NCBI RefSeq assembly: GCF_018219815.1
Contig: NZ_JADMKU010000005.1
Span: forward strand, 186,001 to 250,000
DNA: 64,000 nt
Origin: Thalassovita aquimarina
GTDB taxonomy: Bacteria > Pseudomonadota > Alphaproteobacteria > Rhodobacterales > Rhodobacteraceae
Direction: 5' to 3'
Of the stretch, positions 1 through 64,000 are shown piece after piece. A model generated the notes under the pieces. The model was not told the origin of the DNA and did not search any database. It worked only from the letters and a program-made list of their open reading frames with translations. Made by a program: the position numbers and the translations under genes. Each line of letters begins with the position of its first letter. The stretch's first letter is position 1.

Positions 1-311
1 GTCGCAGTCGCCAGCAGCAGCAGGGAAATGGAAATCGCCGGGAAAAAGGCCAGCCGCACCGGATGCTTCCATTCCGCCACCACCGCCTGCGGATATTGCA
101 GCGCCTTGGCGACATAGCCCATGGCGATCAGCAACGCGATGAACATGGTCGCGCCATAGGCGACGGTCGAGACAGTGCCGCCAAGACCGAAAGCCAGTTC
201 CGCCGCGTGCAGCGCCAGCGTCAGCCCCGCCATGCCCATGACGATGGCAAAAAAGGTCACCGGGTAATGTTCCAGCCGGTTACCGCCTTGTTCCTGCAGG
301 GGGTTGGTCAT
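1..311 (-). CDS. SLAC1/TehA-type anion channel family protein, C-terminal part missing
   Basis: The first 103 codons of a multi-pass membrane protein; the rest lies beyond the left edge. The N-terminus is short and polar, then carries RLEHYPVTFFAIVMGMAGL, which resembles the first helix of the SLAC1/TehA (tellurite-resistance/dicarboxylate transporter, TDT) family. Two further hydrophobic segments follow at about residues 47-65 and 87-103. The ATG at 311 is preceded by a GGAGA ribosome-binding site. The family conducts small anions, sulfite or organic acids; the substrate cannot be told here. It stands alone, about 120 bases downstream of the acyl-CoA dehydrogenase gene, on the same strand. 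Confidence 0.75.
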   Translation of the reverse strand, partial: MTNPLQEQGGNRLEHYPVTFFAIVMGMAGLTLALHAAELAFGLGGTVSTVAYGATMFIALLIAMGYVAKALQYPQAVVAEWKHPVRLAFFPAISISLLLLATA

Positions 312-428
312 GCCCCGTCTCCTTCCCGTGTGCGCGCGAATGCATAGTGTTGCCAGCCATGCCACGCGGCGGCAAGGGACAGCCATGACTTAAATCAAGA
401 TTTTCCTTGGCATCCGGGCCCTTGGCGC

Positions 429-1988
429 TCAGGCCCCGACGATCCGGGCACTCATCAACGCGCCGACATGGTGACTGCGCTCGAGGTAGCGGGCGATCTG
501 CACTTCGGCCGCATGGCCGGCAAAGCGCGGCGCAAGGCAGCGCAGCAATAGCCATTCCGACAGCGCCATGAAATCGGCAGCCTGTTCCGCCGGGGCTTCG
601 GAACCGGCCAGCGCCGCGCGCGCCCGGGTCCACAGAGCGACCTCTTCGGGGGTGGCGTTGGCGGCGGCGAAAGCGGCGAACCGGTCGGCGGCAGCGGAGG
701 CGCTGCCGCCGAGCAGACGGGTGGCCAGCGTCAGCGCATGGATGCCGTTTGCGCCCTCGTAGATGCGGCAGATGCGGGCATCGCGCCAGACCTGGTCGAT
801 GCGGTATTCCTGCAGGTAGCCGTAACCGCCCAGGCACTGGATGCCCAGATCGGCGGCGCGGCTGGCGGCGTCGGTGCAGAAATGCTTGGCGATCGGGGTG
901 AGGAATTCCACCAGCGCCGGGTCGTCGCCCTTTTCCAGTTCGACCACCGCGAGGTGGCAGATCGCCCGGCCCAGCAGCGACAGCGCCCGCATCTCCGCCA
1001 GCATGTTGCGCACGTCGGGGTGCTGATCCAGCGTCACCGGCTGACCGTCGGGCCCGCGCCCCTGCTGCCGTGCGGCGCAATAGGCGGCCGCGATGTCATG
1101 GGCGCGGCTGGCATGCGCCACGCCCTGCAGCGCCACGTCGATGCGGGCGTGGTTCATCATGGTGAACATCGCCCTGAGCCCGGCGCCTTCTTCTCCGATC
1201 AGTTCGGCCCGTGCGCCGTCGAAGGCCATCTGGCAGGTGGGCGAGGCATGCAGCCCCATCTTTTCCTCGATCCGGGTCACGGTGATGGCGTTGCGCGCAC
1301 CGTCAGGCAGATGCGAGAGACAAGCGAACAGCGACAATCCCTTCACGCCGCTGCCCGTCTCGCCGGTACGGGCCAGCACCAGGTGGAAAATGCCTTCGCT
1401 CAGGTCCTGATCACCGCCCGAGATGAAGATCTTTTCGCCGCTGATCGCCCAGCCGTCGCCATCCCTTACCGCGCGGGTGCGCACCCGGCTCAGGTCCGAT
1501 CCGGCGCCGGGTTCGGTCAGGCACATGGTCGACAGCCAATCGCCCGAAGCCAGTTTCGGGATGTAGGCCGCTTTCTGTGCCTCGTCGCCGTATTCCAGCA
1601 GCACCCGCACCGCGCCGGGCACCAGCCCGGTCACCATCTGCAGCGCATGGTTGGCGCCGGTGAAAATCTCCGATGAGCAGGCCAGCGCAATGCCGCCCAT
1701 CCCCTGCCCGCCGAATTCCTCCGGCACGGTCAGCGACGGCCAGCCCTGGTCTGCATAGCTCTGGTACAGTTCCCGAAACCCGTCCGGCATCGCCACCCGG
1801 CCGTCTTCCAGCCGGCATCCCTGCCTGTCGCCCACTTCATCCGTGGGGGCGATTTCGCTTTCGGCAAAGCTGGCGAAATGCTGGGTGATTTCGCGGATAA
1901 GGTCGCCATCCCAATCGGGCAGGGCATCGGCGCCGACCTTTTCGAGCGTGAACAGGATGTCGTCGACAGGGGCTGCGAAGGGTTTCAT
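429..1988 (-). CDS. Acyl-CoA dehydrogenase family protein
   Basis: A 519-residue FAD-dependent acyl-CoA dehydrogenase that should form a 2,3-double bond in an acyl-CoA and pass electrons to ETF. Visible marks are CLTEPGAGSDLS (FAD/substrate loop, about residues 156-167), a helical C-terminal half, and IYEGANGIHAL, which carries the usual catalytic-base glutamate. It is longer than short-chain enzymes (about 380 residues) and closer to the long DmdC-like subgroup used for aryl- and methylthio-acyl-CoAs. It is the last gene of the minus-strand operon with the amidohydrolase, CoA ligase, MarR and enoyl-CoA hydratase, so an aromatic acyl-CoA such as a dihydro-hydroxycinnamoyl-CoA is a reasonable substrate (inference). 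Confidence 0.9.
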   Translation of the reverse strand: MKPFAAPVDDILFTLEKVGADALPDWDGDLIREITQHFASFAESEIAPTDEVGDRQGCRLEDGRVAMPDGFRELYQSYADQGWPSLTVPEEFGGQGMGGIALACSSEIFTGANHALQMVTGLVPGAVRVLLEYGDEAQKAAYIPKLASGDWLSTMCLTEPGAGSDLSRVRTRAVRDGDGWAISGEKIFISGGDQDLSEGIFHLVLARTGETGSGVKGLSLFACLSHLPDGARNAITVTRIEEKMGLHASPTCQMAFDGARAELIGEEGAGLRAMFTMMNHARIDVALQGVAHASRAHDIAAAYCAARQQGRGPDGQPVTLDQHPDVRNMLAEMRALSLLGRAICHLAVVELEKGDDPALVEFLTPIAKHFCTDAASRAADLGIQCLGGYGYLQEYRIDQVWRDARICRIYEGANGIHALTLATRLLGGSASAAADRFAAFAAANATPEEVALWTRARAALAGSEAPAEQAADFMALSEWLLLRCLAPRFAGHAAEVQIARYLERSHHVGALMSARIVGA

Positions 1989-2073
1989 CTCGGGATCCTT
2001 ACAGGCAAAGCGTTACCGGGCCGCCCCCGGAAGGGAGCGGCGACATGTCGTTTCCGGGAAAACCGGGCGCGGG

Positions 2074-2946
2074 TTACATCAGGCCCAGCAGGCGCGCGGC
2101 GTTGTTCTTGATGATGTCGGGGCGCAGTTCGTCCTTGATCTTGATCTTCTCGAAATCAGACAGCCAGCGTTCCGGGGTGATCATCGGCCAGTCCGACCCG
2201 AACAGCACCTTCTTGCGCAGGATCGAATTGCAGTAACGCACCAGAATTTCGGGGAAATACTTGGGCGACCAGCCGGACAGGTCGATGTAGACGTTGGGCT
2301 TGTGCTGCGCGACCGAAAGCGCTTCCTCCTGCCAGGGGAAGGACGGGTGCGCCATGATGATTTTCAGGTCGGGGAAATCCACCGCCACGTCATCGAGATA
2401 CATCGGGTTGGAATATTTCAGCCGCATCCCGTTGCCGCCCGGCATCCCCGATCCGACCCCGGTCTGACCGGTGTGGAACAGCGCGATCGCGCCTTCTTCT
2501 TCCAGCACGTTGTAGAACTCATAGGCCATCCGGTCGTTCGGGTAGAAACCCTGGAAGGTCGGGTGGAACTTGAACCCCTTGATGCCGAAATCGCGGATCA
2601 GACGGCGCGCCTCGCGTACAGCCATCTTGCCCTTCCACGGGTCGATCGAGGCGAACGGGATCAGCACGTCGTCGTTTTCGGCGGCAAGTTCGGCGACTTC
2701 TTCGTTCTTGTAGCGGCGGTAGCCGGTTTCGCGTTCCGCATCGACCGGGAAGATCACCGCGGCGATGTTCTGTTCGCGGTAATGCGCGGCGGTTTGCGGA
2801 ATGGTCGGCGGATGGGTCCACGGCGCGCCGAAATAGTTCGCCATGGTGCTTTGCAATTCGTCATAGCCGTCATCGGCGTGGCAGCCGCAGGGTTCCTCGG
2901 CATGGGTGTGGATGTCGATGGCACGGACCTTGGAGATGTCGACCAT
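2074..2946 (-). CDS. Amidohydrolase family 2 protein, candidate aryl beta-ketoacyl-CoA hydrolase
   Basis: A 290-residue TIM-barrel metal hydrolase. The metal-binding IDIHTHAEE motif lies near the N-terminus (about residues 11-19), FHTGQTG and IMAHPSFPW supply further histidines, and LFGSDWPMITPERW near the C-terminus carries the late aspartate. In Rhodococcus jostii the amidohydrolase CouO cleaves 4-hydroxyphenyl-beta-ketoacyl-CoA in hydroxycinnamate catabolism. Its position directly after a feruloyl-CoA-synthetase-like gene makes a CouO-like role plausible, though family 2 also holds decarboxylases acting on aromatic acids. Start chosen at the ATG before VDISKV. The family call is firm; the substrate is inferred from context. 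Confidence 0.85.
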   Translation of the reverse strand: MVDISKVRAIDIHTHAEEPCGCHADDGYDELQSTMANYFGAPWTHPPTIPQTAAHYREQNIAAVIFPVDAERETGYRRYKNEEVAELAAENDDVLIPFASIDPWKGKMAVREARRLIRDFGIKGFKFHPTFQGFYPNDRMAYEFYNVLEEEGAIALFHTGQTGVGSGMPGGNGMRLKYSNPMYLDDVAVDFPDLKIIMAHPSFPWQEEALSVAQHKPNVYIDLSGWSPKYFPEILVRYCNSILRKKVLFGSDWPMITPERWLSDFEKIKIKDELRPDIIKNNAARLLGLM

Positions 2947-3029
2947 TTAGCTGTCCTTTCAAGCGGTTGCGCCCTTGGCGTCATCGGGACGCCTCGGGCG
3001 GGAGTATTTCGGGAACGATGAAACGGGTG

Positions 3030-4826
3030 TCAGACCCGGATCACGTCACCGTCCTTGTCATCATAGAGTTTCTCGACCAGCGCGGCGCGGCGGGTCAGCA
3101 CCTTGCGCGTGTTCAGGTTGCCCTTGGCGGTGATTTCGTGATCCTTCAGCGACGGCGCCTCGGCGCAGATCAACGCCTTGCCGATCCGTGTCGAGGACCC
3201 GGTTGCTGTGCCCGCCAGCCGGGCCAGCCGTTCCTGCACCTCTTCGACCAGGGCGGCATCGGTGACGATATCGCCCTCGGCGCCGCCGGCGGGTTGGGCC
3301 GGGAACAGAAGAACGCCCAGGTCGGCGCGATCATGCCCGGTGATCACCAGGTCGCCTATCAGCCCCTCCAACGCGGTCATCAGCGCCGTGCGCAGGCTTG
3401 CCACCCGCACCCAGGTGCCCGAGGTCAGCTTGAAATCCTCCGAGATCCGGCCATCGAAGGTCAGCCCCCGGCCCGGATCGTTGGGATCGACGAGCTTCAC
3501 CGCATCACCGGTGATCAGGAACCCTTCGGGATCGAAGCTTTCGGCGGTCTTTTCCGGGTCCTCGAAATAGCCCGGCATCACGTTCGGCCCCTTGCAGCGC
3601 AGTTCGTAACGGCCGTCTTCGTCCGGGATCAGCTTGATGACGGCACCGGGCACCGGTACGCCGATGATGCCGGACCGGTTGACCCGTTCATGCACCAGAA
3701 GCGTCGCAGGCGCGGTTTCCGTCATGCCCCAGCTCGAGACCATCAGCGGCACAGTGCCAGTGACTTCCATCGCCATTTCACCCAGCGCGTCCCAGATTTC
3801 CTGCGGCAAGGACGCGCCGGCGTAGAAGGTGAAATCGAGATCGGTAAAGAACGCCTTGCGCAGTTCCGGATCGGCGCGCAATGCCTCGACCTGGCGGGCG
3901 AACCCCACCGGCACGTTGAAGGCCAGCGTGCCGGTATGCATCTTCATGTTTTCCAGCGATCGTGGGAACAGCGCCTCTGTCGGCTTGCCGTCATCGATGT
4001 AGATCGCGCCGCCATTGGCCAGCATCATGTTGAAATTGTGCGACCCGCCGAACACGTGATTCCACGGCAGCCAGTCGAGGATTTTCGGCGGCTTGGCGCG
4101 CAGCACAGGGAAGGCATCGGCGATCTGGGTCTGGTTCACGCACATCATGCGATGGGTGGTGATCACCCCTTTCGGGTTCGAGGTCGACCCGGAGGTGAAC
4201 AGGATCTTGGCCACCGTGTCGGGGGTCACGGCGGCATGGGTCGCGTCGACATCGGCATCGCCGCCCTTCAGCGCCTCTTCAATCGCGATCACGTCGCGCG
4301 GCGCACCGTCTGTCTTGCTGGCCAGAACATCGTAGCCGGCCAGTTCCGGCATGTTCAGCGCCTGCGCATAGCGGGCGGCATCATCGACGAACAGCAACCC
4401 GGGGCGGACCTTCTCTGCGATGTGGAGCAGCCGTTCATGCGCACCGGGGATCAGCGAATATTGTTCGGCCACCGGCACCACCGCCATGCCGACATATTGC
4501 GCCGCCAGCGCCAGCAACCCGTGATCGACCGAATTGCCCGACATCACCAGCACCGGACCCTTCTTGTCATAGCCATTGGCCAACAGCCACGCGCCGAGAT
4601 TGCGCACCGTTTCCAGCACCTGCGCATAGCTGACTTCGCGCCAACCGGCACCGTCGCGTTCGGCGATGAACACCGCGTCAGGCGTTTTGTCCGCCCATTC
4701 GTGCAACCAGTCGCCGGTCGTGTCTACCACCGCCCCCATCGGGTGCGCGGATGTCAGAACCAGCGTGCCGTCGGCACGCGTTTCGGTGATCACCTCCTGC
4801 GGTACGGTGATGCTGTCTTTGGCCAT
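3030..4826 (-). CDS. AMP-dependent CoA ligase, feruloyl-CoA synthetase type
   Basis: A 598-residue adenylate-forming enzyme that activates a carboxylic acid with ATP and CoA in the cytoplasm. The ATP/Mg loop ILFTSGSTSNPKG is at about residues 209-221, FYAGASLPQEIWD and SSWGMTETAP form the adenylate-binding core, and KGNLNTRKVLTRR near the C-terminus carries the usual catalytic lysine. Overall it reads like the feruloyl-CoA synthase (fcs) group, not fatty-acyl-CoA or benzoate ligases. It begins 12 bases after the marR stop in one operon with an enoyl-CoA hydratase, an amidohydrolase and an acyl-CoA dehydrogenase, fitting hydroxycinnamate side-chain degradation. The exact acid (ferulate, p-coumarate, caffeate) is not determined. 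Confidence 0.87.
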   Translation of the reverse strand: MAKDSITVPQEVITETRADGTLVLTSAHPMGAVVDTTGDWLHEWADKTPDAVFIAERDGAGWREVSYAQVLETVRNLGAWLLANGYDKKGPVLVMSGNSVDHGLLALAAQYVGMAVVPVAEQYSLIPGAHERLLHIAEKVRPGLLFVDDAARYAQALNMPELAGYDVLASKTDGAPRDVIAIEEALKGGDADVDATHAAVTPDTVAKILFTSGSTSNPKGVITTHRMMCVNQTQIADAFPVLRAKPPKILDWLPWNHVFGGSHNFNMMLANGGAIYIDDGKPTEALFPRSLENMKMHTGTLAFNVPVGFARQVEALRADPELRKAFFTDLDFTFYAGASLPQEIWDALGEMAMEVTGTVPLMVSSWGMTETAPATLLVHERVNRSGIIGVPVPGAVIKLIPDEDGRYELRCKGPNVMPGYFEDPEKTAESFDPEGFLITGDAVKLVDPNDPGRGLTFDGRISEDFKLTSGTWVRVASLRTALMTALEGLIGDLVITGHDRADLGVLLFPAQPAGGAEGDIVTDAALVEEVQERLARLAGTATGSSTRIGKALICAEAPSLKDHEITAKGNLNTRKVLTRRAALVEKLYDDKDGDVIRV

Positions 4827-4838
4827 GGGCTCCCCCCT

Positions 4839-5312
4839 TTAGCTTCGTGATGCGATCTTGCCCAACAACGCCAACAGCGCGGCGCGCTCCTCCCGGGTCA
4901 GATCGTGCAGAATAACCTCTTCTCGTTCGGCCAGCGCCCGCACGGCGGCGTTGCGGATTTTCATTCCCTCCAGTGTCGCGCGCAAAGCGTAGGACCGCCG
5001 GTCGGTCGGCACCCGGTGCCGCCCGATCAGCCCGGCCTGTTCCAGCGCGTCGATGATCAGCACCGTGTTGGACCGTTCCATGTTCAGCGCCGCCGCGATC
5101 TGCGACTGGGTCACGTCCGGGTGGTCGCAAATCACCACCAGCGCAGAAAAGGTGGTGATGCGCAGGCCGAATTCCTCCAACACCTGCGCCGCATCCGCCT
5201 GCAGGATATTCGTGGCGCGCTTCATGGTGTAGCCGATGATCCCGCGCAGCGAACTGTCGAGCCTGCCGGTCGCGGCCTGATCCTGTGTCGATACTTTCTT
5301 CGTCTTCACCAT
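4839..5312 (-). CDS. MarR-family regulator of the hydroxycinnamate-type operon
   Basis: A 157-residue MarR-type winged-helix repressor. The recognition-helix region is at about residues 70-95 (DVTQSQIAAALNMERSNTVL), followed by the wing motif VPTDRRSYALRAT. The open frame runs further upstream, but the ATG at 5312 sits 5 bases after the enoyl-CoA hydratase stop and gives the length usual for MarR. MarR proteins next to feruloyl- or coumaroyl-CoA ligases (CouR, HcaR, FerR types) usually respond to the hydroxycinnamoyl-CoA thioester; the same is inferred here. A likely operator is the inverted repeat before the first gene of the operon (6100-6123). Confidence 0.88.
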   Translation of the reverse strand: MVKTKKVSTQDQAATGRLDSSLRGIIGYTMKRATNILQADAAQVLEEFGLRITTFSALVVICDHPDVTQSQIAAALNMERSNTVLIIDALEQAGLIGRHRVPTDRRSYALRATLEGMKIRNAAVRALAEREEVILHDLTREERAALLALLGKIASRS

Positions 5313-5317
5313 GGCGG

Positions 5318-6088
5318 TCACCGGAAGGTCGGGTTGCGTTTTTCCAGGAAGGCCTTCAGCCCTTCCTGTGCATCCGGGCTGGTCTGGGTCAGCGCCGCGC
5401 AAAGGCTTTCGGTGAACAGCCCGTCCTGCTTCGACATGTCCTCGATCCGGGCCAGCGCGTGGATCATCACGTAATTGGACAGCGGCGCGTTGTCGGCGAT
5501 CTGCCCCGCCAGCTTCTTGGCCAGCGGCAGCGCCTCGCCCTCGCCCACCGAATGGTGGCACAGGCCCAGCATGTAGCCGTCATCGGCGCCGTATTTGCGG
5601 CCCGTCAGCATCATCTCGGTCATCCGGTCGGCACCCAGAATGCGACCGACCCGGACCGAGGCCCCGCCGCCGACATAGATGCCGCGGCGGCCTTCGGGCA
5701 GCTGGAAGATGGTCGAGGGTTCGGCGATCCGCACATGGGTCGAGGTCGCCAGTTCCAGCCCGCCGCCGATCACCGCGCCGAACATCGCCGACACCACCGG
5801 CAGCCCGCCGAACTGGATCTTGTCCATCACCGCGTGCCAGCCGCGCGAATGGCGCATCGTGCCCTCGGCGTCGCGCGACACGTGTTCGGACAGGTCCAGC
5901 CCGGAACAGTAATGGCCGTCGGTCCCGGTCAGGATCACGACCTTCACGCCCTCGGGCGGATTGGAAAAGAATCCGTCCAGCGCCGCAAGCAACGTGTCGT
6001 TCATCGCGTTGCGCTTGCCGGGGCGGTTCATGGTGACCGTCGCGACCGGACCTTCGACCTCTATCTTGATGATATCGGAATCGCTCAT
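5318..6088 (-). CDS. Enoyl-CoA hydratase/isomerase (crotonase) family protein
   Basis: A 256-residue crotonase-fold enzyme, the first gene of the minus-strand aromatic-acid operon. The oxyanion-hole segments are visible as CSGLDLSEH and FGAVIGGGLELA, and the LPEGRRGIYVGGGASVRV segment carries the glutamate region of the second active-site loop. In this setting it probably hydrates a hydroxycinnamoyl-CoA; it could also be a hydratase-lyase that releases an aromatic aldehyde, since no 3-hydroxyacyl-CoA dehydrogenase is next to it. Family certain, substrate inferred from the neighbouring CoA ligase. The ATG at 6088 follows a GGGAGTAAGAG ribosome-binding region. Confidence 0.88.
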   Translation of the reverse strand: MSDSDIIKIEVEGPVATVTMNRPGKRNAMNDTLLAALDGFFSNPPEGVKVVILTGTDGHYCSGLDLSEHVSRDAEGTMRHSRGWHAVMDKIQFGGLPVVSAMFGAVIGGGLELATSTHVRIAEPSTIFQLPEGRRGIYVGGGASVRVGRILGADRMTEMMLTGRKYGADDGYMLGLCHHSVGEGEALPLAKKLAGQIADNAPLSNYVMIHALARIEDMSKQDGLFTESLCAALTQTSPDAQEGLKAFLEKRNPTFR

Positions 6089-6099
6089 CTCTTACTCCC

Positions 6100-6123
6100 A
6101 GTTATTAGCTATAATTCATAACT
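6100..6123. promoter_or_regulatory. Candidate MarR operator before the aromatic-acid operon
   Basis: An AT-rich inverted repeat, AGTTAT-N12-ATAACT, lies 12-35 bases upstream of the enoyl-CoA hydratase start, where a MarR dimer would block transcription or translation. Palindromic AT-rich sites of this size are usual for MarR. The assignment to the regulator at 4839-5312 is inference. Confidence 0.45.
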
Positions 6124-6174
6124 ATTATTTTCTGAACAGTCCAGCCCCATATCTTCCCGGAGGCCAGGCAAAAG

Positions 6175-6199
6175 AAAACCCGGCACAAGGCCGGGTTTT
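6175..6199 (-). terminator. Rho-independent terminator of the TRAP transporter operon
   Basis: A perfect 10-bp stem AAAACCCGGC/GCCGGGTTTT with a 5-base loop lies 28 bases after the dctM stop. Read on the minus strand it ends in a T-rich run (GTTTTCTTTT), so it should stop transcription of dctPQM before the aromatic-acid operon, which then needs its own promoter. Confidence 0.85.
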
Positions 6200-6226
6200 C
6201 AAACCGTTCCGTCAATTCGCCCCGTT

Positions 6227-7549
6227 TCAGTGCAGCAAGCGCAACAGGAACAGGGTGATCCCCGGGAAGGCGATCAGCACGATCACCCGGACCACGTCGG
6301 AGGCGACGAAATACAGCACCGCCTTGTAGGTTTCGATCATCGGGGTCAGCCGGTCCATCGAGTTGATGACGAACAGGTTCATCCCCACCGGTGGCGTGAT
6401 CAGCCCGACCTCGACCACGATCAGAACGATGATGCCGAACCAGATCGCGGTTTCTTCCAGCGTCAGCCCGAAATCGAGGTTCGAAATGATCGGGAAGAAG
6501 ATCGGGATCGTCAGCAGGATCATCGACAGGCTGTCCATCACGCAGCCGAAGATCAGGTACAGTGACAGGATGATGATCAGGATGATCCACGGGCTGAAAC
6601 CAAGCCCCACCACGTAGTTCGATAGTTCCTGCGGCACCTGGCTCAGCGCCAGGAAGCCGTTATAGAACCCCGCGCCCAGCACGATGAAGAAGATCATCGC
6701 GGTCGACCGCGCGGTCGCCATGAAACTTTCGATCAGCGTCACCTTGGTCAGCCCGCCATTGGCCAGCGCGATCAATCCGGTACCCGCCGCACCGACGGCG
6801 GCGCCCTCGGTCGGGGTGAAGACACCCAGGTAGATGCCCCCGACAACGGTGACGAACACCAGCAGAACCGGCCAGACATTGGCCAGCGCCTTGAACCGCT
6901 CCGCCATCGGGATCGGTTCGCGAACGCCCGCCGCATCGGGATGCATCCGGACATAGATCGAGATGGTGATCATGTAGCCGACCGCGGCCAAGATGCCCGG
7001 AATGAAGGCGGCCAGGAACAGCTTGGCGATGTTCTGCTCGGTCAGGATCGCGTAAATCACCAGGATCACCGACGGCGGGATCAGGATGCCCAGCGTGCCG
7101 CCGGCAGCCAGCGTCGCGGTGGAAAACCCGCCCGAATAGCCGTAGCGGCGCAGTTCCGGCAATGCCACCTGGCTCATCGTGGCGGCGGTGGCCAGCGACG
7201 ATCCGCAGATCGCGCCGAACCCGGCGCAGGCGCCCACGGCCGCCATCGCCACACCGCCGCGACGGTGACCAAGGAAGCTTTCGGCGGCCTTGAACAAGGC
7301 CTGGCTCATGCCGCCAAGGGTGGCAAAATGGCCCATCAGCAGGAACATCGGCACGATCGACAGCGAATAGCTGGAAAAGGTCGAATAGGTTTCGGTCTTC
7401 AGCTTGGCCAGCGCGATGTTGGGGCTGCCAGTCAGGAAGTACAGCCCGCCCAGCCCGACAAGGAACATCGCAAGGCCGATCGGTATGCGCAGGAAGATCA
7501 GAACCAGAAGAAGCGGGAAGGACGTCAGTCCGATTTCAAGATTGCTCAA
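6227..7549 (-). CDS. dctM: TRAP transporter large membrane subunit, DctM type
   Basis: A 440-residue integral membrane protein with about 12 hydrophobic segments, the ion-coupled transport subunit of a tripartite ATP-independent periplasmic transporter. Family signatures include GFGAICGSSLATAATM in the first half, GTLGILIPPSVILVIYAI, and GLITPPVGMNLFVI near the C-terminus. Its start overlaps the dctQ stop by four bases (7546-7549), so the two are translationally coupled. DctM works with DctQ in the inner membrane and takes solute from DctP, using a Na+ gradient in characterised members. Being directly upstream of the CoA-ligase operon, it probably imports an aromatic acid (inference; TarPQM-type coumarate TRAP systems are the precedent). 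Confidence 0.95.
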   Translation of the reverse strand: MSNLEIGLTSFPLLLVLIFLRIPIGLAMFLVGLGGLYFLTGSPNIALAKLKTETYSTFSSYSLSIVPMFLLMGHFATLGGMSQALFKAAESFLGHRRGGVAMAAVGACAGFGAICGSSLATAATMSQVALPELRRYGYSGGFSTATLAAGGTLGILIPPSVILVIYAILTEQNIAKLFLAAFIPGILAAVGYMITISIYVRMHPDAAGVREPIPMAERFKALANVWPVLLVFVTVVGGIYLGVFTPTEGAAVGAAGTGLIALANGGLTKVTLIESFMATARSTAMIFFIVLGAGFYNGFLALSQVPQELSNYVVGLGFSPWIILIIILSLYLIFGCVMDSLSMILLTIPIFFPIISNLDFGLTLEETAIWFGIIVLIVVEVGLITPPVGMNLFVINSMDRLTPMIETYKAVLYFVASDVVRVIVLIAFPGITLFLLRLLH

Positions 7550-8130
7550 TGGTCTGCCCCCGAACCGGCGTGAATGATGGTCGTGTTACGGAAGAATTCC
7601 GCGATCCGCACGACGGCCATGTAGACCGATACGATCGCGGACACGATGCTGGCGACGAAGCTGATGCCATAGGCCCACCAGATCGGGAATTGCAGCAGGA
7701 AGGTGGTCTCGTTATATTTCATCTTCGACATCATGCCGTCGTAAAGCCGCCACGCGATCAGGATCAGCACCAGCGCGAACAGGATTTCCGATACCATCTG
7801 GATGAAACGGTTCGCCCGAACCGGCAGTGCCGAGGTGAAGATATCGACCGACGCATGACCCGCGGTGATCTGGCAGAGCGGAATGAAGGCGAAGATCGAA
7901 AAGGCGATCCCGGCTTCCACCAGCTCGAAATCGCCGGTGATCGGCCCCACTCCGGTATCAAGCAGCGTTTTGGTCAGTCCGCCCAGCACCGCTTCGGCGA
8001 AATCGCTGTGCAGGAGCGTGTTGATCGCCCGACCGAGAACCGACAGGCAGGTCAGGATGACCAGGAAGGTCAGCACCGCGCCCCCCAGCATCGCCATGCC
8101 CCTCGCAAGGTTGTTCATGAACCGTTGCAT
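7546..8130 (-). CDS. dctQ: TRAP transporter small membrane subunit, DctQ type
   Basis: A 194-residue inner-membrane protein with four main hydrophobic segments (about residues 10-30, 65-85, 95-120 and 145-170). Length, topology and position between dctP and dctM identify the DctQ subunit; sequence conservation in this family is low. The ATG at 8130 is chosen over the one seven codons upstream because GAGGAAAGCA precedes it. It follows dctP after a strong stem-loop and overlaps dctM by four bases. Confidence 0.9.
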   Translation of the reverse strand: MQRFMNNLARGMAMLGGAVLTFLVILTCLSVLGRAINTLLHSDFAEAVLGGLTKTLLDTGVGPITGDFELVEAGIAFSIFAFIPLCQITAGHASVDIFTSALPVRANRFIQMVSEILFALVLILIAWRLYDGMMSKMKYNETTFLLQFPIWWAYGISFVASIVSAIVSVYMAVVRIAEFFRNTTIIHAGSGADH

Positions 8131-8165
8131 TGCTTTCCTCTTTCCCCCCAAGAGGGTTTGATGAT

Positions 8166-8192
8166 GGCCGCCGCGACAGGATCGCGGCGGCC
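8166..8192 (-). other. Stem-loop between dctP and dctQ
   Basis: A perfect 11-bp inverted repeat (GGCCGCCGCGA/TCGCGGCGGCC) with a 5-base loop sits between the binding-protein gene and the membrane-subunit genes. No T-run follows on the minus strand, so it is not a classical terminator. Such hairpins commonly protect the 3' end of the binding-protein mRNA and lower membrane-subunit expression; that role is inferred. Confidence 0.6.
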
Positions 8193-8217
8193 TTTACTCG
8201 GGTAACGGACGGGTCCG

Positions 8218-9252
8218 TTAGTTGCTGTATTTCGCGATCAGCGCCTTGGCCTGGTCCAGAAGGGCCTGACCGTCGAAGCCCTTGCCGTTCATTTCCTCGA
8301 CCCAGTCACCTTCTTGGCTGGCCGCTGCGGCCTTCCATTCTGCAATCTGGTCGTCGCTCAGCGCGATGATGTTGTTGCCGCGCTCCTTGGCAATTTCATA
8401 GGACGGTTCGTCGAACGACTGCATGGTCTTGCCGGCCCAGGCCGACGTGTCGGCGCCCGAGTTGTTGTCGATCACGGCCTTCAGGTCGTCGGGCAGCGCA
8501 TCGTACTTGTCCTTGTTCATCCCGAAGATGAAGGTCGTGGTATAGAGCGATGCACCGGGGAAGGTGGTGTGGTTGGAAACCAGTTCCGGAACCTTCAGGG
8601 CGCCGGTGACTTCCCACGGGATCACGGTCGCGTCGATCACGCCTTTCGACAGCGCCTCGGGCACTGCCGGAACCGGCATGCCGACCGGGGTCGCGCCCAT
8701 TTCCGAGAACATCTTGTTGGTCACGCGGGTCGGCGCGCGCAGCTTGACGCCGTTCAGGTCGGCAACGCTGACGATCGGGTCCTTCGAATGGATCAGGCCC
8801 GGACCATGAACCCAAAGCGCGATCGGCTTGAAGGTCTGGTAGTCCTTATCCATCATGTTCGCTTCGGCGTATTCCCAATAGGCGCGGCTGGTCGCCTCGG
8901 CATCGGTCATCATGAAGGGCAGTTCGAACACTTCGGCCTGCGGGAAACGGCCCGGGGTGTAGCCGGGAACGGTCCAGACGATATCCGCGATGCCGTCTTC
9001 CAGCTGACCGATCAGTTCCGGCGGCTTGCCACCCAGCGACATAGACGCGAAATGCTCGATCTCGATACGACCGTTCGATTCCTCTTCGATCTTCTTCGCC
9101 CAGACGTCCAGCACGTGCTTCGGCACGTTGGCCTGCGCCGGCAGGAACTGGTGCATGGTCAGGGTGACCTCGGCGGCGAAAGCCGTTGTCGTGGTGCCCG
9201 CAACGATGGCCGCGGCAGCAGCCGTGCGCAATGCGGTTTTGAAAAGCTTCAT
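8218..9252 (-). CDS. dctP: TRAP transporter periplasmic solute-binding protein, DctP type
   Basis: A 344-residue DctP/TeaA-family binding protein. A Sec signal peptide covers about residues 1-26 (MKLF-K start, alanine-rich core, AFA-AE cleavage site). VKLRAPTR at about residue 170 carries the conserved arginine that normally salt-bridges a carboxylate ligand, so the substrate is probably an organic acid. It is the first gene of the dctPQM operon, with about 130 bases to the maiA-like gene upstream. Context points to hydroxycinnamates or related aromatic acids, but several DctP subgroups share this look. Confidence 0.93.
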   Translation of the reverse strand: MKLFKTALRTAAAAAIVAGTTTTAFAAEVTLTMHQFLPAQANVPKHVLDVWAKKIEEESNGRIEIEHFASMSLGGKPPELIGQLEDGIADIVWTVPGYTPGRFPQAEVFELPFMMTDAEATSRAYWEYAEANMMDKDYQTFKPIALWVHGPGLIHSKDPIVSVADLNGVKLRAPTRVTNKMFSEMGATPVGMPVPAVPEALSKGVIDATVIPWEVTGALKVPELVSNHTTFPGASLYTTTFIFGMNKDKYDALPDDLKAVIDNNSGADTSAWAGKTMQSFDEPSYEIAKERGNNIIALSDDQIAEWKAAAASQEGDWVEEMNGKGFDGQALLDQAKALIAKYSN

Positions 9253-9383
9253 GGTGGTTAACCTCCCTTGGTTGTTTCTCCCCCCGGCTCCGCCCAGTAG
9301 GGAATATTGAAGATAAGTTCAGGATCGAAACACGACTTCCCCGTTTGCTCCGCCCCTGTTCGCTCCGGCCTTCGCGACCGCTC

Positions 9384-10028
9384 TCACGGTTCGAAATCCG
9401 GTTGTTTCGCCGGATGCGCCGCGGCAAAAGCCTCGAGCGCGGCACAGTTTTCGTAGATCGCGTTCACCCGTTCCAACCCACTGATATCAACTTTGAAGCG
9501 TTCAGCGGAAAAAACCTGCGGCACAAGACAGATATCGGCCAGCCCCGGTTCCTCGCCGAAACAGAACCGACTGTCGCCGCCCCGTTTCTGCAGGATGTCT
9601 TCGCAGGCCTGCAATCCCTCGCCCAGCCAACGTCTCAGCCAGGCATTGACCGCATCGTCGCCCAGCCCCAGATCGCCGCGCAGATATTGCAGCACCCGCA
9701 GGTTCTGCAGCGGGTGGATTTCGCAGGCGATCACCTGGGCAAAGGCACGCACCTGGGCGCGCAGATCCTTGTCGGCGGGCAACAGCGGCACTTGGCTGTA
9801 GGTTTCGTCCAGCCATTCGATGATCGCCAGCGACTGGCTGAGTTCCAGCCCGTCATCGGTGATCAGCGCCGGCACCAGCCGCTGCGGATTGATCGCGGCA
9901 AAGCCCGGTTCCTTCTGGCGGCCGTGTTTCAGGTGTACGCTCTCGAAATCGTAGTCCAATCCTTTCAGATTGAAGGCGATACGACAACGATAGGCCGAAG
10001 ACGACCTGAAATAGCCAAGGAATTTCAT
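9384..10028 (-). CDS. Maleylacetoacetate isomerase-like zeta-class glutathione S-transferase
   Basis: A 214-residue GST-fold protein. The N-terminal thioredoxin-like domain begins FRSSSAYRCRIAFNLKG, which holds the SSxxxxR active-site pattern of zeta-class enzymes, then VPALITDDG and LSQSLAIIEWLDE for glutathione binding. A helical C-terminal domain follows, with ADICLVPQVF. Length matches MaiA (about 212). The function would be glutathione-dependent cis-trans isomerisation of maleylacetoacetate or maleylpyruvate in homogentisate or gentisate breakdown, but no ring-cleavage dioxygenase is in the window. Start set at the ATG at 10028, where the fold begins; a longer open frame upstream has no support. 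It is divergent from a MarR gene. Confidence 0.8.
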   Translation of the reverse strand: MKFLGYFRSSSAYRCRIAFNLKGLDYDFESVHLKHGRQKEPGFAAINPQRLVPALITDDGLELSQSLAIIEWLDETYSQVPLLPADKDLRAQVRAFAQVIACEIHPLQNLRVLQYLRGDLGLGDDAVNAWLRRWLGEGLQACEDILQKRGGDSRFCFGEEPGLADICLVPQVFSAERFKVDISGLERVNAIYENCAALEAFAAAHPAKQPDFEP

Positions 10029-10127
10029 GATTAGACGACCGGCCCGTTCAACGCGGCGCTCGGCGGCGGCAGATCTCGACACGACATCGGCAGCCCTCCC
10101 CAAGGCCGATTGCAGTACAAACAATAA

Positions 10128-10155
10128 ATACGTATTCATATCATTATGGGATATG
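10128..10155. promoter_or_regulatory. Palindromes between the divergent maiA-like and marR genes
   Basis: The AT-rich intergenic stretch (10029-10255) holds the palindrome ATACGTAT (10128-10135) next to CATATC-N7-GATATG (10137-10155). An operator for the adjacent MarR protein is the obvious reading; it is inference from symmetry and position. Confidence 0.4.
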
Positions 10156-10255
10156 TCAATTTGATTTATCGCAGACGCGATTGATTTTAGGCATAGCGCA
10201 TGCGGCAAAGGCCCGGTAATCCGGCACGAGCCGCGCTCGAATTGGGGGGAGTGAG

Positions 10256-10684
10256 ATGGAATTTCATGTGATGGTCGGGCATCTTTTCCGGCGCACACAT
10301 CAGGTCGCGACGGCCGTGTTCTTCGAAGAAATGAACCGGCAAGAGGTTGATATCACGCCATTTCAATATGCCGCCCTGGCCGCGATACAGCTCAACCCCG
10401 GGGCCGACCAGGCATCGGTCGCCGCCTGGACCGCCTGCGACCGCGCAACCATCGGCGGCGTCGTAGACCGATTGGTTGAAAAGGGCTATGTCTCGCGCAA
10501 GGTTTCCGAGAAAGACCGCCGCGCCCGGGTCCTGAACCTCACCGAATCGGGCAAGACCGTGCTGGAGCAGGCGCACCAGGTGACCGAGCGGACGCAGCAG
10601 CGGCTGACCGAGGGGCTGGATCCGGGGGAAACCGAAATCCTGACCCGGCTGATGCTCAAAGTGCTCGACACCCGGGCGCGCTAA
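10256..10684 (+). CDS. MarR-family transcriptional regulator
   Basis: A 142-residue MarR protein. The winged helix-turn-helix is clear: ADQASVAAWTACDRATIGG (about residues 43-61) as HTH, then SEKDRRARVLNLTESG as the wing. A ribosome-binding site GGGGGGAG precedes the ATG. It is divergent from the maleylacetoacetate-isomerase-like gene and separated from it by palindromes, so it probably controls that gene and itself in response to an aromatic acid. It is followed by a terminator hairpin at 10708-10735. Confidence 0.88.
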   Translation: MEFHVMVGHLFRRTHQVATAVFFEEMNRQEVDITPFQYAALAAIQLNPGADQASVAAWTACDRATIGGVVDRLVEKGYVSRKVSEKDRRARVLNLTESGKTVLEQAHQVTERTQQRLTEGLDPGETEILTRLMLKVLDTRAR

Positions 10685-10707
10685 CCCGCGCCGACGCCCG
10701 CAACACA

Positions 10708-10735
10708 AAAGGGCCGGCCAAACGGCCAGCCCTTT
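10708..10735. terminator. Bidirectional terminator between marR and the ABC transporter operon
   Basis: AAAGGGC pairs with GCCCTTT and an inner GGCC/GGCC closes a 4-base loop. T-runs follow on the plus side (TTTCCTTTTTTC) and the A-run on the other side gives a T-run on the minus strand. It lies between two convergent genes ending at 10684 and 10762, so it can serve both. Confidence 0.8.
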
Positions 10736-10761
10736 CCTTTTTCATCCAGTTGCGCCGTGGA

Positions 10762-11751
10762 TCAGTTCAGCGCCTTGTCGGTGATCGCGTGGGTCCAGGC
10801 GCCTTCCGGCTTCTTGGTGATGACCGGGTCCGACCCGCCCGACAGCAGCGACTCCACCGTGCGTTCGTAATCGGCCACGTCCAGCGCACCGTTCGATCCG
10901 GCGGTCAGCTTGGCGACCTCGGTCATCATGCGGATCTGGTGTTCCTCGGTCTGCGCGCCCGATGCATCGTTGTCCAGCACGATCATCGCCGCATCTTCCG
11001 GGTTCTCCTCGGCCCATTTCCAGCCCTTCATCGAGGCGCGCACGAAACGCACCATCTTGTCGACGAAGGCCGGGTCGTTCAGGTTTTCTTCCATCACGTA
11101 CATACCGTCTTCCAGCGTCGCGACGCCCTGGTCTTCGTATTTGAACACGACCAGTTCTTCCGGCTTCAGACCGGCATCGATGATCTGCCAGTATTCGTTA
11201 TAGGTCATGGTCGACACGCAGGCCGCCTGCCCCTGCAGGATCGGGTCGACGTTGAAGCCCTGCTTGAGAACCGTCACGCCATCGGGGCCGCCCGCGGTGG
11301 AATAGCCCAGCTTGCTCATCCAGCTCAGGAACGGGTACTCGTTGCCGAAGAACCAGACGCCCAGCGTCTTGCCCTTGAAATCTTCCGGGGATTCGATGCC
11401 GGCGTCCTTGCGGCAGGTCAGCATCATGCCCGAGCTCTTGTAAGGCTGGGCGATATTCACCAGCGGCAGACCCTTTTCGCGGCTCGCCAGCGCCGAGGGC
11501 ATCCAGTCTAGGACCACGTCGGCACCGCCGCCCGCGATCACCTGTGCCGGCGCGATATCCGGCCCGCCCGGCTTGATGGTGACGTTCAGGTCCTCTTCTT
11601 CATAGAACCCCTTGTCGAGCGCCACGTAGTACCCCGCGAACTGGGCCTGCGTCACCCATTTCAGCTGCAGGGTCACGTCGTCCGCGGCCTGGGCCATCCC
11701 GGCCCAAAGACCGAGCGCGGCAACGCCCAAAGTCTTCATCATCGTTTTCAT
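10762..11751 (-). CDS. NMT1/ThiY-type ABC transporter substrate-binding protein, probable pyrimidine binder
   Basis: A 329-residue periplasmic binding protein with a Sec signal peptide (about residues 1-22, ending AQAA). LQLKWVTQAQFAGYYVALDKGFY is the typical opening of the NMT1/THI5-like group, followed by DVVLDWMPSAL and KGKTLGVWFFGNEYPF. Relatives bind formyl-aminopyrimidine, taurine or riboflavin-related rings. It ends the minus-strand operon that starts with the beta-ureidopropionase and dihydropyrimidinase genes, so uptake of uracil/thymine or a dihydropyrimidine is the best guess (inference from context). Confidence 0.85.
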   Translation of the reverse strand: MKTMMKTLGVAALGLWAGMAQAADDVTLQLKWVTQAQFAGYYVALDKGFYEEEDLNVTIKPGGPDIAPAQVIAGGGADVVLDWMPSALASREKGLPLVNIAQPYKSSGMMLTCRKDAGIESPEDFKGKTLGVWFFGNEYPFLSWMSKLGYSTAGGPDGVTVLKQGFNVDPILQGQAACVSTMTYNEYWQIIDAGLKPEELVVFKYEDQGVATLEDGMYVMEENLNDPAFVDKMVRFVRASMKGWKWAEENPEDAAMIVLDNDASGAQTEEHQIRMMTEVAKLTAGSNGALDVADYERTVESLLSGGSDPVITKKPEGAWTHAITDKALN

Positions 11752-11824
11752 TTCATATTCTCCTTGTTGAACGTTATCTTATTGTTGGACTTTGTTTTTT
11801 TATTATCGAACTGAATCTTTTCGC

Positions 11825-12667
11825 TCAGCCTCGTTGCGACGGGTGCCAGAAGGTCACTGCCTTTTCTAGCAAAGCGACCCCGCCATAAAATGCCGACCCG
11901 ACAATCGCTGCAACCACGATTTCGGCCCAGACAAGATCCAGCGCCAGTTGCCCGACACTGGTGGAAATCCGGAATCCCATTCCCTTGATGGGACTTCCGA
12001 AAAACTCTGCCACGATGGCGCCGATCAAGGCCAGTGTCGTGGTGATTTTCAAACCGTTGAAGATGAACGGCATCGCCGCCGGCAGCCGCAGCTTCAGAAG
12101 CGTCTTGCCGTATCCGGCAGCATAGGTGCGCATCAGGTCGCGTTGCATCTTGTCGGTGGCCTGCAATCCCTCGACCGCGTTGACCAGCATCGGAAAGAAC
12201 ACCATCACCACCACGACCGCCGCCTTCGACTGCCAGTCGAATCCGAACCACATGACAAGGATCGGCGCCATGCCGACGATGGGCAAGGCGGCGACGAAAT
12301 TGCCCACCGGCAACAGCCCCTTCTGCAGGAACGGATAGCGGTCGATCACCACCGCGGTCAGGAAGGCCCCGCCGCAGCCCAGCACATAACCCGACAGGGC
12401 CCCTTTCAGAACCGTCTGCACGAAATCTTCCCACAGGATGCCGGTGGATCCCGCGAAACGCACCGCGATGGCCGAGGGCGCCGGCAACAGCACCGGGTTG
12501 ATGCCGAAGCCGCGCACCGCGCATTCCCACAAGATCACCACGGTCACGCCGAAGATCACCGGCACCGCCAGCGCCGTGGCCCGCGATTTCGGCTGCCGCG
12601 CCAGCCACACATTGGCCCGCCAACCCGCCAGCCAGGCCAGAAATCCGAAAACAATCCAGCCCATCAC
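11825..12667 (-). CDS. ABC transporter permease
   Basis: A 280-residue inner-membrane permease of the SsuC/TauC/ThiX family, with about six hydrophobic helices. The EAA-type cytoplasmic loop that contacts the ATPase lies at about residues 180-200 (AAGYGKTLLKLRLPAAMPFI). Its start overlaps the end of the other permease gene by four bases (12664-12667), so the two probably form a heterodimeric channel. The pairing of two permeases with one ATPase and one NMT1-type binding protein is usual for pyrimidine-type ABC importers. The 73-base gap to the binding-protein gene is AT-rich. Confidence 0.88.
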   Translation of the reverse strand: MMGWIVFGFLAWLAGWRANVWLARQPKSRATALAVPVIFGVTVVILWECAVRGFGINPVLLPAPSAIAVRFAGSTGILWEDFVQTVLKGALSGYVLGCGGAFLTAVVIDRYPFLQKGLLPVGNFVAALPIVGMAPILVMWFGFDWQSKAAVVVVMVFFPMLVNAVEGLQATDKMQRDLMRTYAAGYGKTLLKLRLPAAMPFIFNGLKITTTLALIGAIVAEFFGSPIKGMGFRISTSVGQLALDLVWAEIVVAAIVGSAFYGGVALLEKAVTFWHPSQRG

Positions 12668-13539
12668 GCCATCCCCATCCGTTTCAGCACAATTCTCTGT
12701 ATCAGCCCGATCAGCGCCACCAGCACCGCCGCCAGCGCCGCCGCCATGATCAGGGCGCTCCAGATCTGGATCGTCTGACCGTAATAGCTGCCCGCCAACA
12801 GGCGCGCGCCCAGACCCGCCACGGCACCCGTCGGCAGTTCCCCCACGATGGCCCCCACCAGCGAGGCCGCCATCGCCACTTTTAGCGAAGCGAACAGGTA
12901 AGGCATCGAGGACGGCAACCGCAGGCGCCAGAACTGCTGACCCTTGGTGGCGCTCCAGGTCTTCATCTGGTCCAGTTGCATCGCGCCGGGGCTGCGCAGC
13001 CCCTTCACCATGCCGACCACCACCGGGAAGAAGGACAGGTACATCGAAATCATCGCCTTGGGCAGCAGCCCGGAAATGCCGATCGCGTTCAGCACCACGA
13101 TGATCATCGGCGCGACCGCGAGGATCGGGATTGTCTGGCTGGCGATGACCCAGGGCATCACGCTCATGTCCATCACCCGGTTATAAACGATCCCGATCGC
13201 CAGCAGGATGCCGAAACCCGCGCCCAGCAGGAACCCGATCCCCGTGGCGCTCAGCGTGATCCAGCTGTGATAGATCAGCGACCGCTTGGAAAAGCCGCGC
13301 CCATTGATCACCATCTCGCCCGTGGTCTTCCAGATCTCCGCCGCCACCTGATGCGGCGCCGGCAGTTTCGGTTTCTTCTGCGACCATGTGTTGGCCACCA
13401 GCTCGGTAAAGCTCGGGTTGGTGCCGGCGCGCGTCGCCTGGTCCTTGGCCCAGGCCATGTTCAGCGCCACCGCCGCGCCGTACCAGATCACGAAGATCGC
13501 CGCGACGACGGTCAGGATGGGAATGAGTGATTTCCTCAT
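12664..13539 (-). CDS. ABC transporter permease
   Basis: A 291-residue permease with an N-terminal membrane anchor (MRKSLIPILTVVAAIFVIWYG), a periplasmic stretch of about 60 residues, then five to six helices and the EAA loop WRLRLPSSMPYLF at about residues 211-223. The open frame extends upstream, but the ATG at 13539 gives the expected N-terminal helix. It overlaps the second permease gene by ATGA. It belongs to the transporter encoded with the pyrimidine-catabolic enzymes. About 180 bases without a gene separate it from the ATPase gene; I see only GC-rich sequence there. Confidence 0.88.
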   Translation of the reverse strand: MRKSLIPILTVVAAIFVIWYGAAVALNMAWAKDQATRAGTNPSFTELVANTWSQKKPKLPAPHQVAAEIWKTTGEMVINGRGFSKRSLIYHSWITLSATGIGFLLGAGFGILLAIGIVYNRVMDMSVMPWVIASQTIPILAVAPMIIVVLNAIGISGLLPKAMISMYLSFFPVVVGMVKGLRSPGAMQLDQMKTWSATKGQQFWRLRLPSSMPYLFASLKVAMAASLVGAIVGELPTGAVAGLGARLLAGSYYGQTIQIWSALIMAAALAAVLVALIGLIQRIVLKRMGMA

Positions 13540-13719
13540 GCGCCGCCCCCTGCGTTCACCTTGGCGCAAATACCCGGCCGGGCAGACCGCGCCACATGCG
13601 CGGAAAACCGGTTCGCGCGCGTCCTGTCCACGGCCGAACCGACCCCGGTCGCCGCGAAGTTCGGACCGGCAGGGGATTTGCACCGTTTCGGGGCACAAAT
13701 GCCGCAAATGGCATCAAAC

Positions 13720-14502
13720 TTAATCATCATAAGCATGCCCCGCCCGCAGCCCGTCCCGCACGCGATGGGCGATTTCCAGGAATTCCGGCGTATCGCGGAT
13801 ATCAAGCGGCCGTTCCTTCGGCAACGTGCTTTCGATCACGTCGGAAATCCGGCCCGGACGCGGGCTCATCACCACGATCTTGGTCGACAGGTACACCGCC
13901 TCGGGGATCGAATGGGTCACGAAACCGATGGTCTTGTTGGTCCGGTCCCACAGTTTCAGCAGCTGTTCGTTCAGGTGGTCGCGCACGATTTCGTCAAGCG
14001 CGCCAAAGGGTTCGTCCATCAGCAGGATATCGGCATCAAACGCCAAGGCCCGCGCGATCGAGGCGCGCTGCTGCATCCCGCCGGACAATTGCCAGGGGAA
14101 TTTCTTCTCGAACCCGTCCAGTTCGACCAGTTCCAGGACACGATTGACCCGTTCATCCTGATCGGCCTTGTCATAGCCCATGATTTCCAGCGGCAGCCGG
14201 ATATTGCCGCCGATGGTGCGCCACGGATAAAGCCCCGCATGTTGGAAAACATAGCCATAGGCCCTTGATTTCCTTGCCTCTTGCGCACTCACACCGTTGA
14301 CGCTGATGCTGCCGCCGGTCGGATGCTCCAAATCCGCCATGCAGCGCAGGAAGGTCGTTTTCCCGCAGCCCGAAGGCCCGATGAAACTGATGAAATCGCC
14401 CTTCTGGATATCAAGACTGACATCCTTGAGCGCATGAACGGGGCCATCATTGGTCTGGAAGGTCAGCGACAGGTCTTTGGCGCTGATCACGGTATCGGTC
14501 AT
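13720..14502 (-). CDS. ABC transporter ATP-binding protein (TauB/SsuB type)
   Basis: A 260-residue ATPase. Walker A is GPSGCGKTT (about residues 45-53), the Q-loop VFQHAGLYPW, the signature LSGGMQQRASIARAL, Walker B ILLMDEPFGALDE and the H-loop THSIPEA. The start is the ATG at 14502 (MTDTVISAKDLSL), which gives the standard length; a longer open frame has no support. It lies between the dihydropyrimidinase gene and the permease genes, in the same direction, and should energise import of a pyrimidine-like substrate. Confidence 0.92.
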   Translation of the reverse strand: MTDTVISAKDLSLTFQTNDGPVHALKDVSLDIQKGDFISFIGPSGCGKTTFLRCMADLEHPTGGSISVNGVSAQEARKSRAYGYVFQHAGLYPWRTIGGNIRLPLEIMGYDKADQDERVNRVLELVELDGFEKKFPWQLSGGMQQRASIARALAFDADILLMDEPFGALDEIVRDHLNEQLLKLWDRTNKTIGFVTHSIPEAVYLSTKIVVMSPRPGRISDVIESTLPKERPLDIRDTPEFLEIAHRVRDGLRAGHAYDD

Positions 14503-14592
14503 AAGTCCCTGTATCTCCGTATCGGTAGCGTGTGGCTGCCGTATCTTATTATTATGGCGGCGCCCCGGCACATAGCCGGGACGCGCATGGTA

Positions 14593-16056
14593 TCAGATCC
14601 CGGCCGGGATATTCATCGGATCGCGGTTGATCTGCTTCGGCGCGGTCAGTTCCTTCCACCTCGACAGTGCTTGGTGCGCCGAGGGGAAGGCCGGGCGCGG
14701 CACGAACCGGCCACGGCCGGGCTGCGGCTGGCTGTTCCGGCCCCATGCCCAGATCACTTCGCCGCGCGACAGCGTATAACGCGCCTGCGCCTTCACGTCG
14801 AACCCTTCGAACACGTTGTAATCCAACACGGAATGGTGGTTGCTGGCGCTGATCGTCTTGCTGATCTTCGGATCCCAGACCACGATATCGGCATCCGCGC
14901 CTTCTACGATCGCCCCCTTCTTGGGGTAGATGTTGAGAATCTTCGCCACGTTGGTCGAGGTCGCGGCGACGAATTCGTTCGGCGTCAGCCGCCCGGTTTC
15001 CACGCCCTGCGTCCACAGCACCGCGAGGCGTTCCTCCAGCCCGTTCGACCCGTTCGGGATCATGCAGAAATTGTCGATGCCCATGCGCTTCTGTTCGGTG
15101 GTGAACGCCGCGTGGTCGGTGGCGACCACCTGCAGCGACCCCGATTGCAGGCCGGCCCACAGGCTGTCCTGATGATCCTTGGACCGGAACGGCGGCGACA
15201 TGACGCGACGCGCGGCGTGGTCCCAGTCGGTGTTGAAATACTCGCTCTCGTCCAGCGTCAGGAACTGGATCAGAGGTTCACCGTAAACCCGCATCCCCTT
15301 CTGCCGCGCGCGCCGGATCGCCTCGTGCGCCTGTTCGCAGCTGACATGCACGATGTACAATGGCACGCCTGCCGCGTCGGCGATGGTGATCGCGCGGTTC
15401 GCCGCCTCGCCCTCGAATTCCGGCGGACGGCTGTAGGCGTGGCCTTCCGGCCCGGTGATTCCCTTGGCCAGCATCTGTTCCTGCATGTCGGCCACCAGGT
15501 CGCCGTTCTCGGCATGCACCATCGGCAGCGCGCCCAGCTCCTTGCAGCGCTTGAAGGAGGCGAACATCTCGTCGTCCTCGATCATCAATGCGCCCTTGTA
15601 GGCCATGAAATGCTTGAAGGAATTGACGCCCATGTCGACGGCGTCCTTCATTTCCTCGAAGATGTTTTCGTTCCAGCCGGTGATCGCCATGTGATAGCCG
15701 ACATCGGTACAGATCTGCGGCGCCGATTTGCGGTGCCATTCATTGATCGCGTTCTTGATCGACCCGTCCTCGCCTGGCAGGCAGAAATCGATCAGCATGG
15801 TGGTGCCACCCGCCGCCGCCGCCCAGGTGCCGCTCTCGAAGGTTTCTGCCGCGGTGGTGCCCATGAAGGGCATTTCCAGATGGGTATGCGGGTCGATCCC
15901 GCCGGGGATCACGTAAGCGCCCTCGGCATCGATGTATTCGTCGCCCTTCAGATCCTCGCCGATCTGCTTGATCACCTCGCCCTCGATCAGCACATCCGCC
16001 TTCCAGGTCCGGTCGGCGGTGCACACGGTTCCGCCCTTGATCACCTTGGTCGTCAT
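14593..16056 (-). CDS. Dihydropyrimidinase (D-hydantoinase)
   Basis: A 487-residue amidohydrolase that opens dihydrouracil or dihydrothymine to the N-carbamoyl-beta-amino acid, step two of reductive pyrimidine breakdown. GGIDPHTHLEMPF gives the metal ligands H57 and H59; FMAYKG holds K154, expected to be carboxylated; VHAENGD and IVHVSCEQA supply the next histidines, and VVATDHAAF the late aspartate. Length is typical. An AGGGAGATTGAGATT stretch precedes the ATG. It follows the beta-ureidopropionase gene by 98 bases, a gap that holds an intergenic repeat, and precedes the ABC transporter genes. Confidence 0.95.
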   Translation of the reverse strand: MTTKVIKGGTVCTADRTWKADVLIEGEVIKQIGEDLKGDEYIDAEGAYVIPGGIDPHTHLEMPFMGTTAAETFESGTWAAAAGGTTMLIDFCLPGEDGSIKNAINEWHRKSAPQICTDVGYHMAITGWNENIFEEMKDAVDMGVNSFKHFMAYKGALMIEDDEMFASFKRCKELGALPMVHAENGDLVADMQEQMLAKGITGPEGHAYSRPPEFEGEAANRAITIADAAGVPLYIVHVSCEQAHEAIRRARQKGMRVYGEPLIQFLTLDESEYFNTDWDHAARRVMSPPFRSKDHQDSLWAGLQSGSLQVVATDHAAFTTEQKRMGIDNFCMIPNGSNGLEERLAVLWTQGVETGRLTPNEFVAATSTNVAKILNIYPKKGAIVEGADADIVVWDPKISKTISASNHHSVLDYNVFEGFDVKAQARYTLSRGEVIWAWGRNSQPQPGRGRFVPRPAFPSAHQALSRWKELTAPKQINRDPMNIPAGI

Positions 16057-16085
16057 AATCTCAATCTCCCTGAAAATACCCGGAG

Positions 16086-16133
16086 CTTCTTCTTTTTCGA
16101 AATATCCCGGGGGTCCGGGGGCAGAGCCCCCGG
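16086..16133. repeat. Intergenic repeat plus hairpin between the beta-ureidopropionase and dihydropyrimidinase genes
   Basis: CTTCTTCTTTTTCGAAATAT (16086-16105) followed by a G/C run matches the paired copies at 18953-19015 in inverted form. It abuts a perfect hairpin CCGGGGGC-AGA-GCCCCCGG (16115-16133). Several copies with small changes within one window point to a dispersed extragenic repeat; the hairpin may also lower read-through between the two genes. Confidence 0.6.
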
Positions 16134-16154
16134 CGCTATCCGTTTAGTCCAAGC

Positions 16155-17405
16155 TTACTCGACGATCTCTGCCGTCTCCAACACGGCATGCAGCAGCACA
16201 TCGGCCCCTGCCGTCGCCCATTCCTTGGAAATCTCTTCCGCCTCGTTGTGGCTCAGCCCGTCAACGCAGGGGCACATGATCATCGCGGTCGGCGCCACGT
16301 CGTTGATCCAGCAGGCGTCGTGGCCGGCGCCGGACACGATGTCCATGTGGCTGTAGCCCAGCCTTTCGGCCGCATTGCGCACCGCCGCGACGCAGTTTTC
16401 GTCGAACGCGGGCGGGTTGAACTGGCCCGAGATCTTCCAGTCGAGCGACACGCCGATTTCCTCGCAAAGCTTCGGCGCCTTTTCCTCGAACTCCGCCATC
16501 ATCGCATCGATCACATCCATCAGGTGCGAGCGGAAATCGATGGTGAACACGACCTTGCCCGGGATGATGTTGCGGCTGTTGGGATAGACGTCGATATGAC
16601 CGATGGCGCCCACCGCGTTGGGCTGATGCTTCATCGCGATCTCGTGCACCAGTTCGGTGATCCGCGCCAGCCCGCGGCCGGCATTCTTGCGCATCCGCAT
16701 CGGGGTCGACCCGGTATGGCTTTCCTTGCCGGTCACCGTGCACTCGATCCAGCGCAGCCCCTGCCCGTGGGTCACCACGCCGATATCCTTGCCCTCGGCC
16801 TCCAGGATCGGGCCCTGTTCGATATGCAGCTCGAACATCGCGTGCATCTTGCGCGCGCCGACCTCTTCGTCGCCGACCCAGCCGATCCGCTTCAACTCGT
16901 CGCCGAACCGCTTGCCCTCGGCATCGACCCGGTCATAGGCCCAGTCCAGCTCGTGCTTGCCCGCGAACACGCCCGAAGCCAGCATCGCAGGCGCGAACCG
17001 GGTGCCTTCCTCGTTGGTCCAGTTGGTCAGCACGATCGGGTGTTTGGTCTTCACGCCGAGATCCTGCATGGTGCGCAGAGCTTCCAGCCCGCCAAGAACG
17101 CCCAGGACGCCATCGTATTTACCGCCCGTCGGCTGGGTATCCAGGTGCGATCCCATGTAGACCGGCAGCGCCTCGGGATCGGTGCCGGGACGGGTGGCAA
17201 ACATGTTGCCCATCTTGTCCACACCCATGGTGCAGCCCGCCGCTTCGCACCATTTCTGGAACAGCGCGCGTCCCTCGGCATCCGCATCGGTCAGGGTCTG
17301 ACGGTTGTTGCCGCCCGCGATGCCCGGCCCGATCTTGGCCATCTCCATGAGGCTGTCCCACAAGCGGTCGCCGTTGATTTTCAAATTATCGCCAAGCACG
17401 GCCAT
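16155..17405 (-). CDS. Zn-dependent M20-family amidohydrolase, probable beta-ureidopropionase
   Basis: A 416-residue member of the allantoate amidohydrolase/N-carbamoyl-amino-acid hydrolase group (peptidase M20 fold). Metal ligands are visible as H87 (MGSHLDT), D98 (GGKYDG) and E132/E133 (TNEEGTRF); HIEQGPILE, GKESHTGSTPM of the dimerisation lid, and SGAGHDACW follow. In this operon it should hydrolyse N-carbamoyl-beta-alanine to beta-alanine, CO2 and ammonia, the last step of the reductive pathway. It is the first gene of the minus-strand operon, 136 bases from the divergent rutR-like gene, with two RutR-type palindromes in the gap. Confidence 0.92.
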   Translation of the reverse strand: MAVLGDNLKINGDRLWDSLMEMAKIGPGIAGGNNRQTLTDADAEGRALFQKWCEAAGCTMGVDKMGNMFATRPGTDPEALPVYMGSHLDTQPTGGKYDGVLGVLGGLEALRTMQDLGVKTKHPIVLTNWTNEEGTRFAPAMLASGVFAGKHELDWAYDRVDAEGKRFGDELKRIGWVGDEEVGARKMHAMFELHIEQGPILEAEGKDIGVVTHGQGLRWIECTVTGKESHTGSTPMRMRKNAGRGLARITELVHEIAMKHQPNAVGAIGHIDVYPNSRNIIPGKVVFTIDFRSHLMDVIDAMMAEFEEKAPKLCEEIGVSLDWKISGQFNPPAFDENCVAAVRNAAERLGYSHMDIVSGAGHDACWINDVAPTAMIMCPCVDGLSHNEAEEISKEWATAGADVLLHAVLETAEIVE

Positions 17406-17468
17406 TCGGAATTCTCCCTTGTTGAGCGGCCTCTGACGGGCCTTTGCTCTCTTGCTTCACACGGTTCC

Positions 17469-17515
17469 TGACCGTATGGTCAAATTCACGACACCACAAC
17501 CTGACCAACCGGTCA
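17469..17515. promoter_or_regulatory. Two RutR-type operator palindromes
   Basis: TGACC-GTAT-GGTCA (17469-17482) and TGACC-AACC-GGTCA (17502-17515) stand 33 bases apart, start to start, between the divergent beta-ureidopropionase and rutR-like genes. Escherichia coli RutR binds TTGACCANNTGGTCAA, so both copies keep the TGACC/GGTCA half-sites with the right spacing. They are placed to control both directions, including autoregulation. Confidence 0.8.
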
Positions 17516-17541
17516 AGAAATTTTATCGGACAGATTTCTCT

Positions 17542-18177
17542 ATGGCCGCTCAACCGCGCACGAACAGCAAAAAAGAACGCCGTCAGGAAAACGAAAAGCT
17601 CATTTTGGCGGCAGCGGAAAAAGTCTTTTCCGAGGCGGGGTTCGGCGGCGCGACGATGCAGTTGATCGCCGATATGGCCGGGTTGCCCAAGGCGAACCTG
17701 CATTATTATTTCCCGACCAAGGAATCGCTTTACCGGCAGGTGGTGGAAAACATTTTCCAGTTCTGGCTGCAGGCGGCGGATGTGTTCGACGATGCCGACG
17801 ACCCGGCCGAGGGAATCGGCGCCTATATCGACGCCAAGATGGAAATCAGCCGCCGCCATCCGTCCGGATCGAAGGTCTGGGCGACCGAAGTGATGCACCG
17901 CGCGCCGGTGATCCAGGACTACCTGGAAACCACGCTGATGGAATGGACCGAGGGCCGCGCCGCGATCATCAACCGCTGGATCGCCGAAGGCCGGATGGAC
18001 CCGGTCGATCCCGACCACCTGCTCTATATGCTGTGGGCGACCACCCAGCACTACGCCGATTTCAGCCACCAGATCGAAACCCTGAACGGCGGCAAGCCGC
18101 TCGACGACGCGCAGTGGGAAGCGGCGAAGGCCAGCATCAAGCGCATCATCCTGAAAGGGATCGGGGTCACCGAATGA
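17542..18177 (+). CDS. TetR-family regulator, RutR-like (first of two)
   Basis: A 211-residue TetR protein. The HTH is at about residues 38-57 (IADMAGLPKANLHYYFPTKE), and the C-terminal domain contains WATTQHYADF, a stretch shared with E. coli RutR, the uracil/thymine-responsive repressor. The ATG at 17542 is chosen because starts further upstream would put the two operator palindromes inside the coding sequence; its ribosome-binding site is weak. It is divergent from the pyrimidine-catabolic operon and followed 65 bases on by a second RutR-like gene, so the pair probably shares control of pyrimidine breakdown and uptake. Confidence 0.88.
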   Translation: MAAQPRTNSKKERRQENEKLILAAAEKVFSEAGFGGATMQLIADMAGLPKANLHYYFPTKESLYRQVVENIFQFWLQAADVFDDADDPAEGIGAYIDAKMEISRRHPSGSKVWATEVMHRAPVIQDYLETTLMEWTEGRAAIINRWIAEGRMDPVDPDHLLYMLWATTQHYADFSHQIETLNGGKPLDDAQWEAAKASIKRIILKGIGVTE

Positions 18178-18242
18178 CGCGATTTCTGGACCATTCAAAA
18201 TGGCTGGGCTAGTCTAGCCGATCAGCCTGACCGGAGTAAGCG

Positions 18243-18866
18243 ATGGACGACGCGACGAAACCCGAGAAAAAGCCGAGCCGCATCCAGCTGCGCAATCGCA
18301 AGCGCATTCTTGAGGCGGCGCTAGACGTGTTTTCGCAGCATGGCTATCGCGGCGCGACGCTGGACCAGATCGCCGAGGCATCGGGACTGTCGAAACCGAA
18401 CATCCTGTATTATTTCGACGGCAAGGAAGCGATCCACGTCACGCTTTTGAACACGCTGATGGAAAACTGGCTCGATCCTCTGGCGAAGATGGATCCCGAA
18501 GGCGATCCACTGGAAGAAATCCTCGCCTACATCCACCGCAAGGTGCAGATGAGCCGCGAATTCCCCCGCGAAAGCCGGCTGTTTGCCAATGAAATCCTGC
18601 AGGGCGCCCCCAGGATGCGGCCGCATCTGGAGACCGGGCTCAAGACGCTGTTCGACGAAAAAACCACCCTGATCCAGCGCTGGATGGAAGAAGGCAAGCT
18701 GGCGCAATCTGATCCGCGGCACCTGGTTTTCTCGATCTGGGCGACCACCCAGCATTACGCCGATTTCGAAGTGCAGGTGTCGATCCTGACCGACGGGGAA
18801 GCCGACCCGGTTGAAGGGGCCGAAGCGTTTCTCGACAGCATGTACCGCAAGCTTCTGACCCCCTGA
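18243..18866 (+). CDS. rutR: TetR-family regulator, RutR-like (second of two)
   Basis: A 207-residue TetR protein, closer to E. coli RutR than its neighbour. The N-terminal ILEAALDVFSQHGYRGATLD and SGLSKPNILYYFDGKEA form the DNA-binding domain, and FSIWATTQHYADFEVQV in the ligand domain closely matches the RutR sequence as I recall it. A GGAG site precedes the ATG. It lies 65 bases after the first rutR-like gene and converges with preA. Whether the two form heterodimers, answer to different pyrimidines or divide the operons between them is not readable from sequence. Confidence 0.88.
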   Translation: MDDATKPEKKPSRIQLRNRKRILEAALDVFSQHGYRGATLDQIAEASGLSKPNILYYFDGKEAIHVTLLNTLMENWLDPLAKMDPEGDPLEEILAYIHRKVQMSREFPRESRLFANEILQGAPRMRPHLETGLKTLFDEKTTLIQRWMEEGKLAQSDPRHLVFSIWATTQHYADFEVQVSILTDGEADPVEGAEAFLDSMYRKLLTP

Positions 18867-18952
18867 CAGCGCCCACATGAACGCCCGTTCCGGGCGCGCC
18901 GGCCGCACTTCGCCAAAGAGGCGAAGCCATTGCGGGGCACGGCCCCACCCCC

Positions 18953-19015
18953 GGGATATTTTGAAAAAGAAGAAGGCGGGGGGAGGCAAACCTTCTTCTG
19001 TTTTCAAATATCCCC
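18953..19015. repeat. Paired intergenic repeats forming a long imperfect hairpin
   Basis: The arm at 18953-18976 (GGGATATTTTGAAAAAGAAG followed by AAGG) is repeated in inverted orientation at 18991-19015, leaving a 14-base G/A-rich spacer. Each arm resembles the repeat at 16086-16108. The pair lies between the converging rutR and preA genes, as is common for dispersed extragenic palindromes. Confidence 0.7.
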
Positions 19016-19060
19016 GCCGGAGGCAAACCCGGGGCGGAAACCGCGGGCCGGGGGCAAGTC

Positions 19061-19091
19061 AAATTGCGCGCCCGGACCGGGCGCGCAATTT
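19061..19091 (-). terminator. Very strong hairpin at the end of preA
   Basis: Two perfect 15-base arms (AAATTGCGCGCCCGG and its complement) are separated by one base. The stem begins at the first base of the preA stop codon on the plus strand. On the minus strand only a short T-rich tail (AATTTGACTTG) follows, so it may stop transcription weakly and mainly shield the mRNA 3' end. Confidence 0.65.
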
Positions 19092-20398
19092 CATTCGGCG
19101 GCGCAGGAATTTCCCGGATTGTTCGGGTGTTCCAGCCAATTGCCGTACTCTTCCGGCACCACCTCGCCGGTGCGTTCATCCAACCGCCCCGGCGCGACGC
19201 GTTCCATGGTGATGCAACCTTCGATCGGGCAGACGTTGACGCAGAGATTGCAGGCCACGCATTCATCATCCTTGACCGAGAACACCCGGCCTTCGGACAT
19301 GTCGATGGCCTGGTGGCTGGTATCTTCGCATGCGGCATAGCAACGGCCGCACTTGATGCAGGCGTCTTCGTCGATCTTGGCCTTGGTCACGTAGTTCAGG
19401 TTCAGATACTGCCAGTCGGTGACATTTGGCACCGCGCGGCCGACCAGTTCCGAGGTCGAGGTGAACCCCTTGCGGTCCATGTAGTCGCTGAGGCCCGAAA
19501 TCATTTCCTGCACCACCTTGAACCCGTAGGTCATCGCCGCGGTGCAGACCTGCACGTTGCCGGCGCCAAGCGCCATGAATTCCGCCGCGTCGCGCCAGGT
19601 GGTCACGCCGCCGATGCCGGACATCGGCAGGTTCGCGGTTTCGGGGTTGCGGGCGATTTCCGCCACCATGTTCAGCGCGATCGGCTTCACCGCCGGGCCG
19701 CAATAGCCGCCATGGGTCCCCTTGCCGTCGATCGTCGGTTCGGGGGCGAAATCGTCCAGGTCGACGCTGGTGATCGAGTTAATCGTGTTGATCAGGCTGA
19801 CCGCGTCGGCACCGCCGCGCTTGGCCGCCTCGGCCGGCTTGCGCACGTCGGTGATGTTCGGGGTCAGTTTCACGATGCAGGGCATGCGCGAATGTTTCTT
19901 CACCCAGCGGGTCACCATTTCGATATATTCGGGCACCTGCCCCACCGCCGCGCCCATGCCGCGTTCAGCCATGCCGTGCGGGCAGCCGAAGTTCAGCTCG
20001 ACGCCATCGGCACCGGTGTCCTCGATCTGCTTCAGGATGGTTTCCCAGCTGGTTTCGTCGCACGGCACCATCAGCGAAATGATCAGCGCGCGATCAGGGT
20101 AGTCGCGTTTCACCGACTTGATTTCACGCAGGTTCACTTCCAGCGGGCGGTCGGTGATCAGTTCGATATTGTTGAGCCCCAGAAGGCGGCGGTCAGCGCC
20201 CCAGATCGCGCCGTAGCGCGGGCCGTTGACGTTGACCACCGGCGGGCCTTCGGAACCGAGTGTTTTCCAAACGACGCCGCCCCATCCGGCTTCGAAGGCA
20301 CGGCGGACGTTGTATTCCTTGTCCGTCGGCGGCGCCGAGGCGAGCCAGAACGGGTTGGGGGATTTGATCCCGATGAATTCGCTTGCGAGATTGGCCAT
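19091..20398 (-). CDS. preA: NAD-dependent dihydropyrimidine dehydrogenase, subunit PreA
   Basis: A 435-residue protein with a dihydroorotate-dehydrogenase-like FMN barrel (about residues 1-320) and a C-terminal two-cluster ferredoxin domain (CIKCGRCYAAC and CVACNLCVNVCPIEGC). ELNFGCPHGMAERGMG holds the conserved loop of the pyrimidine-binding site. With PreT it reduces uracil and thymine to the dihydro forms using NADH. It starts 18 bases after the preT stop. In DPD-type enzymes FMN sits at the pyrimidine site and the Fe-S clusters link it to the FAD site on PreT. Length fits the family (about 410-435). Confidence 0.96.
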   Translation of the reverse strand: MANLASEFIGIKSPNPFWLASAPPTDKEYNVRRAFEAGWGGVVWKTLGSEGPPVVNVNGPRYGAIWGADRRLLGLNNIELITDRPLEVNLREIKSVKRDYPDRALIISLMVPCDETSWETILKQIEDTGADGVELNFGCPHGMAERGMGAAVGQVPEYIEMVTRWVKKHSRMPCIVKLTPNITDVRKPAEAAKRGGADAVSLINTINSITSVDLDDFAPEPTIDGKGTHGGYCGPAVKPIALNMVAEIARNPETANLPMSGIGGVTTWRDAAEFMALGAGNVQVCTAAMTYGFKVVQEMISGLSDYMDRKGFTSTSELVGRAVPNVTDWQYLNLNYVTKAKIDEDACIKCGRCYAACEDTSHQAIDMSEGRVFSVKDDECVACNLCVNVCPIEGCITMERVAPGRLDERTGEVVPEEYGNWLEHPNNPGNSCAAE

Positions 20399-20416
20399 CT
20401 GCTTATCTCCCTCTGC

Positions 20417-21739
20417 TTACGCCGACAGGGCGACGTGAATGTCTTCAGCGGCGTCGCGGCCTTCGGCCACCGCCGTCACGGTCAGATCTTCGCCACCCGC
20501 GGCACAGTCGCCGCCGGCCCAGACGCCATCGATGCTGGTGCGGCCCGCGCCGGTGACGGCGATCTTGCCACCCTCCAGATCGGGCAGGTCGCTGCCGCCC
20601 AATGTCTGGCCAATCGCCTTGAACACTTGATCGGCGGCAAGCCGGAAGGTCTGACCGGTGGGCTTCAGATCGTCGTCGGTATATTCGAATTCGATCTCGC
20701 GCACCGCACCATTGCCGATCACCGATTTGGGCGAGGCATTGGTGATGATCCGCACGCCCTTGGAGGCCGCCAGGTCCTGTTCGAACACGCTCGCGTTCAT
20801 CCGGTCACGGCCACGGCGATAGACGAGGCTGACATTCAACGCGCCAAGCAGCTTGGCCTGCACCGCGGCGTCCACCGCGGTCATGCCGCCGCCGATCACC
20901 ACCACGTCGCGGCCGATTTCGACCGAAGCGATGTCCCCGGCCTGACGCAGGTCGGAAATGAAATCGACCGCGTCGAGAACGCCATCCTTGTCTTCGCCCT
21001 CGACCCGCATCGCATTTACACCTGCCAGGCCGATCGCGAGGAACACCGCGTCATGATCGGCCTTCAGCTGATCCAGTGACAGACCGTTGCCGAGAGATTT
21101 GCCGTTCTCGACGGTGATCCCGCCGATCTGCAGCAGCCACTCGACTTCCTTCGCGGCGAACCCGTCGACCGATTTGTAGCTGGCGATGCCGTATTCGTTC
21201 AGCCCGCCCGGCTTGGGCCGCGCGTCATAAACGGAAACGTCGTGCCCCTTCATCGCCAGGCGGTGGGCGCAGGACAAGCCCGCCGGCCCGGCACCGACGA
21301 CGGCGATTTTCTTCCCCGTCGCCGCCGCGCGTTCGAACGGATGCGCGCCGGTGGCCATCAGGGTGTCGGTGGCATAGCGCTGCAGGTTGCCGATCTCGAC
21401 CGGCTTGCCCTCGGCGGTTTCGCGCACGCAGACCTGTTCGCACAGGGTTTCGGTCGGACAGACCCGGGCGCACATGCCGCCCAGGATGTTCTGCGACAGG
21501 ATCGTCTTGGCCGCCGCTTCGGGCGTTCCGGTGGCGATCTGCCGGATGAACAGGGGAATGTCGATGTCGGTCGGACAGGCCGTGGCGCAGGGCGCGTCAT
21601 GGCAGAAATAGCAGCGGTCCGCCGCTACCAGCGCTTCGTGACCGTCGAGCGGTGGATGCAGGTCCGAAAAGTTGTCCGACAACTGATCCGCCGGCAACCG
21701 TCCTGCAACGATGCCTGGCGTCAGTGCGTTTGAAGTCAT
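20417..21739 (-). CDS. preT: NAD-dependent dihydropyrimidine dehydrogenase, subunit PreT
   Basis: A 440-residue glutamate-synthase-small-subunit-like flavoprotein. Cysteines for two N-terminal Fe-S clusters are in CYFCHDAPCATACPTDIDIP and CARVCPTETLCEQVC; the FAD site is VVGAGPAGLSCAHRLA, and VVIGGGMTAVDAA is the NADH-binding site. It takes electrons from NADH and hands them to PreA. The ATG at 21739 is chosen, four codons inside the longest frame, because GGAGGTAACA stands directly before it. The gene is divergent from the reductive dehalogenase gene, 200 bases apart. Confidence 0.95.
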   Translation of the reverse strand: MTSNALTPGIVAGRLPADQLSDNFSDLHPPLDGHEALVAADRCYFCHDAPCATACPTDIDIPLFIRQIATGTPEAAAKTILSQNILGGMCARVCPTETLCEQVCVRETAEGKPVEIGNLQRYATDTLMATGAHPFERAAATGKKIAVVGAGPAGLSCAHRLAMKGHDVSVYDARPKPGGLNEYGIASYKSVDGFAAKEVEWLLQIGGITVENGKSLGNGLSLDQLKADHDAVFLAIGLAGVNAMRVEGEDKDGVLDAVDFISDLRQAGDIASVEIGRDVVVIGGGMTAVDAAVQAKLLGALNVSLVYRRGRDRMNASVFEQDLAASKGVRIITNASPKSVIGNGAVREIEFEYTDDDLKPTGQTFRLAADQVFKAIGQTLGGSDLPDLEGGKIAVTGAGRTSIDGVWAGGDCAAGGEDLTVTAVAEGRDAAEDIHVALSA

Positions 21740-21794
21740 TGTTACCTCCACTGAGCTTGGTGTTTTTTCTTTTCAGTATGTCCGTATCAATTTT

Positions 21795-21810
21795 TTTATC
21801 AACTGGTAAA
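21795..21810. promoter_or_regulatory. Degenerate RutR-like box upstream of preT
   Basis: TTTATCAACTGGTAAA matches 13 of 16 positions of the E. coli RutR consensus TTGACCANNTGGTCAA (the two N positions counted as matches) and lies about 55 bases upstream of preT in the preT/rdhA divergent region. The surrounding sequence is AT-rich, so a chance match cannot be excluded. A second small hairpin, TGCCTG-AAAAA-CAGGCA, stands at 21850-21866 on the rdhA side. Confidence 0.45.
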
Positions 21811-21939
21811 ATTTAAAAAACGACGCGCTCAGGCCGGTTTCTTGCATACTGCCTGAAAAACAGGCAAAGCGGCTGAGGTCTGCCGAACCGGGGCAACGTA
21901 ACCGGGCCGACCCAAAAGCCGAAGACAGGAGGAGATGTC

Positions 21940-24900
21940 ATGGGGCTGCGTTTCTTTTCGACCAAGGACCGACCCGTGCATATGGGGGCCTACCCGCTGG
22001 AACGGTTGACCCGGCAGGATACGCCTGCCGACCTCGATTCCGTTCCCCGCTGGACGCCGGCTTCCTTCCGCCGCCCGGACGCGCCGGAAAGCATCGTCAA
22101 CGCGATGGGCGAATATCAGGCGATGCTGGATGCGATCCGCGACGGCATGGTGAACAAGACCCGCGCCACGATCCCGTCGGACCCGCAGGAACGATCCAAC
22201 CATCTGAAGTCATTTGGCTATTTTTCGGATGCCAGCATGGTTGGCATCTGCCGACTGCCCGATGCGGCGCGGCTGGATGACCCCGTCCGCAATCCCGACA
22301 TCGACCGCCTGGCCGAGGAACTGCGCACCCGCCAGACCAAGACGCTGGCCTCGGGCATCGACGTGATCATGGCCGAGCTGAAAGAGGCCATGGAGGCCCC
22401 GCCCTCGGGCATCGACGGGCACAAATATGCGCTGGTTTTCCTTTACGAATACCCCCGCGATCCGGACAACGGCGACCCCGGAACCGACTGGATCGCCGAC
22501 GCGCAGGCACAACGCGCCTGTTTGCGCGCCAACGAAACCGCCGCGGTTCTCGCCAACTACATCCGGTTGCTGGGGTGGCAGGCGAAAGCCCATTCCGGCG
22601 CGTCTTCGGACGTTGATCTGAACCGGCTTGCGGTCGCGGCGGGGTTGGCCACGGTCGAAGACGGCGCATTGGTCGCGCCCTGGATCGGTCCGCGATTCGG
22701 CGTCGCGGCGGTCACTTGCGATCTTGAGCTGGTCGCGGACGCACCGCTGGCGCCGATGGCAGAGCAGCCGTGGTTCAGCACCAAGGGCCCGGCCTGGTGG
22801 CTGGGCAAGGGATTTGCCAAATCGGCGCTGAACCGCGATCCCTTCGCCAAGCGCCACTTTGCCGACGGCCCGCACCCGTTCGAACGGCTGAAACGGGTCG
22901 AAGACCCGACCACCTATATCGACGAACCCAACGTGGCCCGGGTGCCGAAACGCGCCGACATGTTCGCCCGTGCCCAGTTCGGCGACATGGGCAAGAACGT
23001 GCAGGACAATGCCAAGGGCGGGCATTATGCCCGCAAATCCGCCCCCAGCTTCGCACAGCGCCGGGCGCTCGGGGCCTTCGTGGTGATCCAGAACGGCGAT
23101 CCGAATCCGCACGGCCAGCGCCCCGACGACCCGCAGCAAAACGCCGCCAACATCAAGGCGGCCAGCTACTTCCTCGGCGTCGACGCGGTCGGCCTCAGCC
23201 GCTGCCCCGACTGGGCGTGGTACAGCCACGACGCCGCCGGTGATCCGATCGACCCGCCGCACGATCAGGCAATCAGCATGATCATCGACCAAGGCTACGA
23301 AACGATGGAAGGCGCCAGCGGCGACGACTGGATTTCCGTCGCCCAGTCGATGCGCGCCTACCTGCGGTTTTCGCTGCTGGGCGGGGTGATCGCCAAGCAG
23401 ATCCGCAACCTTGGCTACAGTGCCAAGGCCCATACTGTGATGGACGGCGAGGTGCTGCAACCGCCGCTGCTGCTGCTGTCCGGCCTGGGCGAGGTCAGCC
23501 GTATCGGCGAGGTGATCCTGAACCCCTATCTGGGCCCGCGGCTGAAATCCGGGGTGGTGACCACCGACATGCCGATGGCGCATGACAAGCCGATCGATTT
23601 CGGGCTGCAGAAGTTCTGCGAAGCCTGCAACAAATGCGCCCGCGAATGCCCCTCGGGGGCGATCACCGCCGGGCCGAAGCTGATGTTCAACGGCTACGAA
23701 ATCTGGAAATCCGACAGCCAGAAATGCGCCACCTACCGGATCACCACCGAAGGCGGCGCGATGTGCGGGCGCTGCATGAAAACCTGCCCGTGGAACCTTG
23801 AAGGGCTGTTTTCCGAAGCGCCGTTCCGCTGGGCGGCCTCCAACATTCCCGCACTGGCGCGCCCCTTGGCTAAGCTCGACGATGCCGTCGGCAATGGCGG
23901 GCTGAACGACACCAAGAAATGGTGGTGGGACATCGAATTGCAGGACGATGGCGGCTACCACCCGTCGCAACATCCGCTGAACCGGCGCGATTTGCAGATC
24001 GAAATCGACCTGAAGTACGAAGACCAGACGCTGGCCGTCTATCCCGCGCCCTTGGCGCCGCCGCCCTGGCCCTACCCGTTCCCGATGGACCGCGAAGCGG
24101 GGATTGCCGCCTACGAGCAGATGGTTACGGCCGAAGAATACCGCGACCGCCTGGCCAAGGGCGATATGTCGGTCGTGCACCGCTACACCACCCCCAGCGA
24201 CCCGCCGGTGATCCGGGTCGAGGTCAGCAAGGTGGAAAAGATGACGCCGGACGTGACCAAGTACGAATTCTCCACGCTCGACGGCGGCCCCCTGCCCGAC
24301 TGGTCGGCGGGGGCACATCTGGACGTTCTCGTCGCGCCGGAATTCCTGCGGCAATATTCGATGTCGGGCGATCCGGCGGACCAGACGAAATACCAGATCG
24401 GTGTGCTGCGGGAAGACGAAGGCCGCGGCGGGTCGAAGCTGATGCACCGGATTTTCAACGAAGGGCGCAAGGTCTTCATCTCGAAACCGATCGGGCATTT
24501 CCCGCTGGACGAAACCGCGACGAAAACCTTCCTGATGGGCGGCGGCATCGGCGTCACACCGATGATCGCCTTTGCCCACCGGCTGCACGCACTGGGCCGC
24601 GATTTCGCGCTGCATTATTCGTGTTCGTCGCGCGCTTCGGCCGGGTATCTGGACGATCTGGCGCGCATGCCCTGGGCAGACAAGGTGCATTACCACTTCA
24701 GCGACGAAGGTAGCCGCGCCGATCTCGACGCGGTGCTGGGGGAATACCAACCCGGCTGGCACGTCTATACCTGCGGGCCGGATCGCTACATGAACGGTGT
24801 GATCGAGGCCGCCACCCGGCAGGGTTTCCCAGAAGAGGCGCGGCACTTGGAATATTTCAGCGTCCCGGAACAGCCGGAATACGAAAACCATCCCTTCACC

Positions 24901-25152
24901 CTGCGACTGAAGGACGGCCGGGAATTGCTGGTGCCCGAGGACAAGAGCGCCTCGGACGTGTTGCTGGGAAACGGCATCCATGTAGACGTGAAATGTTCCG
25001 ACGGCATCTGCGGCGTCTGCAAATGCGGATTGGTCAGCGGCGCGGTCGAACACCGCGATTTCGTGCTGTCGAACAAGCAGCGGGAAAACACCATCATCCT
25101 GTGCCAGTCCCGCGCGGCCGACCCCGATGGCGTCGTGGAAATAGACCTCTAG
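21940..25152 (+). CDS. rdhA: Self-sufficient cytoplasmic reductive dehalogenase fused to an FMN/[2Fe-2S] oxidoreductase
   Basis: A 1070-residue fusion. Residues 1-690 form a cobalamin-dependent reductive dehalogenase with two [4Fe-4S] sites: C560-C563-C566-C570 (FCEACNKCARECPSG) and C596-C609-C612-C616 (MCGRCMKTCPWN). Residues about 755-1070 are a phthalate-dioxygenase-reductase-like module: FMN motif RQYSMSG (804-810), NAD(P)H motif GGGIGVTPM (867-875) and plant-type [2Fe-2S] cysteines C1019, C1024, C1027, C1055. There is no Tat signal and no partner membrane anchor, so it is cytoplasmic, as in BhbA (Comamonas) and NpRdhA (Nitratireductor), which remove halogen from halo-hydroxybenzoates. 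Y428 lies where NpRdhA has its catalytic Y426. The N-terminal part shows an internal duplication (about 95-262 versus 409-547). An AGGAGGAG site precedes the ATG. The substrate, probably a halogenated phenolic acid, is inferred from the family. Confidence 0.95.
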   Translation: MGLRFFSTKDRPVHMGAYPLERLTRQDTPADLDSVPRWTPASFRRPDAPESIVNAMGEYQAMLDAIRDGMVNKTRATIPSDPQERSNHLKSFGYFSDASMVGICRLPDAARLDDPVRNPDIDRLAEELRTRQTKTLASGIDVIMAELKEAMEAPPSGIDGHKYALVFLYEYPRDPDNGDPGTDWIADAQAQRACLRANETAAVLANYIRLLGWQAKAHSGASSDVDLNRLAVAAGLATVEDGALVAPWIGPRFGVAAVTCDLELVADAPLAPMAEQPWFSTKGPAWWLGKGFAKSALNRDPFAKRHFADGPHPFERLKRVEDPTTYIDEPNVARVPKRADMFARAQFGDMGKNVQDNAKGGHYARKSAPSFAQRRALGAFVVIQNGDPNPHGQRPDDPQQNAANIKAASYFLGVDAVGLSRCPDWAWYSHDAAGDPIDPPHDQAISMIIDQGYETMEGASGDDWISVAQSMRAYLRFSLLGGVIAKQIRNLGYSAKAHTVMDGEVLQPPLLLLSGLGEVSRIGEVILNPYLGPRLKSGVVTTDMPMAHDKPIDFGLQKFCEACNKCARECPSGAITAGPKLMFNGYEIWKSDSQKCATYRITTEGGAMCGRCMKTCPWNLEGLFSEAPFRWAASNIPALARPLAKLDDAVGNGGLNDTKKWWWDIELQDDGGYHPSQHPLNRRDLQIEIDLKYEDQTLAVYPAPLAPPPWPYPFPMDREAGIAAYEQMVTAEEYRDRLAKGDMSVVHRYTTPSDPPVIRVEVSKVEKMTPDVTKYEFSTLDGGPLPDWSAGAHLDVLVAPEFLRQYSMSGDPADQTKYQIGVLREDEGRGGSKLMHRIFNEGRKVFISKPIGHFPLDETATKTFLMGGGIGVTPMIAFAHRLHALGRDFALHYSCSSRASAGYLDDLARMPWADKVHYHFSDEGSRADLDAVLGEYQPGWHVYTCGPDRYMNGVIEAATRQGFPEEARHLEYFSVPEQPEYENHPFTLRLKDGRELLVPEDKSASDVLLGNGIHVDVKCSDGICGVCKCGLVSGAVEHRDFVLSNKQRENTIILCQSRAADPDGVVEIDL

Positions 25153-25203
25153 CCCGAAAAAAGGGCAGCACCGTCACCACGATGAGACATTCGCAGGGTA
25201 AAG

Positions 25204-25229
25204 TTTGCTCCGCAGTTGCGGAACAAACG
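25204..25229. promoter_or_regulatory. Palindromic operator candidate before the TetR gene
   Basis: GTTTGCTCCGCA-GT-TGCGGAACAAAC has 12-base arms with one mismatch and ends 21 bases before the tetR ATG. The size and symmetry suit a TetR dimer, pointing to autoregulation. I see no second copy in front of rdhA. Confidence 0.6.
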
Positions 25230-25250
25230 ACGCGCGCGTAGGGGTGAGAT

Positions 25251-25802
25251 ATGACCGCCAAGAAACGCCTTTCGAAATCCGACTGGTTGCAAGCCGGGTT
25301 CGCCGCTCTCGTCGAAGAAGGCCCGACCGCGCTGAAGGCCGAACCGCTGGCGCGGCGGCTGAAGACGACCAAGGGGTCCTTCTACTGGCATTTCGCCGAT
25401 GTGCCGGCCTTTCACGCCGCGCTGCTGGACGTATGGGAAGCCGAAGCGCTGTCGCCGATTGCCCGGATCGTGGAAGAAGAATCCAGTTCCGGCGCCAAGC
25501 TGCGCCGGCTCGGCCAGGACATCACCGACTATGCCAGCGACGTCACCGCCGACAAAAATCCCGAACGCGCCATCCGCGCCTGGGCGCAGGGCGATGGCGG
25601 CGTGGCCGACCGGGTGGCAAAGGTCGACGGGCTGCGGCTGAACCTTCTGTCGGAACTGCTGCGCGACAACGGCATCACCAATCCCGATTGGGCCCGGGTG
25701 ATCCTTGGGTCGACGATCGGCATCAAGAGCCTGCCGGCCAACGCAAACGATACGGGCGGGCCGATGGGATCACTGGTCGATCTGGTTCTCGCCCTGCGCT
25801 GA
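25251..25802 (+). CDS. TetR-family regulator linked to the reductive dehalogenase gene
   Basis: A 183-residue TetR protein. The N-terminal HTH includes [18 protein letters not shown] (about residues 34-51), and the C-terminal domain is unfamiliar. It starts 98 bases after rdhA in the same direction, with a GGGGTGAG ribosome-binding region, and a good palindrome stands before it. Its last 33 bases overlap the 3' end of recO on the other strand. Control of rdhA is an inference from position; the palindrome suggests at least self-control. Confidence 0.85.
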
Positions 25803-26522
25803 GCGCCGCTCCAACCCGTCGATGAACCTTTGGCGCGCCTCGGGCAGCGGTTTGCCCTGCGCCCCCTCGGCCAAGGATTTGCGCAGGAAGAACCTTGTCA
25901 CCTCCAGCCCTTGCAGGACGTCGGATAGCGGATGATCGGTGCCACCCAACAGGCATTCCGGCAGCGGCAACAGCCGGTCGGCCCATTCCCCCGCCCCCGC
26001 ACGCGACACCGCCCGGCCGGTCCTGGGCGAGATATAGCTCAGGTCATTCGCCGCCCCGCAGACGGCGCAGGCCGACAGGTCCAGCCCGTATCCCAGTTCC
26101 TCAAGCAACGCCATTTCCCATCGCAAGTAGGCCAGCGGCCAGAGCCCGGTTTCGTCCAGAACGTCGAGCAGAGCCTCGGTCCGCCGGTAAAGCGGCAGAT
26201 GCGCTTCGCGTTCGGGCAGCGCGTAAAGCAGCAGCGCGCAGACCGCGTTCAGCCCGGCCAGCGCCTGACGCCCCGCCATCGCCATCGCCGTGCGGCTGCG
26301 CAGCGGTTCGACGGTGTAGCTGCCGATATGATCGGCCAACCGCGCCCGCCACGTCACGTCAAGCTGTGCGCCGGGTTGCAAGATCGGCGCGATTTTCCGG
26401 CTGGTGGCGCCGCGCATCACGCCCGCATGGCGGCCGTGTTCGGGAGTAAACAGCTCGAGTATCGCCGAATTTTCGCCGTGCCGCCTAACCGCCAGCAATA
26501 TGCCCTGATCGCGCCATTCCAT
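25770..26522 (-). CDS. recO: DNA repair protein RecO
   Basis: A 250-residue RecO. The N-terminal OB-fold is visible ([38 protein letters not shown]), then the helical domain with one cysteine pair (CAVCG) of the zinc-binding site; the second pair usual in this family is not evident. RecO loads RecA onto SSB-coated DNA with RecR. In related genomes it directly follows DUF1491 and era; here about 2.6 kb of extra sequence separates it from DUF1491, and a diverged 5' fragment of recO remains in that insert. It converges with, and overlaps by 33 bases, the TetR gene. Confidence 0.93.
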
Positions 26523-26619
26523 AATGTGACCTTGTTGCAGCTTCCAAGAAGGAGCAAGCCCGCACTTCGGGCAGGCATAGCGCCTTCACCCGGCGCCCGA
26601 CGTCATTCCGGGCAGGCAT

Positions 26620-26817
26620 TCACGTGCTGGCGGGGTCCAACGACCGGATGAAACCAACGAAACTGAGATATGCGCCGGACAGGGCATCGCCAAAAAGCAG
26701 CACCGCAGCGATGGTTCCACCGATCAACAGCGCAAGCACCACGAGGTATTCGGTAAAGGCTATGCCGCGCTCGTCGCGCGGGAAACTCATCAACAACAAT
26801 TCGAACAGCCTCAACAT
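26620..26817 (-). CDS. Flp/Fap-type pilin-like small protein
   Basis: A 65-residue protein with the layout of type IVb Flp pilins: a short N-terminus with DERG, the FTEYLVVLALLIGG segment with the glutamate-tyrosine pair after the processing site, a single hydrophobic helix, and a short tail. The start at 26817 is chosen because GGAAGA precedes it and the length fits Flp; a start four codons upstream is possible. No tad/cpa assembly genes are in the window, so it would need assembly proteins encoded elsewhere or be an orphan. It lies between recO and the recO/DUF1491 remnant. Confidence 0.75.
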   Translation of the reverse strand: MLRLFELLLMSFPRDERGIAFTEYLVVLALLIGGTIAAVLLFGDALSGAYLSFVGFIRSLDPAST

Positions 26818-27025
26818 GACGTCTTCCATACACCATAAGCAAACAACGCCGAGTTTGGCCGAGGAAGGTACATAAGTACAGGCAAATACTGAAAGCCGTG
26901 AGGCTGCGGATTACGCGGCGCGACAACCGATCTTCCCCGCGCCCCAAGCCCGCACAATCGGTGACGTCATTCATCACTCAGGGGGCACATCCTCCCGGCG
27001 GCTGGAAACGCGGACCGAGGCGCCG

Positions 27026-27394
27026 CTAATCTGCCAGCCCCGGCTCGTCCAGTAGGTGCCGGCCCTGCCGGTCCTCAACCTCGACCACCCAGAGATCGGG
27101 ATCGAAACCGCGCTGCTTGGCGATGGCGGCATCGACGTCGCGTTCCTCGCCCGCGACCGGTTCCATCCACTTTCGGGCGCCGGTCATCAGGTCGAAGGAA
27201 CGCTGATAGGCCACCGCTCGCCGCGCCACGTCAATCTACGCGCCGAGTTACGGGATCGGGGCGACCTTGCGGCTGGTGGTGCCGCGCATCACACCCGTAT
27301 GGCGGCCGTGGTCGGGGGTGAACAGCTCCAAGATGGCCGCGTTTTCCCCGTACCGTTTCACCGTCAGCAATATGCCCTGAGCGCTCCATTCCAT
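27026..27394 (-). pseudogene. Decayed in-frame fusion of recO 5' sequence and DUF1491 3' sequence
   Basis: Read from 27394, about 58 codons resemble the start of RecO ([36 protein letters not shown]), then from about 27211 the frame continues without shift into the last 62 residues of the DUF1491 protein (VAYQRSFDLMTGARKWMEP to the end), with only two residue differences from the intact copy at 29104-29433. Two stop codons interrupt the recO part (TAA at 27248-27250 and a TAG four codons on), at positions where intact RecO has glutamine codons or their neighbours. It is a non-functional product of a duplication at the recO-DUF1491 boundary, later decayed. Confidence 0.85.
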
Positions 27395-27636
27395 GCGTGG
27401 GCTGTGGGGTAAGCGCAGCGGATTGTACAAGGTAAATTGCGGGTGGGAATGGAGGGCCCATTGAGCCTAAACCAGCCATTCAGCAGCACGCTCCCACACC
27501 CCAAATACGTGCCCAAAGCGGACCATAAACGTATTCTGATCCTAGATCGGTCAAACACCAAAGCCGGCCGTGGGCTCGTACGGACAGTACGTTTCGGGGC
27601 ATGTTGAAATGTGCGCCACAGGACAATTCTTCGGCC

Positions 27637-28332
27637 CTACAGCGAGAGTGAAAACTCGTCGCGTTTCACCAATATCAAGGTCGTGACCAAGAAAAGAACA
27701 GCCAACGGCAGGTTCAATCCCGTAATGGCAAGAAATGCCTTCAGCCCATTCAGGTTCTCGGGCAGAATAGCGATGGCAATTGCGGAAAAGAACACAAGCC
27801 CGATCGGGCTCACAAGCGCCGTCCAGCGCGGGTAGAATGATTTTCCAGACAGGATCATACCCAGGATCAGCACCGAAACCACGGCATAGCCTATCACCAG
27901 GGAATAGGCCCAAGGCTGCCAATAGTCCCGCATGCCTTGGATGAGTTCGGCGTCTTCGGAACGCAAAATATCTCCGACAAATGCTAGCGAGCCGTGCATG
28001 CCGACGCCGATCGGCGTGAGATAAAGGGCAAGTGCGAGAAAAACTCTGGACCAGAAAAGGCTGGCCGGTTTCAGAGCTTGGAAGACCAGGAAAAAGCCAA
28101 GAACATGAAGCGGAATGAAGTAAAGACCAATGTAGTTACCAGCCACATAGGTCCAACGCGGTTTGTCCACATAAAAGCCCGCAATGTCCTCCAGGCTAAC
28201 CGAAAAGGCTGTCGCCATTTGACCGGCATGCGAAGACCAGACCGAGAGTATGTCAGCGAGAACTCCCATCAGCGCGCCGAAGGTCGCAAGCACACCAAGG
28301 ACGAGGATTGTCATGCGATTTGCCATACTCAT
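27637..28332 (-). CDS. Multi-pass membrane protein of unknown function
   Basis: A 231-residue protein with about six to seven hydrophobic segments (near residues 7-27, 65-85, 93-115, 140-162, 170-192, 200-222). I do not recognise a family or any catalytic motif. AAAGGACAA stands before the ATG. Its sequence is visibly less GC-rich than its neighbours, and it lies in the insert between DUF1491 and recO, so acquisition by transfer is likely. It follows another membrane gene (28392-28841) in the same direction by about 60 bases and may be co-transcribed with it. Confidence 0.75.
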   Translation of the reverse strand: MSMANRMTILVLGVLATFGALMGVLADILSVWSSHAGQMATAFSVSLEDIAGFYVDKPRWTYVAGNYIGLYFIPLHVLGFFLVFQALKPASLFWSRVFLALALYLTPIGVGMHGSLAFVGDILRSEDAELIQGMRDYWQPWAYSLVIGYAVVSVLILGMILSGKSFYPRWTALVSPIGLVFFSAIAIAILPENLNGLKAFLAITGLNLPLAVLFLVTTLILVKRDEFSLSL

Positions 28333-28391
28333 TTGTCCTTTGAGCCTAGAGTGATATCAGACAGCGCCAGGATCGTCCGTCTGGCGCAAAT

Positions 28392-28841
28392 TCAAAATCC
28401 CAAACGGTTAAGGGTATCCCGCCCCCTTGATGCATGCAGTAACCACGTGAAGGGTATGGCCGACAGAAACGCGGGCAAAAGACCAGCGGTGACAAAAAGC
28501 GTAGGTGCGCTCGCTCCGCCAAAATAGTCGAACCGGCTGTCCATGATGTAGCAGATCATAGTGCAGATTGAGAGTATCAAGGCATAAAGAAACGCGGTGC
28601 CAATCCAGGTCGTCAGACGATCAGGTTTTCGCGCGCGCCATACAGTCACCACAACGCCGACCGCGACAGCCATCGCGATGGCGCAGGTAACGGTCCAAGC
28701 GAGCTTCAAAAGGACGTTCCCTGCGGGATAGAGCCATAATCCCCAGCCCAGGAAATAGGTCAGCTCGCCGGCCGCTGTGAATGCCAGTGCAAGCTTGAAC
28801 GGCCTGAGGCGTTCGCGTCGTTTCTGCTTATCCACCCTCAT
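28392..28841 (-). CDS. Small four-helix membrane protein of unknown function
   Basis: A 149-residue protein with a basic N-terminus (KQKRRERLRPFK) and four hydrophobic segments (about residues 20-40, 45-66, 80-103, 115-135). No known motif is visible. GGAGG precedes the ATG. It shares the lower-GC insert with the next membrane gene. The 262 bases upstream, to DUF1491, hold no convincing gene. Confidence 0.7.
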   Translation of the reverse strand: MRVDKQKRRERLRPFKLALAFTAAGELTYFLGWGLWLYPAGNVLLKLAWTVTCAIAMAVAVGVVVTVWRARKPDRLTTWIGTAFLYALILSICTMICYIMDSRFDYFGGASAPTLFVTAGLLPAFLSAIPFTWLLHASRGRDTLNRLGF

Positions 28842-29103
28842 TCCTCCACCATTCCGAATGATGCAGTTCTGGCGCCAAGTCCGGCACCGGCAGACTGAAA
28901 GCCTTGTTTAGGAACATACGGCTTCCAGTCACAGGAAGCTCAATAGCTGTCTAGATAAACTCTTCGTGTACCCACAGGGATGGCAAAGGCGTGCGACGGA
29001 CTGCGCGAGCGAAGGTCCAAGTGTTGCATCCGATCATGGAAAGGCCTTGTCGTCCGTCCGCTTCAGCCGCAAAGAGAACATTTGACGCCAATTCAGCCCT
29101 ACC

Positions 29104-29433
29104 TCAATCCGCCAGCCCCGGTTCGTCCAACAGGTGCCGGCCCTGCCGGTCCTCGACCTCAACAACCCAGAGGTCGGGATCGAAGCCGCGCTGCTTGGTA
29201 ATGGCGGCATCGACGTCGCGCTCCTCGCCCGCGACCAGTTCCATCCACTTGCGGGCGCCGGTCATCAGGTCGAAGGAACGCTGATAGGCCACCGCCTGCC
29301 CGTCCAGCGTGTTGAGCTTGATCAGCACCGCGCCGGCGGTGTCGTCGCCATGGGCCACGACGAAGGCCGGGATGTCGTAAAGGCGCAGACGGGTCAGATA
29401 GGCATCAACCCAGATCCGGGCAGTCAGGCGCAT
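29104..29433 (-). CDS. DUF1491 family protein
   Basis: A 109-residue conserved alphaproteobacterial protein of unknown function, opening RLTARIWVDAYLTRLRL. In this group of bacteria it normally sits between era and recO; here it follows era by five bases but is cut off from recO by the insert. A truncated second copy of its 3' half is fused to a recO fragment at 27026-27229. No catalytic motif is evident; the fold seems small and mixed alpha/beta. Confidence 0.85.
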   Translation of the reverse strand: MRLTARIWVDAYLTRLRLYDIPAFVVAHGDDTAGAVLIKLNTLDGQAVAYQRSFDLMTGARKWMELVAGEERDVDAAITKQRGFDPDLWVVEVEDRQGRHLLDEPGLAD

Positions 29434-29438
29434 ACGCG

Positions 29439-30344
29439 TTAGTTCCCGTCCTTGAAATCAAGCCCCATCTCGGAATAGCGCGCGGCCTCTTCCAGCCAGC
29501 CGGTGCGCACCTTCACCTGCAAGAACAGGTGTACCTTGCGGCCGAGGAATTCTTCCAGTTCCTCGCGCGCGGCCTTGCTGATCGCCTTGATGGTTTCGCC
29601 GCGATGACCCAGCAGGATGCCCTTGTGCCCGTCGCGGGCGACATAGATCACCTGATCGATCCGGGCCGACCCGTCCTTGCGTTCTTCCCAGTTCTCGGTT
29701 TCCACGGTCAGCTGATAGGGCAGTTCCTGGTGCAGTCTGAGCGTCAGTTTTTCGCGGGTGATCTCGGCGGCGATCATCCGTAAAGGCAGATCAGCGATCT
29801 GATCTTCGGGATAGAGCCACGGCCCCTCGGGCACTTCGCCCGCCAGCCAGTGCCGCAGATCGTCGACGCCGTGGCCCTTCTCGGCCGAGATCATGAAGGT
29901 CTTGGCAAAGGGATAGCGATCGTTGAGCTTCTGCGACAGCGCCAAAAGCGCCTCGGCCTTGACCCGGTCGATCTTGTTGATCGCCAGCGCCACGGTGCGG
30001 CCCTTGCCGATCTCTTCCAGCCCTTCGAGGATCTTTTCCACCCCCTCGGTGACGCCGCGATGCGCCTCGACCATCAGCACGATCACATCGGCATCTGCCG
30101 CGCCGCCCCAGGCGGCGGCGACCATCGCCCGGTCCAGCCGCCGGCGCGGTTTGAACAGGCCCGGCGTGTCGACGAAAACGATCTGGGCATCGCCCTCGAT
30201 CGCGACGCCGCGGATGCGGGCGCGGGTGGTCTGCACCTTGTGGGTGACGATCGACACTTTCGCCCCGACCATGCGGTTGGTCAGGGTCGATTTGCCCGCG
30301 TTGGGCTCTCCGATCAGGGCAACGAATCCGGCGCGTGTGGTCAT
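29439..30344 (-). CDS. era: GTPase Era
   Basis: A 301-residue GTPase that binds 16S rRNA during 30S assembly. Motifs: G1 GEPNAGKST, G3 DTPG, G4 NKID, then a KH RNA-binding domain at the C-terminus with ILLGHRGETIKAISKAAR. The ATG at 30344 gives the standard start MTTRAGFVALIGEPNAG; 28 extra codons of open frame upstream are not supported. It is part of the lepB-rnc-era minus-strand series. Between it and the broken ridA gene about 190 bases carry no gene. Confidence 0.97.
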   Translation of the reverse strand: MTTRAGFVALIGEPNAGKSTLTNRMVGAKVSIVTHKVQTTRARIRGVAIEGDAQIVFVDTPGLFKPRRRLDRAMVAAAWGGAADADVIVLMVEAHRGVTEGVEKILEGLEEIGKGRTVALAINKIDRVKAEALLALSQKLNDRYPFAKTFMISAEKGHGVDDLRHWLAGEVPEGPWLYPEDQIADLPLRMIAAEITREKLTLRLHQELPYQLTVETENWEERKDGSARIDQVIYVARDGHKGILLGHRGETIKAISKAAREELEEFLGRKVHLFLQVKVRTGWLEEAARYSEMGLDFKDGN

Positions 30345-30536
30345 GTGGGCCTCTTCTAATGAAGCGCAGTATGTAGCGGGAATGCGTTGCCTTGACCAGA
30401 GGCCGCAACGGGCGGCGAAATCCGGCATGAATTTCGCTGCATTCAGCCGGACATTGTTAGCTTCATTCTGGCCGGGAAACGCACCCGCACCGCCCGTCCG
30501 TGCCTACCCCACGCGATCCCGGCAGGGCGGGCCGGA

Positions 30537-30925
30537 TCACACCGTCACGGCGGTCAGGTTCATCAGCACCCGGAAGTCGGGTTTCGGCAGCTCGCGCACC
30601 CCCAGCACCGTGCGGGCCGGCCGGTGCCCCCCATGACCTCGACATAGGCGCGGTTCATCTCGTCGAAATCGGCCATTTCCTTCAGAAAGACCTGGATATG
30701 CACCACGTGGTCCAGGTCGGACCCGGCGCTGCGCAGCAGCGCGTCGAAGTTCCTGAGAATCTGCCGCGCCTGCGAAAACGTGTCCTCGCCGGCCACCGTG
30801 CCGGTTTCGGGATCGACACCGCCGACTCCACCGATGGTGATGTTTTCGCCAACCTTGGCGATATGCGAATAGGGACCGATCGGGATCGGTGATCCCGTCG
30901 GCGTATAGGTTTCGACCTTGGCCAT
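30537..30925 (-). pseudogene. RidA-family protein gene with a one-base frameshift
   Basis: The frame from 30925 begins as a RidA/YjgF protein (IGPYSHIAKVGENITIGGVG, FLKEMADFDEMNRAYVEVM). At a run of six C (30627-30632, read as G on the coding strand) the expected reading GGHRPARTVLGVRELPKPDF is found only in the next frame; one more G would restore a 129-residue protein ending MNLTAVTV at 30537. Everything else is intact. RidA proteins deaminate reactive enamines and imines. The gene lies between rnc (one base away) and era. It may be a true recent mutation, a phase-variable tract or a sequencing error. Confidence 0.8.
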
Positions 30926-30926
30926 A

Positions 30927-31607
30927 TTAGGTCTCCAGCCGCGCCAGCAAAGCCTTGGCCGCCGCCTGTTCCGCCTGCCGCTTCGATCCGGCGATGGCAC
31001 GTTCGCTTTCGCCGTTGTCCAGTTCGACCGCGATGGTGAAAACCGGCGCGTGATCGGGGCCGGAGCGCGAGACTTCCACGTATTTCGGCGGTTTCAGCCC
31101 GCGCGCCTGCGCCCATTCCTGCAAGGCCGTCTTGGCATCACGGGCATCGGCCTTCACGTCGTCGATCCGCTTGCCCCACAGCCGCAGCACCATGTCGCGC
31201 GCCGCATCGAACCCGGCATCGAGGTAAACGGCGGCGATCACCGCCTCCATCGCGTCGCCGAGCAAAGCCTGCTTGCGCCGCCCGCCCGACATCATTTCCG
31301 ACCGGCCCAGTTTCAGCACCGCACCCACATCGATGGCCTTCGCCACGTCGGCGCAGGTTTCCTTGCGCACCAGCGCGTTGAAACGCGGCGCCAGTTGCCC
31401 TTCGGTTGCCGCAGTGTCGCGCGCCAGAAGGGCCTCGGACATCACCAGCCCCAACACCCGGTCGCCCAGGAATTCGAGCCGCTGGTTGTCTTCCCGCGTG
31501 GGCGAGGACATCGAGGAATGGGTCACCGCGCGCAGCAACAGTTCGGGCTGCGCGAAACGATGCCCGATGCGGCCCTCGAAGGCCTTCAGTTCGGCCGACA
31601 GCTTCAC
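30927..31607 (-). CDS. rnc: Ribonuclease III
   Basis: A 226-residue double-strand-specific endoribonuclease. The signature [20 protein letters not shown] (about residues 40-59) carries the metal-binding glutamate and aspartate, the second acidic pair is in [13 protein letters not shown], and a dsRNA-binding domain fills the C-terminus ([32 protein letters not shown]). The gene overlaps lepB by ATGA and ends one base before ridA starts. Confidence 0.97.
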
Positions 31608-32428
31608 TCGATCCCTTTCAGGTAACGGTCTGACCGCCAGGTCCAGAAGGCCAGCATCGAGCGCCCGGCGGAGGAGAACATGATGCGATCGGCGCGGCCG
31701 ATCAGGTTTTCATAAGGCACGAAACCGACGCCCCCCGCCTGCTGCGGCACGCGGCTGTCGGTGGAATTGTCGCGGTTGTCGCCCATGAAGAAATAATGCC
31801 CCGCCGGAACGGTATAGACCGGCGTGTTGTCCGAACTCTGGTTGCCGATATTCAGCACCGCGTGCTCCACTCCGTTCGGCAGGGTTTCGATCTGGCGCGA
31901 CTTCATGCAGTCGCCGCCGGTGCCGACGGGTCCGTTTTCACAGCGCGGGCGCAGCCCCTGCGGCCCTTGCGGGCTGGCAGGTTCGACAAAGGTGCCGTCG
32001 TTTTCCAGCTTCACCGCCTTGCCGTTGATATGCAGCACGCCGTTTTTCATCTGCACGGTATCGCCGGGCAGACCGATCAGGCGCTTGATGTAGTCGCTGC
32101 CATTCACCGGGTGACGGAACACGATCACGTCACCGCGTTCCGGTTCGCTGCCCATGATCCGGGTGTTGTCGCCGTCAAGGAAGGCACAAAGCCCCTTGGC
32201 ATCGATGCCCAGCGGTCGGATCGTCGGGCAGGAGGCATAGGAATAGCCATAGGCCATCTTGTTGACGAACAGGAAATCGCCGATCAGCAGGGTGTCCTTC
32301 ATCGATCCGGACGGGATCCAGAACGGTTGGAAAAAGACCGTGCGGAACACCCCCGCGATCAGCAGGGCATAGACCACCGTCTTGATGGTTTCGACGACGG
32401 CATTTCCTTTATTGGCGTCAGCGGCCAT
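31604..32428 (-). CDS. lepB: Signal peptidase I
   Basis: A 274-residue membrane-bound signal peptidase. One N-terminal transmembrane helix (about residues 14-33) precedes the catalytic serine in [14 protein letters not shown] (S42); the catalytic lysine is in [15 protein letters not shown], and [17 protein letters not shown] is the conserved box near the C-terminus. A cysteine-bearing insert (about 160-180) is usual in alphaproteobacteria. It overlaps rnc by four bases and processes Sec-exported proteins such as DctP. Confidence 0.97.
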
Positions 32429-32486
32429 TGGGACTTTCTCCTGAATGCGAAGTTGCAGGGGTAGATGAGCGGATGGGGCTGGACTG

Positions 32487-32888
32487 TCAACCCGAAGGCC
32501 GGGCTTCGATCACCACGAAGGCCTGCGCCCAAGGGTGATCGTCGGTCAATGTTACGTGAATGACTGCTTCGTGCCCCGGTGGGGTCATTGCATCGAGCCG
32601 TTCCTTCGCCCAGCCGGTCACCTCCATCACGGGCTGGCCGGTATGGATGTTGCTGACCGCCATGTCCTTCCACGCGATGCCCATGCGCAATCCGGTGCCA
32701 AGCGCCTTGGAACAGGCTTCCTTCGCGGCCCAGCGTTTGGCATAGGTTCCGGCCACGTCCTTGCGCCGTTCGGCCTTGCGCTGTTCGGTTGGGGTAAAGA
32801 CACGGTCGCGGAACCTGTCGCCGAAACGGTCCAGCGTTCCGGCAATCCGGTCGATATTCGCCAGGTCGGTGCCGATACCGAGGATCAT
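32487..32888 (-). CDS. acpS: Holo-[acyl-carrier-protein] synthase
   Basis: A 133-residue 4'-phosphopantetheinyl transferase that activates [18 protein letters not shown] holds the Mg-binding aspartate (D8), and [16 protein letters not shown] has the conserved glutamate and lysine. Its start overlaps a tiny frame (32885-32968) by ATGA. It sits between pdxJ and lepB, the usual order in Rhodobacterales. Confidence 0.96.
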
Positions 32889-32968
32889 TCGACACGCACC
32901 CGAATATCCCCGACCGCCTTGTTCAGCGCGACGCTCAGCATGGCGGAAACGGCAAGAAACGCCCTCAT
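32885..32968 (-). CDS. Possible 27-residue peptide between pdxJ and acpS
   Basis: A short frame ([20 protein letters not shown] and seven more residues) starts three bases before the pdxJ stop region ends and overlaps the acpS start by ATGA, which suggests translational coupling. A GAGAG stretch precedes it. It may be a short leader peptide or the remnant of a longer gene. No homologue is recognised. Confidence 0.3.
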
Positions 32969-32971
32969 CTC

Positions 32972-33724
32972 TCAGCCTTCCCGCGCTTCGTCCATCAGGC
33001 GGCGCATTTCCTCGATCGCCGGGCCAAGACCGCGGAAAATCGCCTCGCCGATGATGAAATGGCCGATATTGAGCTCCATCACTTCGGGGAAGGCTGCGAT
33101 GGGTTTCACCGTGTCATAGGTCAGCCCGTGGCCCGCATGCACCTCGAGCCCCAGCGAATGGGCATAGGCCGACATTTCGCGCAAGGCCTCCAGTTCGGCA
33201 TCGCGTTCCTCGAAACGGCCTTCGGCATGGGCGTCGCAATAAGCACCGGTATGCAGTTCGATCACCTGCGCGCCGATCCGGGCGGCGGCCTCGATCTGTT
33301 TGCGGTCGGCGGCGATGAAAATCGACACCCGGCAACCGGCGTCGCGCAGCGGCGCGATGAAATGGGCTAGCCGGTTTTCTTCGCGGGCCACTTCCAGCCC
33401 GCCCTCGGTGGTGCGTTCCTCGCGCTTTTCGGGCACCAGGCAGACCGCGTGCGGTTTGTGCTTGAGCGCAATCGCCTGCATCTCCGCCGTCGCCGCCATT
33501 TCAAAGTTGAGCGGCACCGTCAAAGCCCTGGCCAGCCCGTCGATATCGGCGTCCGAGATATGGCGGCGGTCTTCGCGCAGATGCGCGGTGATACCGTCAG
33601 CCCCGAAGTCTTCGGCCAGCTTGGCCGCCCGCAGCGGATCGGGATAGGCCCCGCCGCGCGCGTTGCGCACCGTGGCCACATGATCGATATTCACGCCAAG
33701 ACGCAGTTTTCCCAACGGCTGCAT
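32972..33724 (-). CDS. pdxJ: Pyridoxine 5'-phosphate synthase PdxJ
   Basis: A 250-residue TIM-barrel enzyme that condenses 1-deoxyxylulose-5-phosphate with 3-amino-1-hydroxyacetone phosphate in vitamin B6 synthesis. [19 protein letters not shown] at the N-terminus holds the conserved histidine, [11 protein letters not shown] the second active-site segment, and [12 protein letters not shown] the phosphate-binding loop. Length is standard. The PLP made is the cofactor of CobC and the MalY-type enzyme in this window. Confidence 0.97.
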
Positions 33725-33766
33725 GGCCCACTCCTTCGTATTCCGAACGACCTGTTTGCGGCCAAC

Positions 33767-34429
33767 CTAGTCGCCTTTTGGCGGCTCGTCAGCCTTCAGA
33801 TGGGCTTTTTTCTTCAAGGCGTTGAATTTCGCCTTCAACGCCCCCTTGCGGCGGTTCTGATAGGCCCGGATCAGCGGCACCGAGATATAATAACAGACCA
33901 GTCCGGCTACGATTCCGGGGATGATGCCGCCGATCATGTAGGGGAAAAATACCTCGTCATAGAAGATGGCAAGCCCGTGCCAGTCCATGTCGTGATCGGA
34001 GAACACGGCAAGGAAATTGTGCTGCAGGTCGGCGCTGGCATCGAGGAACTTGCCCGCCAGTGACCGTTCGACATCGTGATCCGCCCCGGGATGACGCCCG
34101 AGCAGGAAATACCCCGTCTTCATCGAAATCACGCCGATCGGCAGATAGGTCAGCGGGTTGCCGAAAAACGTGCCCAGAAGCGCCGCAAGGATGTTGCCGC
34201 GCAGGATGAAGGCCAGCGTCCCGGCGACCACGAAGTGCATACCGAAAAACGGGGTGAAGGTGGTGAAGACCCCGGCGAAAATGCCGCGGGCGATCTTTTC
34301 GGGGGAATCGGGCAGCCGGTGCAGCCGGTGTTTGACATACTGCGCCGCCCGGCCCCAGCCACCGCGGGGCCAGAAGAATTCGAACACGATCCTCCAGATC
34401 GGTCGGCGGTCGCGGCGTTTGAAGACCAA
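33767..34429 (-). CDS. DUF2062 membrane protein
   Basis: A 220-residue protein with three to four membrane segments and the DUF2062 block GIFAGVFTTFTPFFGMHFVV followed by GTFFGNPLTYLPIG. A TTG start at 34429 is chosen because AGGAGG stands at the right distance before it and the protein then opens VFKRRDRRPIW, as I recall for relatives; the open frame itself goes on upstream into the rsh end. The function of the family is unknown. It lies between rsh and pdxJ in the long minus-strand series. Confidence 0.85.
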   Translation of the reverse strand: MVFKRRDRRPIWRIVFEFFWPRGGWGRAAQYVKHRLHRLPDSPEKIARGIFAGVFTTFTPFFGMHFVVAGTLAFILRGNILAALLGTFFGNPLTYLPIGVISMKTGYFLLGRHPGADHDVERSLAGKFLDASADLQHNFLAVFSDHDMDWHGLAIFYDEVFFPYMIGGIIPGIVAGLVCYYISVPLIRAYQNRRKGALKAKFNALKKKAHLKADEPPKGD

Positions 34430-34445
34430 GGCTTGCGCCCTCCTG

Positions 34446-36578
34446 CTATCCCGCTTGCGTCGTGACGCGCGACGGATCCCGGTATCTGCGGACCTCCGCG
34501 ACATCGCTTTCGGCTTCCAGCGCCGACATCACAGAATGCAGATGCTCGGCGTCCCGCAAATCGACCTCCACCAGCAAGCGGAAGAAATCCGGCTTGCGGT
34601 CCTCGAACGTCAGGTCCGAGATATTGGCCTTCTGTTCCCCGATCAATGTGCAAACACGGCCCAGCACACCGGCATCGTTGCCGATGGTCAATTCCAGCGT
34701 CGTGGCGTGGATCGCGGGATGCTTGCCGGCGTGCCAATGCAGATCCATCCAGCGCTGCGGCTGATCCTCGAAGGCTTCCAGTGCTTCGCAATCGATGGCG
34801 TGCACGATCACGCCCTTGCCGCGATGCGAAATGCCCACGATGCGTTCGCCGGGCAGCGGCTGGCAGCACCTGGCGATGGTGAAATGCTGATCATGCGACA
34901 GGCCCACCACGGCGCCGCGCAGTTCGATATCGTCCGATTCCGCTTCGCTCAGGTCCGGATAGACCGCATGCAGCACTTCGCGGGTCGTCAGTTCGGCGCT
35001 GCCCAACCTGGCCAGCAGCATGTCGATATCTTCGACACGCAGGTTGCGGGCGGCGGTTTCCAGCGCCTTGTCGGTCGCCTTCTTGCCGACATGTTCGAAA
35101 GCCGAGCGGGCCAGTTCGCGGCCCAGCTTGATGAAGCGTTCGCGGTCCACTTCGCGCAGCGCCCGGCGGATCGCGGTGCGCGCCTTGCCGGTGATGGCGA
35201 TATCGAGCCAGGTGGCCTGTGGCGTCTGGCCCTCGGCGGTGATGATTTCCACCGACTGGCCGTTCTTCACCCGGGTCCACAACGGCACCCGCATCCCGTC
35301 GACCTTGGCGCCGACGCAGGCATTGCCGATCCGGGTGTGGATGGCATAGGCGAAATCGATCGGCGTCGCGCCCTTGGGCAGTTTCACAACCTCGCCCTTC
35401 GGGGTGAAGCAGAACACCTTGTCCGAATACATTTCCAGCTTCACGGCTTCCATGAATTCGGCGTGGTCTTCCTCGGCGTCGAACTGTTCGGTCAGCGAAG
35501 CAATCCATTTCGCCGGATCGACGGCGAAGGGGTTCTTGGCCCGCACCCCATCGCGGTAGGACCAATGCGCCGCCACCCCGGTTTCGGCCACGTCATGCAT
35601 CTGACGGGTGCGGATCTGCACCTCGACCCGCTTGCCGTCGCGGCCCGACACGGTGGTGTGAATCGACCGGTAACCGTTCGATTTCGGCTGGCTGATGTAA
35701 TCCTTGAACCGGCCCGGCACCGCGCGCCAGCGCTGGTGGATCACGCCCAGGGCACGGTAGCAGTCGTCTTCGCTGTTGGTGATGACGCGGAAGCCGTAGA
35801 TATCGGACAGGCGCGAGAATCCGACATCCTTTTCAGACATCTTGCGCCAGATCGAATAGGGTTTCTTGGCGCGGCCGAAAACCTGCGCCTCGACGCCCGC
35901 CTCTTCGAACTCCTGCCGCATGTCGCCAGTGATGCGGTGGATCACATCGCCGGTTTCCTTCTGCAGCATCACGAAGCGGCGCATGATCGAAGCGCGGGCC
36001 TCGGGATTGAGCACCTTGAAGGCGAGGTCTTCCAATTCCTCGCGCATCGACTGCATCCCCATGCGCCCCGCCAAGGGCGCGAAGATTTCCATCGTCTCGC
36101 GTGCCTTCTGCGCCTGCTTTTCGGGGCGCATCGCCTTGATCGTGCGCATGTTGTGCAGGCGGTCGGCCAGCTTCACCAGGATCACCCGCAGGTCCTTGGA
36201 CATCGCCATGAACAGCTTGCGGAAGTTTTCCGCCTGCTTCGTCTCGGAACTGGACAGTTGCAGATTGGTCAGCTTGGTGACGCCATCGACCAAATCCGCC
36301 ACCTCCTTGCCGAACATCCGTTCGACCTCGGCATAGGACGCCTTGGTATCCTCGATCGTGTCATGCAGCAGGGCCGTCACGATGGTGGCATCGTCCAGAC
36401 GCTGTTCGGTCAGGATCGCGGCAACGGCAACGGGATGGGAAAAATAGGGTTCGCCGGAATGGCGGAACTGCCCCTCATGCATGGCGAGGCCGAATTCATA
36501 GGCCTCGCGCAGCAGGTTTTCATTGGTCTTCGGGTTATAATTGCGGACAAGGGCGATCAGGTCGTCAACCGCGATCAT
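34446..36578 (-). CDS. rsh: Bifunctional (p)ppGpp synthetase/hydrolase (Rsh)
   Basis: A 710-residue RelA/SpoT homologue. The N-terminal HD hydrolase domain shows HPVAVAAILTEQ and ALLHDTIEDT (about residues 48-77); the synthetase domain has GRFKDYISQPKSNGYRSIHT (about 285-310). TGS (VFCFTPKGEVVKLPKG) and ACT domains follow. With both active sites intact it should make and degrade (p)ppGpp, as in alphaproteobacteria with a single Rsh. It follows rpoZ by 30 bases, the usual pairing. Confidence 0.96.
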   Translation of the reverse strand: MIAVDDLIALVRNYNPKTNENLLREAYEFGLAMHEGQFRHSGEPYFSHPVAVAAILTEQRLDDATIVTALLHDTIEDTKASYAEVERMFGKEVADLVDGVTKLTNLQLSSSETKQAENFRKLFMAMSKDLRVILVKLADRLHNMRTIKAMRPEKQAQKARETMEIFAPLAGRMGMQSMREELEDLAFKVLNPEARASIMRRFVMLQKETGDVIHRITGDMRQEFEEAGVEAQVFGRAKKPYSIWRKMSEKDVGFSRLSDIYGFRVITNSEDDCYRALGVIHQRWRAVPGRFKDYISQPKSNGYRSIHTTVSGRDGKRVEVQIRTRQMHDVAETGVAAHWSYRDGVRAKNPFAVDPAKWIASLTEQFDAEEDHAEFMEAVKLEMYSDKVFCFTPKGEVVKLPKGATPIDFAYAIHTRIGNACVGAKVDGMRVPLWTRVKNGQSVEIITAEGQTPQATWLDIAITGKARTAIRRALREVDRERFIKLGRELARSAFEHVGKKATDKALETAARNLRVEDIDMLLARLGSAELTTREVLHAVYPDLSEAESDDIELRGAVVGLSHDQHFTIARCCQPLPGERIVGISHRGKGVIVHAIDCEALEAFEDQPQRWMDLHWHAGKHPAIHATTLELTIGNDAGVLGRVCTLIGEQKANISDLTFEDRKPDFFRLLVEVDLRDAEHLHSVMSALEAESDVAEVRRYRDPSRVTTQAG

Positions 36579-36608
36579 CTTGTCCTTAACCCCTTATGTG
36601 GAACAGGC

Positions 36609-36965
36609 TCAGTTCTGGCCCTGTGCTTCCATCAGCTGCCGCAGCAGCATTTCTTCGGACATGTCGTCCTCGGCCGGTTTGTCGGCCTCGCCGCCACCCA
36701 TGAGAAGCGCCATCGAATCTTCTTCCGGTTCGTCCACTTCGATCTGGGTCTGGTTGCTTTCGATCAGGCGCTCGCGCAGATCGTCGGCCGACTGGGTTTC
36801 CTCGGCGATTTCGCGCAAGGCGACGACCGGGTTCTTGTCGTTATCACGGTCCACGGTCAGAGACGAACCGGAGGCGATCTCGCGCGCACGGTGCGCAGCA
36901 AGCATCACGAGCTCGAAACGGTTCGGTACCTTGTCGACGCAGTCTTCTACGGTAACGCGGGCCAT
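36609..36965 (-). CDS. rpoZ: RNA polymerase omega subunit
   Basis: A 118-residue omega subunit. [20 protein letters not shown] and [13 protein letters not shown] are the family hallmarks, and the acidic C-terminal tail is typical of alphaproteobacteria. The start at 36965 fits this N-terminus; four extra codons upstream are not supported. It sits between folK and rsh; omega is part of a ppGpp-binding site on RNA polymerase in E. coli. Confidence 0.95.
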
Positions 36966-37039
36966 GGGACACTCCAATCATTGGACGGGCTGTAGAAAGG
37001 GTGTATTTACGGCGGCAGCATACGATTGACAAGCCGAAA

Positions 37040-37606
37040 TCACACCGCGACGACCGCCGCGCGCGCCTCTGCGGGCAATTCATCGCATAATTCGGTGACG
37101 GTTTTGCCCAGAAGCGGATGTTTCCACCCCGGCGCCACGTCGGCAAGAGGCACAAGAACGAAAGCACGGTCCTGTATCCGCGGATGCGGAAGAATCAGTT
37201 GCTTCGGCGCGGCCTGCATCTGCTGCGCAACCGGCAATTCCATCCATTGCCGGACCGTATCCCTATCCGGCGAAATTTGATTGTCGATGGCAATTATATC
37301 GAGATCCAGCGTCCTTCCGCCCCACCGGGACAATCTGACACGACCGAAATCCATTTCAACTTTATGGAGAAATTCCAGAATTTTTTCCGGCCTCCAATCC
37401 GTGCGGCAGCGTATGGCGGCGTTTATGTAGTCCGGGCCGGCACCGGCAGGGAAGCAAGGTGTTTTAAAAAAACGACTTTCCTCAACCACATCCAGCCCGC
37501 CCGCGCGCAGAATCCTGATCGCCTTGCGCAGCGTGTCGGCGGGCAAATCCCCGTCCAGCGGCAAGTTTGCGCCGAGAGCGATGAGCACATCTTGGGTAGT
37601 ACCCAT
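37040..37606 (-). CDS. folK: 2-amino-4-hydroxy-6-hydroxymethyldihydropteridine pyrophosphokinase
   Basis: A 188-residue HPPK that transfers pyrophosphate from ATP to the pterin in folate synthesis. ALGANL near the start, GRVRLSRWGGRTLDLDIIAI with the Mg-binding aspartates (about residues 98-117), and LPHPRIQDRAFVLVPLADV are the family signatures. The ATG at 37606 gives MGTTQDVLIALGAN. It is the first gene of the long minus-strand series that runs to recO, and is divergent from the NYN-domain gene. Confidence 0.95.
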   Translation of the reverse strand: MGTTQDVLIALGANLPLDGDLPADTLRKAIRILRAGGLDVVEESRFFKTPCFPAGAGPDYINAAIRCRTDWRPEKILEFLHKVEMDFGRVRLSRWGGRTLDLDIIAIDNQISPDRDTVRQWMELPVAQQMQAAPKQLILPHPRIQDRAFVLVPLADVAPGWKHPLLGKTVTELCDELPAEARAAVVAV

Positions 37607-37750
37607 ATTCCGACCTATCCTTTTGATACGCGCACTCAACTTGCACGGCATAGTAATAACACTTATTTTCGGCGCCCAAGCGAGGCGACGAATTTTTTAA
37701 CCTATTCACTCACGGACTAGTCGCCAAGCTGATAATCGGAAGGAAATTTG

Positions 37751-38320
37751 ATGTTCTACAAAGACGAACGGCTGGCGCTGTTCATCGATGGGTCTAACCT
37801 GTACGCCGCCGCCAAAGCGCTTGGGTTCGATATCGACTACAAGCTTCTGCGGCAGGAATTCATGCGTCGCGGAAAATTGCTGCGCGCCTTTTACTACACT
37901 GCCCTGCTGGAGAATGATGAATATTCTCCGATCCGCCCGCTGGTCGACTGGCTGCATTACAACGGTTTCACCATGGTCACCAAACCGGCCAAGGAATACA
38001 CCGACAGTCAGGGACGCCGGAAGGTCAAGGGCAACATGGATATCGAACTGACCGTCGATGCCATGGAACTGGCCCCTCGGGTTGATCATATCGTGCTGTT
38101 TTCCGGCGACGGCGATTTCCGTCCGCTGGTGGAAAGCCTGCAGCGTCAGGGCGTGCGTGTTTCGGTCGTTTCGACCATCCGCAGCCAACCGCCAATGATT
38201 GCCGACGAACTGCGCCGCCAGGCCGATAATTTCATCGAACTGGACGAGCTGAAGGAAGCGATCGGGCGCCCGCCGCGGGAAAATCCCGTGGAACGCGAGG
38301 TCGCCTATAACGACCACTGA
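37751..38320 (+). CDS. NYN domain protein (LabA/DUF88 family)
   Basis: A 189-residue protein of the PIN-like NYN fold. FIDGSNLYAAAKALGFDIDY holds the first conserved aspartate and asparagine, KGNMDIELTVDAMEL the next acidic residues, and FSGDGDFRPLVESLQRQGV the SGDGDF motif. NYN proteins are predicted metal-dependent ribonucleases; the cellular role here is unknown. The ATG at 37751 is preceded by GGAAGGAAATTTG. A terminator follows directly. Confidence 0.9.
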   Translation: MFYKDERLALFIDGSNLYAAAKALGFDIDYKLLRQEFMRRGKLLRAFYYTALLENDEYSPIRPLVDWLHYNGFTMVTKPAKEYTDSQGRRKVKGNMDIELTVDAMELAPRVDHIVLFSGDGDFRPLVESLQRQGVRVSVVSTIRSQPPMIADELRRQADNFIELDELKEAIGRPPRENPVEREVAYNDH

Positions 38321-38325
38321 GAAAT

Positions 38326-38345
38326 CCGGGGCCAACGCGCCCCGG
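38326..38345 (+). terminator. Rho-independent terminator after the NYN gene
   Basis: CCGGGGC pairs with GCCCCGG over a 6-base loop and is followed by TTTTCATTTTC, six bases after the stop codon. Confidence 0.88.
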
Positions 38346-38455
38346 TTTTCATTTTCAGCCCCAGTGCAAGGCGGCCCGCGCCGCCGGATGCAGGCTTGCG
38401 GTCTTTACGCAAGCCGCTTTCCGGCTTACCTGTTCCGCAACAGGAGACGCAGACC

Positions 38456-39406
38456 ATGACCAAACCGCCGCTCACCCTCTACCTTGCCGCGCCGCGCGGC
38501 TTCTGCGCCGGCGTCGACCGCGCCATCAAGATCGTCGAAATGGCGATCCAGAAATGGGGCGCGCCGGTCTATGTCCGCCACGAAATCGTGCATAACAAAT
38601 TCGTGGTCGACAGCCTGAAGGAACAGGGCGCGGTGTTCGTCGAGGAACTGGACGAATGCCCTGACGACCGCCCGGTGATCTTTTCCGCCCACGGGGTGGC
38701 GAAATCGGTCCCCGAAGCGGCCGAGGCGCGGCAGATGATCTATGTCGATGCCACCTGCCCGCTGGTGTCGAAGGTGCATATCGAAGCCGAAAGGCATTCC
38801 GAAAACGGGTTGCAGATCATCATGATCGGCCATGCAGGCCACCCCGAAACCATCGGCACGATGGGGCAGTTGCCCGAGGGCGAGGTATTGCTGGTCGAAA
38901 CCGTCGCCGACGTGGCGACTGTGGACGTTCGCGATCCCGAAAAACTGGCCTTCGTGACCCAGACCACGCTTTCGATCGACGACACCAAGGATATCGTCGC
39001 GGCGCTGCAGGCGCGTTTCCTCGCGATCCAGGGCCCGCATAAGGAAGACATCTGCTACGCCACGACCAACCGGCAGGAAGCCGTGAAGGCAATGGCACCG
39101 AAGATCGACGCCTTGCTGGTGGTGGGCGCGCCCAATTCGTCGAATTCCCGCCGTCTGGTCGAAGTCGGCGCGCGCAACGGCTGCAAATATGCCCAGTTGG
39201 TGCAGCGTGCCACCGATATCGACTGGCGCGCTTTGGAAGGGATCAAATCCATCGGCATCACCGCCGGGGCTTCGGCCCCCGAAGTTCTGGTCGATGAAGT
39301 CATCGCCGCTCTGTGCGACCGCTTCGACGTGACCGTGGCGGAGGTCGAAACCGCCAAGGAAAACGTCGAATTCAAGGTGCCCCGCGTGCTGAGAGAACCG
39401 GCCTGA
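38456..39406 (+). CDS. ispH: 4-hydroxy-3-methylbut-2-enyl diphosphate reductase
   Basis: A 316-residue [4Fe-4S] enzyme making IPP and DMAPP in the non-mevalonate isoprenoid pathway. The three cluster cysteines are in [24 protein letters not shown] and [21 protein letters not shown] and the [15 protein letters not shown] segment also fit. The start at 38456 ([15 protein letters not shown]) follows ACAGGAGACGCAGACC. A small hairpin (38393-38415, arms GGCTTGCG/CGCAAGCC) lies just before the ribosome-binding site. It heads a tight plus-strand series with the methyltransferase, rnhA and a membrane protein. Confidence 0.97.
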
Positions 39407-39408
39407 GA

Positions 39409-39996
39409 ATGGATGAAGAAACCATCCGAATCTATGATGCCCGCGCGGAGGATTATGCGCAGGTGACAGCGGCGGATGCACCGGGACGGTTGCTGCGCGA
39501 TTTCATCACCGCCGTTCCGACAGGCGGTCGCGTGCTGGACCTGGGCTGCGGCCCGGGGATCGATGCGGGATTGATGGCGCAAGCGGACCTGCGGGTCGAC
39601 GCCGCGGATGCCTCGGCCGAAATGGTGGCGCTTGCGGACCAGCGCCCCGGAGTTTCCGCGCGGCAGGCCACGTTTGACGAACTGGTTGCCGAAGCGGTCT
39701 ATGAAGGCATCTGGGCCAATTTCAGCCTGCTGCACGCCCCGCGCAACGACATGCCGCGCCACCTGGCGGCGATCCACCGCGCGCTGAAGCCGGGCGGACG
39801 GTTTCACATGGCGGTCAAGACCGGCGAAGGCGAAAAGCGCGATTCGATCGGGCGCTACTACAGCTACTACACGGAACCCGAATTGATGCGCCTGTTGCAG
39901 GATGCGGGTTTCACCGCGACAAAAATTGTGCACGGCAGCGATAAAGGGCTGGACGGGGTCGTGGCCGATTGGATATCCGTTGCCTCCCATGCCTGA
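39409..39996 (+). CDS. Class I SAM-dependent methyltransferase
   Basis: A 195-residue methyltransferase. Motif I is [13 protein letters not shown] (about residues 42-54), motif [16 protein letters not shown], then [19 protein letters not shown] and [12 protein letters not shown] as motifs III-IV. It starts two bases after the ispH stop and its last eight bases overlap rnhA, so it is translated within the same operon. The substrate is unknown; small UbiE/Tam-like enzymes of this type act on diverse small molecules. Confidence 0.88.
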
Positions 39997-40441
39997 ACTC
40001 TATGCATATACCGACGGAGCGTGCTCCGGTAATCCCGGCCCCGGCGGGTGGGGCGTCCTGCTGCGCGCAACGGATGGCGACACCATCCTGAAGGAACGCC
40101 AACTCAAGGGCGGCGCGGCAGAAACCACCAATAACAAGATGGAACTGATGGCCGCCATCATGGCGCTGGAAACGCTGGAAAAGCCCAGCAGCCTCACCAT
40201 CGTCACCGACAGCGCCTATGTCAAAAACGGCGTCACCGGGTGGATTTTCGGCTGGAAGAAAAACGGCTGGAAAACCTCGAACAAGAAGCCGGTCAAAAAC
40301 GTCGAGCTGTGGCAGCGCCTGGACGCGGCGCAGTCCCGCCACCGGGTCAGCTGGGAATGGGTCAAGGGGCATGCCGGCCACCCGGAAAACGAACTGGCCG
40401 ACGAACTGGCGCGCGCGGGCATGGCGCCCTATAAACCCTGA
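39989..40441 (+). CDS. rnhA: Ribonuclease HI
   Basis: A 150-residue RNase H that removes RNA from RNA-DNA hybrids. Catalytic residues are in [16 protein letters not shown] (first aspartate), [11 protein letters not shown] (glutamate), VTDSAYV (aspartate) and ENELADELA (last aspartate), with [11 protein letters not shown] as the histidine loop. The ATG at 39989 lies inside the methyltransferase stop region. Confidence 0.97.
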
Positions 40442-40443
40442 GC

Positions 40444-41064
40444 ATGACAAACCTGATCCTGCTGGATTACGCCTCGGTACTGGTCTTTGCCCTGACCGGT
40501 GCTCTGGCTGCGTCGCGCGCGCAGCTGGACCTTGTGGGCTTCATGTTCATCGCCAATCTGACCGCGCTTGGCGGCGGCACCCTGCGCGACGTGCTGCTGG
40601 ATCGGACCCCGCTGTGGGTCGCGCAGCCGGGTTTCGTGGCGGTCGCATCGCTGGCCGCTGCGGTGGTGTTCTTCACCGCGCATCTGCTGGAAAGCCGCTA
40701 TCGCGCGCTGCTGTGGTTCGACAGCCTCGCACTGGCCGTCGCCGTGCCCGCCGGCGCAGGCGTGGCGATCAGCCTGGGCCATCCCTGGCCCGTCACGGTG
40801 ATCATGGGCACGCTAACCGGCACCTTCGGCGGCATGATGCGCGACGTCGTCTGCAACGAGGTACCACTGGTTCTGAAGAAGGGCGAACTTTACGTCACCG
40901 CCGCCTTTGCCGGATCCGCCGCCACGGTATTGACGGCCACGGCGGCCGCAGATCCGCTGATCGTTGCCGCGGCCGGGGGATTGGTGACATGGGCGTTGCG
41001 CGCGGGGTCGCTGGCCTTCGGCTGGAGCCTGCCGAGCTACAAGAGCCGCCCGCCGCGCTTATAA
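40444..41064 (+). CDS. Trimeric intracellular cation channel (UPF0126/YadS) family membrane protein
   Basis: A 206-residue protein with about seven hydrophobic helices and two related halves, each with a glycine-rich kinked helix (LTALGGGTLRDVLLDRTPLW and GTFGGMMRDVVCNEVPLVL). The GG-TLRDVL/GGMMRDVV repeats are diagnostic for the TRIC/UPF0126 group of potassium-type channels. It starts two bases after rnhA. Confidence 0.9.
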   Translation: MTNLILLDYASVLVFALTGALAASRAQLDLVGFMFIANLTALGGGTLRDVLLDRTPLWVAQPGFVAVASLAAAVVFFTAHLLESRYRALLWFDSLALAVAVPAGAGVAISLGHPWPVTVIMGTLTGTFGGMMRDVVCNEVPLVLKKGELYVTAAFAGSAATVLTATAAADPLIVAAAGGLVTWALRAGSLAFGWSLPSYKSRPPRL

Positions 41065-41065
41065 T

Positions 41066-41302
41066 TCACTTCTTCTGGAAGCTCTGCCAGGCCCAGATCA
41101 GCAGCATCGCGCCCAGAACCGCGCCGACCAGCCCGGCCGCCATCCCCATCATCGTCAGCAGCGCGCGCAGCACCAGCCCGCCGATCAATGCCCCCGCGAT
41201 GCCGATGCCGATGGTGGTGATGATATCGGTTTCCACCTTCATAAGCCGGGTCGCCAGGAACCCGGCGGCCGCCCCGATGATGATCAGCCAGACGATAGAC
41301 AT
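41066..41302 (-). CDS. GlsB/YeaQ/YmgE-type small membrane protein
   Basis: A 78-residue protein with three hydrophobic segments rich in glycine (IIIGAAAGFLATRLMK, GIGIAGALIGGLVLRALL, and a C-terminal helix). The pattern fits the transglycosylase-associated/GlsB stress-response membrane family; the molecular role is unknown. It converges with the TRIC-type gene and follows another small membrane gene by nine bases. Confidence 0.8.
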   Translation of the reverse strand: MSIVWLIIIGAAAGFLATRLMKVETDIITTIGIGIAGALIGGLVLRALLTMMGMAAGLVGAVLGAMLLIWAWQSFQKK

Positions 41303-41311
41303 GGCATGCTC

Positions 41312-41548
41312 CTACTTGCGGTAATGGGTGGGCACGATGATCAGCGCCCCGATGGAAGACAATATGGCATCGATGCCCGGCGCGCCAAAACGCAGCCCGA
41401 ACATGATGCGGATGAAATAGAACAGAAAGGCCCCGCCGACGCAGATGATGATCGAGGGCAGATAACCGTTGCGGGTGAAGCCGGTCTTTTCCGACAGGTA
41501 ACCAACGATCCCGGCAATCACCACGGTTCCGATCAGCGTTGGAAACAT
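41312..41548 (-). CDS. Small membrane protein, GlsB-neighbour
   Basis: A 78-residue protein with three hydrophobic stretches (about residues 3-20, 30-50, 58-72). MFPTLIGTVVIAGIVGYLSE and RNGYLPSIIICVGGAF look like a second member of the glycine-rich small membrane family next door, but I cannot assign it firmly. It lies between fmt and the GlsB-type gene in the same direction. Confidence 0.65.
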   Translation of the reverse strand: MFPTLIGTVVIAGIVGYLSEKTGFTRNGYLPSIIICVGGAFLFYFIRIMFGLRFGAPGIDAILSSIGALIIVPTHYRK

Positions 41549-41565
41549 CTGCCTTTTCTCCCGGG

Positions 41566-42471
41566 TTAGAGCCGCGTTCCCTTGGCGAGAGGCATCCCGC
41601 GCAGGAATATATCGGCATCCTGTGCCGCCTTGCCCGCCCGTTGCAAGCGCAAAAGCTGTACCGCGCCGGTGCCGCAGGCCACCCTCAGTTGATCGTCCAG
41701 CACCGCGCCCGGCTCCCCTGCCCCATCGGCCAGGCGCGACGCCAGCAGCTTGATGCGCTGGCCGTCATGTTCGATGAAGGCGCCCGGGAAGGGCGAGAGG
41801 CCCCGGATCTTGCGGTCGACCTCTTCGGCCGTCGCGGTCCAGTCGATCGCCGCCTCGGCCTTGTCGATCTTGTGGGCATAGGTCACGCCGTCTTCGGGCT
41901 GCACCTCGGGCGTCAGGCTGTCAAGTTGCTCCAACGCCTCGACGATCAGCTTCGCGCCCATTTCGGACAGACGATCATGCAGACCGGCGGTGGTTTCCTC
42001 CGCCCCAATCGGCGTGACCTGCCGCAGCAGCACCGGGCCGGTGTCGAGCCCCGCCTCCATCTGCATGATGCAGATGCCGGTTTCCGCATCCCCCGCCATG
42101 ATCGCGCGATGGATCGGCGCCGCCCCGCGCCAGCGCGGCAGCAGCGAAGCGTGGATGTTCAGGCAGCCGTGTTTGGGGGCATCAAGAACGGGTTGCGGCA
42201 GGATCAGCCCATAGGCCACCACGACCGCCACATCGGCGTTGAGATCGGCGAAGGCCGCCTGTTCCTCGGGCGATTTCAAGGACACCGGGTGGCGCACCTC
42301 CAGCCCCAGTTCCAGGGCGCGGGCATGAACAGGTGTCGGCCGGTCCTTCTTGCCCCGCCCCGCCGGGCGCGGCGGCTGGCAATAGACGGCGGCGATATCG
42401 TGGCCGGCATCGACCAGCGCCTGCAGCACCGGCACGGAAAAGTCCGGCGTCCCCATGAAAATCACACGCAT
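41566..42471 (-). CDS. fmt: Methionyl-tRNA formyltransferase
   Basis: A 301-residue enzyme that formylates initiator Met-tRNA with 10-formyl-THF. [15 protein letters not shown] at the N-terminus, [18 protein letters not shown] with the catalytic asparagine and histidine, and [17 protein letters not shown] with the aspartate are the family blocks; a C-terminal OB-like domain follows. It is 17 bases downstream of the deformylase-like gene, so formylation and deformylation genes are grouped. Confidence 0.97.
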
Positions 42472-42488
42472 GTCCCTGCCCCTTTCGA

Positions 42489-42983
42489 TCAGCGCAGCTT
42501 GCGCGCCTTCTTGATCAGCATATCGCGTTTCACCCGGCTCAGATGGTCGAAATACATCTTGCCGTTCAGATGGTCGATCTGATGTTGTACGCTGGTCGCC
42601 CAGAGCCCGACGAAATCGCGTTCCTCGACCTCGCCCGCCTCGTTCAGGAACCGCACCGTCACCGCGCGCGGGCGGCTGATCGTGGCGTGGACGCCGGGCA
42701 GGTTGGGGCTGGCTTCGTCATGGTCGCGCAGCTGCACGCTGGCGTGCAGGATTTCGGGGTTCGCCATGCGCACGGGCTTGCCGCGCTCCTCGCTGGCATC
42801 GACCACCGCCAGGCGCTGCATCACGCCGATCTGCACCGCGGCCAGACCGACGCCGGGCATCGCCTCCATCGTGTCGATCATGTCGTCCCAGGTGGCGCGC
42901 ACCTCGTCGGTGATTTCCGCCACCGGTTCGGCCGGCGTTTTCAGCCGCTTGTCGGGCCAGGGCAGGCATTTGCGCACGGTCAT
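42489..42983 (-). CDS. Peptide deformylase-like protein with degenerate active site
   Basis: A 164-residue deformylase-fold protein. Motif 1 is kept ([10 protein letters not shown]), but the cysteine of the EGCLS motif is replaced (EASPNLPGV; serine at the cysteine position in my alignment) and the HExxH helix reads QHQIDHLNG, with glutamine for the catalytic glutamate. Both changes should remove metal-dependent deformylase activity. It overlaps the preceding def gene by ATGA. Possible roles are a regulatory or peptide-binding partner, or a gene in decay; its intact frame and tight packing favour a kept function. Confidence 0.85.
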
Positions 42984-43480
42984 TTCAGTGCCTCCAGATA
43001 AGCCCCTTCGACCCGCGCACGATCCTCGTCGGACAGGCGGTCGAAGATCACCAGACCGTCGAGATGGTCGTATTCGTGCTGGGCGCATTTCGCCTCGAAC
43101 CCGGTCAGTTCGCGTTCCTGCTCCGCGCCGTCCAGCCCGGTCCAGCGCAGCGTGATCCGCTCGGGCCGCGTCACCTCGGCGGGCGCGGCGGGGATCGACA
43201 GGCAGCCTTCTTCGCCCGCCACGACCCCTTCGGAGGAGGCAACAATTTCGGGATTGATGCAGATCACCGGCGTCATGTCGCCGTCTTTCCATCCGCAATC
43301 CATGACGAAGAGGCGTTTCATCACGCCCACCTGCGGTGCGGCCAAACCCCGCCCCGGCGCGTCATACATGGTTTCCAGCATGTCGGTGACCAGATCCGAC
43401 ACATCCTCGCCCGGCGCCACCGGGTCACAGACCTGCGACAGGCGCGGATCGGGCCATTTCAGGATCGGCAGAACGCTCAC
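42980..43480 (-). CDS. Peptide deformylase (second copy)
   Basis: A 166-residue deformylase with motifs GRGLAAPQVG, EEGCLSIP and QHEYDHLDG, so the cysteine and both histidine ligands and the catalytic glutamate are present. It overlaps both neighbours by ATGA (43477-43480 and 42980-42983), forming a translationally coupled string of three deformylase genes before fmt. Motif 1 has arginine where the main copy has isoleucine. Paralogous deformylases are known to differ in peptide range. Confidence 0.93.
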   Translation of the reverse strand: MSVLPILKWPDPRLSQVCDPVAPGEDVSDLVTDMLETMYDAPGRGLAAPQVGVMKRLFVMDCGWKDGDMTPVICINPEIVASSEGVVAGEEGCLSIPAAPAEVTRPERITLRWTGLDGAEQERELTGFEAKCAQHEYDHLDGLVIFDRLSDEDRARVEGAYLEALK

Positions 43481-43995
43481 GCCCGGGCCCGTTCCCGTTT
43501 CAGTTTCTGCATCTTGCGGGTGATCATCTGGCGCTTCAGCGGCTTGAGGTAATCGATGAACAGCTTGCCGTTCAGGTGATCAATTTCATGCTGCACGCAG
43601 GTCGCCCAGAGATCGGCGAAGGTTTCGCGCTGCTCGTTGCCGTTGCGGTCGATCCATTGCACCGTCACCTCGGCCGGGCGTTCGACCTCGGCATATTGTT
43701 CGGGGATCGACAGGCAGCCTTCCTCATAGGTGCTCAGCTCGTCCGAGGCCTCGATCACCTGCGGATTGAACATGATCAGCGGACGCGGGGTTTCGTCCTT
43801 TTCCTTGGCGCAATCCAGCACGATCAGCCGGTCCAGAACGCCGATCTGCGGCGCGGCCAGGCCGATGCCCGGCGCCTCGTACATGGTTTCCAGCATATCG
43901 TCGGCCAGCGTACGCAGGTCGTCCGACAAATCGGCGACCGGATCGCAGACCTTTTTCAGACGCGGATCGGGGTGGATCAGGATAGGACGTTTCAT
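43477..43995 (-). CDS. def: Peptide deformylase (main copy)
   Basis: A 172-residue deformylase removing the formyl group from nascent proteins. All motifs are standard: GIGLAAPQIG, EEGCLSIPEQ and QHEIDHLNG. It starts the minus-strand group def-def2-def3-fmt; the ATG at 43995 is chosen as the usual MKRPILIHPDPRL start, though the open frame continues upstream. The 250 AT-rich bases to the divergent aminotransferase gene (43996-44242) probably hold promoters for both; no clear box was identified. Confidence 0.95.
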   Translation of the reverse strand: MKRPILIHPDPRLKKVCDPVADLSDDLRTLADDMLETMYEAPGIGLAAPQIGVLDRLIVLDCAKEKDETPRPLIMFNPQVIEASDELSTYEEGCLSIPEQYAEVERPAEVTVQWIDRNGNEQRETFADLWATCVQHEIDHLNGKLFIDYLKPLKRQMITRKMQKLKRERARA

Positions 43996-44242
43996 GACAG
44001 TGGATTTAGGGTATGGTCCCCATACCTGCAATGGGCCATTGTTTCGGCAAGCATCGGCACAAAACAGCCATATAGAAAAATGGCCCGAATATTCAATTGC
44101 ATCAAGTACGATTTCCCTAAATTTAGAAAAAATCGAGATCACTCTTCCAATTTTTATGCATATATTGGAATTTTGACCCGACAATGACTTAATGCCGGCA
44201 TTCCCGGCAGGCAACACTGCGACACATCCAAGGAGACCCCGA

Positions 44243-45412
44243 ATGAGCTTCGACACGATCATCGACCGTTTTGGCACCCACTCGGTCAAATGGGACATGA
44301 TGGAAGACATCTATGGCGTTCCGGCCAAGGACGGCATCCCGATGTGGGTCGCCGACATGGATTTCCGCGCGCCCGACTGCGTGCAGAATGCCATCGCGAA
44401 GATGCATGAACACGGGGTTTACGGCTATTATGGCGATGACAGCAGCTATCGCAACGCGATCTGCTGGTGGATGCAGAACCGGCATGGCTGGACCGTCGAC
44501 CCCGACGCCATTTTCACCACCCACGGGCTGGTGAACGGCACCGCGCTGTGCGTCGACACATTCTCCGCTCCGGGCGATGGCGTGGTGCTGATGACGCCAG
44601 TCTACCATGCTTTCGCCAAGGTGATCCGCGCCAATAACCGCCGCGTCGTGGAATGCGACCTGTCCTATGAAAACGGCCGCTACGAAATGGATTTCGACAC
44701 CTGGGACAAACAGATGGACGGGTCGGAAAAGATGCTGATCCTGTGTTCGCCGCACAATCCCGGCGGCCGGGTCTGGACCAAGGACGAACTGGAAGGCGTC
44801 GCCGCGTTCGCCAAGCGCCACGACCTGATCCTGGTGTCGGACGAAATCCATCACGATCTTGTCTTCGGCGGCGCACGGCATATCCCGATGGCAACCATCG
44901 AAGGCATTTCGGACCGGCTGATCATGATGTCGGCGACCACCAAGACCTTCAACATCGCCGGCAGCCATTCGGGCAACGTGATCATCCATGATCCCGATCT
45001 GCGCGCGAAATTCGCCGCCAAGATGGCGGCACTCGGCATGTCGCCCAATTCCTTCGGTCTGCACATGGCCGAAGCGGCCTATTCCCCCGAGGGGGCAGCC
45101 TGGGTCGACGACCTGATCGCCTATATCGACGGAAACCGGCAGGTTTTCGATGAAGGCATCAATTCAATCCCGGGCCTCGCCTCGATGAAGCTGGAAGCGA
45201 CTTACCTCGCCTGGGTCGATTTCGCCGGCACCGGCATGACGCGGGATGAATTCACCAAGCGGGTCGAGCGCGACGCGAAAATCGCCATCAACCACGGGCC
45301 GACATTCGGGTCGGGGGGCGACGATTTCCTGCGCTTCAACCTCGCCACGCCGCGCAGCATCGTGGAACAGGCGGTGGACCGGATGCAGGCAGCCTTCGCC
45401 GACCTGCAATAA
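44243..45412 (+). CDS. MalY/PatB-type PLP aminotransferase (probable cystathionine beta-lyase)
   Basis: A 389-residue fold-type I PLP enzyme. DRFGTHSVKWDMM and MWVADMDFRAP near the start are typical of the MalY/PatB group of C-S lyases; the PLP lysine is in MSATTKTFNIAGSHSGN, and SPHNPGGRVW and DEIHHDLVF complete the cofactor site. The start at 44243 follows AAGGAGACCCCGA. Likely reaction: beta-elimination of cystathionine or cysteine conjugates. It stands alone. Confidence 0.88.
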   Translation: MSFDTIIDRFGTHSVKWDMMEDIYGVPAKDGIPMWVADMDFRAPDCVQNAIAKMHEHGVYGYYGDDSSYRNAICWWMQNRHGWTVDPDAIFTTHGLVNGTALCVDTFSAPGDGVVLMTPVYHAFAKVIRANNRRVVECDLSYENGRYEMDFDTWDKQMDGSEKMLILCSPHNPGGRVWTKDELEGVAAFAKRHDLILVSDEIHHDLVFGGARHIPMATIEGISDRLIMMSATTKTFNIAGSHSGNVIIHDPDLRAKFAAKMAALGMSPNSFGLHMAEAAYSPEGAAWVDDLIAYIDGNRQVFDEGINSIPGLASMKLEATYLAWVDFAGTGMTRDEFTKRVERDAKIAINHGPTFGSGGDDFLRFNLATPRSIVEQAVDRMQAAFADLQ

Positions 45413-45415
45413 GCA

Positions 45416-45769
45416 TCAGGCCGAGGGGCGCGGCAGGGCGATCCTGTCGTCCCTCTCGGGCGCGAAATCCCGCGGCGGGCGTTCCTGGATCGCCGTCAGC
45501 CGCTTGAATTCATAGCACATCCGCCCGTTTTCCTCGCCCGAGGCGACGATCAGGCATTGGTACATGTGCTGGCCGCGATCATACAGATCGACGAAACCCC
45601 GCAGATGCGGCGCGGTTTCCGCATCGAGCTCGAACCCGCCATCCCAGAAGCTGAGTATGCGATAGGTCTTGCCGTCAGCTTCGACCAGCATCCGGCCATT
45701 GCGCTTGCGGTCGCGCTTGCGCGCCGCTTCCAGACCGGCCAGAACCTCTTCGGACAGGAATGTCGACAT
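45416..45769 (-). CDS. Conserved hypothetical protein
   Basis: A 117-residue soluble protein. The N-terminal 20 residues are basic and helical (LEAARKRDRKRNGR), followed by a beta-rich stretch (MLVEADGKTYRILSFWDGGF, then VDLYDRGQHMYQCLIVASGE). The shape recalls small PilZ-like barrels, but the RxxxR and DxSxxG motifs are missing, so no family is assigned. GGGAGGCACATC precedes the ATG. It converges with the aminotransferase gene with three bases between the stop codons, and lies downstream of the cobalamin genes. Confidence 0.75.
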   Translation of the reverse strand: MSTFLSEEVLAGLEAARKRDRKRNGRMLVEADGKTYRILSFWDGGFELDAETAPHLRGFVDLYDRGQHMYQCLIVASGEENGRMCYEFKRLTAIQERPPRDFAPERDDRIALPRPSA

Positions 45770-45862
45770 GATGTGCCTCCCAACTTCCCCCCAAGCATGC
45801 GAAAAACGCGGCCCGGGGGGAATATCGCTATCGGGACGCCGCCATCTTTCCCTGCGACTGTG

Positions 45863-46633
45863 TCATTTTGCCGACGCTTTCGGACGCAACACGTGCGGCA
45901 TCGCCGGGTCGTACAGCGCCGAATCCTTGAAATCGCGGACATCGCCCAGAACCGGACCGACCAGAATCAGCGCCGTCCGGGTGATTTTTTCCGCCCGCAC
46001 CTTGCCGTGGATGTCCGAAAGCGTGCCGCGAATGAACATCTGGTCCGGCCAGCCGACGCGATAGGCCACGACCACCGGACAATCGGCCCCGTAATGCGGC
46101 GAAAGCTGCCGCTCGATCTCGCGCAGGTTCCGCACGCCGAGGTGAATCGCCAGCGTCGCGCCGGTGCGCGCGAAGTTTTCCAGCGTTTCGCCCGACGGCA
46201 TCGCGGTGGATTTCATCGATACCCGGGTCAGAACGATCGACTGCGCAAGTTCCGGCACGGTCAGTTCCTGCCCCAATGCGGCGGCGGCGGCGGCATAAGC
46301 GGGCACGCCGGGGATGATTTCATAGGGAATGCCCTCGGCCCTGAGCCGCCGGATCTGTTCGGCGATCGCGCCGTAAAGCGACGGATCGCCCGAATGCACC
46401 CGCGCCACGTCCTGCCCCCGCGCATGCGCCGCTTTGATCTCCGCATGGGTGTCGTCCAGCGTCATCGGCGCGGTATCCATCACCTTCGCCCCCTCGGGTG
46501 CGCAGGCCACCACCTCGGGCGGCACCAGCGATCCGGCATACAGGCAGACCGGACAGTCGCCGATCACCCGTTCGGCCTTCTTGGTCAACAATTCCGGGTC
46601 GCCTGGCCCCGCGCCGATGAAATAAACCGTCAT
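45863..46633 (-). CDS. cobM: Precorrin-4 C11-methyltransferase
   Basis: A 256-residue SAM-dependent methyltransferase of the CobM/CbiF group. VYFIGAGPGDPELLTKKAER at the start and HSGDPSLYGAIAEQ are the family blocks of tetrapyrrole methylases, and CLYAGSLVPPE is typical for the C11 enzyme. The ATG at 46633 is chosen from the family start MTVYFIGAG; the open frame extends into the previous gene. It is the last gene of the minus-strand corrin operon; a cobalt-bearing substrate (CbiF type) cannot be excluded. Confidence 0.94.
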   Translation of the reverse strand: MTVYFIGAGPGDPELLTKKAERVIGDCPVCLYAGSLVPPEVVACAPEGAKVMDTAPMTLDDTHAEIKAAHARGQDVARVHSGDPSLYGAIAEQIRRLRAEGIPYEIIPGVPAYAAAAAALGQELTVPELAQSIVLTRVSMKSTAMPSGETLENFARTGATLAIHLGVRNLREIERQLSPHYGADCPVVVAYRVGWPDQMFIRGTLSDIHGKVRAEKITRTALILVGPVLGDVRDFKDSALYDPAMPHVLRPKASAK

Positions 46634-46667
46634 GCCAGAGCTTCCCTTTTCACTGTTCCCAAAACGC

Positions 46668-48467
46668 TCACTGCGCCGCATCCGCCGCCAGGTCGCCGTC
46701 GATCTTGCGGGCATAGCCGCGCGGCGTGAACATGCGCGGGCCTTCGCCCAGATGCGCCAGCCGCGAATTGCTCGACCCGACCAGCACCACCGTCAGCATA
46801 TCGACCTCGTCCACTTCCAGTTCGTCCAGCCGGCGATAGCGCACGTGTTCCTCCGGCCGTCCCAGTGACGACGCCAGCATCACCGGCGTATCGGCCGGAC
46901 GGTGCTGCAACAGGATATCGCGCGCCTCGGCCAGCAGGGTGCGCCGCGTCTTTGATACCGGGTTATAGAAGGCGATGACGAAATCGCCCTCCGCCGCCGC
47001 CTTCAGCCGCCGCAGGATATCGTCGCGCGGGGTCAGCAGGTCGCTCAGCGAAATGGTGCAGAAATCGTGGCCCAAGGGCGCCCCGGCCCGTGCCGCCGCC
47101 CCCTGCAGCGCCGAAACGCCGGGGGAACAGATCACCTCGACCCGGTGCGCGGCATCGCTCACCCCGTGCTCGTCAGGCCCGCGATCCAGCAGTTCGAACA
47201 CCAGCGCCCCCATTGCGTAGATCCCGGCATCCCCTGAACAGACCAGCGCCACGTTGCGTCCCTCGGCGGCGCGTTCCAGCGCATAGCGGCAGCGCGCCTC
47301 TTCCCCGCCCAGCGGAAAATCCGACCGGGTTTTGCCCGCGGCCAGCGGCCCCAACAGATCGATATAAAGCCCGTAGCCGACCAGTTCCTCGGCTTCGGCC
47401 ACCAGCTTCGACACTTCCGGCGTGCGCCAGGATGCCTGCCCGGGCCCGATCCCCACCACGCTCAGCCGGCCACGCGCCCGGCCCGGCAGTTCGGTGAGCG
47501 GCGCCTCGGTCCGCGACAGGGCGCAGGTGCAATTGGCGGCTTTCTGTTTCTCGACCACCAAACTGCCTCCGCATGCCAAAGCCGCGCCTTCGCTGACGCC
47601 ATGGCAGCCGACCTCGGCAAAGACCACCTCGGACGGGTTCGGCACATCCTGCGCCTCCAGTTCCGCTGCCGTGTACAGTCGCAACGGCACGCCCAGCCGC
47701 CGCGCCACTTCGTTCATCGCCGGCTCATCCGCCTTCAGGTCGATCGAGGCAACGCAGGCCACCGCTTCCGGCGCGATCCCGGCCTGGTCCAATGTTCCGG
47801 ACACCAGCTCCCACATCTCCTCCGGATCGGCATTGCGGGCGCAACCCAGCCCCAGCACATGGCGCTGAGGACGATAGACCAGCCGATCTTCGCTTGCCCG
47901 CTCGGGCGCCTCGCTGACCACCAGTTCGACCGCGCCGCCAGCATCCTCGATCCCGAAGATATTCTCGCCCACCACCGACACGCCCGCGCCCGACAGAAGC
48001 GCCGCCATCGCGCCCTTGGCATCCTGTGGATTTGCGAGCCGGTAGCCAACGGGCGGTTCGTCCAATGCCACCCCCATCGCCACATCTCCCGCCGTGGTCA
48101 CCGCCGCGACGGCATCCAACGCCTGCGCCACCTGCCGGGCCAGCCGGTTCGCGCCGCGATGCCCGCCCAACAGCGGCACCACCACCGACCCGTCGTCGGA
48201 TACCGACAACACCGGCGGCTCGACCCGCTTGTCGCCCAGCAACGGCGCCACCGCCCGGATCAGGATGCCCGATGCGCAGACCCCCAGCACCGGCACCCCG
48301 GCGGCGAACAGGTCGCGCACGTGGTCCAGCGCATTGGGAAAAAACGCATCTGCCTGCGCCACGCGCCCCTCGCGCCCATGCAAATCAGCACCCAAGGCGT
48401 CGGCCAGCTTGCGCGCGGTCGCTTCGCCGGAGGCGTTCAGCGCCAGAACAACGGGTTTCACAGCCAT
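46668..48467 (-). CDS. cobJ: CbiG-CobJ fusion: cobalt-precorrin-5A hydrolase domain plus precorrin-3B C17-methyltransferase
   Basis: A 599-residue two-domain protein. Residues 1 to about 325 resemble full-length CbiG (central GVCASGILIRAVAP and PLLGGHRGANRLAR, then the C-terminal CobE-like part with GLGCARNADPEE and FAEVGCHGVSEGAALAC), which in the cobalt-early pathway opens the delta-lactone and releases acetaldehyde. Residues about 333-599 are the ring-contracting CobJ/CbiH methyltransferase (LSVVGIGPGQ, CSGDAGIYAMGAL, FCTISLSDLLTPRDDI, FYNPVSKTRR). It overlaps cobI by ten bases. The CbiG part makes it uncertain whether this operon follows the oxygen-dependent or the cobalt-early route. Confidence 0.93.
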   Translation of the reverse strand: MAVKPVVLALNASGEATARKLADALGADLHGREGRVAQADAFFPNALDHVRDLFAAGVPVLGVCASGILIRAVAPLLGDKRVEPPVLSVSDDGSVVVPLLGGHRGANRLARQVAQALDAVAAVTTAGDVAMGVALDEPPVGYRLANPQDAKGAMAALLSGAGVSVVGENIFGIEDAGGAVELVVSEAPERASEDRLVYRPQRHVLGLGCARNADPEEMWELVSGTLDQAGIAPEAVACVASIDLKADEPAMNEVARRLGVPLRLYTAAELEAQDVPNPSEVVFAEVGCHGVSEGAALACGGSLVVEKQKAANCTCALSRTEAPLTELPGRARGRLSVVGIGPGQASWRTPEVSKLVAEAEELVGYGLYIDLLGPLAAGKTRSDFPLGGEEARCRYALERAAEGRNVALVCSGDAGIYAMGALVFELLDRGPDEHGVSDAAHRVEVICSPGVSALQGAAARAGAPLGHDFCTISLSDLLTPRDDILRRLKAAAEGDFVIAFYNPVSKTRRTLLAEARDILLQHRPADTPVMLASSLGRPEEHVRYRRLDELEVDEVDMLTVVLVGSSNSRLAHLGEGPRMFTPRGYARKIDGDLAADAAQ

Positions 48468-49159
48468 GGATCGGCCCCCTTCGTCAGTAAGATCATCGAA
48501 AAATACGGCGCTTTTTCCGGCGCCTCGGACAGCGGGCAGATGCGCTCCTCGGGCAGGCTGGCCCGTTCGACGTAAACCGCACTTTCGGTCAGCCCCAGTT
48601 CAGCGATTACGCCACGGATCTTGGCCAGGTGCCGCCCGACCTTCATGATGACGACGCTCTCGGCGCCCTCGATCCGGCTCCGCAACTCGGCCTCGGGCAA
48701 GGGTCCGGGCAACACCGTCAGCCGCTCGTTGCGCGCCGCCAGCGGCACCCCGGCGCGGCCCGCGCAGGCGGTGATGCTAGTCACGCCGGGCACCACTTCG
48801 ACCTCGAACCGCCCGGACAGCCGGGCATGTAGATACATGAAGGAACCATAGAAGAACGGATCGCCCTCGCAGAGGCAGATCACGTCCTCGCCCGCCTCCA
48901 GCGCCGTGGCGATCTGCGCCGCGCCCGCGTCATAGGCCGCCTGCGCCGGGCCGCGTTCCACCGTCATCGGCACGTCCATGACGATTTCGCGCGCCCCTTC
49001 CGGGATCGCGGCGGCGGCGATGGCGCGGGCGAAACTGTCCGACCCGGACAGCGCCGGATAGGCCACCACGCGGGCCTGCGACACCAGCCGATGGGCCTTC
49101 AGCGTCATCAGCTCGGGGTCCCCCGGCCCCAGCCCGACGCCATAGAGCTTACCGGCCAT
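48458..49159 (-). CDS. cobI: Precorrin-2 C20-methyltransferase
   Basis: A 233-residue tetrapyrrole methylase. KLYGVGLGPGDPELMTLKAH at the start and LCEGDPFFYGSFMYLHARL (about residues 98-116) are typical of CobI/CbiL, which methylates C20 of precorrin-2 or its cobalt form. The end overlaps the cobJ fusion gene by ten bases. About 65 bases separate it from cobL, holding a short diverged copy of the intergenic repeat. Confidence 0.94.
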   Translation of the reverse strand: MAGKLYGVGLGPGDPELMTLKAHRLVSQARVVAYPALSGSDSFARAIAAAAIPEGAREIVMDVPMTVERGPAQAAYDAGAAQIATALEAGEDVICLCEGDPFFYGSFMYLHARLSGRFEVEVVPGVTSITACAGRAGVPLAARNERLTVLPGPLPEAELRSRIEGAESVVIMKVGRHLAKIRGVIAELGLTESAVYVERASLPEERICPLSEAPEKAPYFSMILLTKGADPWL

Positions 49160-49174
49160 GTTCCGCCCCCAGCC

Positions 49175-49209
49175 ACTTTTTCTTGGCCCAAATCCCCCCG
49201 CCGGAGGCG
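49175..49209. repeat. Diverged intergenic repeat between cobL and cobI
   Basis: CTTTTTCTTGGCCCAAATCC followed by CCCCGCCGGAGGCG resembles the right arm at 18991-19024 (CTTCTTCTGTTTTCAAATAT, CCCCGCCGGAGGC). The match is partial, so membership in the same repeat family is probable, not certain. Confidence 0.45.
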
Positions 49210-49225
49210 TCCCGCCCTTGCCAAT

Positions 49226-50428
49226 TCATCGCTTGATCAGGCTCCACTGCGTCACCGGCATCAACGGCCGCCAGCCGGTGCGCGGCCCGACCGGTTCGGC
49301 CCGTTGCACCTGTATCTTGACCAACTGGCCGCCGAACTCGGCCTGCAGCGCGACCAGCACCGCCTCGCTTTCCAGCGTAACCGCGTTGGCCACCAGCCGC
49401 CCCAGCGGGCGCAGCGCCGCCCAGGCCGCCTCGAACACCTCACGGCTCAGCCCACCGCCGATGAATACCGCATCAGGGGCCTCCAGCCCTTTCAGCGCCT
49501 CGGGCACCCGCCCATCGATCAGCTGCAGTTTCGGCGTCCCCAAAGCCAGCGCATTGGCCGCCGCCATCGCGCGGCGGTCGGCGCGCGGCTCGATCCCGAT
49601 GGCGCGGGCGTAGCGCGCGCCGCGCATCCATTCCACCGCCACTGATCCGCATCCCGTTCCGATATCCCACAGCAGCGCCCCGCGCATCGGCATCAGCTTG
49701 GCCAGTGTCGCCGCGCGCACCTCCTGCTTGGTCATGGTGCCGTCATGCTGAAACAGATCGTCGGCCAGCCCCGGCACCCGGGGCAGCAGCGCCGCGTCCG
49801 GCGCGGCGACGCAATCGACCGCCAGCGTGTTGAAATCCGGCACCTCGTGATCCCAGCTTTCCGCCACCCCGTCGAACCGCGCCTCGCTCTCCCCGCCCAT
49901 ATTGGCCAGCACCGTCATCTTCGAACGACCGAAGCCGCGCTCGGTCAGGAAGGCCGCGATCTGCCCCGGCGTATGCGCCCCGGTGGTCAGGATCAGGAGC
50001 CGCGCATCGGGCTGGATGAAGGCGATCATCTGTTCGACCGGGCGCCCGTGCACGGTGAGCGTTTCGACATCCGCCAGGCTCCAACCCATCCGCGCGGCGG
50101 CCAGCTGGAACGCCGAGAGCTGCGGGTGATAGGTAATCTCGGACGGATCGATCGACCGCCCGATCCGGGCACCGACGGAAAACCACAAGGGATCGCCGGT
50201 GGCCAGCACCACCACGCGCCGCCCCTTCATCGCCTGCAGCATGTCGATCAGCGCGTCGAAGGGCGACGGCCAGGCGACCCGCTCGGCGGTCACCGTACCC
50301 GACAGGTCATGATGCCGGTCGCCGCCGACGATCACCTCCGCCGCCTCGACCACCGCACGGGTGGCGGGCAAGAGCCCCTCCAGCCCGTCCTCACCGATAC
50401 CCACGATATGCAACCACGGTTCAGCCAT
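49226..50428 (-). CDS. cobL: Precorrin-6B C5,15-methyltransferase (decarboxylating)
   Basis: A 400-residue fusion of CbiE-like (about residues 1-195) and CbiT-like (about 205-400) halves, the standard CobL layout. LHIVGIGEDGLEGL opens the C5-methylase half, and KQEVRAATLAKLMPMRGALL with DIGTGCGSVAVEWMR forms the SAM site of the C15-methylating/decarboxylating half. Its start overlaps the end of cobH by eight bases. Confidence 0.95.
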   Translation of the reverse strand: MAEPWLHIVGIGEDGLEGLLPATRAVVEAAEVIVGGDRHHDLSGTVTAERVAWPSPFDALIDMLQAMKGRRVVVLATGDPLWFSVGARIGRSIDPSEITYHPQLSAFQLAAARMGWSLADVETLTVHGRPVEQMIAFIQPDARLLILTTGAHTPGQIAAFLTERGFGRSKMTVLANMGGESEARFDGVAESWDHEVPDFNTLAVDCVAAPDAALLPRVPGLADDLFQHDGTMTKQEVRAATLAKLMPMRGALLWDIGTGCGSVAVEWMRGARYARAIGIEPRADRRAMAAANALALGTPKLQLIDGRVPEALKGLEAPDAVFIGGGLSREVFEAAWAALRPLGRLVANAVTLESEAVLVALQAEFGGQLVKIQVQRAEPVGPRTGWRPLMPVTQWSLIKR

Positions 50429-51071
50429 GTTCAGCCTCCTTTTCCTCCGGCAATCCTGCCGCCAGCGCGTTCACCGCCGCCGAGGCGATCGCCGATCCGC
50501 CGCGCCGTCCGCGCAACGCCACGAAATCACAGCCGCGCGCATTGGCGGCCAGTTCCGCCTTGCTTTCCGCCGCCCCGACGAAACCCACCGGGAAGCCCAG
50601 GATCAGCGCCGGCTTCGGCGCCCCCTGATCGATCAGTTCCAGCAGGTGAAACAGCGCCGTCGGCGCGTTGCCCACCGCCACCACGGCGCCGTCCAGCCGG
50701 TCGGCCCACAGTTCCACCGCCGCCGCCGAGCGGGTATTGCCGATCCCCGCCGCGATCCCCGGCACGCGCGAATCGTTCAGCGTCACCACCACCTCGTTTT
50801 CCTTGGGCAGGTAACGGCGGATGATCCCGGCGCCGACCATTTCGCAATCGCACAACACCGGCGCACCGGCCAGCAGCGCGTCGCGCCCGGCCTCATAGGC
50901 GTCCGGCGAAAAGGCCAGCCGGTCGGCCACCTCCACCATGCCGCAGGCGTGGATCAGCCGGATCGCCAGCGCCTGCATCCCCGGCCCGAACCGGTCGAGT
51001 CGCGCTTCGTTCCGCACCGTCGCGAAGGACTGCGCATAGATCGCCGAGGGATTCTTTTCGTATGGGCGCAT
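50421..51071 (-). CDS. cobH: Precorrin-8X methylmutase
   Basis: A 216-residue enzyme moving a methyl group from C11 to C12 to give hydrogenobyrinate (or cobyrinate). MRPYEKNPSAIYAQSFATVR is the family start, and the catalytic histidine is H41 in IRLIHACGMVEVAD. The ATG at 51071 is used instead of the longer frame. It lies between cbiX and cobL, about 110 bases from cbiX. Confidence 0.95.
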   Translation of the reverse strand: MRPYEKNPSAIYAQSFATVRNEARLDRFGPGMQALAIRLIHACGMVEVADRLAFSPDAYEAGRDALLAGAPVLCDCEMVGAGIIRRYLPKENEVVVTLNDSRVPGIAAGIGNTRSAAAVELWADRLDGAVVAVGNAPTALFHLLELIDQGAPKPALILGFPVGFVGAAESKAELAANARGCDFVALRGRRGGSAIASAAVNALAAGLPEEKEAEHG

Positions 51072-51182
51072 GGCGCTCGGTCTCCGTTGGGTTCCTTCCC
51101 CCGGACCGGGGGAAGGACAGGATGGGGGTCGATGCGGAATGCGAAGCCCATCGGGCTTCACAATGGGGTCAATGCCCCGGGC

Positions 51183-52433
51183 TCAATGACGATGCCTGCG
51201 CGCGCTTTCCGGCCCCAGCGGGTGATCCGCATGCGGGTATTCGGGGTGCACGTGATCGTGGTCGTGGTGATGATGGTGATGGCCGTGACTGTGGCCGTGC
51301 GCATGATCATGCCCGTGATCATGATGATGATCGTGGTCATTGTGATGGTGGTGATGCCCCATCTCCAACCGGCATTCCCCGGTGCAGAACGTATCGCACA
51401 GCTTGCAATCGGCCACGTTCGATCCGGGCGCGCTGGCGCCCTGGCCTTCGACATGGTGGTGATGGCTTTCCTGCACAGCGCCGACCTCGGCCTCGAAGCC
51501 CAGAACCTCGACCCGGTACTTGCACATCACGCAGGTGGGCGGCGGCACGTCGGCAAAGGCCGGATGCCCGGCGCGCTCCTCGGCGCTGATCTGCACCGGC
51601 GCCCCGCCTTCGACGGACAGGACCTGGGTGCGATGGGGGCAGGTGCCGCAGTTGGGCGGCGGCACATCGGAAAGCTGCTCGGTCACCCGCTCGGCAAAGG
51701 TTTCCAGCACCTTGGGATGGTCGTTCAGATAACCCGCCTTGACGAACTGGATGTCGGGATGTCTGGCCGCGACCTGGTCGGTGAAGCCGTAGATGCGGTC
51801 GATCAGGATGCCGGTGAACAGGAAATAGGGGAACACGATGACGCGCTTGTAGCCCAGCTTCACCACGTGGTTCAGGCAGGGTTCGACCAGCGGGAAGGTG
51901 ACGCCGGAATAGCCCACCTCGCACCATCCGAATCCCATGCCTTCCTGCAACAGCCGGGCGATCTTGGACACGTTGGCATTGGCGTCGGGGTCCGACGCGC
52001 CGCGCCCGATCACCACCAGGCAGGTATCGTGCAGCGGCACGTCGCCCAGTTCCGCGTTGGCGCGCTCGACCGCCTCGCGCACCCGCGCGCCGGCGGCGGC
52101 GACCATCTTGGGATCGACCCCCAGTTCGCGGCCATAGGACACCTCGATCCCGTGCTTGGCGGCATAGGTGTTCAGCACCGTCGGGATATCGTTCTTCGAA
52201 TGCATCGCGGCGAACAGCATCCCGGGCACCGCCACGATCCGGTCGCAGCCCTTTTCGCGCAACCGGTCCAGCCCGTCGCGGATCACCGGGTTGGCGAATT
52301 CCAGATAGCCGTATTCGGTTTCCCAGTCAGACGGCAGCAACGCGGGCAGCTTTTCGGCCAGCACGCTGAATTCGTCCACGGCTGCCTGGCTGCGGGACCC
52401 GTGGCCGCAGATCATCACTCCGATTTTCGCCAT
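51183..52433 (-). CDS. cbiX: CbiX-type sirohydrochlorin cobaltochelatase with His-rich tail
   Basis: A 416-residue protein. Residues 1 to about 245 carry two CbiX/SirB-like chelatase halves (MICGHGSRSQAAVDEF with the metal-binding histidine; CLVVIGRGASDPDANANVSK in the second half). The C-terminal 170 residues hold three cysteine clusters (NCGTCPHR, TCVMCKYR, CKLCDTFC), the first two inside a repeated PPPxCxxC pattern, and then a histidine-rich tail with more than 30 His in the last 60 residues. Long CbiX proteins with Fe-S cysteines and His tails are known in Bacillus megaterium; the tail is thought to store or handle metal. It would insert cobalt early. Confidence 0.9.
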   Translation of the reverse strand: MAKIGVMICGHGSRSQAAVDEFSVLAEKLPALLPSDWETEYGYLEFANPVIRDGLDRLREKGCDRIVAVPGMLFAAMHSKNDIPTVLNTYAAKHGIEVSYGRELGVDPKMVAAAGARVREAVERANAELGDVPLHDTCLVVIGRGASDPDANANVSKIARLLQEGMGFGWCEVGYSGVTFPLVEPCLNHVVKLGYKRVIVFPYFLFTGILIDRIYGFTDQVAARHPDIQFVKAGYLNDHPKVLETFAERVTEQLSDVPPPNCGTCPHRTQVLSVEGGAPVQISAEERAGHPAFADVPPPTCVMCKYRVEVLGFEAEVGAVQESHHHHVEGQGASAPGSNVADCKLCDTFCTGECRLEMGHHHHHNDHDHHHDHGHDHAHGHSHGHHHHHHDHDHVHPEYPHADHPLGPESARRHRH

Positions 52434-52436
52434 GTC

Positions 52437-52661
52437 TCAGGCTTCCTGCAGGTCTTCTTCGCCGGCGTCTTCGGCCTGTTCCGAATCCCCCTCGGCTTCC
52501 GCCTTGCCCTTCAGCCCGGCCCACAGGCCAATCGCAATGGCAGCCCCGATGGCGACGCCAGCCAGCCAATGGCCGTGTCCGGCCACCTCGGCCAGATGGC
52601 CCGGATGCGCGGCGGCCTGCCCTGCCCAGAACAGACCCAAAACTGCATAGAAAGCTTTCAT
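52437..52661 (-). CDS. Small membrane protein at the head of the cobalamin operon
   Basis: A 74-residue protein: signal-peptide-like start (MKAFYAVLGLFWAGQAAA), then HPGHLAEVAGHGHWLAG with four histidines, one membrane helix (VAIGAAIAIGLWAGL) and an acidic tail (EDAGEEDLQEA). The ATG at 52661 is chosen because GGGGAGAGGC precedes it and the signal peptide begins there. It begins the minus-strand corrin operon three bases before cbiX. The His-rich periplasmic stretch suggests metal binding or delivery; no function is known to me. Confidence 0.75.
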   Translation of the reverse strand: MKAFYAVLGLFWAGQAAAHPGHLAEVAGHGHWLAGVAIGAAIAIGLWAGLKGKAEAEGDSEQAEDAGEEDLQEA

Positions 52662-52962
52662 GCCTCTCCCCTTTTCTGTCACATCGAAGAGAGGATGCCC
52701 CGAAAGGCACCTGACGACGCCTGCCCTGATCCCCTGGTTGGGTCGATCGCGCAAGCTCACCTCTCCGGCCCCGACGGGGCTTCGTCTGCGTTCAGGTATA
52801 ATTGCCCCGGCCGCGTAAACGCAATTGTAGAAACGTCGCGACGACCATCGAATGCGACCCTCGCGCCCCTCTTTTGTGCGGCAACGCAAATAATCTGCGC
52901 GGGTATCGCCATTTTCGCACAACGCCCGACAGCCTAGATCGGTTCATGTGAAAAGGAGACGC
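52662..52962. promoter_or_regulatory. Divergent promoter region of the cobalamin operon and the GST gene, no gene seen
   Basis: These 301 bases hold no convincing frame. Visible structure: a hairpin with GGTGCC and GGGGCATCC arms close to the start of the small operon-head gene, a GCCCC/GGGGC hairpin near 52775, and an inverted repeat AATTGC-N15-GCAATT (52800-52826). I searched for the B12-box sequence AGCCAGGAGACCTGCC and found nothing like it here, so no cobalamin riboswitch is called for this operon. Confidence 0.5.
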
Positions 52963-53964
52963 ATGATGGGCCTACTGATCGACGGCAAATGGCACGACAC
53001 CTGGTACGACACGGGAAAAACCGGCGGCAAATTCGTCCGCTCGACCGCCGGTTTCCGCAACTGGATCACCCCCGATGGCAACGCCGGACCGACGGGAGAA
53101 GGCGGATTCAAAGCAGAATCGGGGCGCTATCACCTCTATGTCTCCTATGCCTGTCCCTGGGCCCATCGCACCCTGATCTTCCGCGCCCTCAAGGGATTGG
53201 AGGATCATATCGGCATTTCGGTCGTGCACCCCGATATGCTGGACGATGGCTGGAGCTTAGATCAGGGCTTCGACGGCGCCACCGGCGATCGGCTCTATGG
53301 CCTGTCCTTCATGCGCGACATCTATACCAAGGCGGATCCCGGCATCTCGGGGCGGGTGACGGTGCCGGTCCTGTGGGACAAGAAAACCGAAACCATCGTA
53401 TCGAACGAAAGCTCCGAGATCATCCGGATGCTCAATTCGGCCTTCGACCACATCACCGGCAATCACGACGATTACTGGCCAGAGGATTTGCGCGCCGCGA
53501 TCGAACCGGTCAACGCCCGCATCTATGACAGCGTCAACAACGGCGTCTACAAGGCCGGTTTCGCGACGACGCAATCGGCCTACGACGAAGCGGTCGGGCC
53601 GCTGTTCGACAGCCTCGACTGGCTGGAGGAGCGGTTGTCGACCCGTCGTTACCTGATGGGCGAGCGCGTGACCGAGGCCGACTGGCGGCTGTTCACCACC
53701 CTGATCCGGTTCGACTCGGTCTATCACCTGCATTTCAAGTGCAACCGCAAGCGGCTGATCGATTACCCCAATCTCTGGGCCTATACCCGCGAACTGTATC
53801 AGTGGCCCGGCGTGGCGGGGACCGTCAGTTTCGACCATATCGTGCGGCACTATCACTACAGCCACGACACCATCAATCCGCACCGGATCATCCCGATCAA
53901 CCCGGTGCTGGATTATGGCGAACCGCATCGGCGTGACGCGCTGAGCTACGCTGCCGCCTCCTAG
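52963..53964 (+). CDS. Xi-class glutathione S-transferase (glutathionyl-hydroquinone reductase)
   Basis: A 333-residue GST of the YqjG/EcM15 group. YVSYACPWAHRTLIFRALKG carries the catalytic cysteine in the CPWAxR motif; VPVLWDKK and SNESSEIIRML form the glutathione site, and the long C-terminal domain ends with NPHRIIPINPVLDY, typical for the class. These enzymes remove glutathione from glutathionyl-hydroquinones, including chlorinated ones in the PcpF case. AAAAGGAGACGC precedes the ATG at 52963. It separates the two cobalamin gene groups. Confidence 0.92.
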   Translation: MMGLLIDGKWHDTWYDTGKTGGKFVRSTAGFRNWITPDGNAGPTGEGGFKAESGRYHLYVSYACPWAHRTLIFRALKGLEDHIGISVVHPDMLDDGWSLDQGFDGATGDRLYGLSFMRDIYTKADPGISGRVTVPVLWDKKTETIVSNESSEIIRMLNSAFDHITGNHDDYWPEDLRAAIEPVNARIYDSVNNGVYKAGFATTQSAYDEAVGPLFDSLDWLEERLSTRRYLMGERVTEADWRLFTTLIRFDSVYHLHFKCNRKRLIDYPNLWAYTRELYQWPGVAGTVSFDHIVRHYHYSHDTINPHRIIPINPVLDYGEPHRRDALSYAAAS

Positions 53965-54076
53965 CACCGGGGGACCGTTACGGGGGAAACCGCGGCTTTT
54001 CCCCCGCCGTCCCAATGTCGCATCTTGTGCTTTCAATCCGAATCCGCTTTGTCTTCGCGCGAAAGGAAACGCGCCG

Positions 54077-54454
54077 ATGACAAGCTGGATTACGATCTGT
54101 GACACCTGCAAACGCGACGGCTGGGATGCGGCATCCGCGTCCCGCACCGATGGCGAGTCGCTTGCGGAAAAGGTTGAAGCCGCCGCCGAAAGCGTCGCGG
54201 ACATCAAGACCCGGCGCGTGTCCTGCTTGATGGGGTGCAGCCACGGCTGCAACGTCGCGATCCAGGGCGAGGGCAAGCTGGCCTATACGCTGGGCCGGTT
54301 CGACCCCGACGAGGAAGGCGCAGCGCAGGCCATCGTCGAGTATGCAGCGCTGCACGCGCAAAGCGACAGCGGCCAGGTGCCGTTCCGGCAATGGCCGCAA
54401 GGGGTGAAAGGGCATTTCGTGACCCGCCACCCGCCGCTGCCGAAGGAGGGCTGA
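54077..54454 (+). CDS. DUF1636 metal-binding protein, first copy
   Basis: A 125-residue protein of the DUF1636 family, a ferredoxin/thioredoxin-like small protein. Cysteines are in ICDTCKRDGWD (about residues 8-18) and SCLMGCSHGCNVAI (about 49-62), a pattern suited to an Fe-S cluster or other metal. It ends one base before cobC starts, in the same direction, and a shorter relative lies next to cbtA and cobW (62906-63238). Its recurrence beside cobalt and cobalamin genes suggests a role in cobalt delivery or a redox step; the function is not established. Confidence 0.85.
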   Translation: MTSWITICDTCKRDGWDAASASRTDGESLAEKVEAAAESVADIKTRRVSCLMGCSHGCNVAIQGEGKLAYTLGRFDPDEEGAAQAIVEYAALHAQSDSGQVPFRQWPQGVKGHFVTRHPPLPKEG

Positions 54455-54455
54455 G

Positions 54456-55394
54456 ATGGCCTTGCCGCAGCGCGATCACGGCGGGGGAATAGACGCGGCA
54501 GCGGCCCGCTACGGCGGCACGCGTGCAGACTGGATCGACCTGTCGACCGGCATCAACCCGGCGCCCTACCCGGTTTCCGGCATTCCAGCCGACGCCTGGA
54601 CAGCCCTGCCCGACAGCGCCGCCGCGCAGGCGCTGACCGACGCGGCGCGGTCGTTCTGGCAGGTTCCGGACGGGGCCGCCATCCTGGCCGCGCCGGGGGC
54701 GTCATCGCTGATCGCCCGCATTCCGGCTCTGCGGCCTGCCGCCACCGTCGACATTCCCGCGCCCACCTACAACGAACATGCCGCCGCTTTCGCTGCGGCG
54801 GGCTGGCAAGTGTCGGACGACGCTCCGGCGGCACGTGTCATCGTGCATCCCAACAATCCAACCGGCCATTGGTACGCCGGTGAACCGGACGGGTTCGACC
54901 TGCATGTCATCGACGAAAGCTTCTGCGATGTGGCGCCGGACCGGTCTCTGATCGCTCATGCCACCCGCCCCGGCACACTGGTCCTGAAAAGCTTCGGCAA
55001 GTTCTGGGGCTTGGCCGGGCTGCGGCTGGGCTTCGCCATCGGCGATCCCGAGCTGATCGACCGCCTGGCGCAAATGCTCGGGCCCTGGCCGGTGTCGGGC
55101 CCGGCGCTGGCCATCGGCACGCGGGCGCTGACCGATGACGCCTGGGCCATCGCGACACGCACAAGACTGAACGAAGACGCCGCCCGGATGGACGCGCTGA
55201 TGACCCGCGCCGGGGCACGACTGTCGGGGGGCACCCCGCTGTTCCGGCTATACGATGTCGACAACGCCGCAAAGTGGCAGGACCGACTGGCGAAAGCGCA
55301 AATCTGGACCCGGACATTCCCTTATTCCGATACGCTGATCCGGCTTGGCCTGCCCGCCCCGGACCAGTGGCACAGGATGGAGGCGGCGCTGTGA
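54456..55394 (+). CDS. cobC: L-threonine-phosphate decarboxylase (cobalamin synthesis)
   Basis: A 312-residue PLP enzyme of the histidinol-phosphate-aminotransferase fold, making (R)-1-aminopropan-2-ol phosphate for the lower-ligand arm. [14 protein letters not shown] near the start and HPNNPTGHW are family blocks; the PLP lysine is in [20 protein letters not shown]. It follows DUF1636 by one base and overlaps cbiB by GTGA. In the Salmonella scheme the same enzyme is called CobD. Confidence 0.93.
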
Positions 55395-56287
55395 CCCTGG
55401 TGCTGGCGATGCTGCTGGATGCCGCAATGGGCGAACCGAAATGGCTGTGGTCGCGCTTTCCGCACCCTGCCATCCTGATGGGACGGGTGATCGGTTGGGC
55501 CGACGACCGTTTCAATCGCGGTGACCAGCGCCGCGCCAACGGCATCCTGACCATGACCGGGCTGGCCATCGGCGCCTTGGCTCTGGGCTGGCTGCTGTCG
55601 CTGTTCGGCCCGGTGGTGGAGATCGTCATCGCCGCGATCCTGTTTGCGCAACGCTCGCTGGTCGAACACGTGAAGGCGGTCGGAAATGCGCTGCGCCTGT
55701 CGGTGGGCGACGGCCGGATGAGCGTGGCGATGATCGTCGGGCGCGACACCAGCGAAATGGACGCCCCCGCCGTCAGTCGCGCCGCCATCGAAAGCGCGGC
55801 GGAGAATTTTTCCGACGGGGTGATCGCGCCCATCTTCTGGTTCGCCCTGCTCGGCCTGCCCGGGCTGCTGCTCTACAAGATCACCAATACCGCCGACAGC
55901 ATGATCGGCTATCGCACCCCTCGGCATAAAGACTTCGGCTGGGCCGCCGCCCGGTTCGACGACCTGCTGAACCTGATCCCCGCCCGGCTGACCGCGCTGC
56001 TGATCGCCCTGCCCCATCGCGTGCTGCGCGACTGGCCCGCGACCGTGCGCGATGCAAGGCGGCACCGCTCGCCCAATGCCGGCTGGCCCGAAGCGGCGAT
56101 GGCCCGCGCGATCGACGTGGCGCTGGCCGGGCCGCGTTCCTACGGTGGCGAGATGCGTGATTTTCCCTTCGTCCATCCCGAAGGGCGCGACGATATCGGC
56201 CCCGATGACATCGACGCCGCGACCCGCGTGTTGTGGACGGCGTGGAGCATCGCGCTGGCGCTGGCCTTCGCGGCCTCGCTGCTCTGA
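55391..56287 (+). CDS. cbiB: Adenosylcobinamide-phosphate synthase (CbiB/CobD)
   Basis: A 298-residue membrane enzyme that attaches aminopropanol phosphate to adenosylcobyrate. Hydrophobic helices lie near residues 1-15, 55-95, 150-175 and 275-298, and family blocks are [37 protein letters not shown] and [24 protein letters not shown] start at 55391, overlapping the cobC stop, is preferred to the long upstream frame because the protein then opens [15 protein letters not shown] as in relatives. Confidence 0.94.
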
Positions 56288-56349
56288 CAGTTGCAGCATG
56301 GGGTGATCCTGCTAGGTTAACCGCGATCCCTATTGGTTCCGAGGATTTC

Positions 56350-57528
56350 ATGCGTTTTCACCTTCCCGCCCTTTTGTTCGCGTCATTCCTGTCCGCCCCG
56401 GCGGACGCTCAAGTGCCCTGCGGCGGCAGCTTTTCCGGCTTCGTCGAAGGGCTGAAACAGGAAGCCATCGCCCAAGGCCATTCACGATCCACGGTCGACG
56501 GGTTCTTCGCCAGCGTTCGGAAGGATCAGAAAGTGCTGGCCGCCGACCGGCGGCAAGGCGTCTTCACGCTGGATTTCACCACCTTCGCCCGACGGCTGAT
56601 TTCGAAAAACCGGATGGACCGGGGCCGCGCCAACGCACGGAAATACGCCGCCACCTTCGACCGGATCGAACGCGATTTCGGCGTCTCGCCCGGGGTACTT
56701 CTGGCGTTCTGGGCGTTCGAAACCGATTACGGAGCGGTGCAAGGCGATTTCAACACCGCCAACGCGCTGGTGACGCTGTCGCATGATTGCCGCCGCCCCG
56801 AACTGTTCCGGCCGCAGGTCATGGCCGCGATCGACCTGTACGCGCGCGGCGATTTCGACCCGGCCCGCACCACCGGCGCCTGGGCCGGTGAAATCGGCAT
56901 GGTGCAGATGCTGCCCAAGGATATCCTCGAGAACGGCGTCGACGGCGATGGCGACGGGCATGTATCGCTGAAAACCTCCGCTCCCGATGCGCTGATGTCG
57001 GGGGCCAAGATGCTGCAGCACCTCGGCTGGCGTCCGAACGAACCCTGGCTGCAGGAAGTCCGGGTTCCGGCACAGATGGATTGGGCGCTGGCCGGGCTCG
57101 ATACCGCGCGGCCGCTGTCGCAATGGCAGGCAATGGGGGTCGAGCCGCGATCGGGCCAGTGGCAGGCGCCGGGGCTGAAGGGCAAGCTGATCCTGCCGCA
57201 GGGGCGCAAGGGACCGGCCTTCATCGCCTATCCCAATTTCGACGCCTACTTCGAATGGAACCAGAGCTTCACCTATGTGCTGACCGCCGCCTATTTCGGC
57301 ACCCGGCTGATGGGCGCGCCGGTGTTTGACGCGGGCAATCCCGATCCCGCCCTCTCCACCGGGCAGATGAAGCAACTGCAACAAAAACTCGCCGCGCGCG
57401 GCCATGATGTCGGCAAGATCGACGGCATCCTCGGCTCCGGCACCCGCGCCGCCGTGCGCGCCGAACAGAAACGGCTGGGCCTTCCCGCCGATGCCTGGCC
57501 CACCGCAGACCTCCTGAGGAAACTCTGA
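56350..57528 (+). CDS. MltB-type lytic murein transglycosylase with peptidoglycan-binding domain
   Basis: A 392-residue exported enzyme. A Sec signal peptide covers about residues 1-20 (MRFHLPALLFASFLSAPADA). The lysozyme-like domain has LLAFWAFETDYGAVQGDFNT with the catalytic glutamate, and GEIGMVQMLPKDILENGVDG. A PG-binding-1 domain forms the C-terminus (TGQMKQLQQKLAARGHDVGK, LGSGTRAAVRAEQKRLGLP). It cleaves glycan strands in the periplasm. It overlaps the next gene by one base. Confidence 0.93.
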   Translation: MRFHLPALLFASFLSAPADAQVPCGGSFSGFVEGLKQEAIAQGHSRSTVDGFFASVRKDQKVLAADRRQGVFTLDFTTFARRLISKNRMDRGRANARKYAATFDRIERDFGVSPGVLLAFWAFETDYGAVQGDFNTANALVTLSHDCRRPELFRPQVMAAIDLYARGDFDPARTTGAWAGEIGMVQMLPKDILENGVDGDGDGHVSLKTSAPDALMSGAKMLQHLGWRPNEPWLQEVRVPAQMDWALAGLDTARPLSQWQAMGVEPRSGQWQAPGLKGKLILPQGRKGPAFIAYPNFDAYFEWNQSFTYVLTAAYFGTRLMGAPVFDAGNPDPALSTGQMKQLQQKLAARGHDVGKIDGILGSGTRAAVRAEQKRLGLPADAWPTADLLRKL

Positions 57529-58073
57529 TGCAACCGACCACGACCCAACTTTCCGCCGCGATGGATCACATCCGCGCCGCGCCACGCGACGACGCACCGA
57601 TCGAAATGCTGTGCCGCCGGCCCGGTTTCGGGGAACGCGAATTCCTGTCCGAACTGCCGCTGACCGTCGCGGCGGGCATTCCCGGCGACCGCTGGACGAC
57701 ATCGCCCTGGATGAAACTGGACGATGGCAGCCCCGATCCGCGCATCCAGGTGTCGATCCTGCCCAGCCGGGTACTGGAGGCGGTCTGGACCGACCGGGAC
57801 AATCAGCCCCATCCCGGCGATCCGATCGTGGCCGACCTGGATTGTTCCTATGCCAACCTGCCCGTGGGCAGCCGCTTGCAGGCGGGCACGGCGATTCTCG
57901 AAGTGTCGGACGTGTTCAACGATGCCTGCGTGAAATGGAAAGCGCGCTATGGCGCACCGGCAAAGGATTGGATCACCGCGCGGGAAAACGTGCACCTGCG
58001 GCTGCGCGGGCTGCTGTGCAAGATCGTGCAGGACGGGGTGGTGACGCTGGAGGACCGGCTGAAGAAGCTCTGA
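57528..58073 (+). CDS. MOSC-domain-like protein
   Basis: A 181-residue protein with features of the MOSC fold: PLTVAAGIPGDRW after a short N-terminus, RIQVSILPSRVLEAVW, and LPVGSRLQAGTAILEVSDVF with NDACVKWKARYG later. The MOSC cysteine that binds molybdenum cofactor may be the one in NDACVKW. No partner reductase is nearby. It is translationally coupled to the transglycosylase gene (TGATG). Confidence 0.7.
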   Translation: MQPTTTQLSAAMDHIRAAPRDDAPIEMLCRRPGFGEREFLSELPLTVAAGIPGDRWTTSPWMKLDDGSPDPRIQVSILPSRVLEAVWTDRDNQPHPGDPIVADLDCSYANLPVGSRLQAGTAILEVSDVFNDACVKWKARYGAPAKDWITARENVHLRLRGLLCKIVQDGVVTLEDRLKKL

Positions 58074-58130
58074 GCACGGGACGGCGGGCGGGGCGATGTC
58101 GCCGTGCAACGGCGACGAGCGGCGCCCCCG

Positions 58131-61100
58131 TCACGCCACCAGCTGCTCGGCCTTCTTCAGATCGACGCTGACCAGCTGGCTGACGCCCTGTTCCTGCATC
58201 GTCACCCCGAACAGACGGTCCATCCGCGCCATCGTCACCGCGTGGTGGGTGATGATCAGGAACCGGGTTTCGGTGCGGCGGCACATTTCGTCCAGCAGAT
58301 CGCAGAACCGGGTCACGTTGGCGTCGTCCAGCGGCGCGTCGACCTCGTCGAGAACACAGATCGGCGCCGGGTTGGCCAGGAACACGGCGAAGATCAGCGC
58401 CATCGCCGTCAGCGTCTGTTCGCCGCCCGACAGCAGCGACAGGGTCGACAGTTTCTTGCCCGGCGGCTGGCACATGATTTCCAGGCCCGCGTCCAGCGGA
58501 TCGTCGCTTTCCACCAGCACCAGGTTGGCCTCGCCGCCGCCGAACAGGTGCCGGAACAACAGGCCGAAATTGCTGTTCACCTGCTCGAAGGCGGTCAGCA
58601 ACCGCTCACGGCCTTCCTTGTTCAGGCTGGCGATACCAGACCGCAGCGCCTTGATCGCCTCTTCCAGATCGGCCTTTTCGTCGACCAGACTGCCGTGTTC
58701 CTCGCGCACTTCCTTGGCGTCTTCCTCGGCCCGCAGGTTGACCGCGCCAAGCGCGTCGCGCTGCCGCTTCAGCCGGTTCACATCGGCCTCGATCGCGTCG
58801 GCCTCGGGCATGGTGTCGGGATCGACGTCGAGCGTTTCCAGCAACTTGTCCGGCGCCGTCTGCTGGTCTTCCTCGATCCGCTCCACCGCGTAGGCGACGG
58901 TTTCGCGCGCCGCGTCGGCGCGGGCTTCCGACCGGGCCCGCGCTTCGCGCGCTTCGCTGGCCGCCCGTTCGGCATCGCGTTCGGCCTGTTCGGAGGCGCG
59001 CAGCTGGCTTTCGGCCTCGGCCAGCACGTCGCTGGCCTGCCGGCGGCGTTCCTCGGCCTCTTCGATCGCCTCACCCAGTTCCTCGCGCTTGATGCGGATT
59101 TCCTCGGGCGCTTCGCTCGCCATGCGCAGCTCTTCCTCGGAATCGAACTTGCGCTCGGCCAATTCGGCGCTGCGTTTCTCGGCGGTTTCCAGACGGTGTT
59201 TCCAGCCGCTGATTTCCTTGGTCACTTCCTGGCTCCGGCGCAGGCGGGCCTCGCCTTCGCGGCGGATTTCATCATGGGCGGACCGCTTGGTCATCATCGT
59301 CAGACGTGCCGCCTCGACCGTCATCTTGACGTCCTCGACCGCCGCGCGGGCCTCGTCCAGGTCCTCCAGATCGGCCATGGCGCGTTCGGCTTCCAGCACC
59401 CGGGCGCGGGATTCGGTCGCCTCGTCCTCGTGCCGGGTCACCGCCAGTCCCAGCGATTCCAGCTTGGATTCGGCCAGGTTGCGGTCGGCCTCGGCGCGCG
59501 ACAGCTTGCGGCTGGCCTCGTTCACCAAACGGTCGGCATCGCGGCGCGCCTGACGGGCGGCCTGATCGGCGCGGGTCAGATCAGCCAGACGCTGGGTCAG
59601 CGCCTCATGCGCCTGCCGCGCCGCATCGGCCCGGGTATTGGCCCGTTCGCTTTGCTGTTTCAGTTCTTCCAGGCGGTTGAGCTGCTGCAGCCGCAGCGCC
59701 GCCGCCGAGGGCGCGTCTTCGGCCCAGGCGCGGTAACCGTCCCACCGCCACAGGTCTCCCTCGACCGACACCAGCCGCTGACCGGGTTTCAGCAGTGGCT
59801 GCAACCGCGCCGCATCCTCGGGATCGATCAGCCCGATCTGCGCCATCCGGCGGGCCAGAACGTCGGGCACCGACACGTGGTTCGACAAAGCGGTAACCCC
59901 GGCTGGCAGCGCCTGCGTGTCGTCGTAATCGGGCAGTTCGGTCCAGCCCGAAGGGCCGTCCTCATCCACTTGCGGCGCGCGCAGATCGTCAGCCAGCGCC
60001 GCGCCAAGCGCCTTTTCGAACCCCATTTCGACCTGCAGCCGGTCGAGGATCTGACCACCCTCGGCGGTGTCGCGTTCCAACAGCTTCGCCAGCGCCGTAA
60101 CCTCGGCGCGCAGCGCGTTCAGCTCGCCCTCGGCCTCGGACCGTTCGGCGCGCACATCGGCTTCACGTCCTTGCGTTTCGGCGCGGGCGGCTTCGGCGGC
60201 CATCAGGGTTTCCTCGGCGTTTTCCACCGTTTCCAGCGCCACCGCCTCTTCTTCCTGCGCTTCCTCGAACCGTTCCTCGGCCTCGGTCAGCGCCGATTGG
60301 GCTGCGGCCACCGCGTCGCGGGCCTTGACCGCCTCGGCCTCGGAGCGCTCCAGCGTCTTGCGGTTGTCATCCAGCAGGCGCTGCGCCGATTGGTGCCGGG
60401 CGGCCAGACGCGCCACGTCCTCGGTCTGCTGCGACAGGTCGGCTTCGCGATCCTGCAACACGCTGGCCGCTTCGCGCGCCGCGTCCGAGGCGGCCTCGAG
60501 CCGGTCATCATGGCCTTCGCCGGCCTTCTTCAGCTCGCGCGCTTCCCATTCCAGCCGTTCGATGGTTTCGCCCGCGTCGCGGTTCAGCCCCGCCTCGCGA
60601 TCGATATCCTTGCTCAGCTGCAGGATACGGTTCTTCAGCGTCTCGATGGTCTGCAGCGCGCGGGCTTCCTGATCCTTCAGCGAATCCCGCTGCACCTCGA
60701 GCCGTTGCAGGATCGCCGAAGCGATCGCTTCTTCCTCGCGCAGCGGCGGCAGCGCGTCGTCCTTGGCCTGCCGTTCCTTCGCCGCTTGCCGTGCCTGCGC
60801 CTCGGCCTGCGCGGCGGCCGTGACGCGGGCGCGCAATTCCTCCTCGGACAGCAGGCGTGCCTCGTCGGCTTCGCGCCAGCGGCGGTACTGCAGCATGCCC
60901 TCGGCCTTGCGCAGCTCCTCGCCGATGGAGCGATAGCGCGCCGCCTGCCGCGCCTGCCGGTCGAGCTGCGCCAGTTGGCTAGCCAGTTGATCGACCACGT
61001 CATCGACCCTTGCAAGGTTCTGTTCGGCGCCCTTCAGCTTCAGCTCGGCCTCGTGGCGACGCTGGTAAAGACCGGAAATCCCCGCCGCTTCCTCCAGGAT

Positions 61101-61601
61101 GCGGCGGCGGTTCTTCGGCTTGGCATTGATCAGTTCGGAAATCTGCCCCTGCCGCACCAGCGCCGGCGAATGGGCGCCGGTCGAGGCATCGGCGAACAGC
61201 ATCTGAACGTCGCGCGCCCGCACGTCCTTGGTATTCACCTTGTAGGCGCTGCCGACGTCGCGGGTGATGCGCCGGACGATTTCCAGCTGGTCTTCGTCGT
61301 TGAACCCTGCCGGCGCCAGCCGGTCGGAATTGTCGATGACAAGGCTGACCTCGGCGAAATTGCGCGCCGGACGGGTCGAGGCACCGGCGAAGATCACGTC
61401 TTCCATGCCGCCGCCGCGCATCGCCTTGGGCCGGTTTTCCCCCATCACCCAACGCAGCGCTTCCAGCAGGTTGGACTTGCCGCACCCATTGGGGCCCACG
61501 ACGCCAGTCAGACCTTCCTTGATCAGAAGGTCCGTCGGGTCGACGAAGCTTTTGAAGCCGGTGAGTCTGAGCTTGGTAAAAAGCAATGTGTGCCTGTCCA
61601 C
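58131..61601 (-). CDS. smc: Chromosome segregation protein SMC
   Basis: An approximately 1,150-residue SMC ATPase. Walker A is VVGPNGCGKSNLLEALRWVM (about residues 34-53); long coiled coils flank a hinge at about 500-650; the C-terminal head holds LSGGEQTLTAMALIFAVF and CVLDEVDAPLDDANVTRF. It condenses and segregates the chromosome with ScpA/ScpB. Start is either GTG at 61601 or TTG at 61586; the second gives the usual opening LFTKLRLTGFKSFVDP and may be the true one. The opposite strand also has an uninterrupted frame here, a composition effect. Confidence 0.97.
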   Translation of the reverse strand: MDRHTLLFTKLRLTGFKSFVDPTDLLIKEGLTGVVGPNGCGKSNLLEALRWVMGENRPKAMRGGGMEDVIFAGASTRPARNFAEVSLVIDNSDRLAPAGFNDEDQLEIVRRITRDVGSAYKVNTKDVRARDVQMLFADASTGAHSPALVRQGQISELINAKPKNRRRILEEAAGISGLYQRRHEAELKLKGAEQNLARVDDVVDQLASQLAQLDRQARQAARYRSIGEELRKAEGMLQYRRWREADEARLLSEEELRARVTAAAQAEAQARQAAKERQAKDDALPPLREEEAIASAILQRLEVQRDSLKDQEARALQTIETLKNRILQLSKDIDREAGLNRDAGETIERLEWEARELKKAGEGHDDRLEAASDAAREAASVLQDREADLSQQTEDVARLAARHQSAQRLLDDNRKTLERSEAEAVKARDAVAAAQSALTEAEERFEEAQEEEAVALETVENAEETLMAAEAARAETQGREADVRAERSEAEGELNALRAEVTALAKLLERDTAEGGQILDRLQVEMGFEKALGAALADDLRAPQVDEDGPSGWTELPDYDDTQALPAGVTALSNHVSVPDVLARRMAQIGLIDPEDAARLQPLLKPGQRLVSVEGDLWRWDGYRAWAEDAPSAAALRLQQLNRLEELKQQSERANTRADAARQAHEALTQRLADLTRADQAARQARRDADRLVNEASRKLSRAEADRNLAESKLESLGLAVTRHEDEATESRARVLEAERAMADLEDLDEARAAVEDVKMTVEAARLTMMTKRSAHDEIRREGEARLRRSQEVTKEISGWKHRLETAEKRSAELAERKFDSEEELRMASEAPEEIRIKREELGEAIEEAEERRRQASDVLAEAESQLRASEQAERDAERAASEAREARARSEARADAARETVAYAVERIEEDQQTAPDKLLETLDVDPDTMPEADAIEADVNRLKRQRDALGAVNLRAEEDAKEVREEHGSLVDEKADLEEAIKALRSGIASLNKEGRERLLTAFEQVNSNFGLLFRHLFGGGEANLVLVESDDPLDAGLEIMCQPPGKKLSTLSLLSGGEQTLTAMALIFAVFLANPAPICVLDEVDAPLDDANVTRFCDLLDEMCRRTETRFLIITHHAVTMARMDRLFGVTMQEQGVSQLVSVDLKKAEQLVA

Positions 61602-61804
61602 TGATTCCGAGGTGACCTTGATCCTGTGGCCCCGAAGGTCATCGAGTCAATAAAAACACCCTCTATCTGGCACAAACGGGTCAGTTATCCACAAGATATT
61701 GCGAACCCTTGGCGATATTGGGGGCGTACTTTCGTCGTTTTTCGCCCCCAGACTACGCAAAACGAACTTGACCGGAGCGCGCGGTACGGGCGAGAAGGTT
61801 CGGG

Positions 61805-61990
61805 TATGGTTCCTATTCACAGGTGCAAAGCACCGGGATGAAAAGGGAATGTGGAACAGGTGACCCAAACCGGGGCCTGCAGCCACAGCCGCCCCCGCGA
61901 CTGTCAGCGGTGAGCGTTTGCCAAAGGCCACTGGGTACAAGCCCGGGAAGGTGGTGAACGTGTAGACCCGTCAGCCAGGAGACCTGCCAT
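61805..61990 (+). promoter_or_regulatory. Cobalamin (B12) riboswitch
   Basis: Conserved pieces in order: GTGCAAAGCACCGGGATGAA and AAGGGAAT, then the core GCCGCCCCCGCGACTGTCAG followed by CGGTGAG, GGCCACTGG, GGGAAGGTGG, GACCCGTC and the B12 box AGCCAGGAGACCTGCC (61973-61988). A hairpin CCGTC/GACGG (62009-62024) lies between the box and the GAGGAG ribosome-binding site of cbtB, a fitting expression platform that hides or frees the site. It should lower cbtBA expression when adenosylcobalamin is plentiful. Confidence 0.95.
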
Positions 61991-62039
61991 GCGTGATATC
62001 AACCCAAGCCGTCGGGGATGACGGAAGAGGAGACTAGAC

Positions 62040-62207
62040 ATGATTAAGACCTTTGCGAACATTCGCACCGACAGCGATATCCTGGGCATTGCTCTGGCCG
62101 GTTTTATCGGAGTGGGCCTGATTTTCGCGGCGGGCTTCAGCCACGCGCAGGTGATGCACGACGTATCCCACGATTCGCGTCATGCCATCGCATTTCCCTG
62201 TCACTGA
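62040..62207 (+). CDS. cbtB: Cobalt transporter subunit CbtB
   Basis: A 55-residue membrane protein too short for most gene finders. One transmembrane helix (about residues 14-33: ILGIALAGFIGVGLIFAAGF) is followed by HAQVMHDVSHDSRHAIAFPC and a final histidine; the HxxxH-rich FPCH ending is the CbtB hallmark and likely binds cobalt. GAGGAGACTAGAC precedes the ATG. It is directly downstream of the cobalamin riboswitch and 21 bases before cbtA. Confidence 0.92.
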   Translation: MIKTFANIRTDSDILGIALAGFIGVGLIFAAGFSHAQVMHDVSHDSRHAIAFPCH

Positions 62208-62228
62208 TCGCATCCTGCCTTCAGTTCC

Positions 62229-62909
62229 ATGACACGGCATCTTTTGACCAGCGCGTTGATCGCTGGAGTGGCCGCAGGGTTTCTTGCGGCCCTGCTTCAA
62301 TTTACCTTCACGGTTCCCCTTCTGCTGGAAGGGGAATTGTACGAAACCGGAGCGCGCATCCATTTCAGCGCAAACGGAAGCCCGTCTTCTGACGCCGGAC
62401 ATCCCCCCGTCTGGGGTGAAATCGGCCGCCATTTCGGGACCTTGGGCATGAACCTGGTCAGCTATACCGGTTTCGCCTTTATCATGGTCGCGGGATTTGC
62501 TCTGGCGGAACGTTCAGGCCATCGCCTTTCCCCTCGTATCGGTCTCATCTGGGGATTGGCGGGCTTTGTCGCGATCAATCTTGCTCCATCCTTCGGACTG
62601 CCCCCGGAACTTCCGGGCAGCATCGCCGCCGAGCTCACCGCGCGTCAGGCATGGTGGATCAGCTGCGTCGGCGCCACGATAATTGCGCTGGCCCTGTTCG
62701 CCTTTGGGCGCGGGCCAGTCGCGATTACCATCGGCGTTGTTCTTATCGCTTTGCCGCATCTGATCGGTGCGCCCCGGCTTGACACCTATTTCGGCGTGGC
62801 GGCACCCGAACTTGCGGCGCATTTCGCGACACGTTCGCTGGGCGTGGCTGCAGCGTCCTGGGTGCTGTTGGGGCTGATCGCGGCCACGCTCTATACCAAG
62901 CGCGACTAG
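62229..62909 (+). CDS. cbtA: Cobalt transporter subunit CbtA
   Basis: A 226-residue membrane protein with five to six helices (about residues 5-27, 70-92, 98-118, 135-155, 160-180, 200-222). ALIAGVAAGFLAALLQFTF at the start and LAPSFGLPPELPG in the middle are typical for CbtA. With CbtB it is predicted to import cobalt under riboswitch control. Its stop codon shares the CTAG palindrome at 62906-62909 with the stop of the convergent DUF1636 gene. Confidence 0.92.
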   Translation: MTRHLLTSALIAGVAAGFLAALLQFTFTVPLLLEGELYETGARIHFSANGSPSSDAGHPPVWGEIGRHFGTLGMNLVSYTGFAFIMVAGFALAERSGHRLSPRIGLIWGLAGFVAINLAPSFGLPPELPGSIAAELTARQAWWISCVGATIIALALFAFGRGPVAITIGVVLIALPHLIGAPRLDTYFGVAAPELAAHFATRSLGVAAASWVLLGLIAATLYTKRD

Positions 62910-63238
62910 CCTGGGATGCGCCCCAACAGGCAAAACCTGAGCTGTCCAAGGGGGCGGGCATCATCGATGATCCCGCCCTCAGCCTTGGCGTATAGCTGCG
63001 CCAAGGCAATCAGTTCGTCGGCCTGCGTATCCGGATCAACCCCGGCGAACAGGTATGCCGCTTTGCCGGTCGCGCGAATCGAAACCGTGATGGGCTGGCT
63101 GCAGACATTCATGCAATCGCTCACCCGAACCTCGGTTTCTGGCCCGATCACGGCACGCAGACGTTCTGCCAGTTCAGCCCCCCGCGCCGGCTTGTCGGTA
63201 GCGCGGCACCCCGCGCAGATCGTCAGAACATCGGCCAT
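62906..63238 (-). CDS. DUF1636 metal-binding protein, second copy
   Basis: A 110-residue DUF1636 protein with cysteines in TICAGCRAT (about residues 6-14) and SDCMNVCSQPITVSI (about 40-54), fitting a small Fe-S or metal site. It is convergent with cbtA, the stops sharing CTAG, and divergent from cobW with 56 bases between starts. The homologue at 54077-54454 lies beside cobC. Placement between cobalt uptake and CobW suggests a part in cobalt handling; this is inference. Confidence 0.85.
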   Translation of the reverse strand: MADVLTICAGCRATDKPARGAELAERLRAVIGPETEVRVSDCMNVCSQPITVSIRATGKAAYLFAGVDPDTQADELIALAQLYAKAEGGIIDDARPLGQLRFCLLGRIPG

Positions 63239-63294
63239 TGCCTTCCTTCTTCACCCATTTGGGTTAAATTTCCCGTCAGATAACGGAGACTAAG

Positions 63295-64000
63295 ATGTTT
63301 GCCAAGATACCCGCAACCGTGGTGACCGGTTTCCTCGGCGCCGGCAAGACCACCCTGATCCGCCACATGCTGGCCAATGCCGAAGGCAAGCGGATCGCCC
63401 TGATCATCAACGAATTCGGCGACCTTGGCGTCGATGGCGATATCCTGAAAGGCTGCGGCGACGAAACCTGCAGCGAAGACGATATCATGGAACTGTCCAA
63501 TGGCTGCATCTGCTGCACGGTGGCCGAGGATTTCATCCCCACGCTGCAAAAGCTGCTGGACCGCGATCAGGCCCCCGATCACATCGTGATCGAAACCTCG
63601 GGGCTGGCCCTGCCGCAACCACTGGTCCGCGCTTTCAACTGGCCCGAAATCAGCACCCGCGTGACCGTCGATGGCGTGGTGACCGTGGTCGATGGCAAGG
63701 CCGTCGTCGAAGGCCAGTTCGCCCATGACATCGCCGCCGTGGATGCACAGCGCAAGCTGGACGAAAACCTCGATCACGAAACGCCGCTGTCGGAACTGTT
63801 CCACGACCAGGTCACCTGCGCCGACATGATCGTGGTGAACAAATCCGACCTGCTGAGCGAGGAAGAGGCCGAGGCGCTGACCAGACGGTTGCGCGACGAA
63901 AGCCGCGACGGGGTGCAGGTGGTGAAATCGACCATGGGCGCTTTGCCGGTGGACGTTCTGCTGGGTCAGGGCGTGGGGGCCGAAGACGACATGTCCGCCC
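63295..64000 (+). CDS. cobW: CobW-family metal-binding GTPase, cut by the right edge
   Basis: The first 235 residues of a COG0523 GTPase. The P-loop is VVTGFLGAGKTTLIRHM (about residues 9-25), the metal-binding motif ELSNGCICC (about 66-74), IETSGLALPQP the switch region and VVNKSDLL the base-recognition motif. An acidic, cysteine-bearing insert (CGDETCSEDD) precedes the CICC motif, as in the cobalamin-linked CobW subgroup, which probably delivers cobalt to the chelatase. GGAGACTAAG precedes the ATG. Confidence 0.95.
   Translation, partial: MFAKIPATVVTGFLGAGKTTLIRHMLANAEGKRIALIINEFGDLGVDGDILKGCGDETCSEDDIMELSNGCICCTVAEDFIPTLQKLLDRDQAPDHIVIETSGLALPQPLVRAFNWPEISTRVTVDGVVTVVDGKAVVEGQFAHDIAAVDAQRKLDENLDHETPLSELFHDQVTCADMIVVNKSDLLSEEEAEALTRRLRDESRDGVQVVKSTMGALPVDVLLGQGVGAEDDMSA

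Follow-up and report, generated by a model that had tools for sequence, protein, structure and literature searches.

The window analyzed here, 64,000 nucleotides of Thalassovita aquimarina DNA, carries an open reading frame, rdhA, in which a B12/2x[4Fe-4S] dehalogenase is fused to an FMN/NAD(P)H/[2Fe-2S] reductase. The gene abuts a pyrimidine-catabolism cluster, a setting seen in Thalassovita only. The name of the divergent preT-like gene is taken from its place beside preA, and its NCBIfam matches are all under cut-off.

14593-16056, minus strand: dihydropyrimidinase (TIGR02033, above cut-off)
16155-17405, minus strand: hydantoinase/carbamoylase-family hydrolase (TIGR01879, above cut-off)
19091..20398, minus strand: preA, dihydropyrimidine dehydrogenase subunit (NF006183, 724.2 bits, cut-off 335)
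20417..21751, minus strand: preT-like gene, NAD(P)-binding subunit of dihydropyrimidine dehydrogenase, divergent from rdhA (Pfam Fer4_20, Pyr_redox_2)
21927..21932, plus strand: Shine-Dalgarno-like AGGAGG, 7 bases 5' of the rdhA ATG
21940..25152, plus strand: rdhA, 1070 amino acids (coordinates and length exact on re-check)
25251..25802, plus strand: tetR3, TetR-family regulator (PF00440, 25 bits, cut-off 24)

Architecture of the rdhA product

A 947-residue antisense frame lies opposite rdhA; no Pfam family was found in it at E 0.001, so we take the plus-strand frame to be the gene. The following parts of its product can be placed on the DNA, all on the plus strand.

22273..22416: residues 112-159, unaligned to NpRdhA
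23263..23892: residues 442-651, where the reductive dehalogenase model (TIGR02486) matches best
23338..23361: residues 467-474, pocket wall and proton-donor tyrosine (V467, S470, M471, Y474, aligned to NpRdhA A419, S422, M423, Y426)
23545..23547: K536, aligned to NpRdhA K488 (phenol binding and catalytic dyad)
23617..23787: residues 560-616, cysteines of the two [4Fe-4S] clusters and R600 (alignment)
24196..25137: residues 753-1066, FMN/NAD(P)H/[2Fe-2S] reductase module, phthalate dioxygenase reductase-like (2pia)
24994..25104: residues 1019-1055, plant-type [2Fe-2S] cysteines C1019, C1024, C1027 and C1055 (alignment)

The original prediction of a single 1070-residue dehalogenase-reductase frame is confirmed for both modules by family and structure matches. 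The product scores 211.8 bits against TIGR02486 (cut-off 160.35), and phthalate dioxygenase reductase (2pia) matches residues 750-1066 at 189.7 bits, with Fer2 matched as well. NpRdhA aligns with residues 2-111 and 160-738 (E ~3e-163), and this alignment along its chain points, by sequence only, to the same duplicated cobalamin-domain layout. The unaligned residues 112-159 may be the counterpart of a fusion-specific insert described for JtRdhA (PMC10463259). All eight [4Fe-4S] cysteines (560, 563, 566, 570, 596, 609, 612 and 616) lie where they had been predicted and are invariant in 25 aligned sequences.

The N-terminus, inspected by eye rather than with a signal predictor, has no twin-arginine motif and no hydrophobic stretch, and no membrane anchor gene adjoins rdhA, whose flanks are the preT-like and TetR-like genes; the absence of both had been predicted. 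Together with the fused NAD(P)H reductase, the missing Tat-like N-terminus and RdhB anchor make it highly improbable that this is a respiratory reductive dehalogenase, despite the common superfamily and a match of PceA to residues 466-661. An epoxyqueuosine reductase-like (QueG) protein is less probable still: there is a weak match to TIGR00276, and its 22.9 bits are far under the cut-off of 200 and stand against 211.8 bits for the dehalogenase model. QueG identity, a concern raised by the original prediction, is excluded on this score.

Active site and proposed reaction

Six active-site residues of NpRdhA (F291, S422, M423, Y426, K488 and R552) are identical in all 104 distinct aligned sequences, the window protein included, so the loss of such residues that the original prediction had wished to see checked is not found. 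Y474, K536 and R600 align to Y426, K488 and R552. An AlphaFold model of the product has a mean pLDDT of 64.4, falling below 50 across much of the active-site region. With the BhbA-type fusion, the intact active site and a much nearer relationship to RdhA than to QueG, the predicted family and mechanism are almost certainly correct.

Hydride from NAD(P)H would pass to FMN in the C-terminal module, from which single electrons would travel through the [2Fe-2S] cluster and the two [4Fe-4S] clusters to reduce base-off cobalamin. In the bound ortho-halophenol, S470, K536 and R600 would hold the hydroxyl while the halogen sits on the cobalt; Y474 would then donate a proton and the halide depart. We are confident that an ortho-halophenol is the substrate. 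Very likely the enzyme's role is the intracellular, NAD(P)H-driven removal of bromine or iodine from natural phenols, although dehalogenation by T. aquimarina itself is something we infer. The original prediction named bromo- and chloro-hydroxybenzoates as substrates of BhbA and NpRdhA; the chloro part is unsafe for the window enzyme because chloro-compounds only inhibited JtRdhA (PMC10463259).

The likeliest natural substrates would be bromo- and iodo-phenolics of the 4-hydroxybenzoate type, and the chance that this type is the main substrate seems to us about even. Several observations run against such a focus: JtRdhA also takes phenols without a carboxyl group (PMC10463259); the lysine that forms a salt bridge to benzoate in one pose of NpRdhA (K307) aligns to A358 in a gapped stretch (K359 is adjacent); and no pobA (4-hydroxybenzoate hydroxylase) lies next to either rdhA copy of this genome.

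Genomic setting and downstream route

The head-to-head arrangement with preT invites the reading that the enzyme is a halopyrimidine dehalogenase, whose 5-halouracil substrates would lose bromine or iodine ahead of the reduction of the ring by PreTA. The two called frames are 188 bp apart and the spacer holds one palindrome (21794-21811), found by operator search, that resembles a TetR-type operator. All seven rdhA-bearing genomes among the nine of the genus have the gene at this pyrimidine site, and the halogen of a 5-halouracil, being next to a C-O, could be seen as loosely ortho-halophenol-like. In the two congeners without rdhA, however, the site is empty, and preT, tetR3, recO and the palindrome all remain together. 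The palindrome, being kept where rdhA is absent, more likely serves preT than rdhA, and preT is left out of the dehalogenase system because it is also a neighbor of tetR3 in those genomes. The pyrimidine setting is found in only four of the 80 best named relatives (L005-L008), all Thalassovita, and is one context of 31. (Four Thalassovita genomes, G296, G295, G076 and G299, are the same as L005-L008 by coordinates and were counted once.) Nor is preA enriched with rdhA (97/116 genomes with rdhA versus 142/179 without; p 0.45). Among the matches listed, 57 genomes have both places, and by eye rdhA and preA lie within 10.5 kb only in Thalassovita, the next being ~14 kb apart (G270). The pocket, moreover, has the residues that bind the hydroxyl of a phenol. 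With empty sites in two congeners, confinement to one genus and no preA enrichment, we rejected the halopyrimidine link as the main reading and consider it improbable. The same low probability applies to a variant in which the Thalassovita dehalogenase was drawn into the pyrimidine regulon and salvages halogen-damaged pyrimidines through 5-halouracil dehalogenation. A search of the literature, mostly outside subscription journals, found nothing on bacterial bromouracil dehalogenation with dihydropyrimidine dehydrogenase.

The adjoining regulator was considered as a dedicated regulator of rdhA, a candidacy weakened by its place beside recO in genomes that lack rdhA: at six of 21 tetR3 loci (L138, L139, L140, L142, L143, L145) recO is close by and the 3.5 kb covered contains no match to rdhA. 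For this reason tetR3 is probably not specific to rdhA; the three genes are neighbors in genome G041 too.

Across the family, rdhA occurs in 116 of 295 sampled genomes (124 matches less eight to the reductase part alone, with the partial matches in G033, G096, G160 and G212 retained) and in about two in five of the sampled genera. The 80 loci of the best named relatives, some with short flanks, fall into 31 contexts, and settings are genus-specific. A census of 116 neighbors (at most two per side) from these 31 contexts, against 1038 families at E 1e-15, found none in more than four members, which argues that there is no single partner family. Regulators near these relatives belong to several different families. 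This diversity would suit a general detoxifier of halophenols from algae, sponges or pollution, encoded by a lone gene with no fixed downstream route, as would the many phenols, a flame retardant among them, that JtRdhA is reported to accept (PMC10463259). That reading overlaps with the one we favor and has the same chemistry; we hold it possible and somewhat doubtful. Against it, pobA is the immediate neighbor of rdhA in three genera, and pca or lig genes occur close to several relatives; both findings favor a catabolic role in at least some family members. Ten neighbors at six loci were judged by eye to be aromatic-pathway proteins; matches were above cut-off at L036 (LigK), L023 (PcaG and 3-oxoadipate:acetyl-CoA acetyltransferase) and L075 (PcaC), and the other six proteins were under cut-off or had no match.

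rdhA and pobA are direct neighbors in three further genera, each time in a different orientation: divergent (G197, 361 bp), convergent (G073, 246 bp) and tandem (G227, 89 bp). A quick tree places the three rdhA genes in different clades, and all encode the same valine as the window gene at the second-halogen position. In the 69 rdhA-bearing genomes with both places among the matches listed, three pairs lie within 400 bp (0.013 expected) and five within 10.5 kb (0.35 expected); distances for pobA and preA alike were read by eye among 150 listed places each, the 69 and 57 genomes all having rdhA. pobA itself is found in 91/116 genomes with rdhA and 108/179 without (p 0.0014). Neither the co-occurrence nor the distance tests correct for kinship, genome size or contig breaks; the proximity was spotted after the co-occurrence search, and preA was the one control gene. 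At E 1e-120, pobA was not found in 25 of the 116 genomes with rdhA, including the sole sampled congener (G076). A plasmid-borne relative in Nitratireductor OM-1 has rdhA 3.4 kb from pobA. Our literature search, again mostly outside subscription journals, found no title on a reductive dehalogenase with pobA (4-hydroxybenzoate 3-monooxygenase). The adjacency is a new clue that hints at the natural substrate, and it points to a concrete class, the halogenated 4-hydroxybenzoates.

T. aquimarina has a second rdhA copy, 55% identical to the first. The copies lie on contigs C55 and C65 and pobA on C26. The pocket walls of the two copies differ, which offers a natural test of substrate selectivity within one genome. 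The second copy, the pyrimidine setting and the following cobalamin genes of the same window were absent from the original prediction; cobN lies just beyond the window end.

45863..51161, minus strand: cobM, cobJ, cobI, cobL (CbiE/CbiT) and precorrin-8X methylmutase, all above curated cut-off
54456..56287, plus strand: cobC/CobD-type threonine-phosphate decarboxylase (just under cut-off) and CbiB-type synthase (above cut-off)

The genome also encodes a LigB-type class III extradiol dioxygenase (83% match); PcaG was not found in it. The dehalogenated product would go to PobA and then probably into protocatechuate 4,5-cleavage by the LigB-type enzyme. On the sequence evidence we think it probable that the rdhA product acts in the cytoplasm as a self-sufficient, catabolic reductive dehalogenase and feeds 4-hydroxybenzoate catabolism. 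If so, common marine heterotrophs would couple debromination or deiodination to the ordinary protocatechuate pathway.

Comparison with known dehalogenases

The original prediction gave BhbA and NpRdhA the layout of the window protein, which holds for the first of them. BhbA (Comamonas sp. 7D-2 plasmid pBHB, WP_015585978) has the same end-to-end layout and catalytic residues as the window protein, with 50.6% identity by tblastn and 51.3% over 1056 aligned residues. Its pocket wall has Ser, Phe and Ser where the window protein has Val467, Met341 and Tyr363 (the last aligned beside a gap), and its gene lies on a plasmid beside protocatechuate 4,5-dioxygenase genes rather than beside a pyrimidine cluster. 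NpRdhA (Nitratireductor pacificus; PDB 4RAS, 6ZXU) is 44% identical over 684 aligned residues; unlike the window protein it is described as having no reductase domain (PMC10463259). Its A419 and F290 correspond to V467 and M341, and its F310 and K307, in a gapped alignment, to Y363 and A358.

The locus had also been put forward as an under-described system, a claim overtaken by JtRdhA (Jhaorihella thermophila, WP_104007082), from the same order, Rhodobacterales. By its description, JtRdhA is likewise an RdhA-reductase fusion with no Tat signal and with the key residues kept; the purified enzyme is NADPH-driven, active in air and accepts bromo- and iodo-phenols (PMC10463259). A Roseobacter debrominase was reported after it, in a paper (PMC13101508) which describes Ros_A3X954 (Roseobacter sp. 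MED193) and A0A2T7UTL8 (Pararhodobacter aggregans), from marine relatives, as catabolic RdhAs that debrominate or deiodinate phenols. Work on a related marine bacterium has therefore already covered this enzyme class, and the window gene encodes a further example of it.

Frame, family and distribution of the dehalogenase gene

The reading frame and its immediate surroundings comprise the following features.

21940-25152 (+): rdhA, dehalogenase-reductase fusion
21794-21811: imperfect 18-bp palindrome TTTTATCAACTGGTAAAA, single copy, in the preT-rdhA spacer beside preT
25203-25228: inverted repeat of 12 nt in the rdhA-TetR spacer, its halves 92% complementary and separated by 2 nt

The original prediction of a single 1070-residue frame is borne out by a stop-free translation, with AGGAGG seven bases 5' of the ATG, and the cysteines of the product lie exactly where they had been placed. 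Its identification as a reductive dehalogenase holds as well (TIGR02486, 211.8 bits; cut-off 160.35), and the epoxyqueuosine reductase identity that would have competed with it was rejected (QueG, 22.9 bits; cut-off 200). NpRdhA is the top match among solved structures (E about 3e-163), and a search of the same structures matches residues 750–1066 to phthalate dioxygenase reductase. No Pfam family was found in the long antisense frame opposite rdhA.

A search of named genomes gave 479 related loci, of which the best 80 were retained; by title these are alphaproteobacterial, mostly Rhodobacteraceae/Roseobacteraceae, and the closest relative of the window gene among them is from Thalassovita gelatinovora (90%). 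In a family sample of 295 genomes from 294 genera, 124 had matches at E 1e-60, and removal of eight reductase-only cases left 116. Some matches are split or contain stops (G269:C1:2006484-2009686, G099:C4, G193:C12 and G096:C17), possibly through decay or assembly breaks. The T. aquimarina genome holds a second copy on contig C65 (55%), placed by a quick tree outside the window-gene clade, on a long branch and in an unsure position. At this copy (L114:10992-12038) an opposite-strand LuxR-type HTH gene (PF00196) overlaps the upstream region.

Genomic settings of rdhA

Grouped by common neighbours, the best 80 named loci fall into 31 contexts, loci with short flanks counting as their own. No NCBIfam family occurs in more than four of 116 close rdhA neighbours. 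Neighbouring regulators vary (LysR at L009, GntR at L018, and LuxR-type at L041, L065, L072 and L084, these last divergent from rdhA), and MarR regulators lie beside rdhA in two annotated plasmids. Of ten neighbours picked by eye as aromatic-pathway candidates, four exceed curated cut-offs: LigK at L036, PcaG and 3-oxoadipate:acetyl-CoA acetyltransferase at L023, and PcaC at L075. In one family genome (G041, L156:3536-8536), rdhA lies between a molybdenum-hydroxylase-like pair (judged from translations) plus an amidohydrolase (PF01979) and tetR3-recO.

In the window, rdhA has a preT-like gene, divergently oriented, on one side and on the other a TetR gene (tetR3) with recO after it; beyond preT come preA, a pair of RutR-like regulators, a hydrolase of the carbamoylase family and dihydropyrimidinase, a set that looks like reductive pyrimidine catabolism. 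The two RutR-like TetR regulators are adjacent (17452-18866) and both under RutR cut-offs; the second is apparently the only one kept in several congeners. Among the best 80 named loci, some others of which have short flanks, this arrangement is seen only at L005–L008, three Thalassovita by title and one Thalassobius sp. whose coordinates are those of G299, a genome of the genus Thalassovita. Seven of nine genomes of the genus have rdhA, all seven at the preT-tetR3 site; in the two without it (G297 and G298), preT, tetR3 and recO adjoin with nothing of rdhA between. The 18-bp palindrome is also present at both empty sites. Because the setting was seen in one genus only, two congener sites are empty and the palindrome is kept at both, the link between rdhA and the pyrimidine genes is, as far as can be seen, positional. 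The palindrome, kept in congeners with and without rdhA, may serve the pyrimidine cluster as an operator.

Possible association with 4-hydroxybenzoate metabolism

The best explanation of the gene is removal of bromine or iodine from ortho-halophenolics, perhaps mainly halo-4-hydroxybenzoates. The BhbA gene adjoins protocatechuate 4,5-dioxygenase, and the OM-1 relative has pobA (4-hydroxybenzoate hydroxylase) 3.4 kb off with ring-cleavage genes between; because of these plasmid contexts, pobA was searched in the 295 family genomes (TIGR02360, E 1e-120), with preA as comparison gene. It occurs in 91 of 116 rdhA-positive versus 108 of 179 rdhA-negative genomes (p 0.0014), and preA in 97/116 versus 142/179 (p 0.45), by a test that ignores kinship and genome size. 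Against this explanation, 25 of the 116 lack pobA at that threshold, among them G076, the sole other genome of the genus in the sample, and neither T. aquimarina rdhA copy adjoins pobA.

Direct adjacency of rdhA and pobA is seen in G197, G073 and G227 (gaps of 361, 246 and 89 bp), in three different relative orientations on re-reading of the sequences, and a quick tree puts these rdhA genes in different clades. In G089, G108 and G169 pobA lies ~10, ~10 and ~17 kb from rdhA, beside pca genes in the first two and lig genes in the third, all over cut-offs. For the 69 rdhA-positive genomes among 150 listed pobA places, with distances read by eye and expectations computed for a 4.1-Mb genome, three pairs lie within 400 bp (0.013 expected) and five within 10.5 kb (0.35 expected). 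In the 57 rdhA-positive genomes among 150 listed preA places, rdhA and preA were seen within 10.5 kb of each other in Thalassovita only, the next being ~14 kb apart (G270). We found no report of rdhA-pobA adjacency in the literature searched, and the main text of PMC12442348, on 4-hydroxybenzoate use by roseobacters, lacks the terms halogen, bromo and dehalogen. The placement of rdhA beside pobA in three genera is an additional result worth keeping.

T. aquimarina has pobA over cut-off on contig C26. In G169 a LigB-type class III extradiol dioxygenase adjoins LigA, and T. aquimarina has a homologue of it (83%) on C4; a search of the T. aquimarina genome for PcaG gave no match. Cobalamin genes lie about 20 kb downstream of rdhA.

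45863-56287: cobM, cobJ, cobI, cobL, precorrin-8X methylmutase and CbiB within this span, all over cut-offs

A CobC-like gene in the span is just under cut-off, and cobN starts 1 kb beyond the window end. Given pobA, the LigB-type homologue and the cob genes, T. aquimarina could use debrominated 4-hydroxybenzoate and probably makes the cobalamin cofactor itself. Amid the cobalamin genes, 51183-52433 has no NCBIfam match at 1e-25 and a His-rich end; at 42489-44310 are two tandem peptide deformylase genes, both over the TIGR00079 cut-off.

Active site and comparison with known enzymes

The NpRdhA chain, taken from the structure-search alignment, was aligned to a set of 104 distinct sequences that includes BhbA and the window protein. 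F291, S422, M423, Y426, K488 and R552, named as active-site residues in PMC10463259 and mostly also in PMC7565698, are identical in 104/104 (F342, S470, M471, Y474, K536 and R600 in the window protein), so the loss of such residues, which would have spoken against the original prediction, is not seen. The AlphaFold model is too weak around the active site to be relied on. The hydrophobic pocket wall differs between the window protein and NpRdhA: F290 becomes M341 (Met in 97/104), and F310 and K307 become Y363 and A358, assignments less sure because a gap is adjacent and K359 stands beside A358. A419 becomes V467 (Val in 101/104), a Val that the three pobA-adjacent genes carry too; BhbA and Nitratireductor OM-1 have Ser there, and the second T. 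aquimarina copy has Gly. The NpRdhA authors assign A419 to the substrate pocket and report that A419M shifted substrate range with some success, so the two T. aquimarina copies may differ in range.

Purified JtRdhA, from Jhaorihella thermophila, also of the Rhodobacterales, dehalogenated bromo- and iodo-phenols with NADPH, with or without oxygen, the chloro-analogues tested giving inhibition only (PMC10463259). Expression of a Roseobacter debrominase followed in 2026, and its authors describe bhbA homologues as widespread in the Roseobacter clade (PMC13101508). With these enzymes already described, the proposal of an under-described system overstated the novelty: the kind of enzyme is already known, and the window gene is an additional member.
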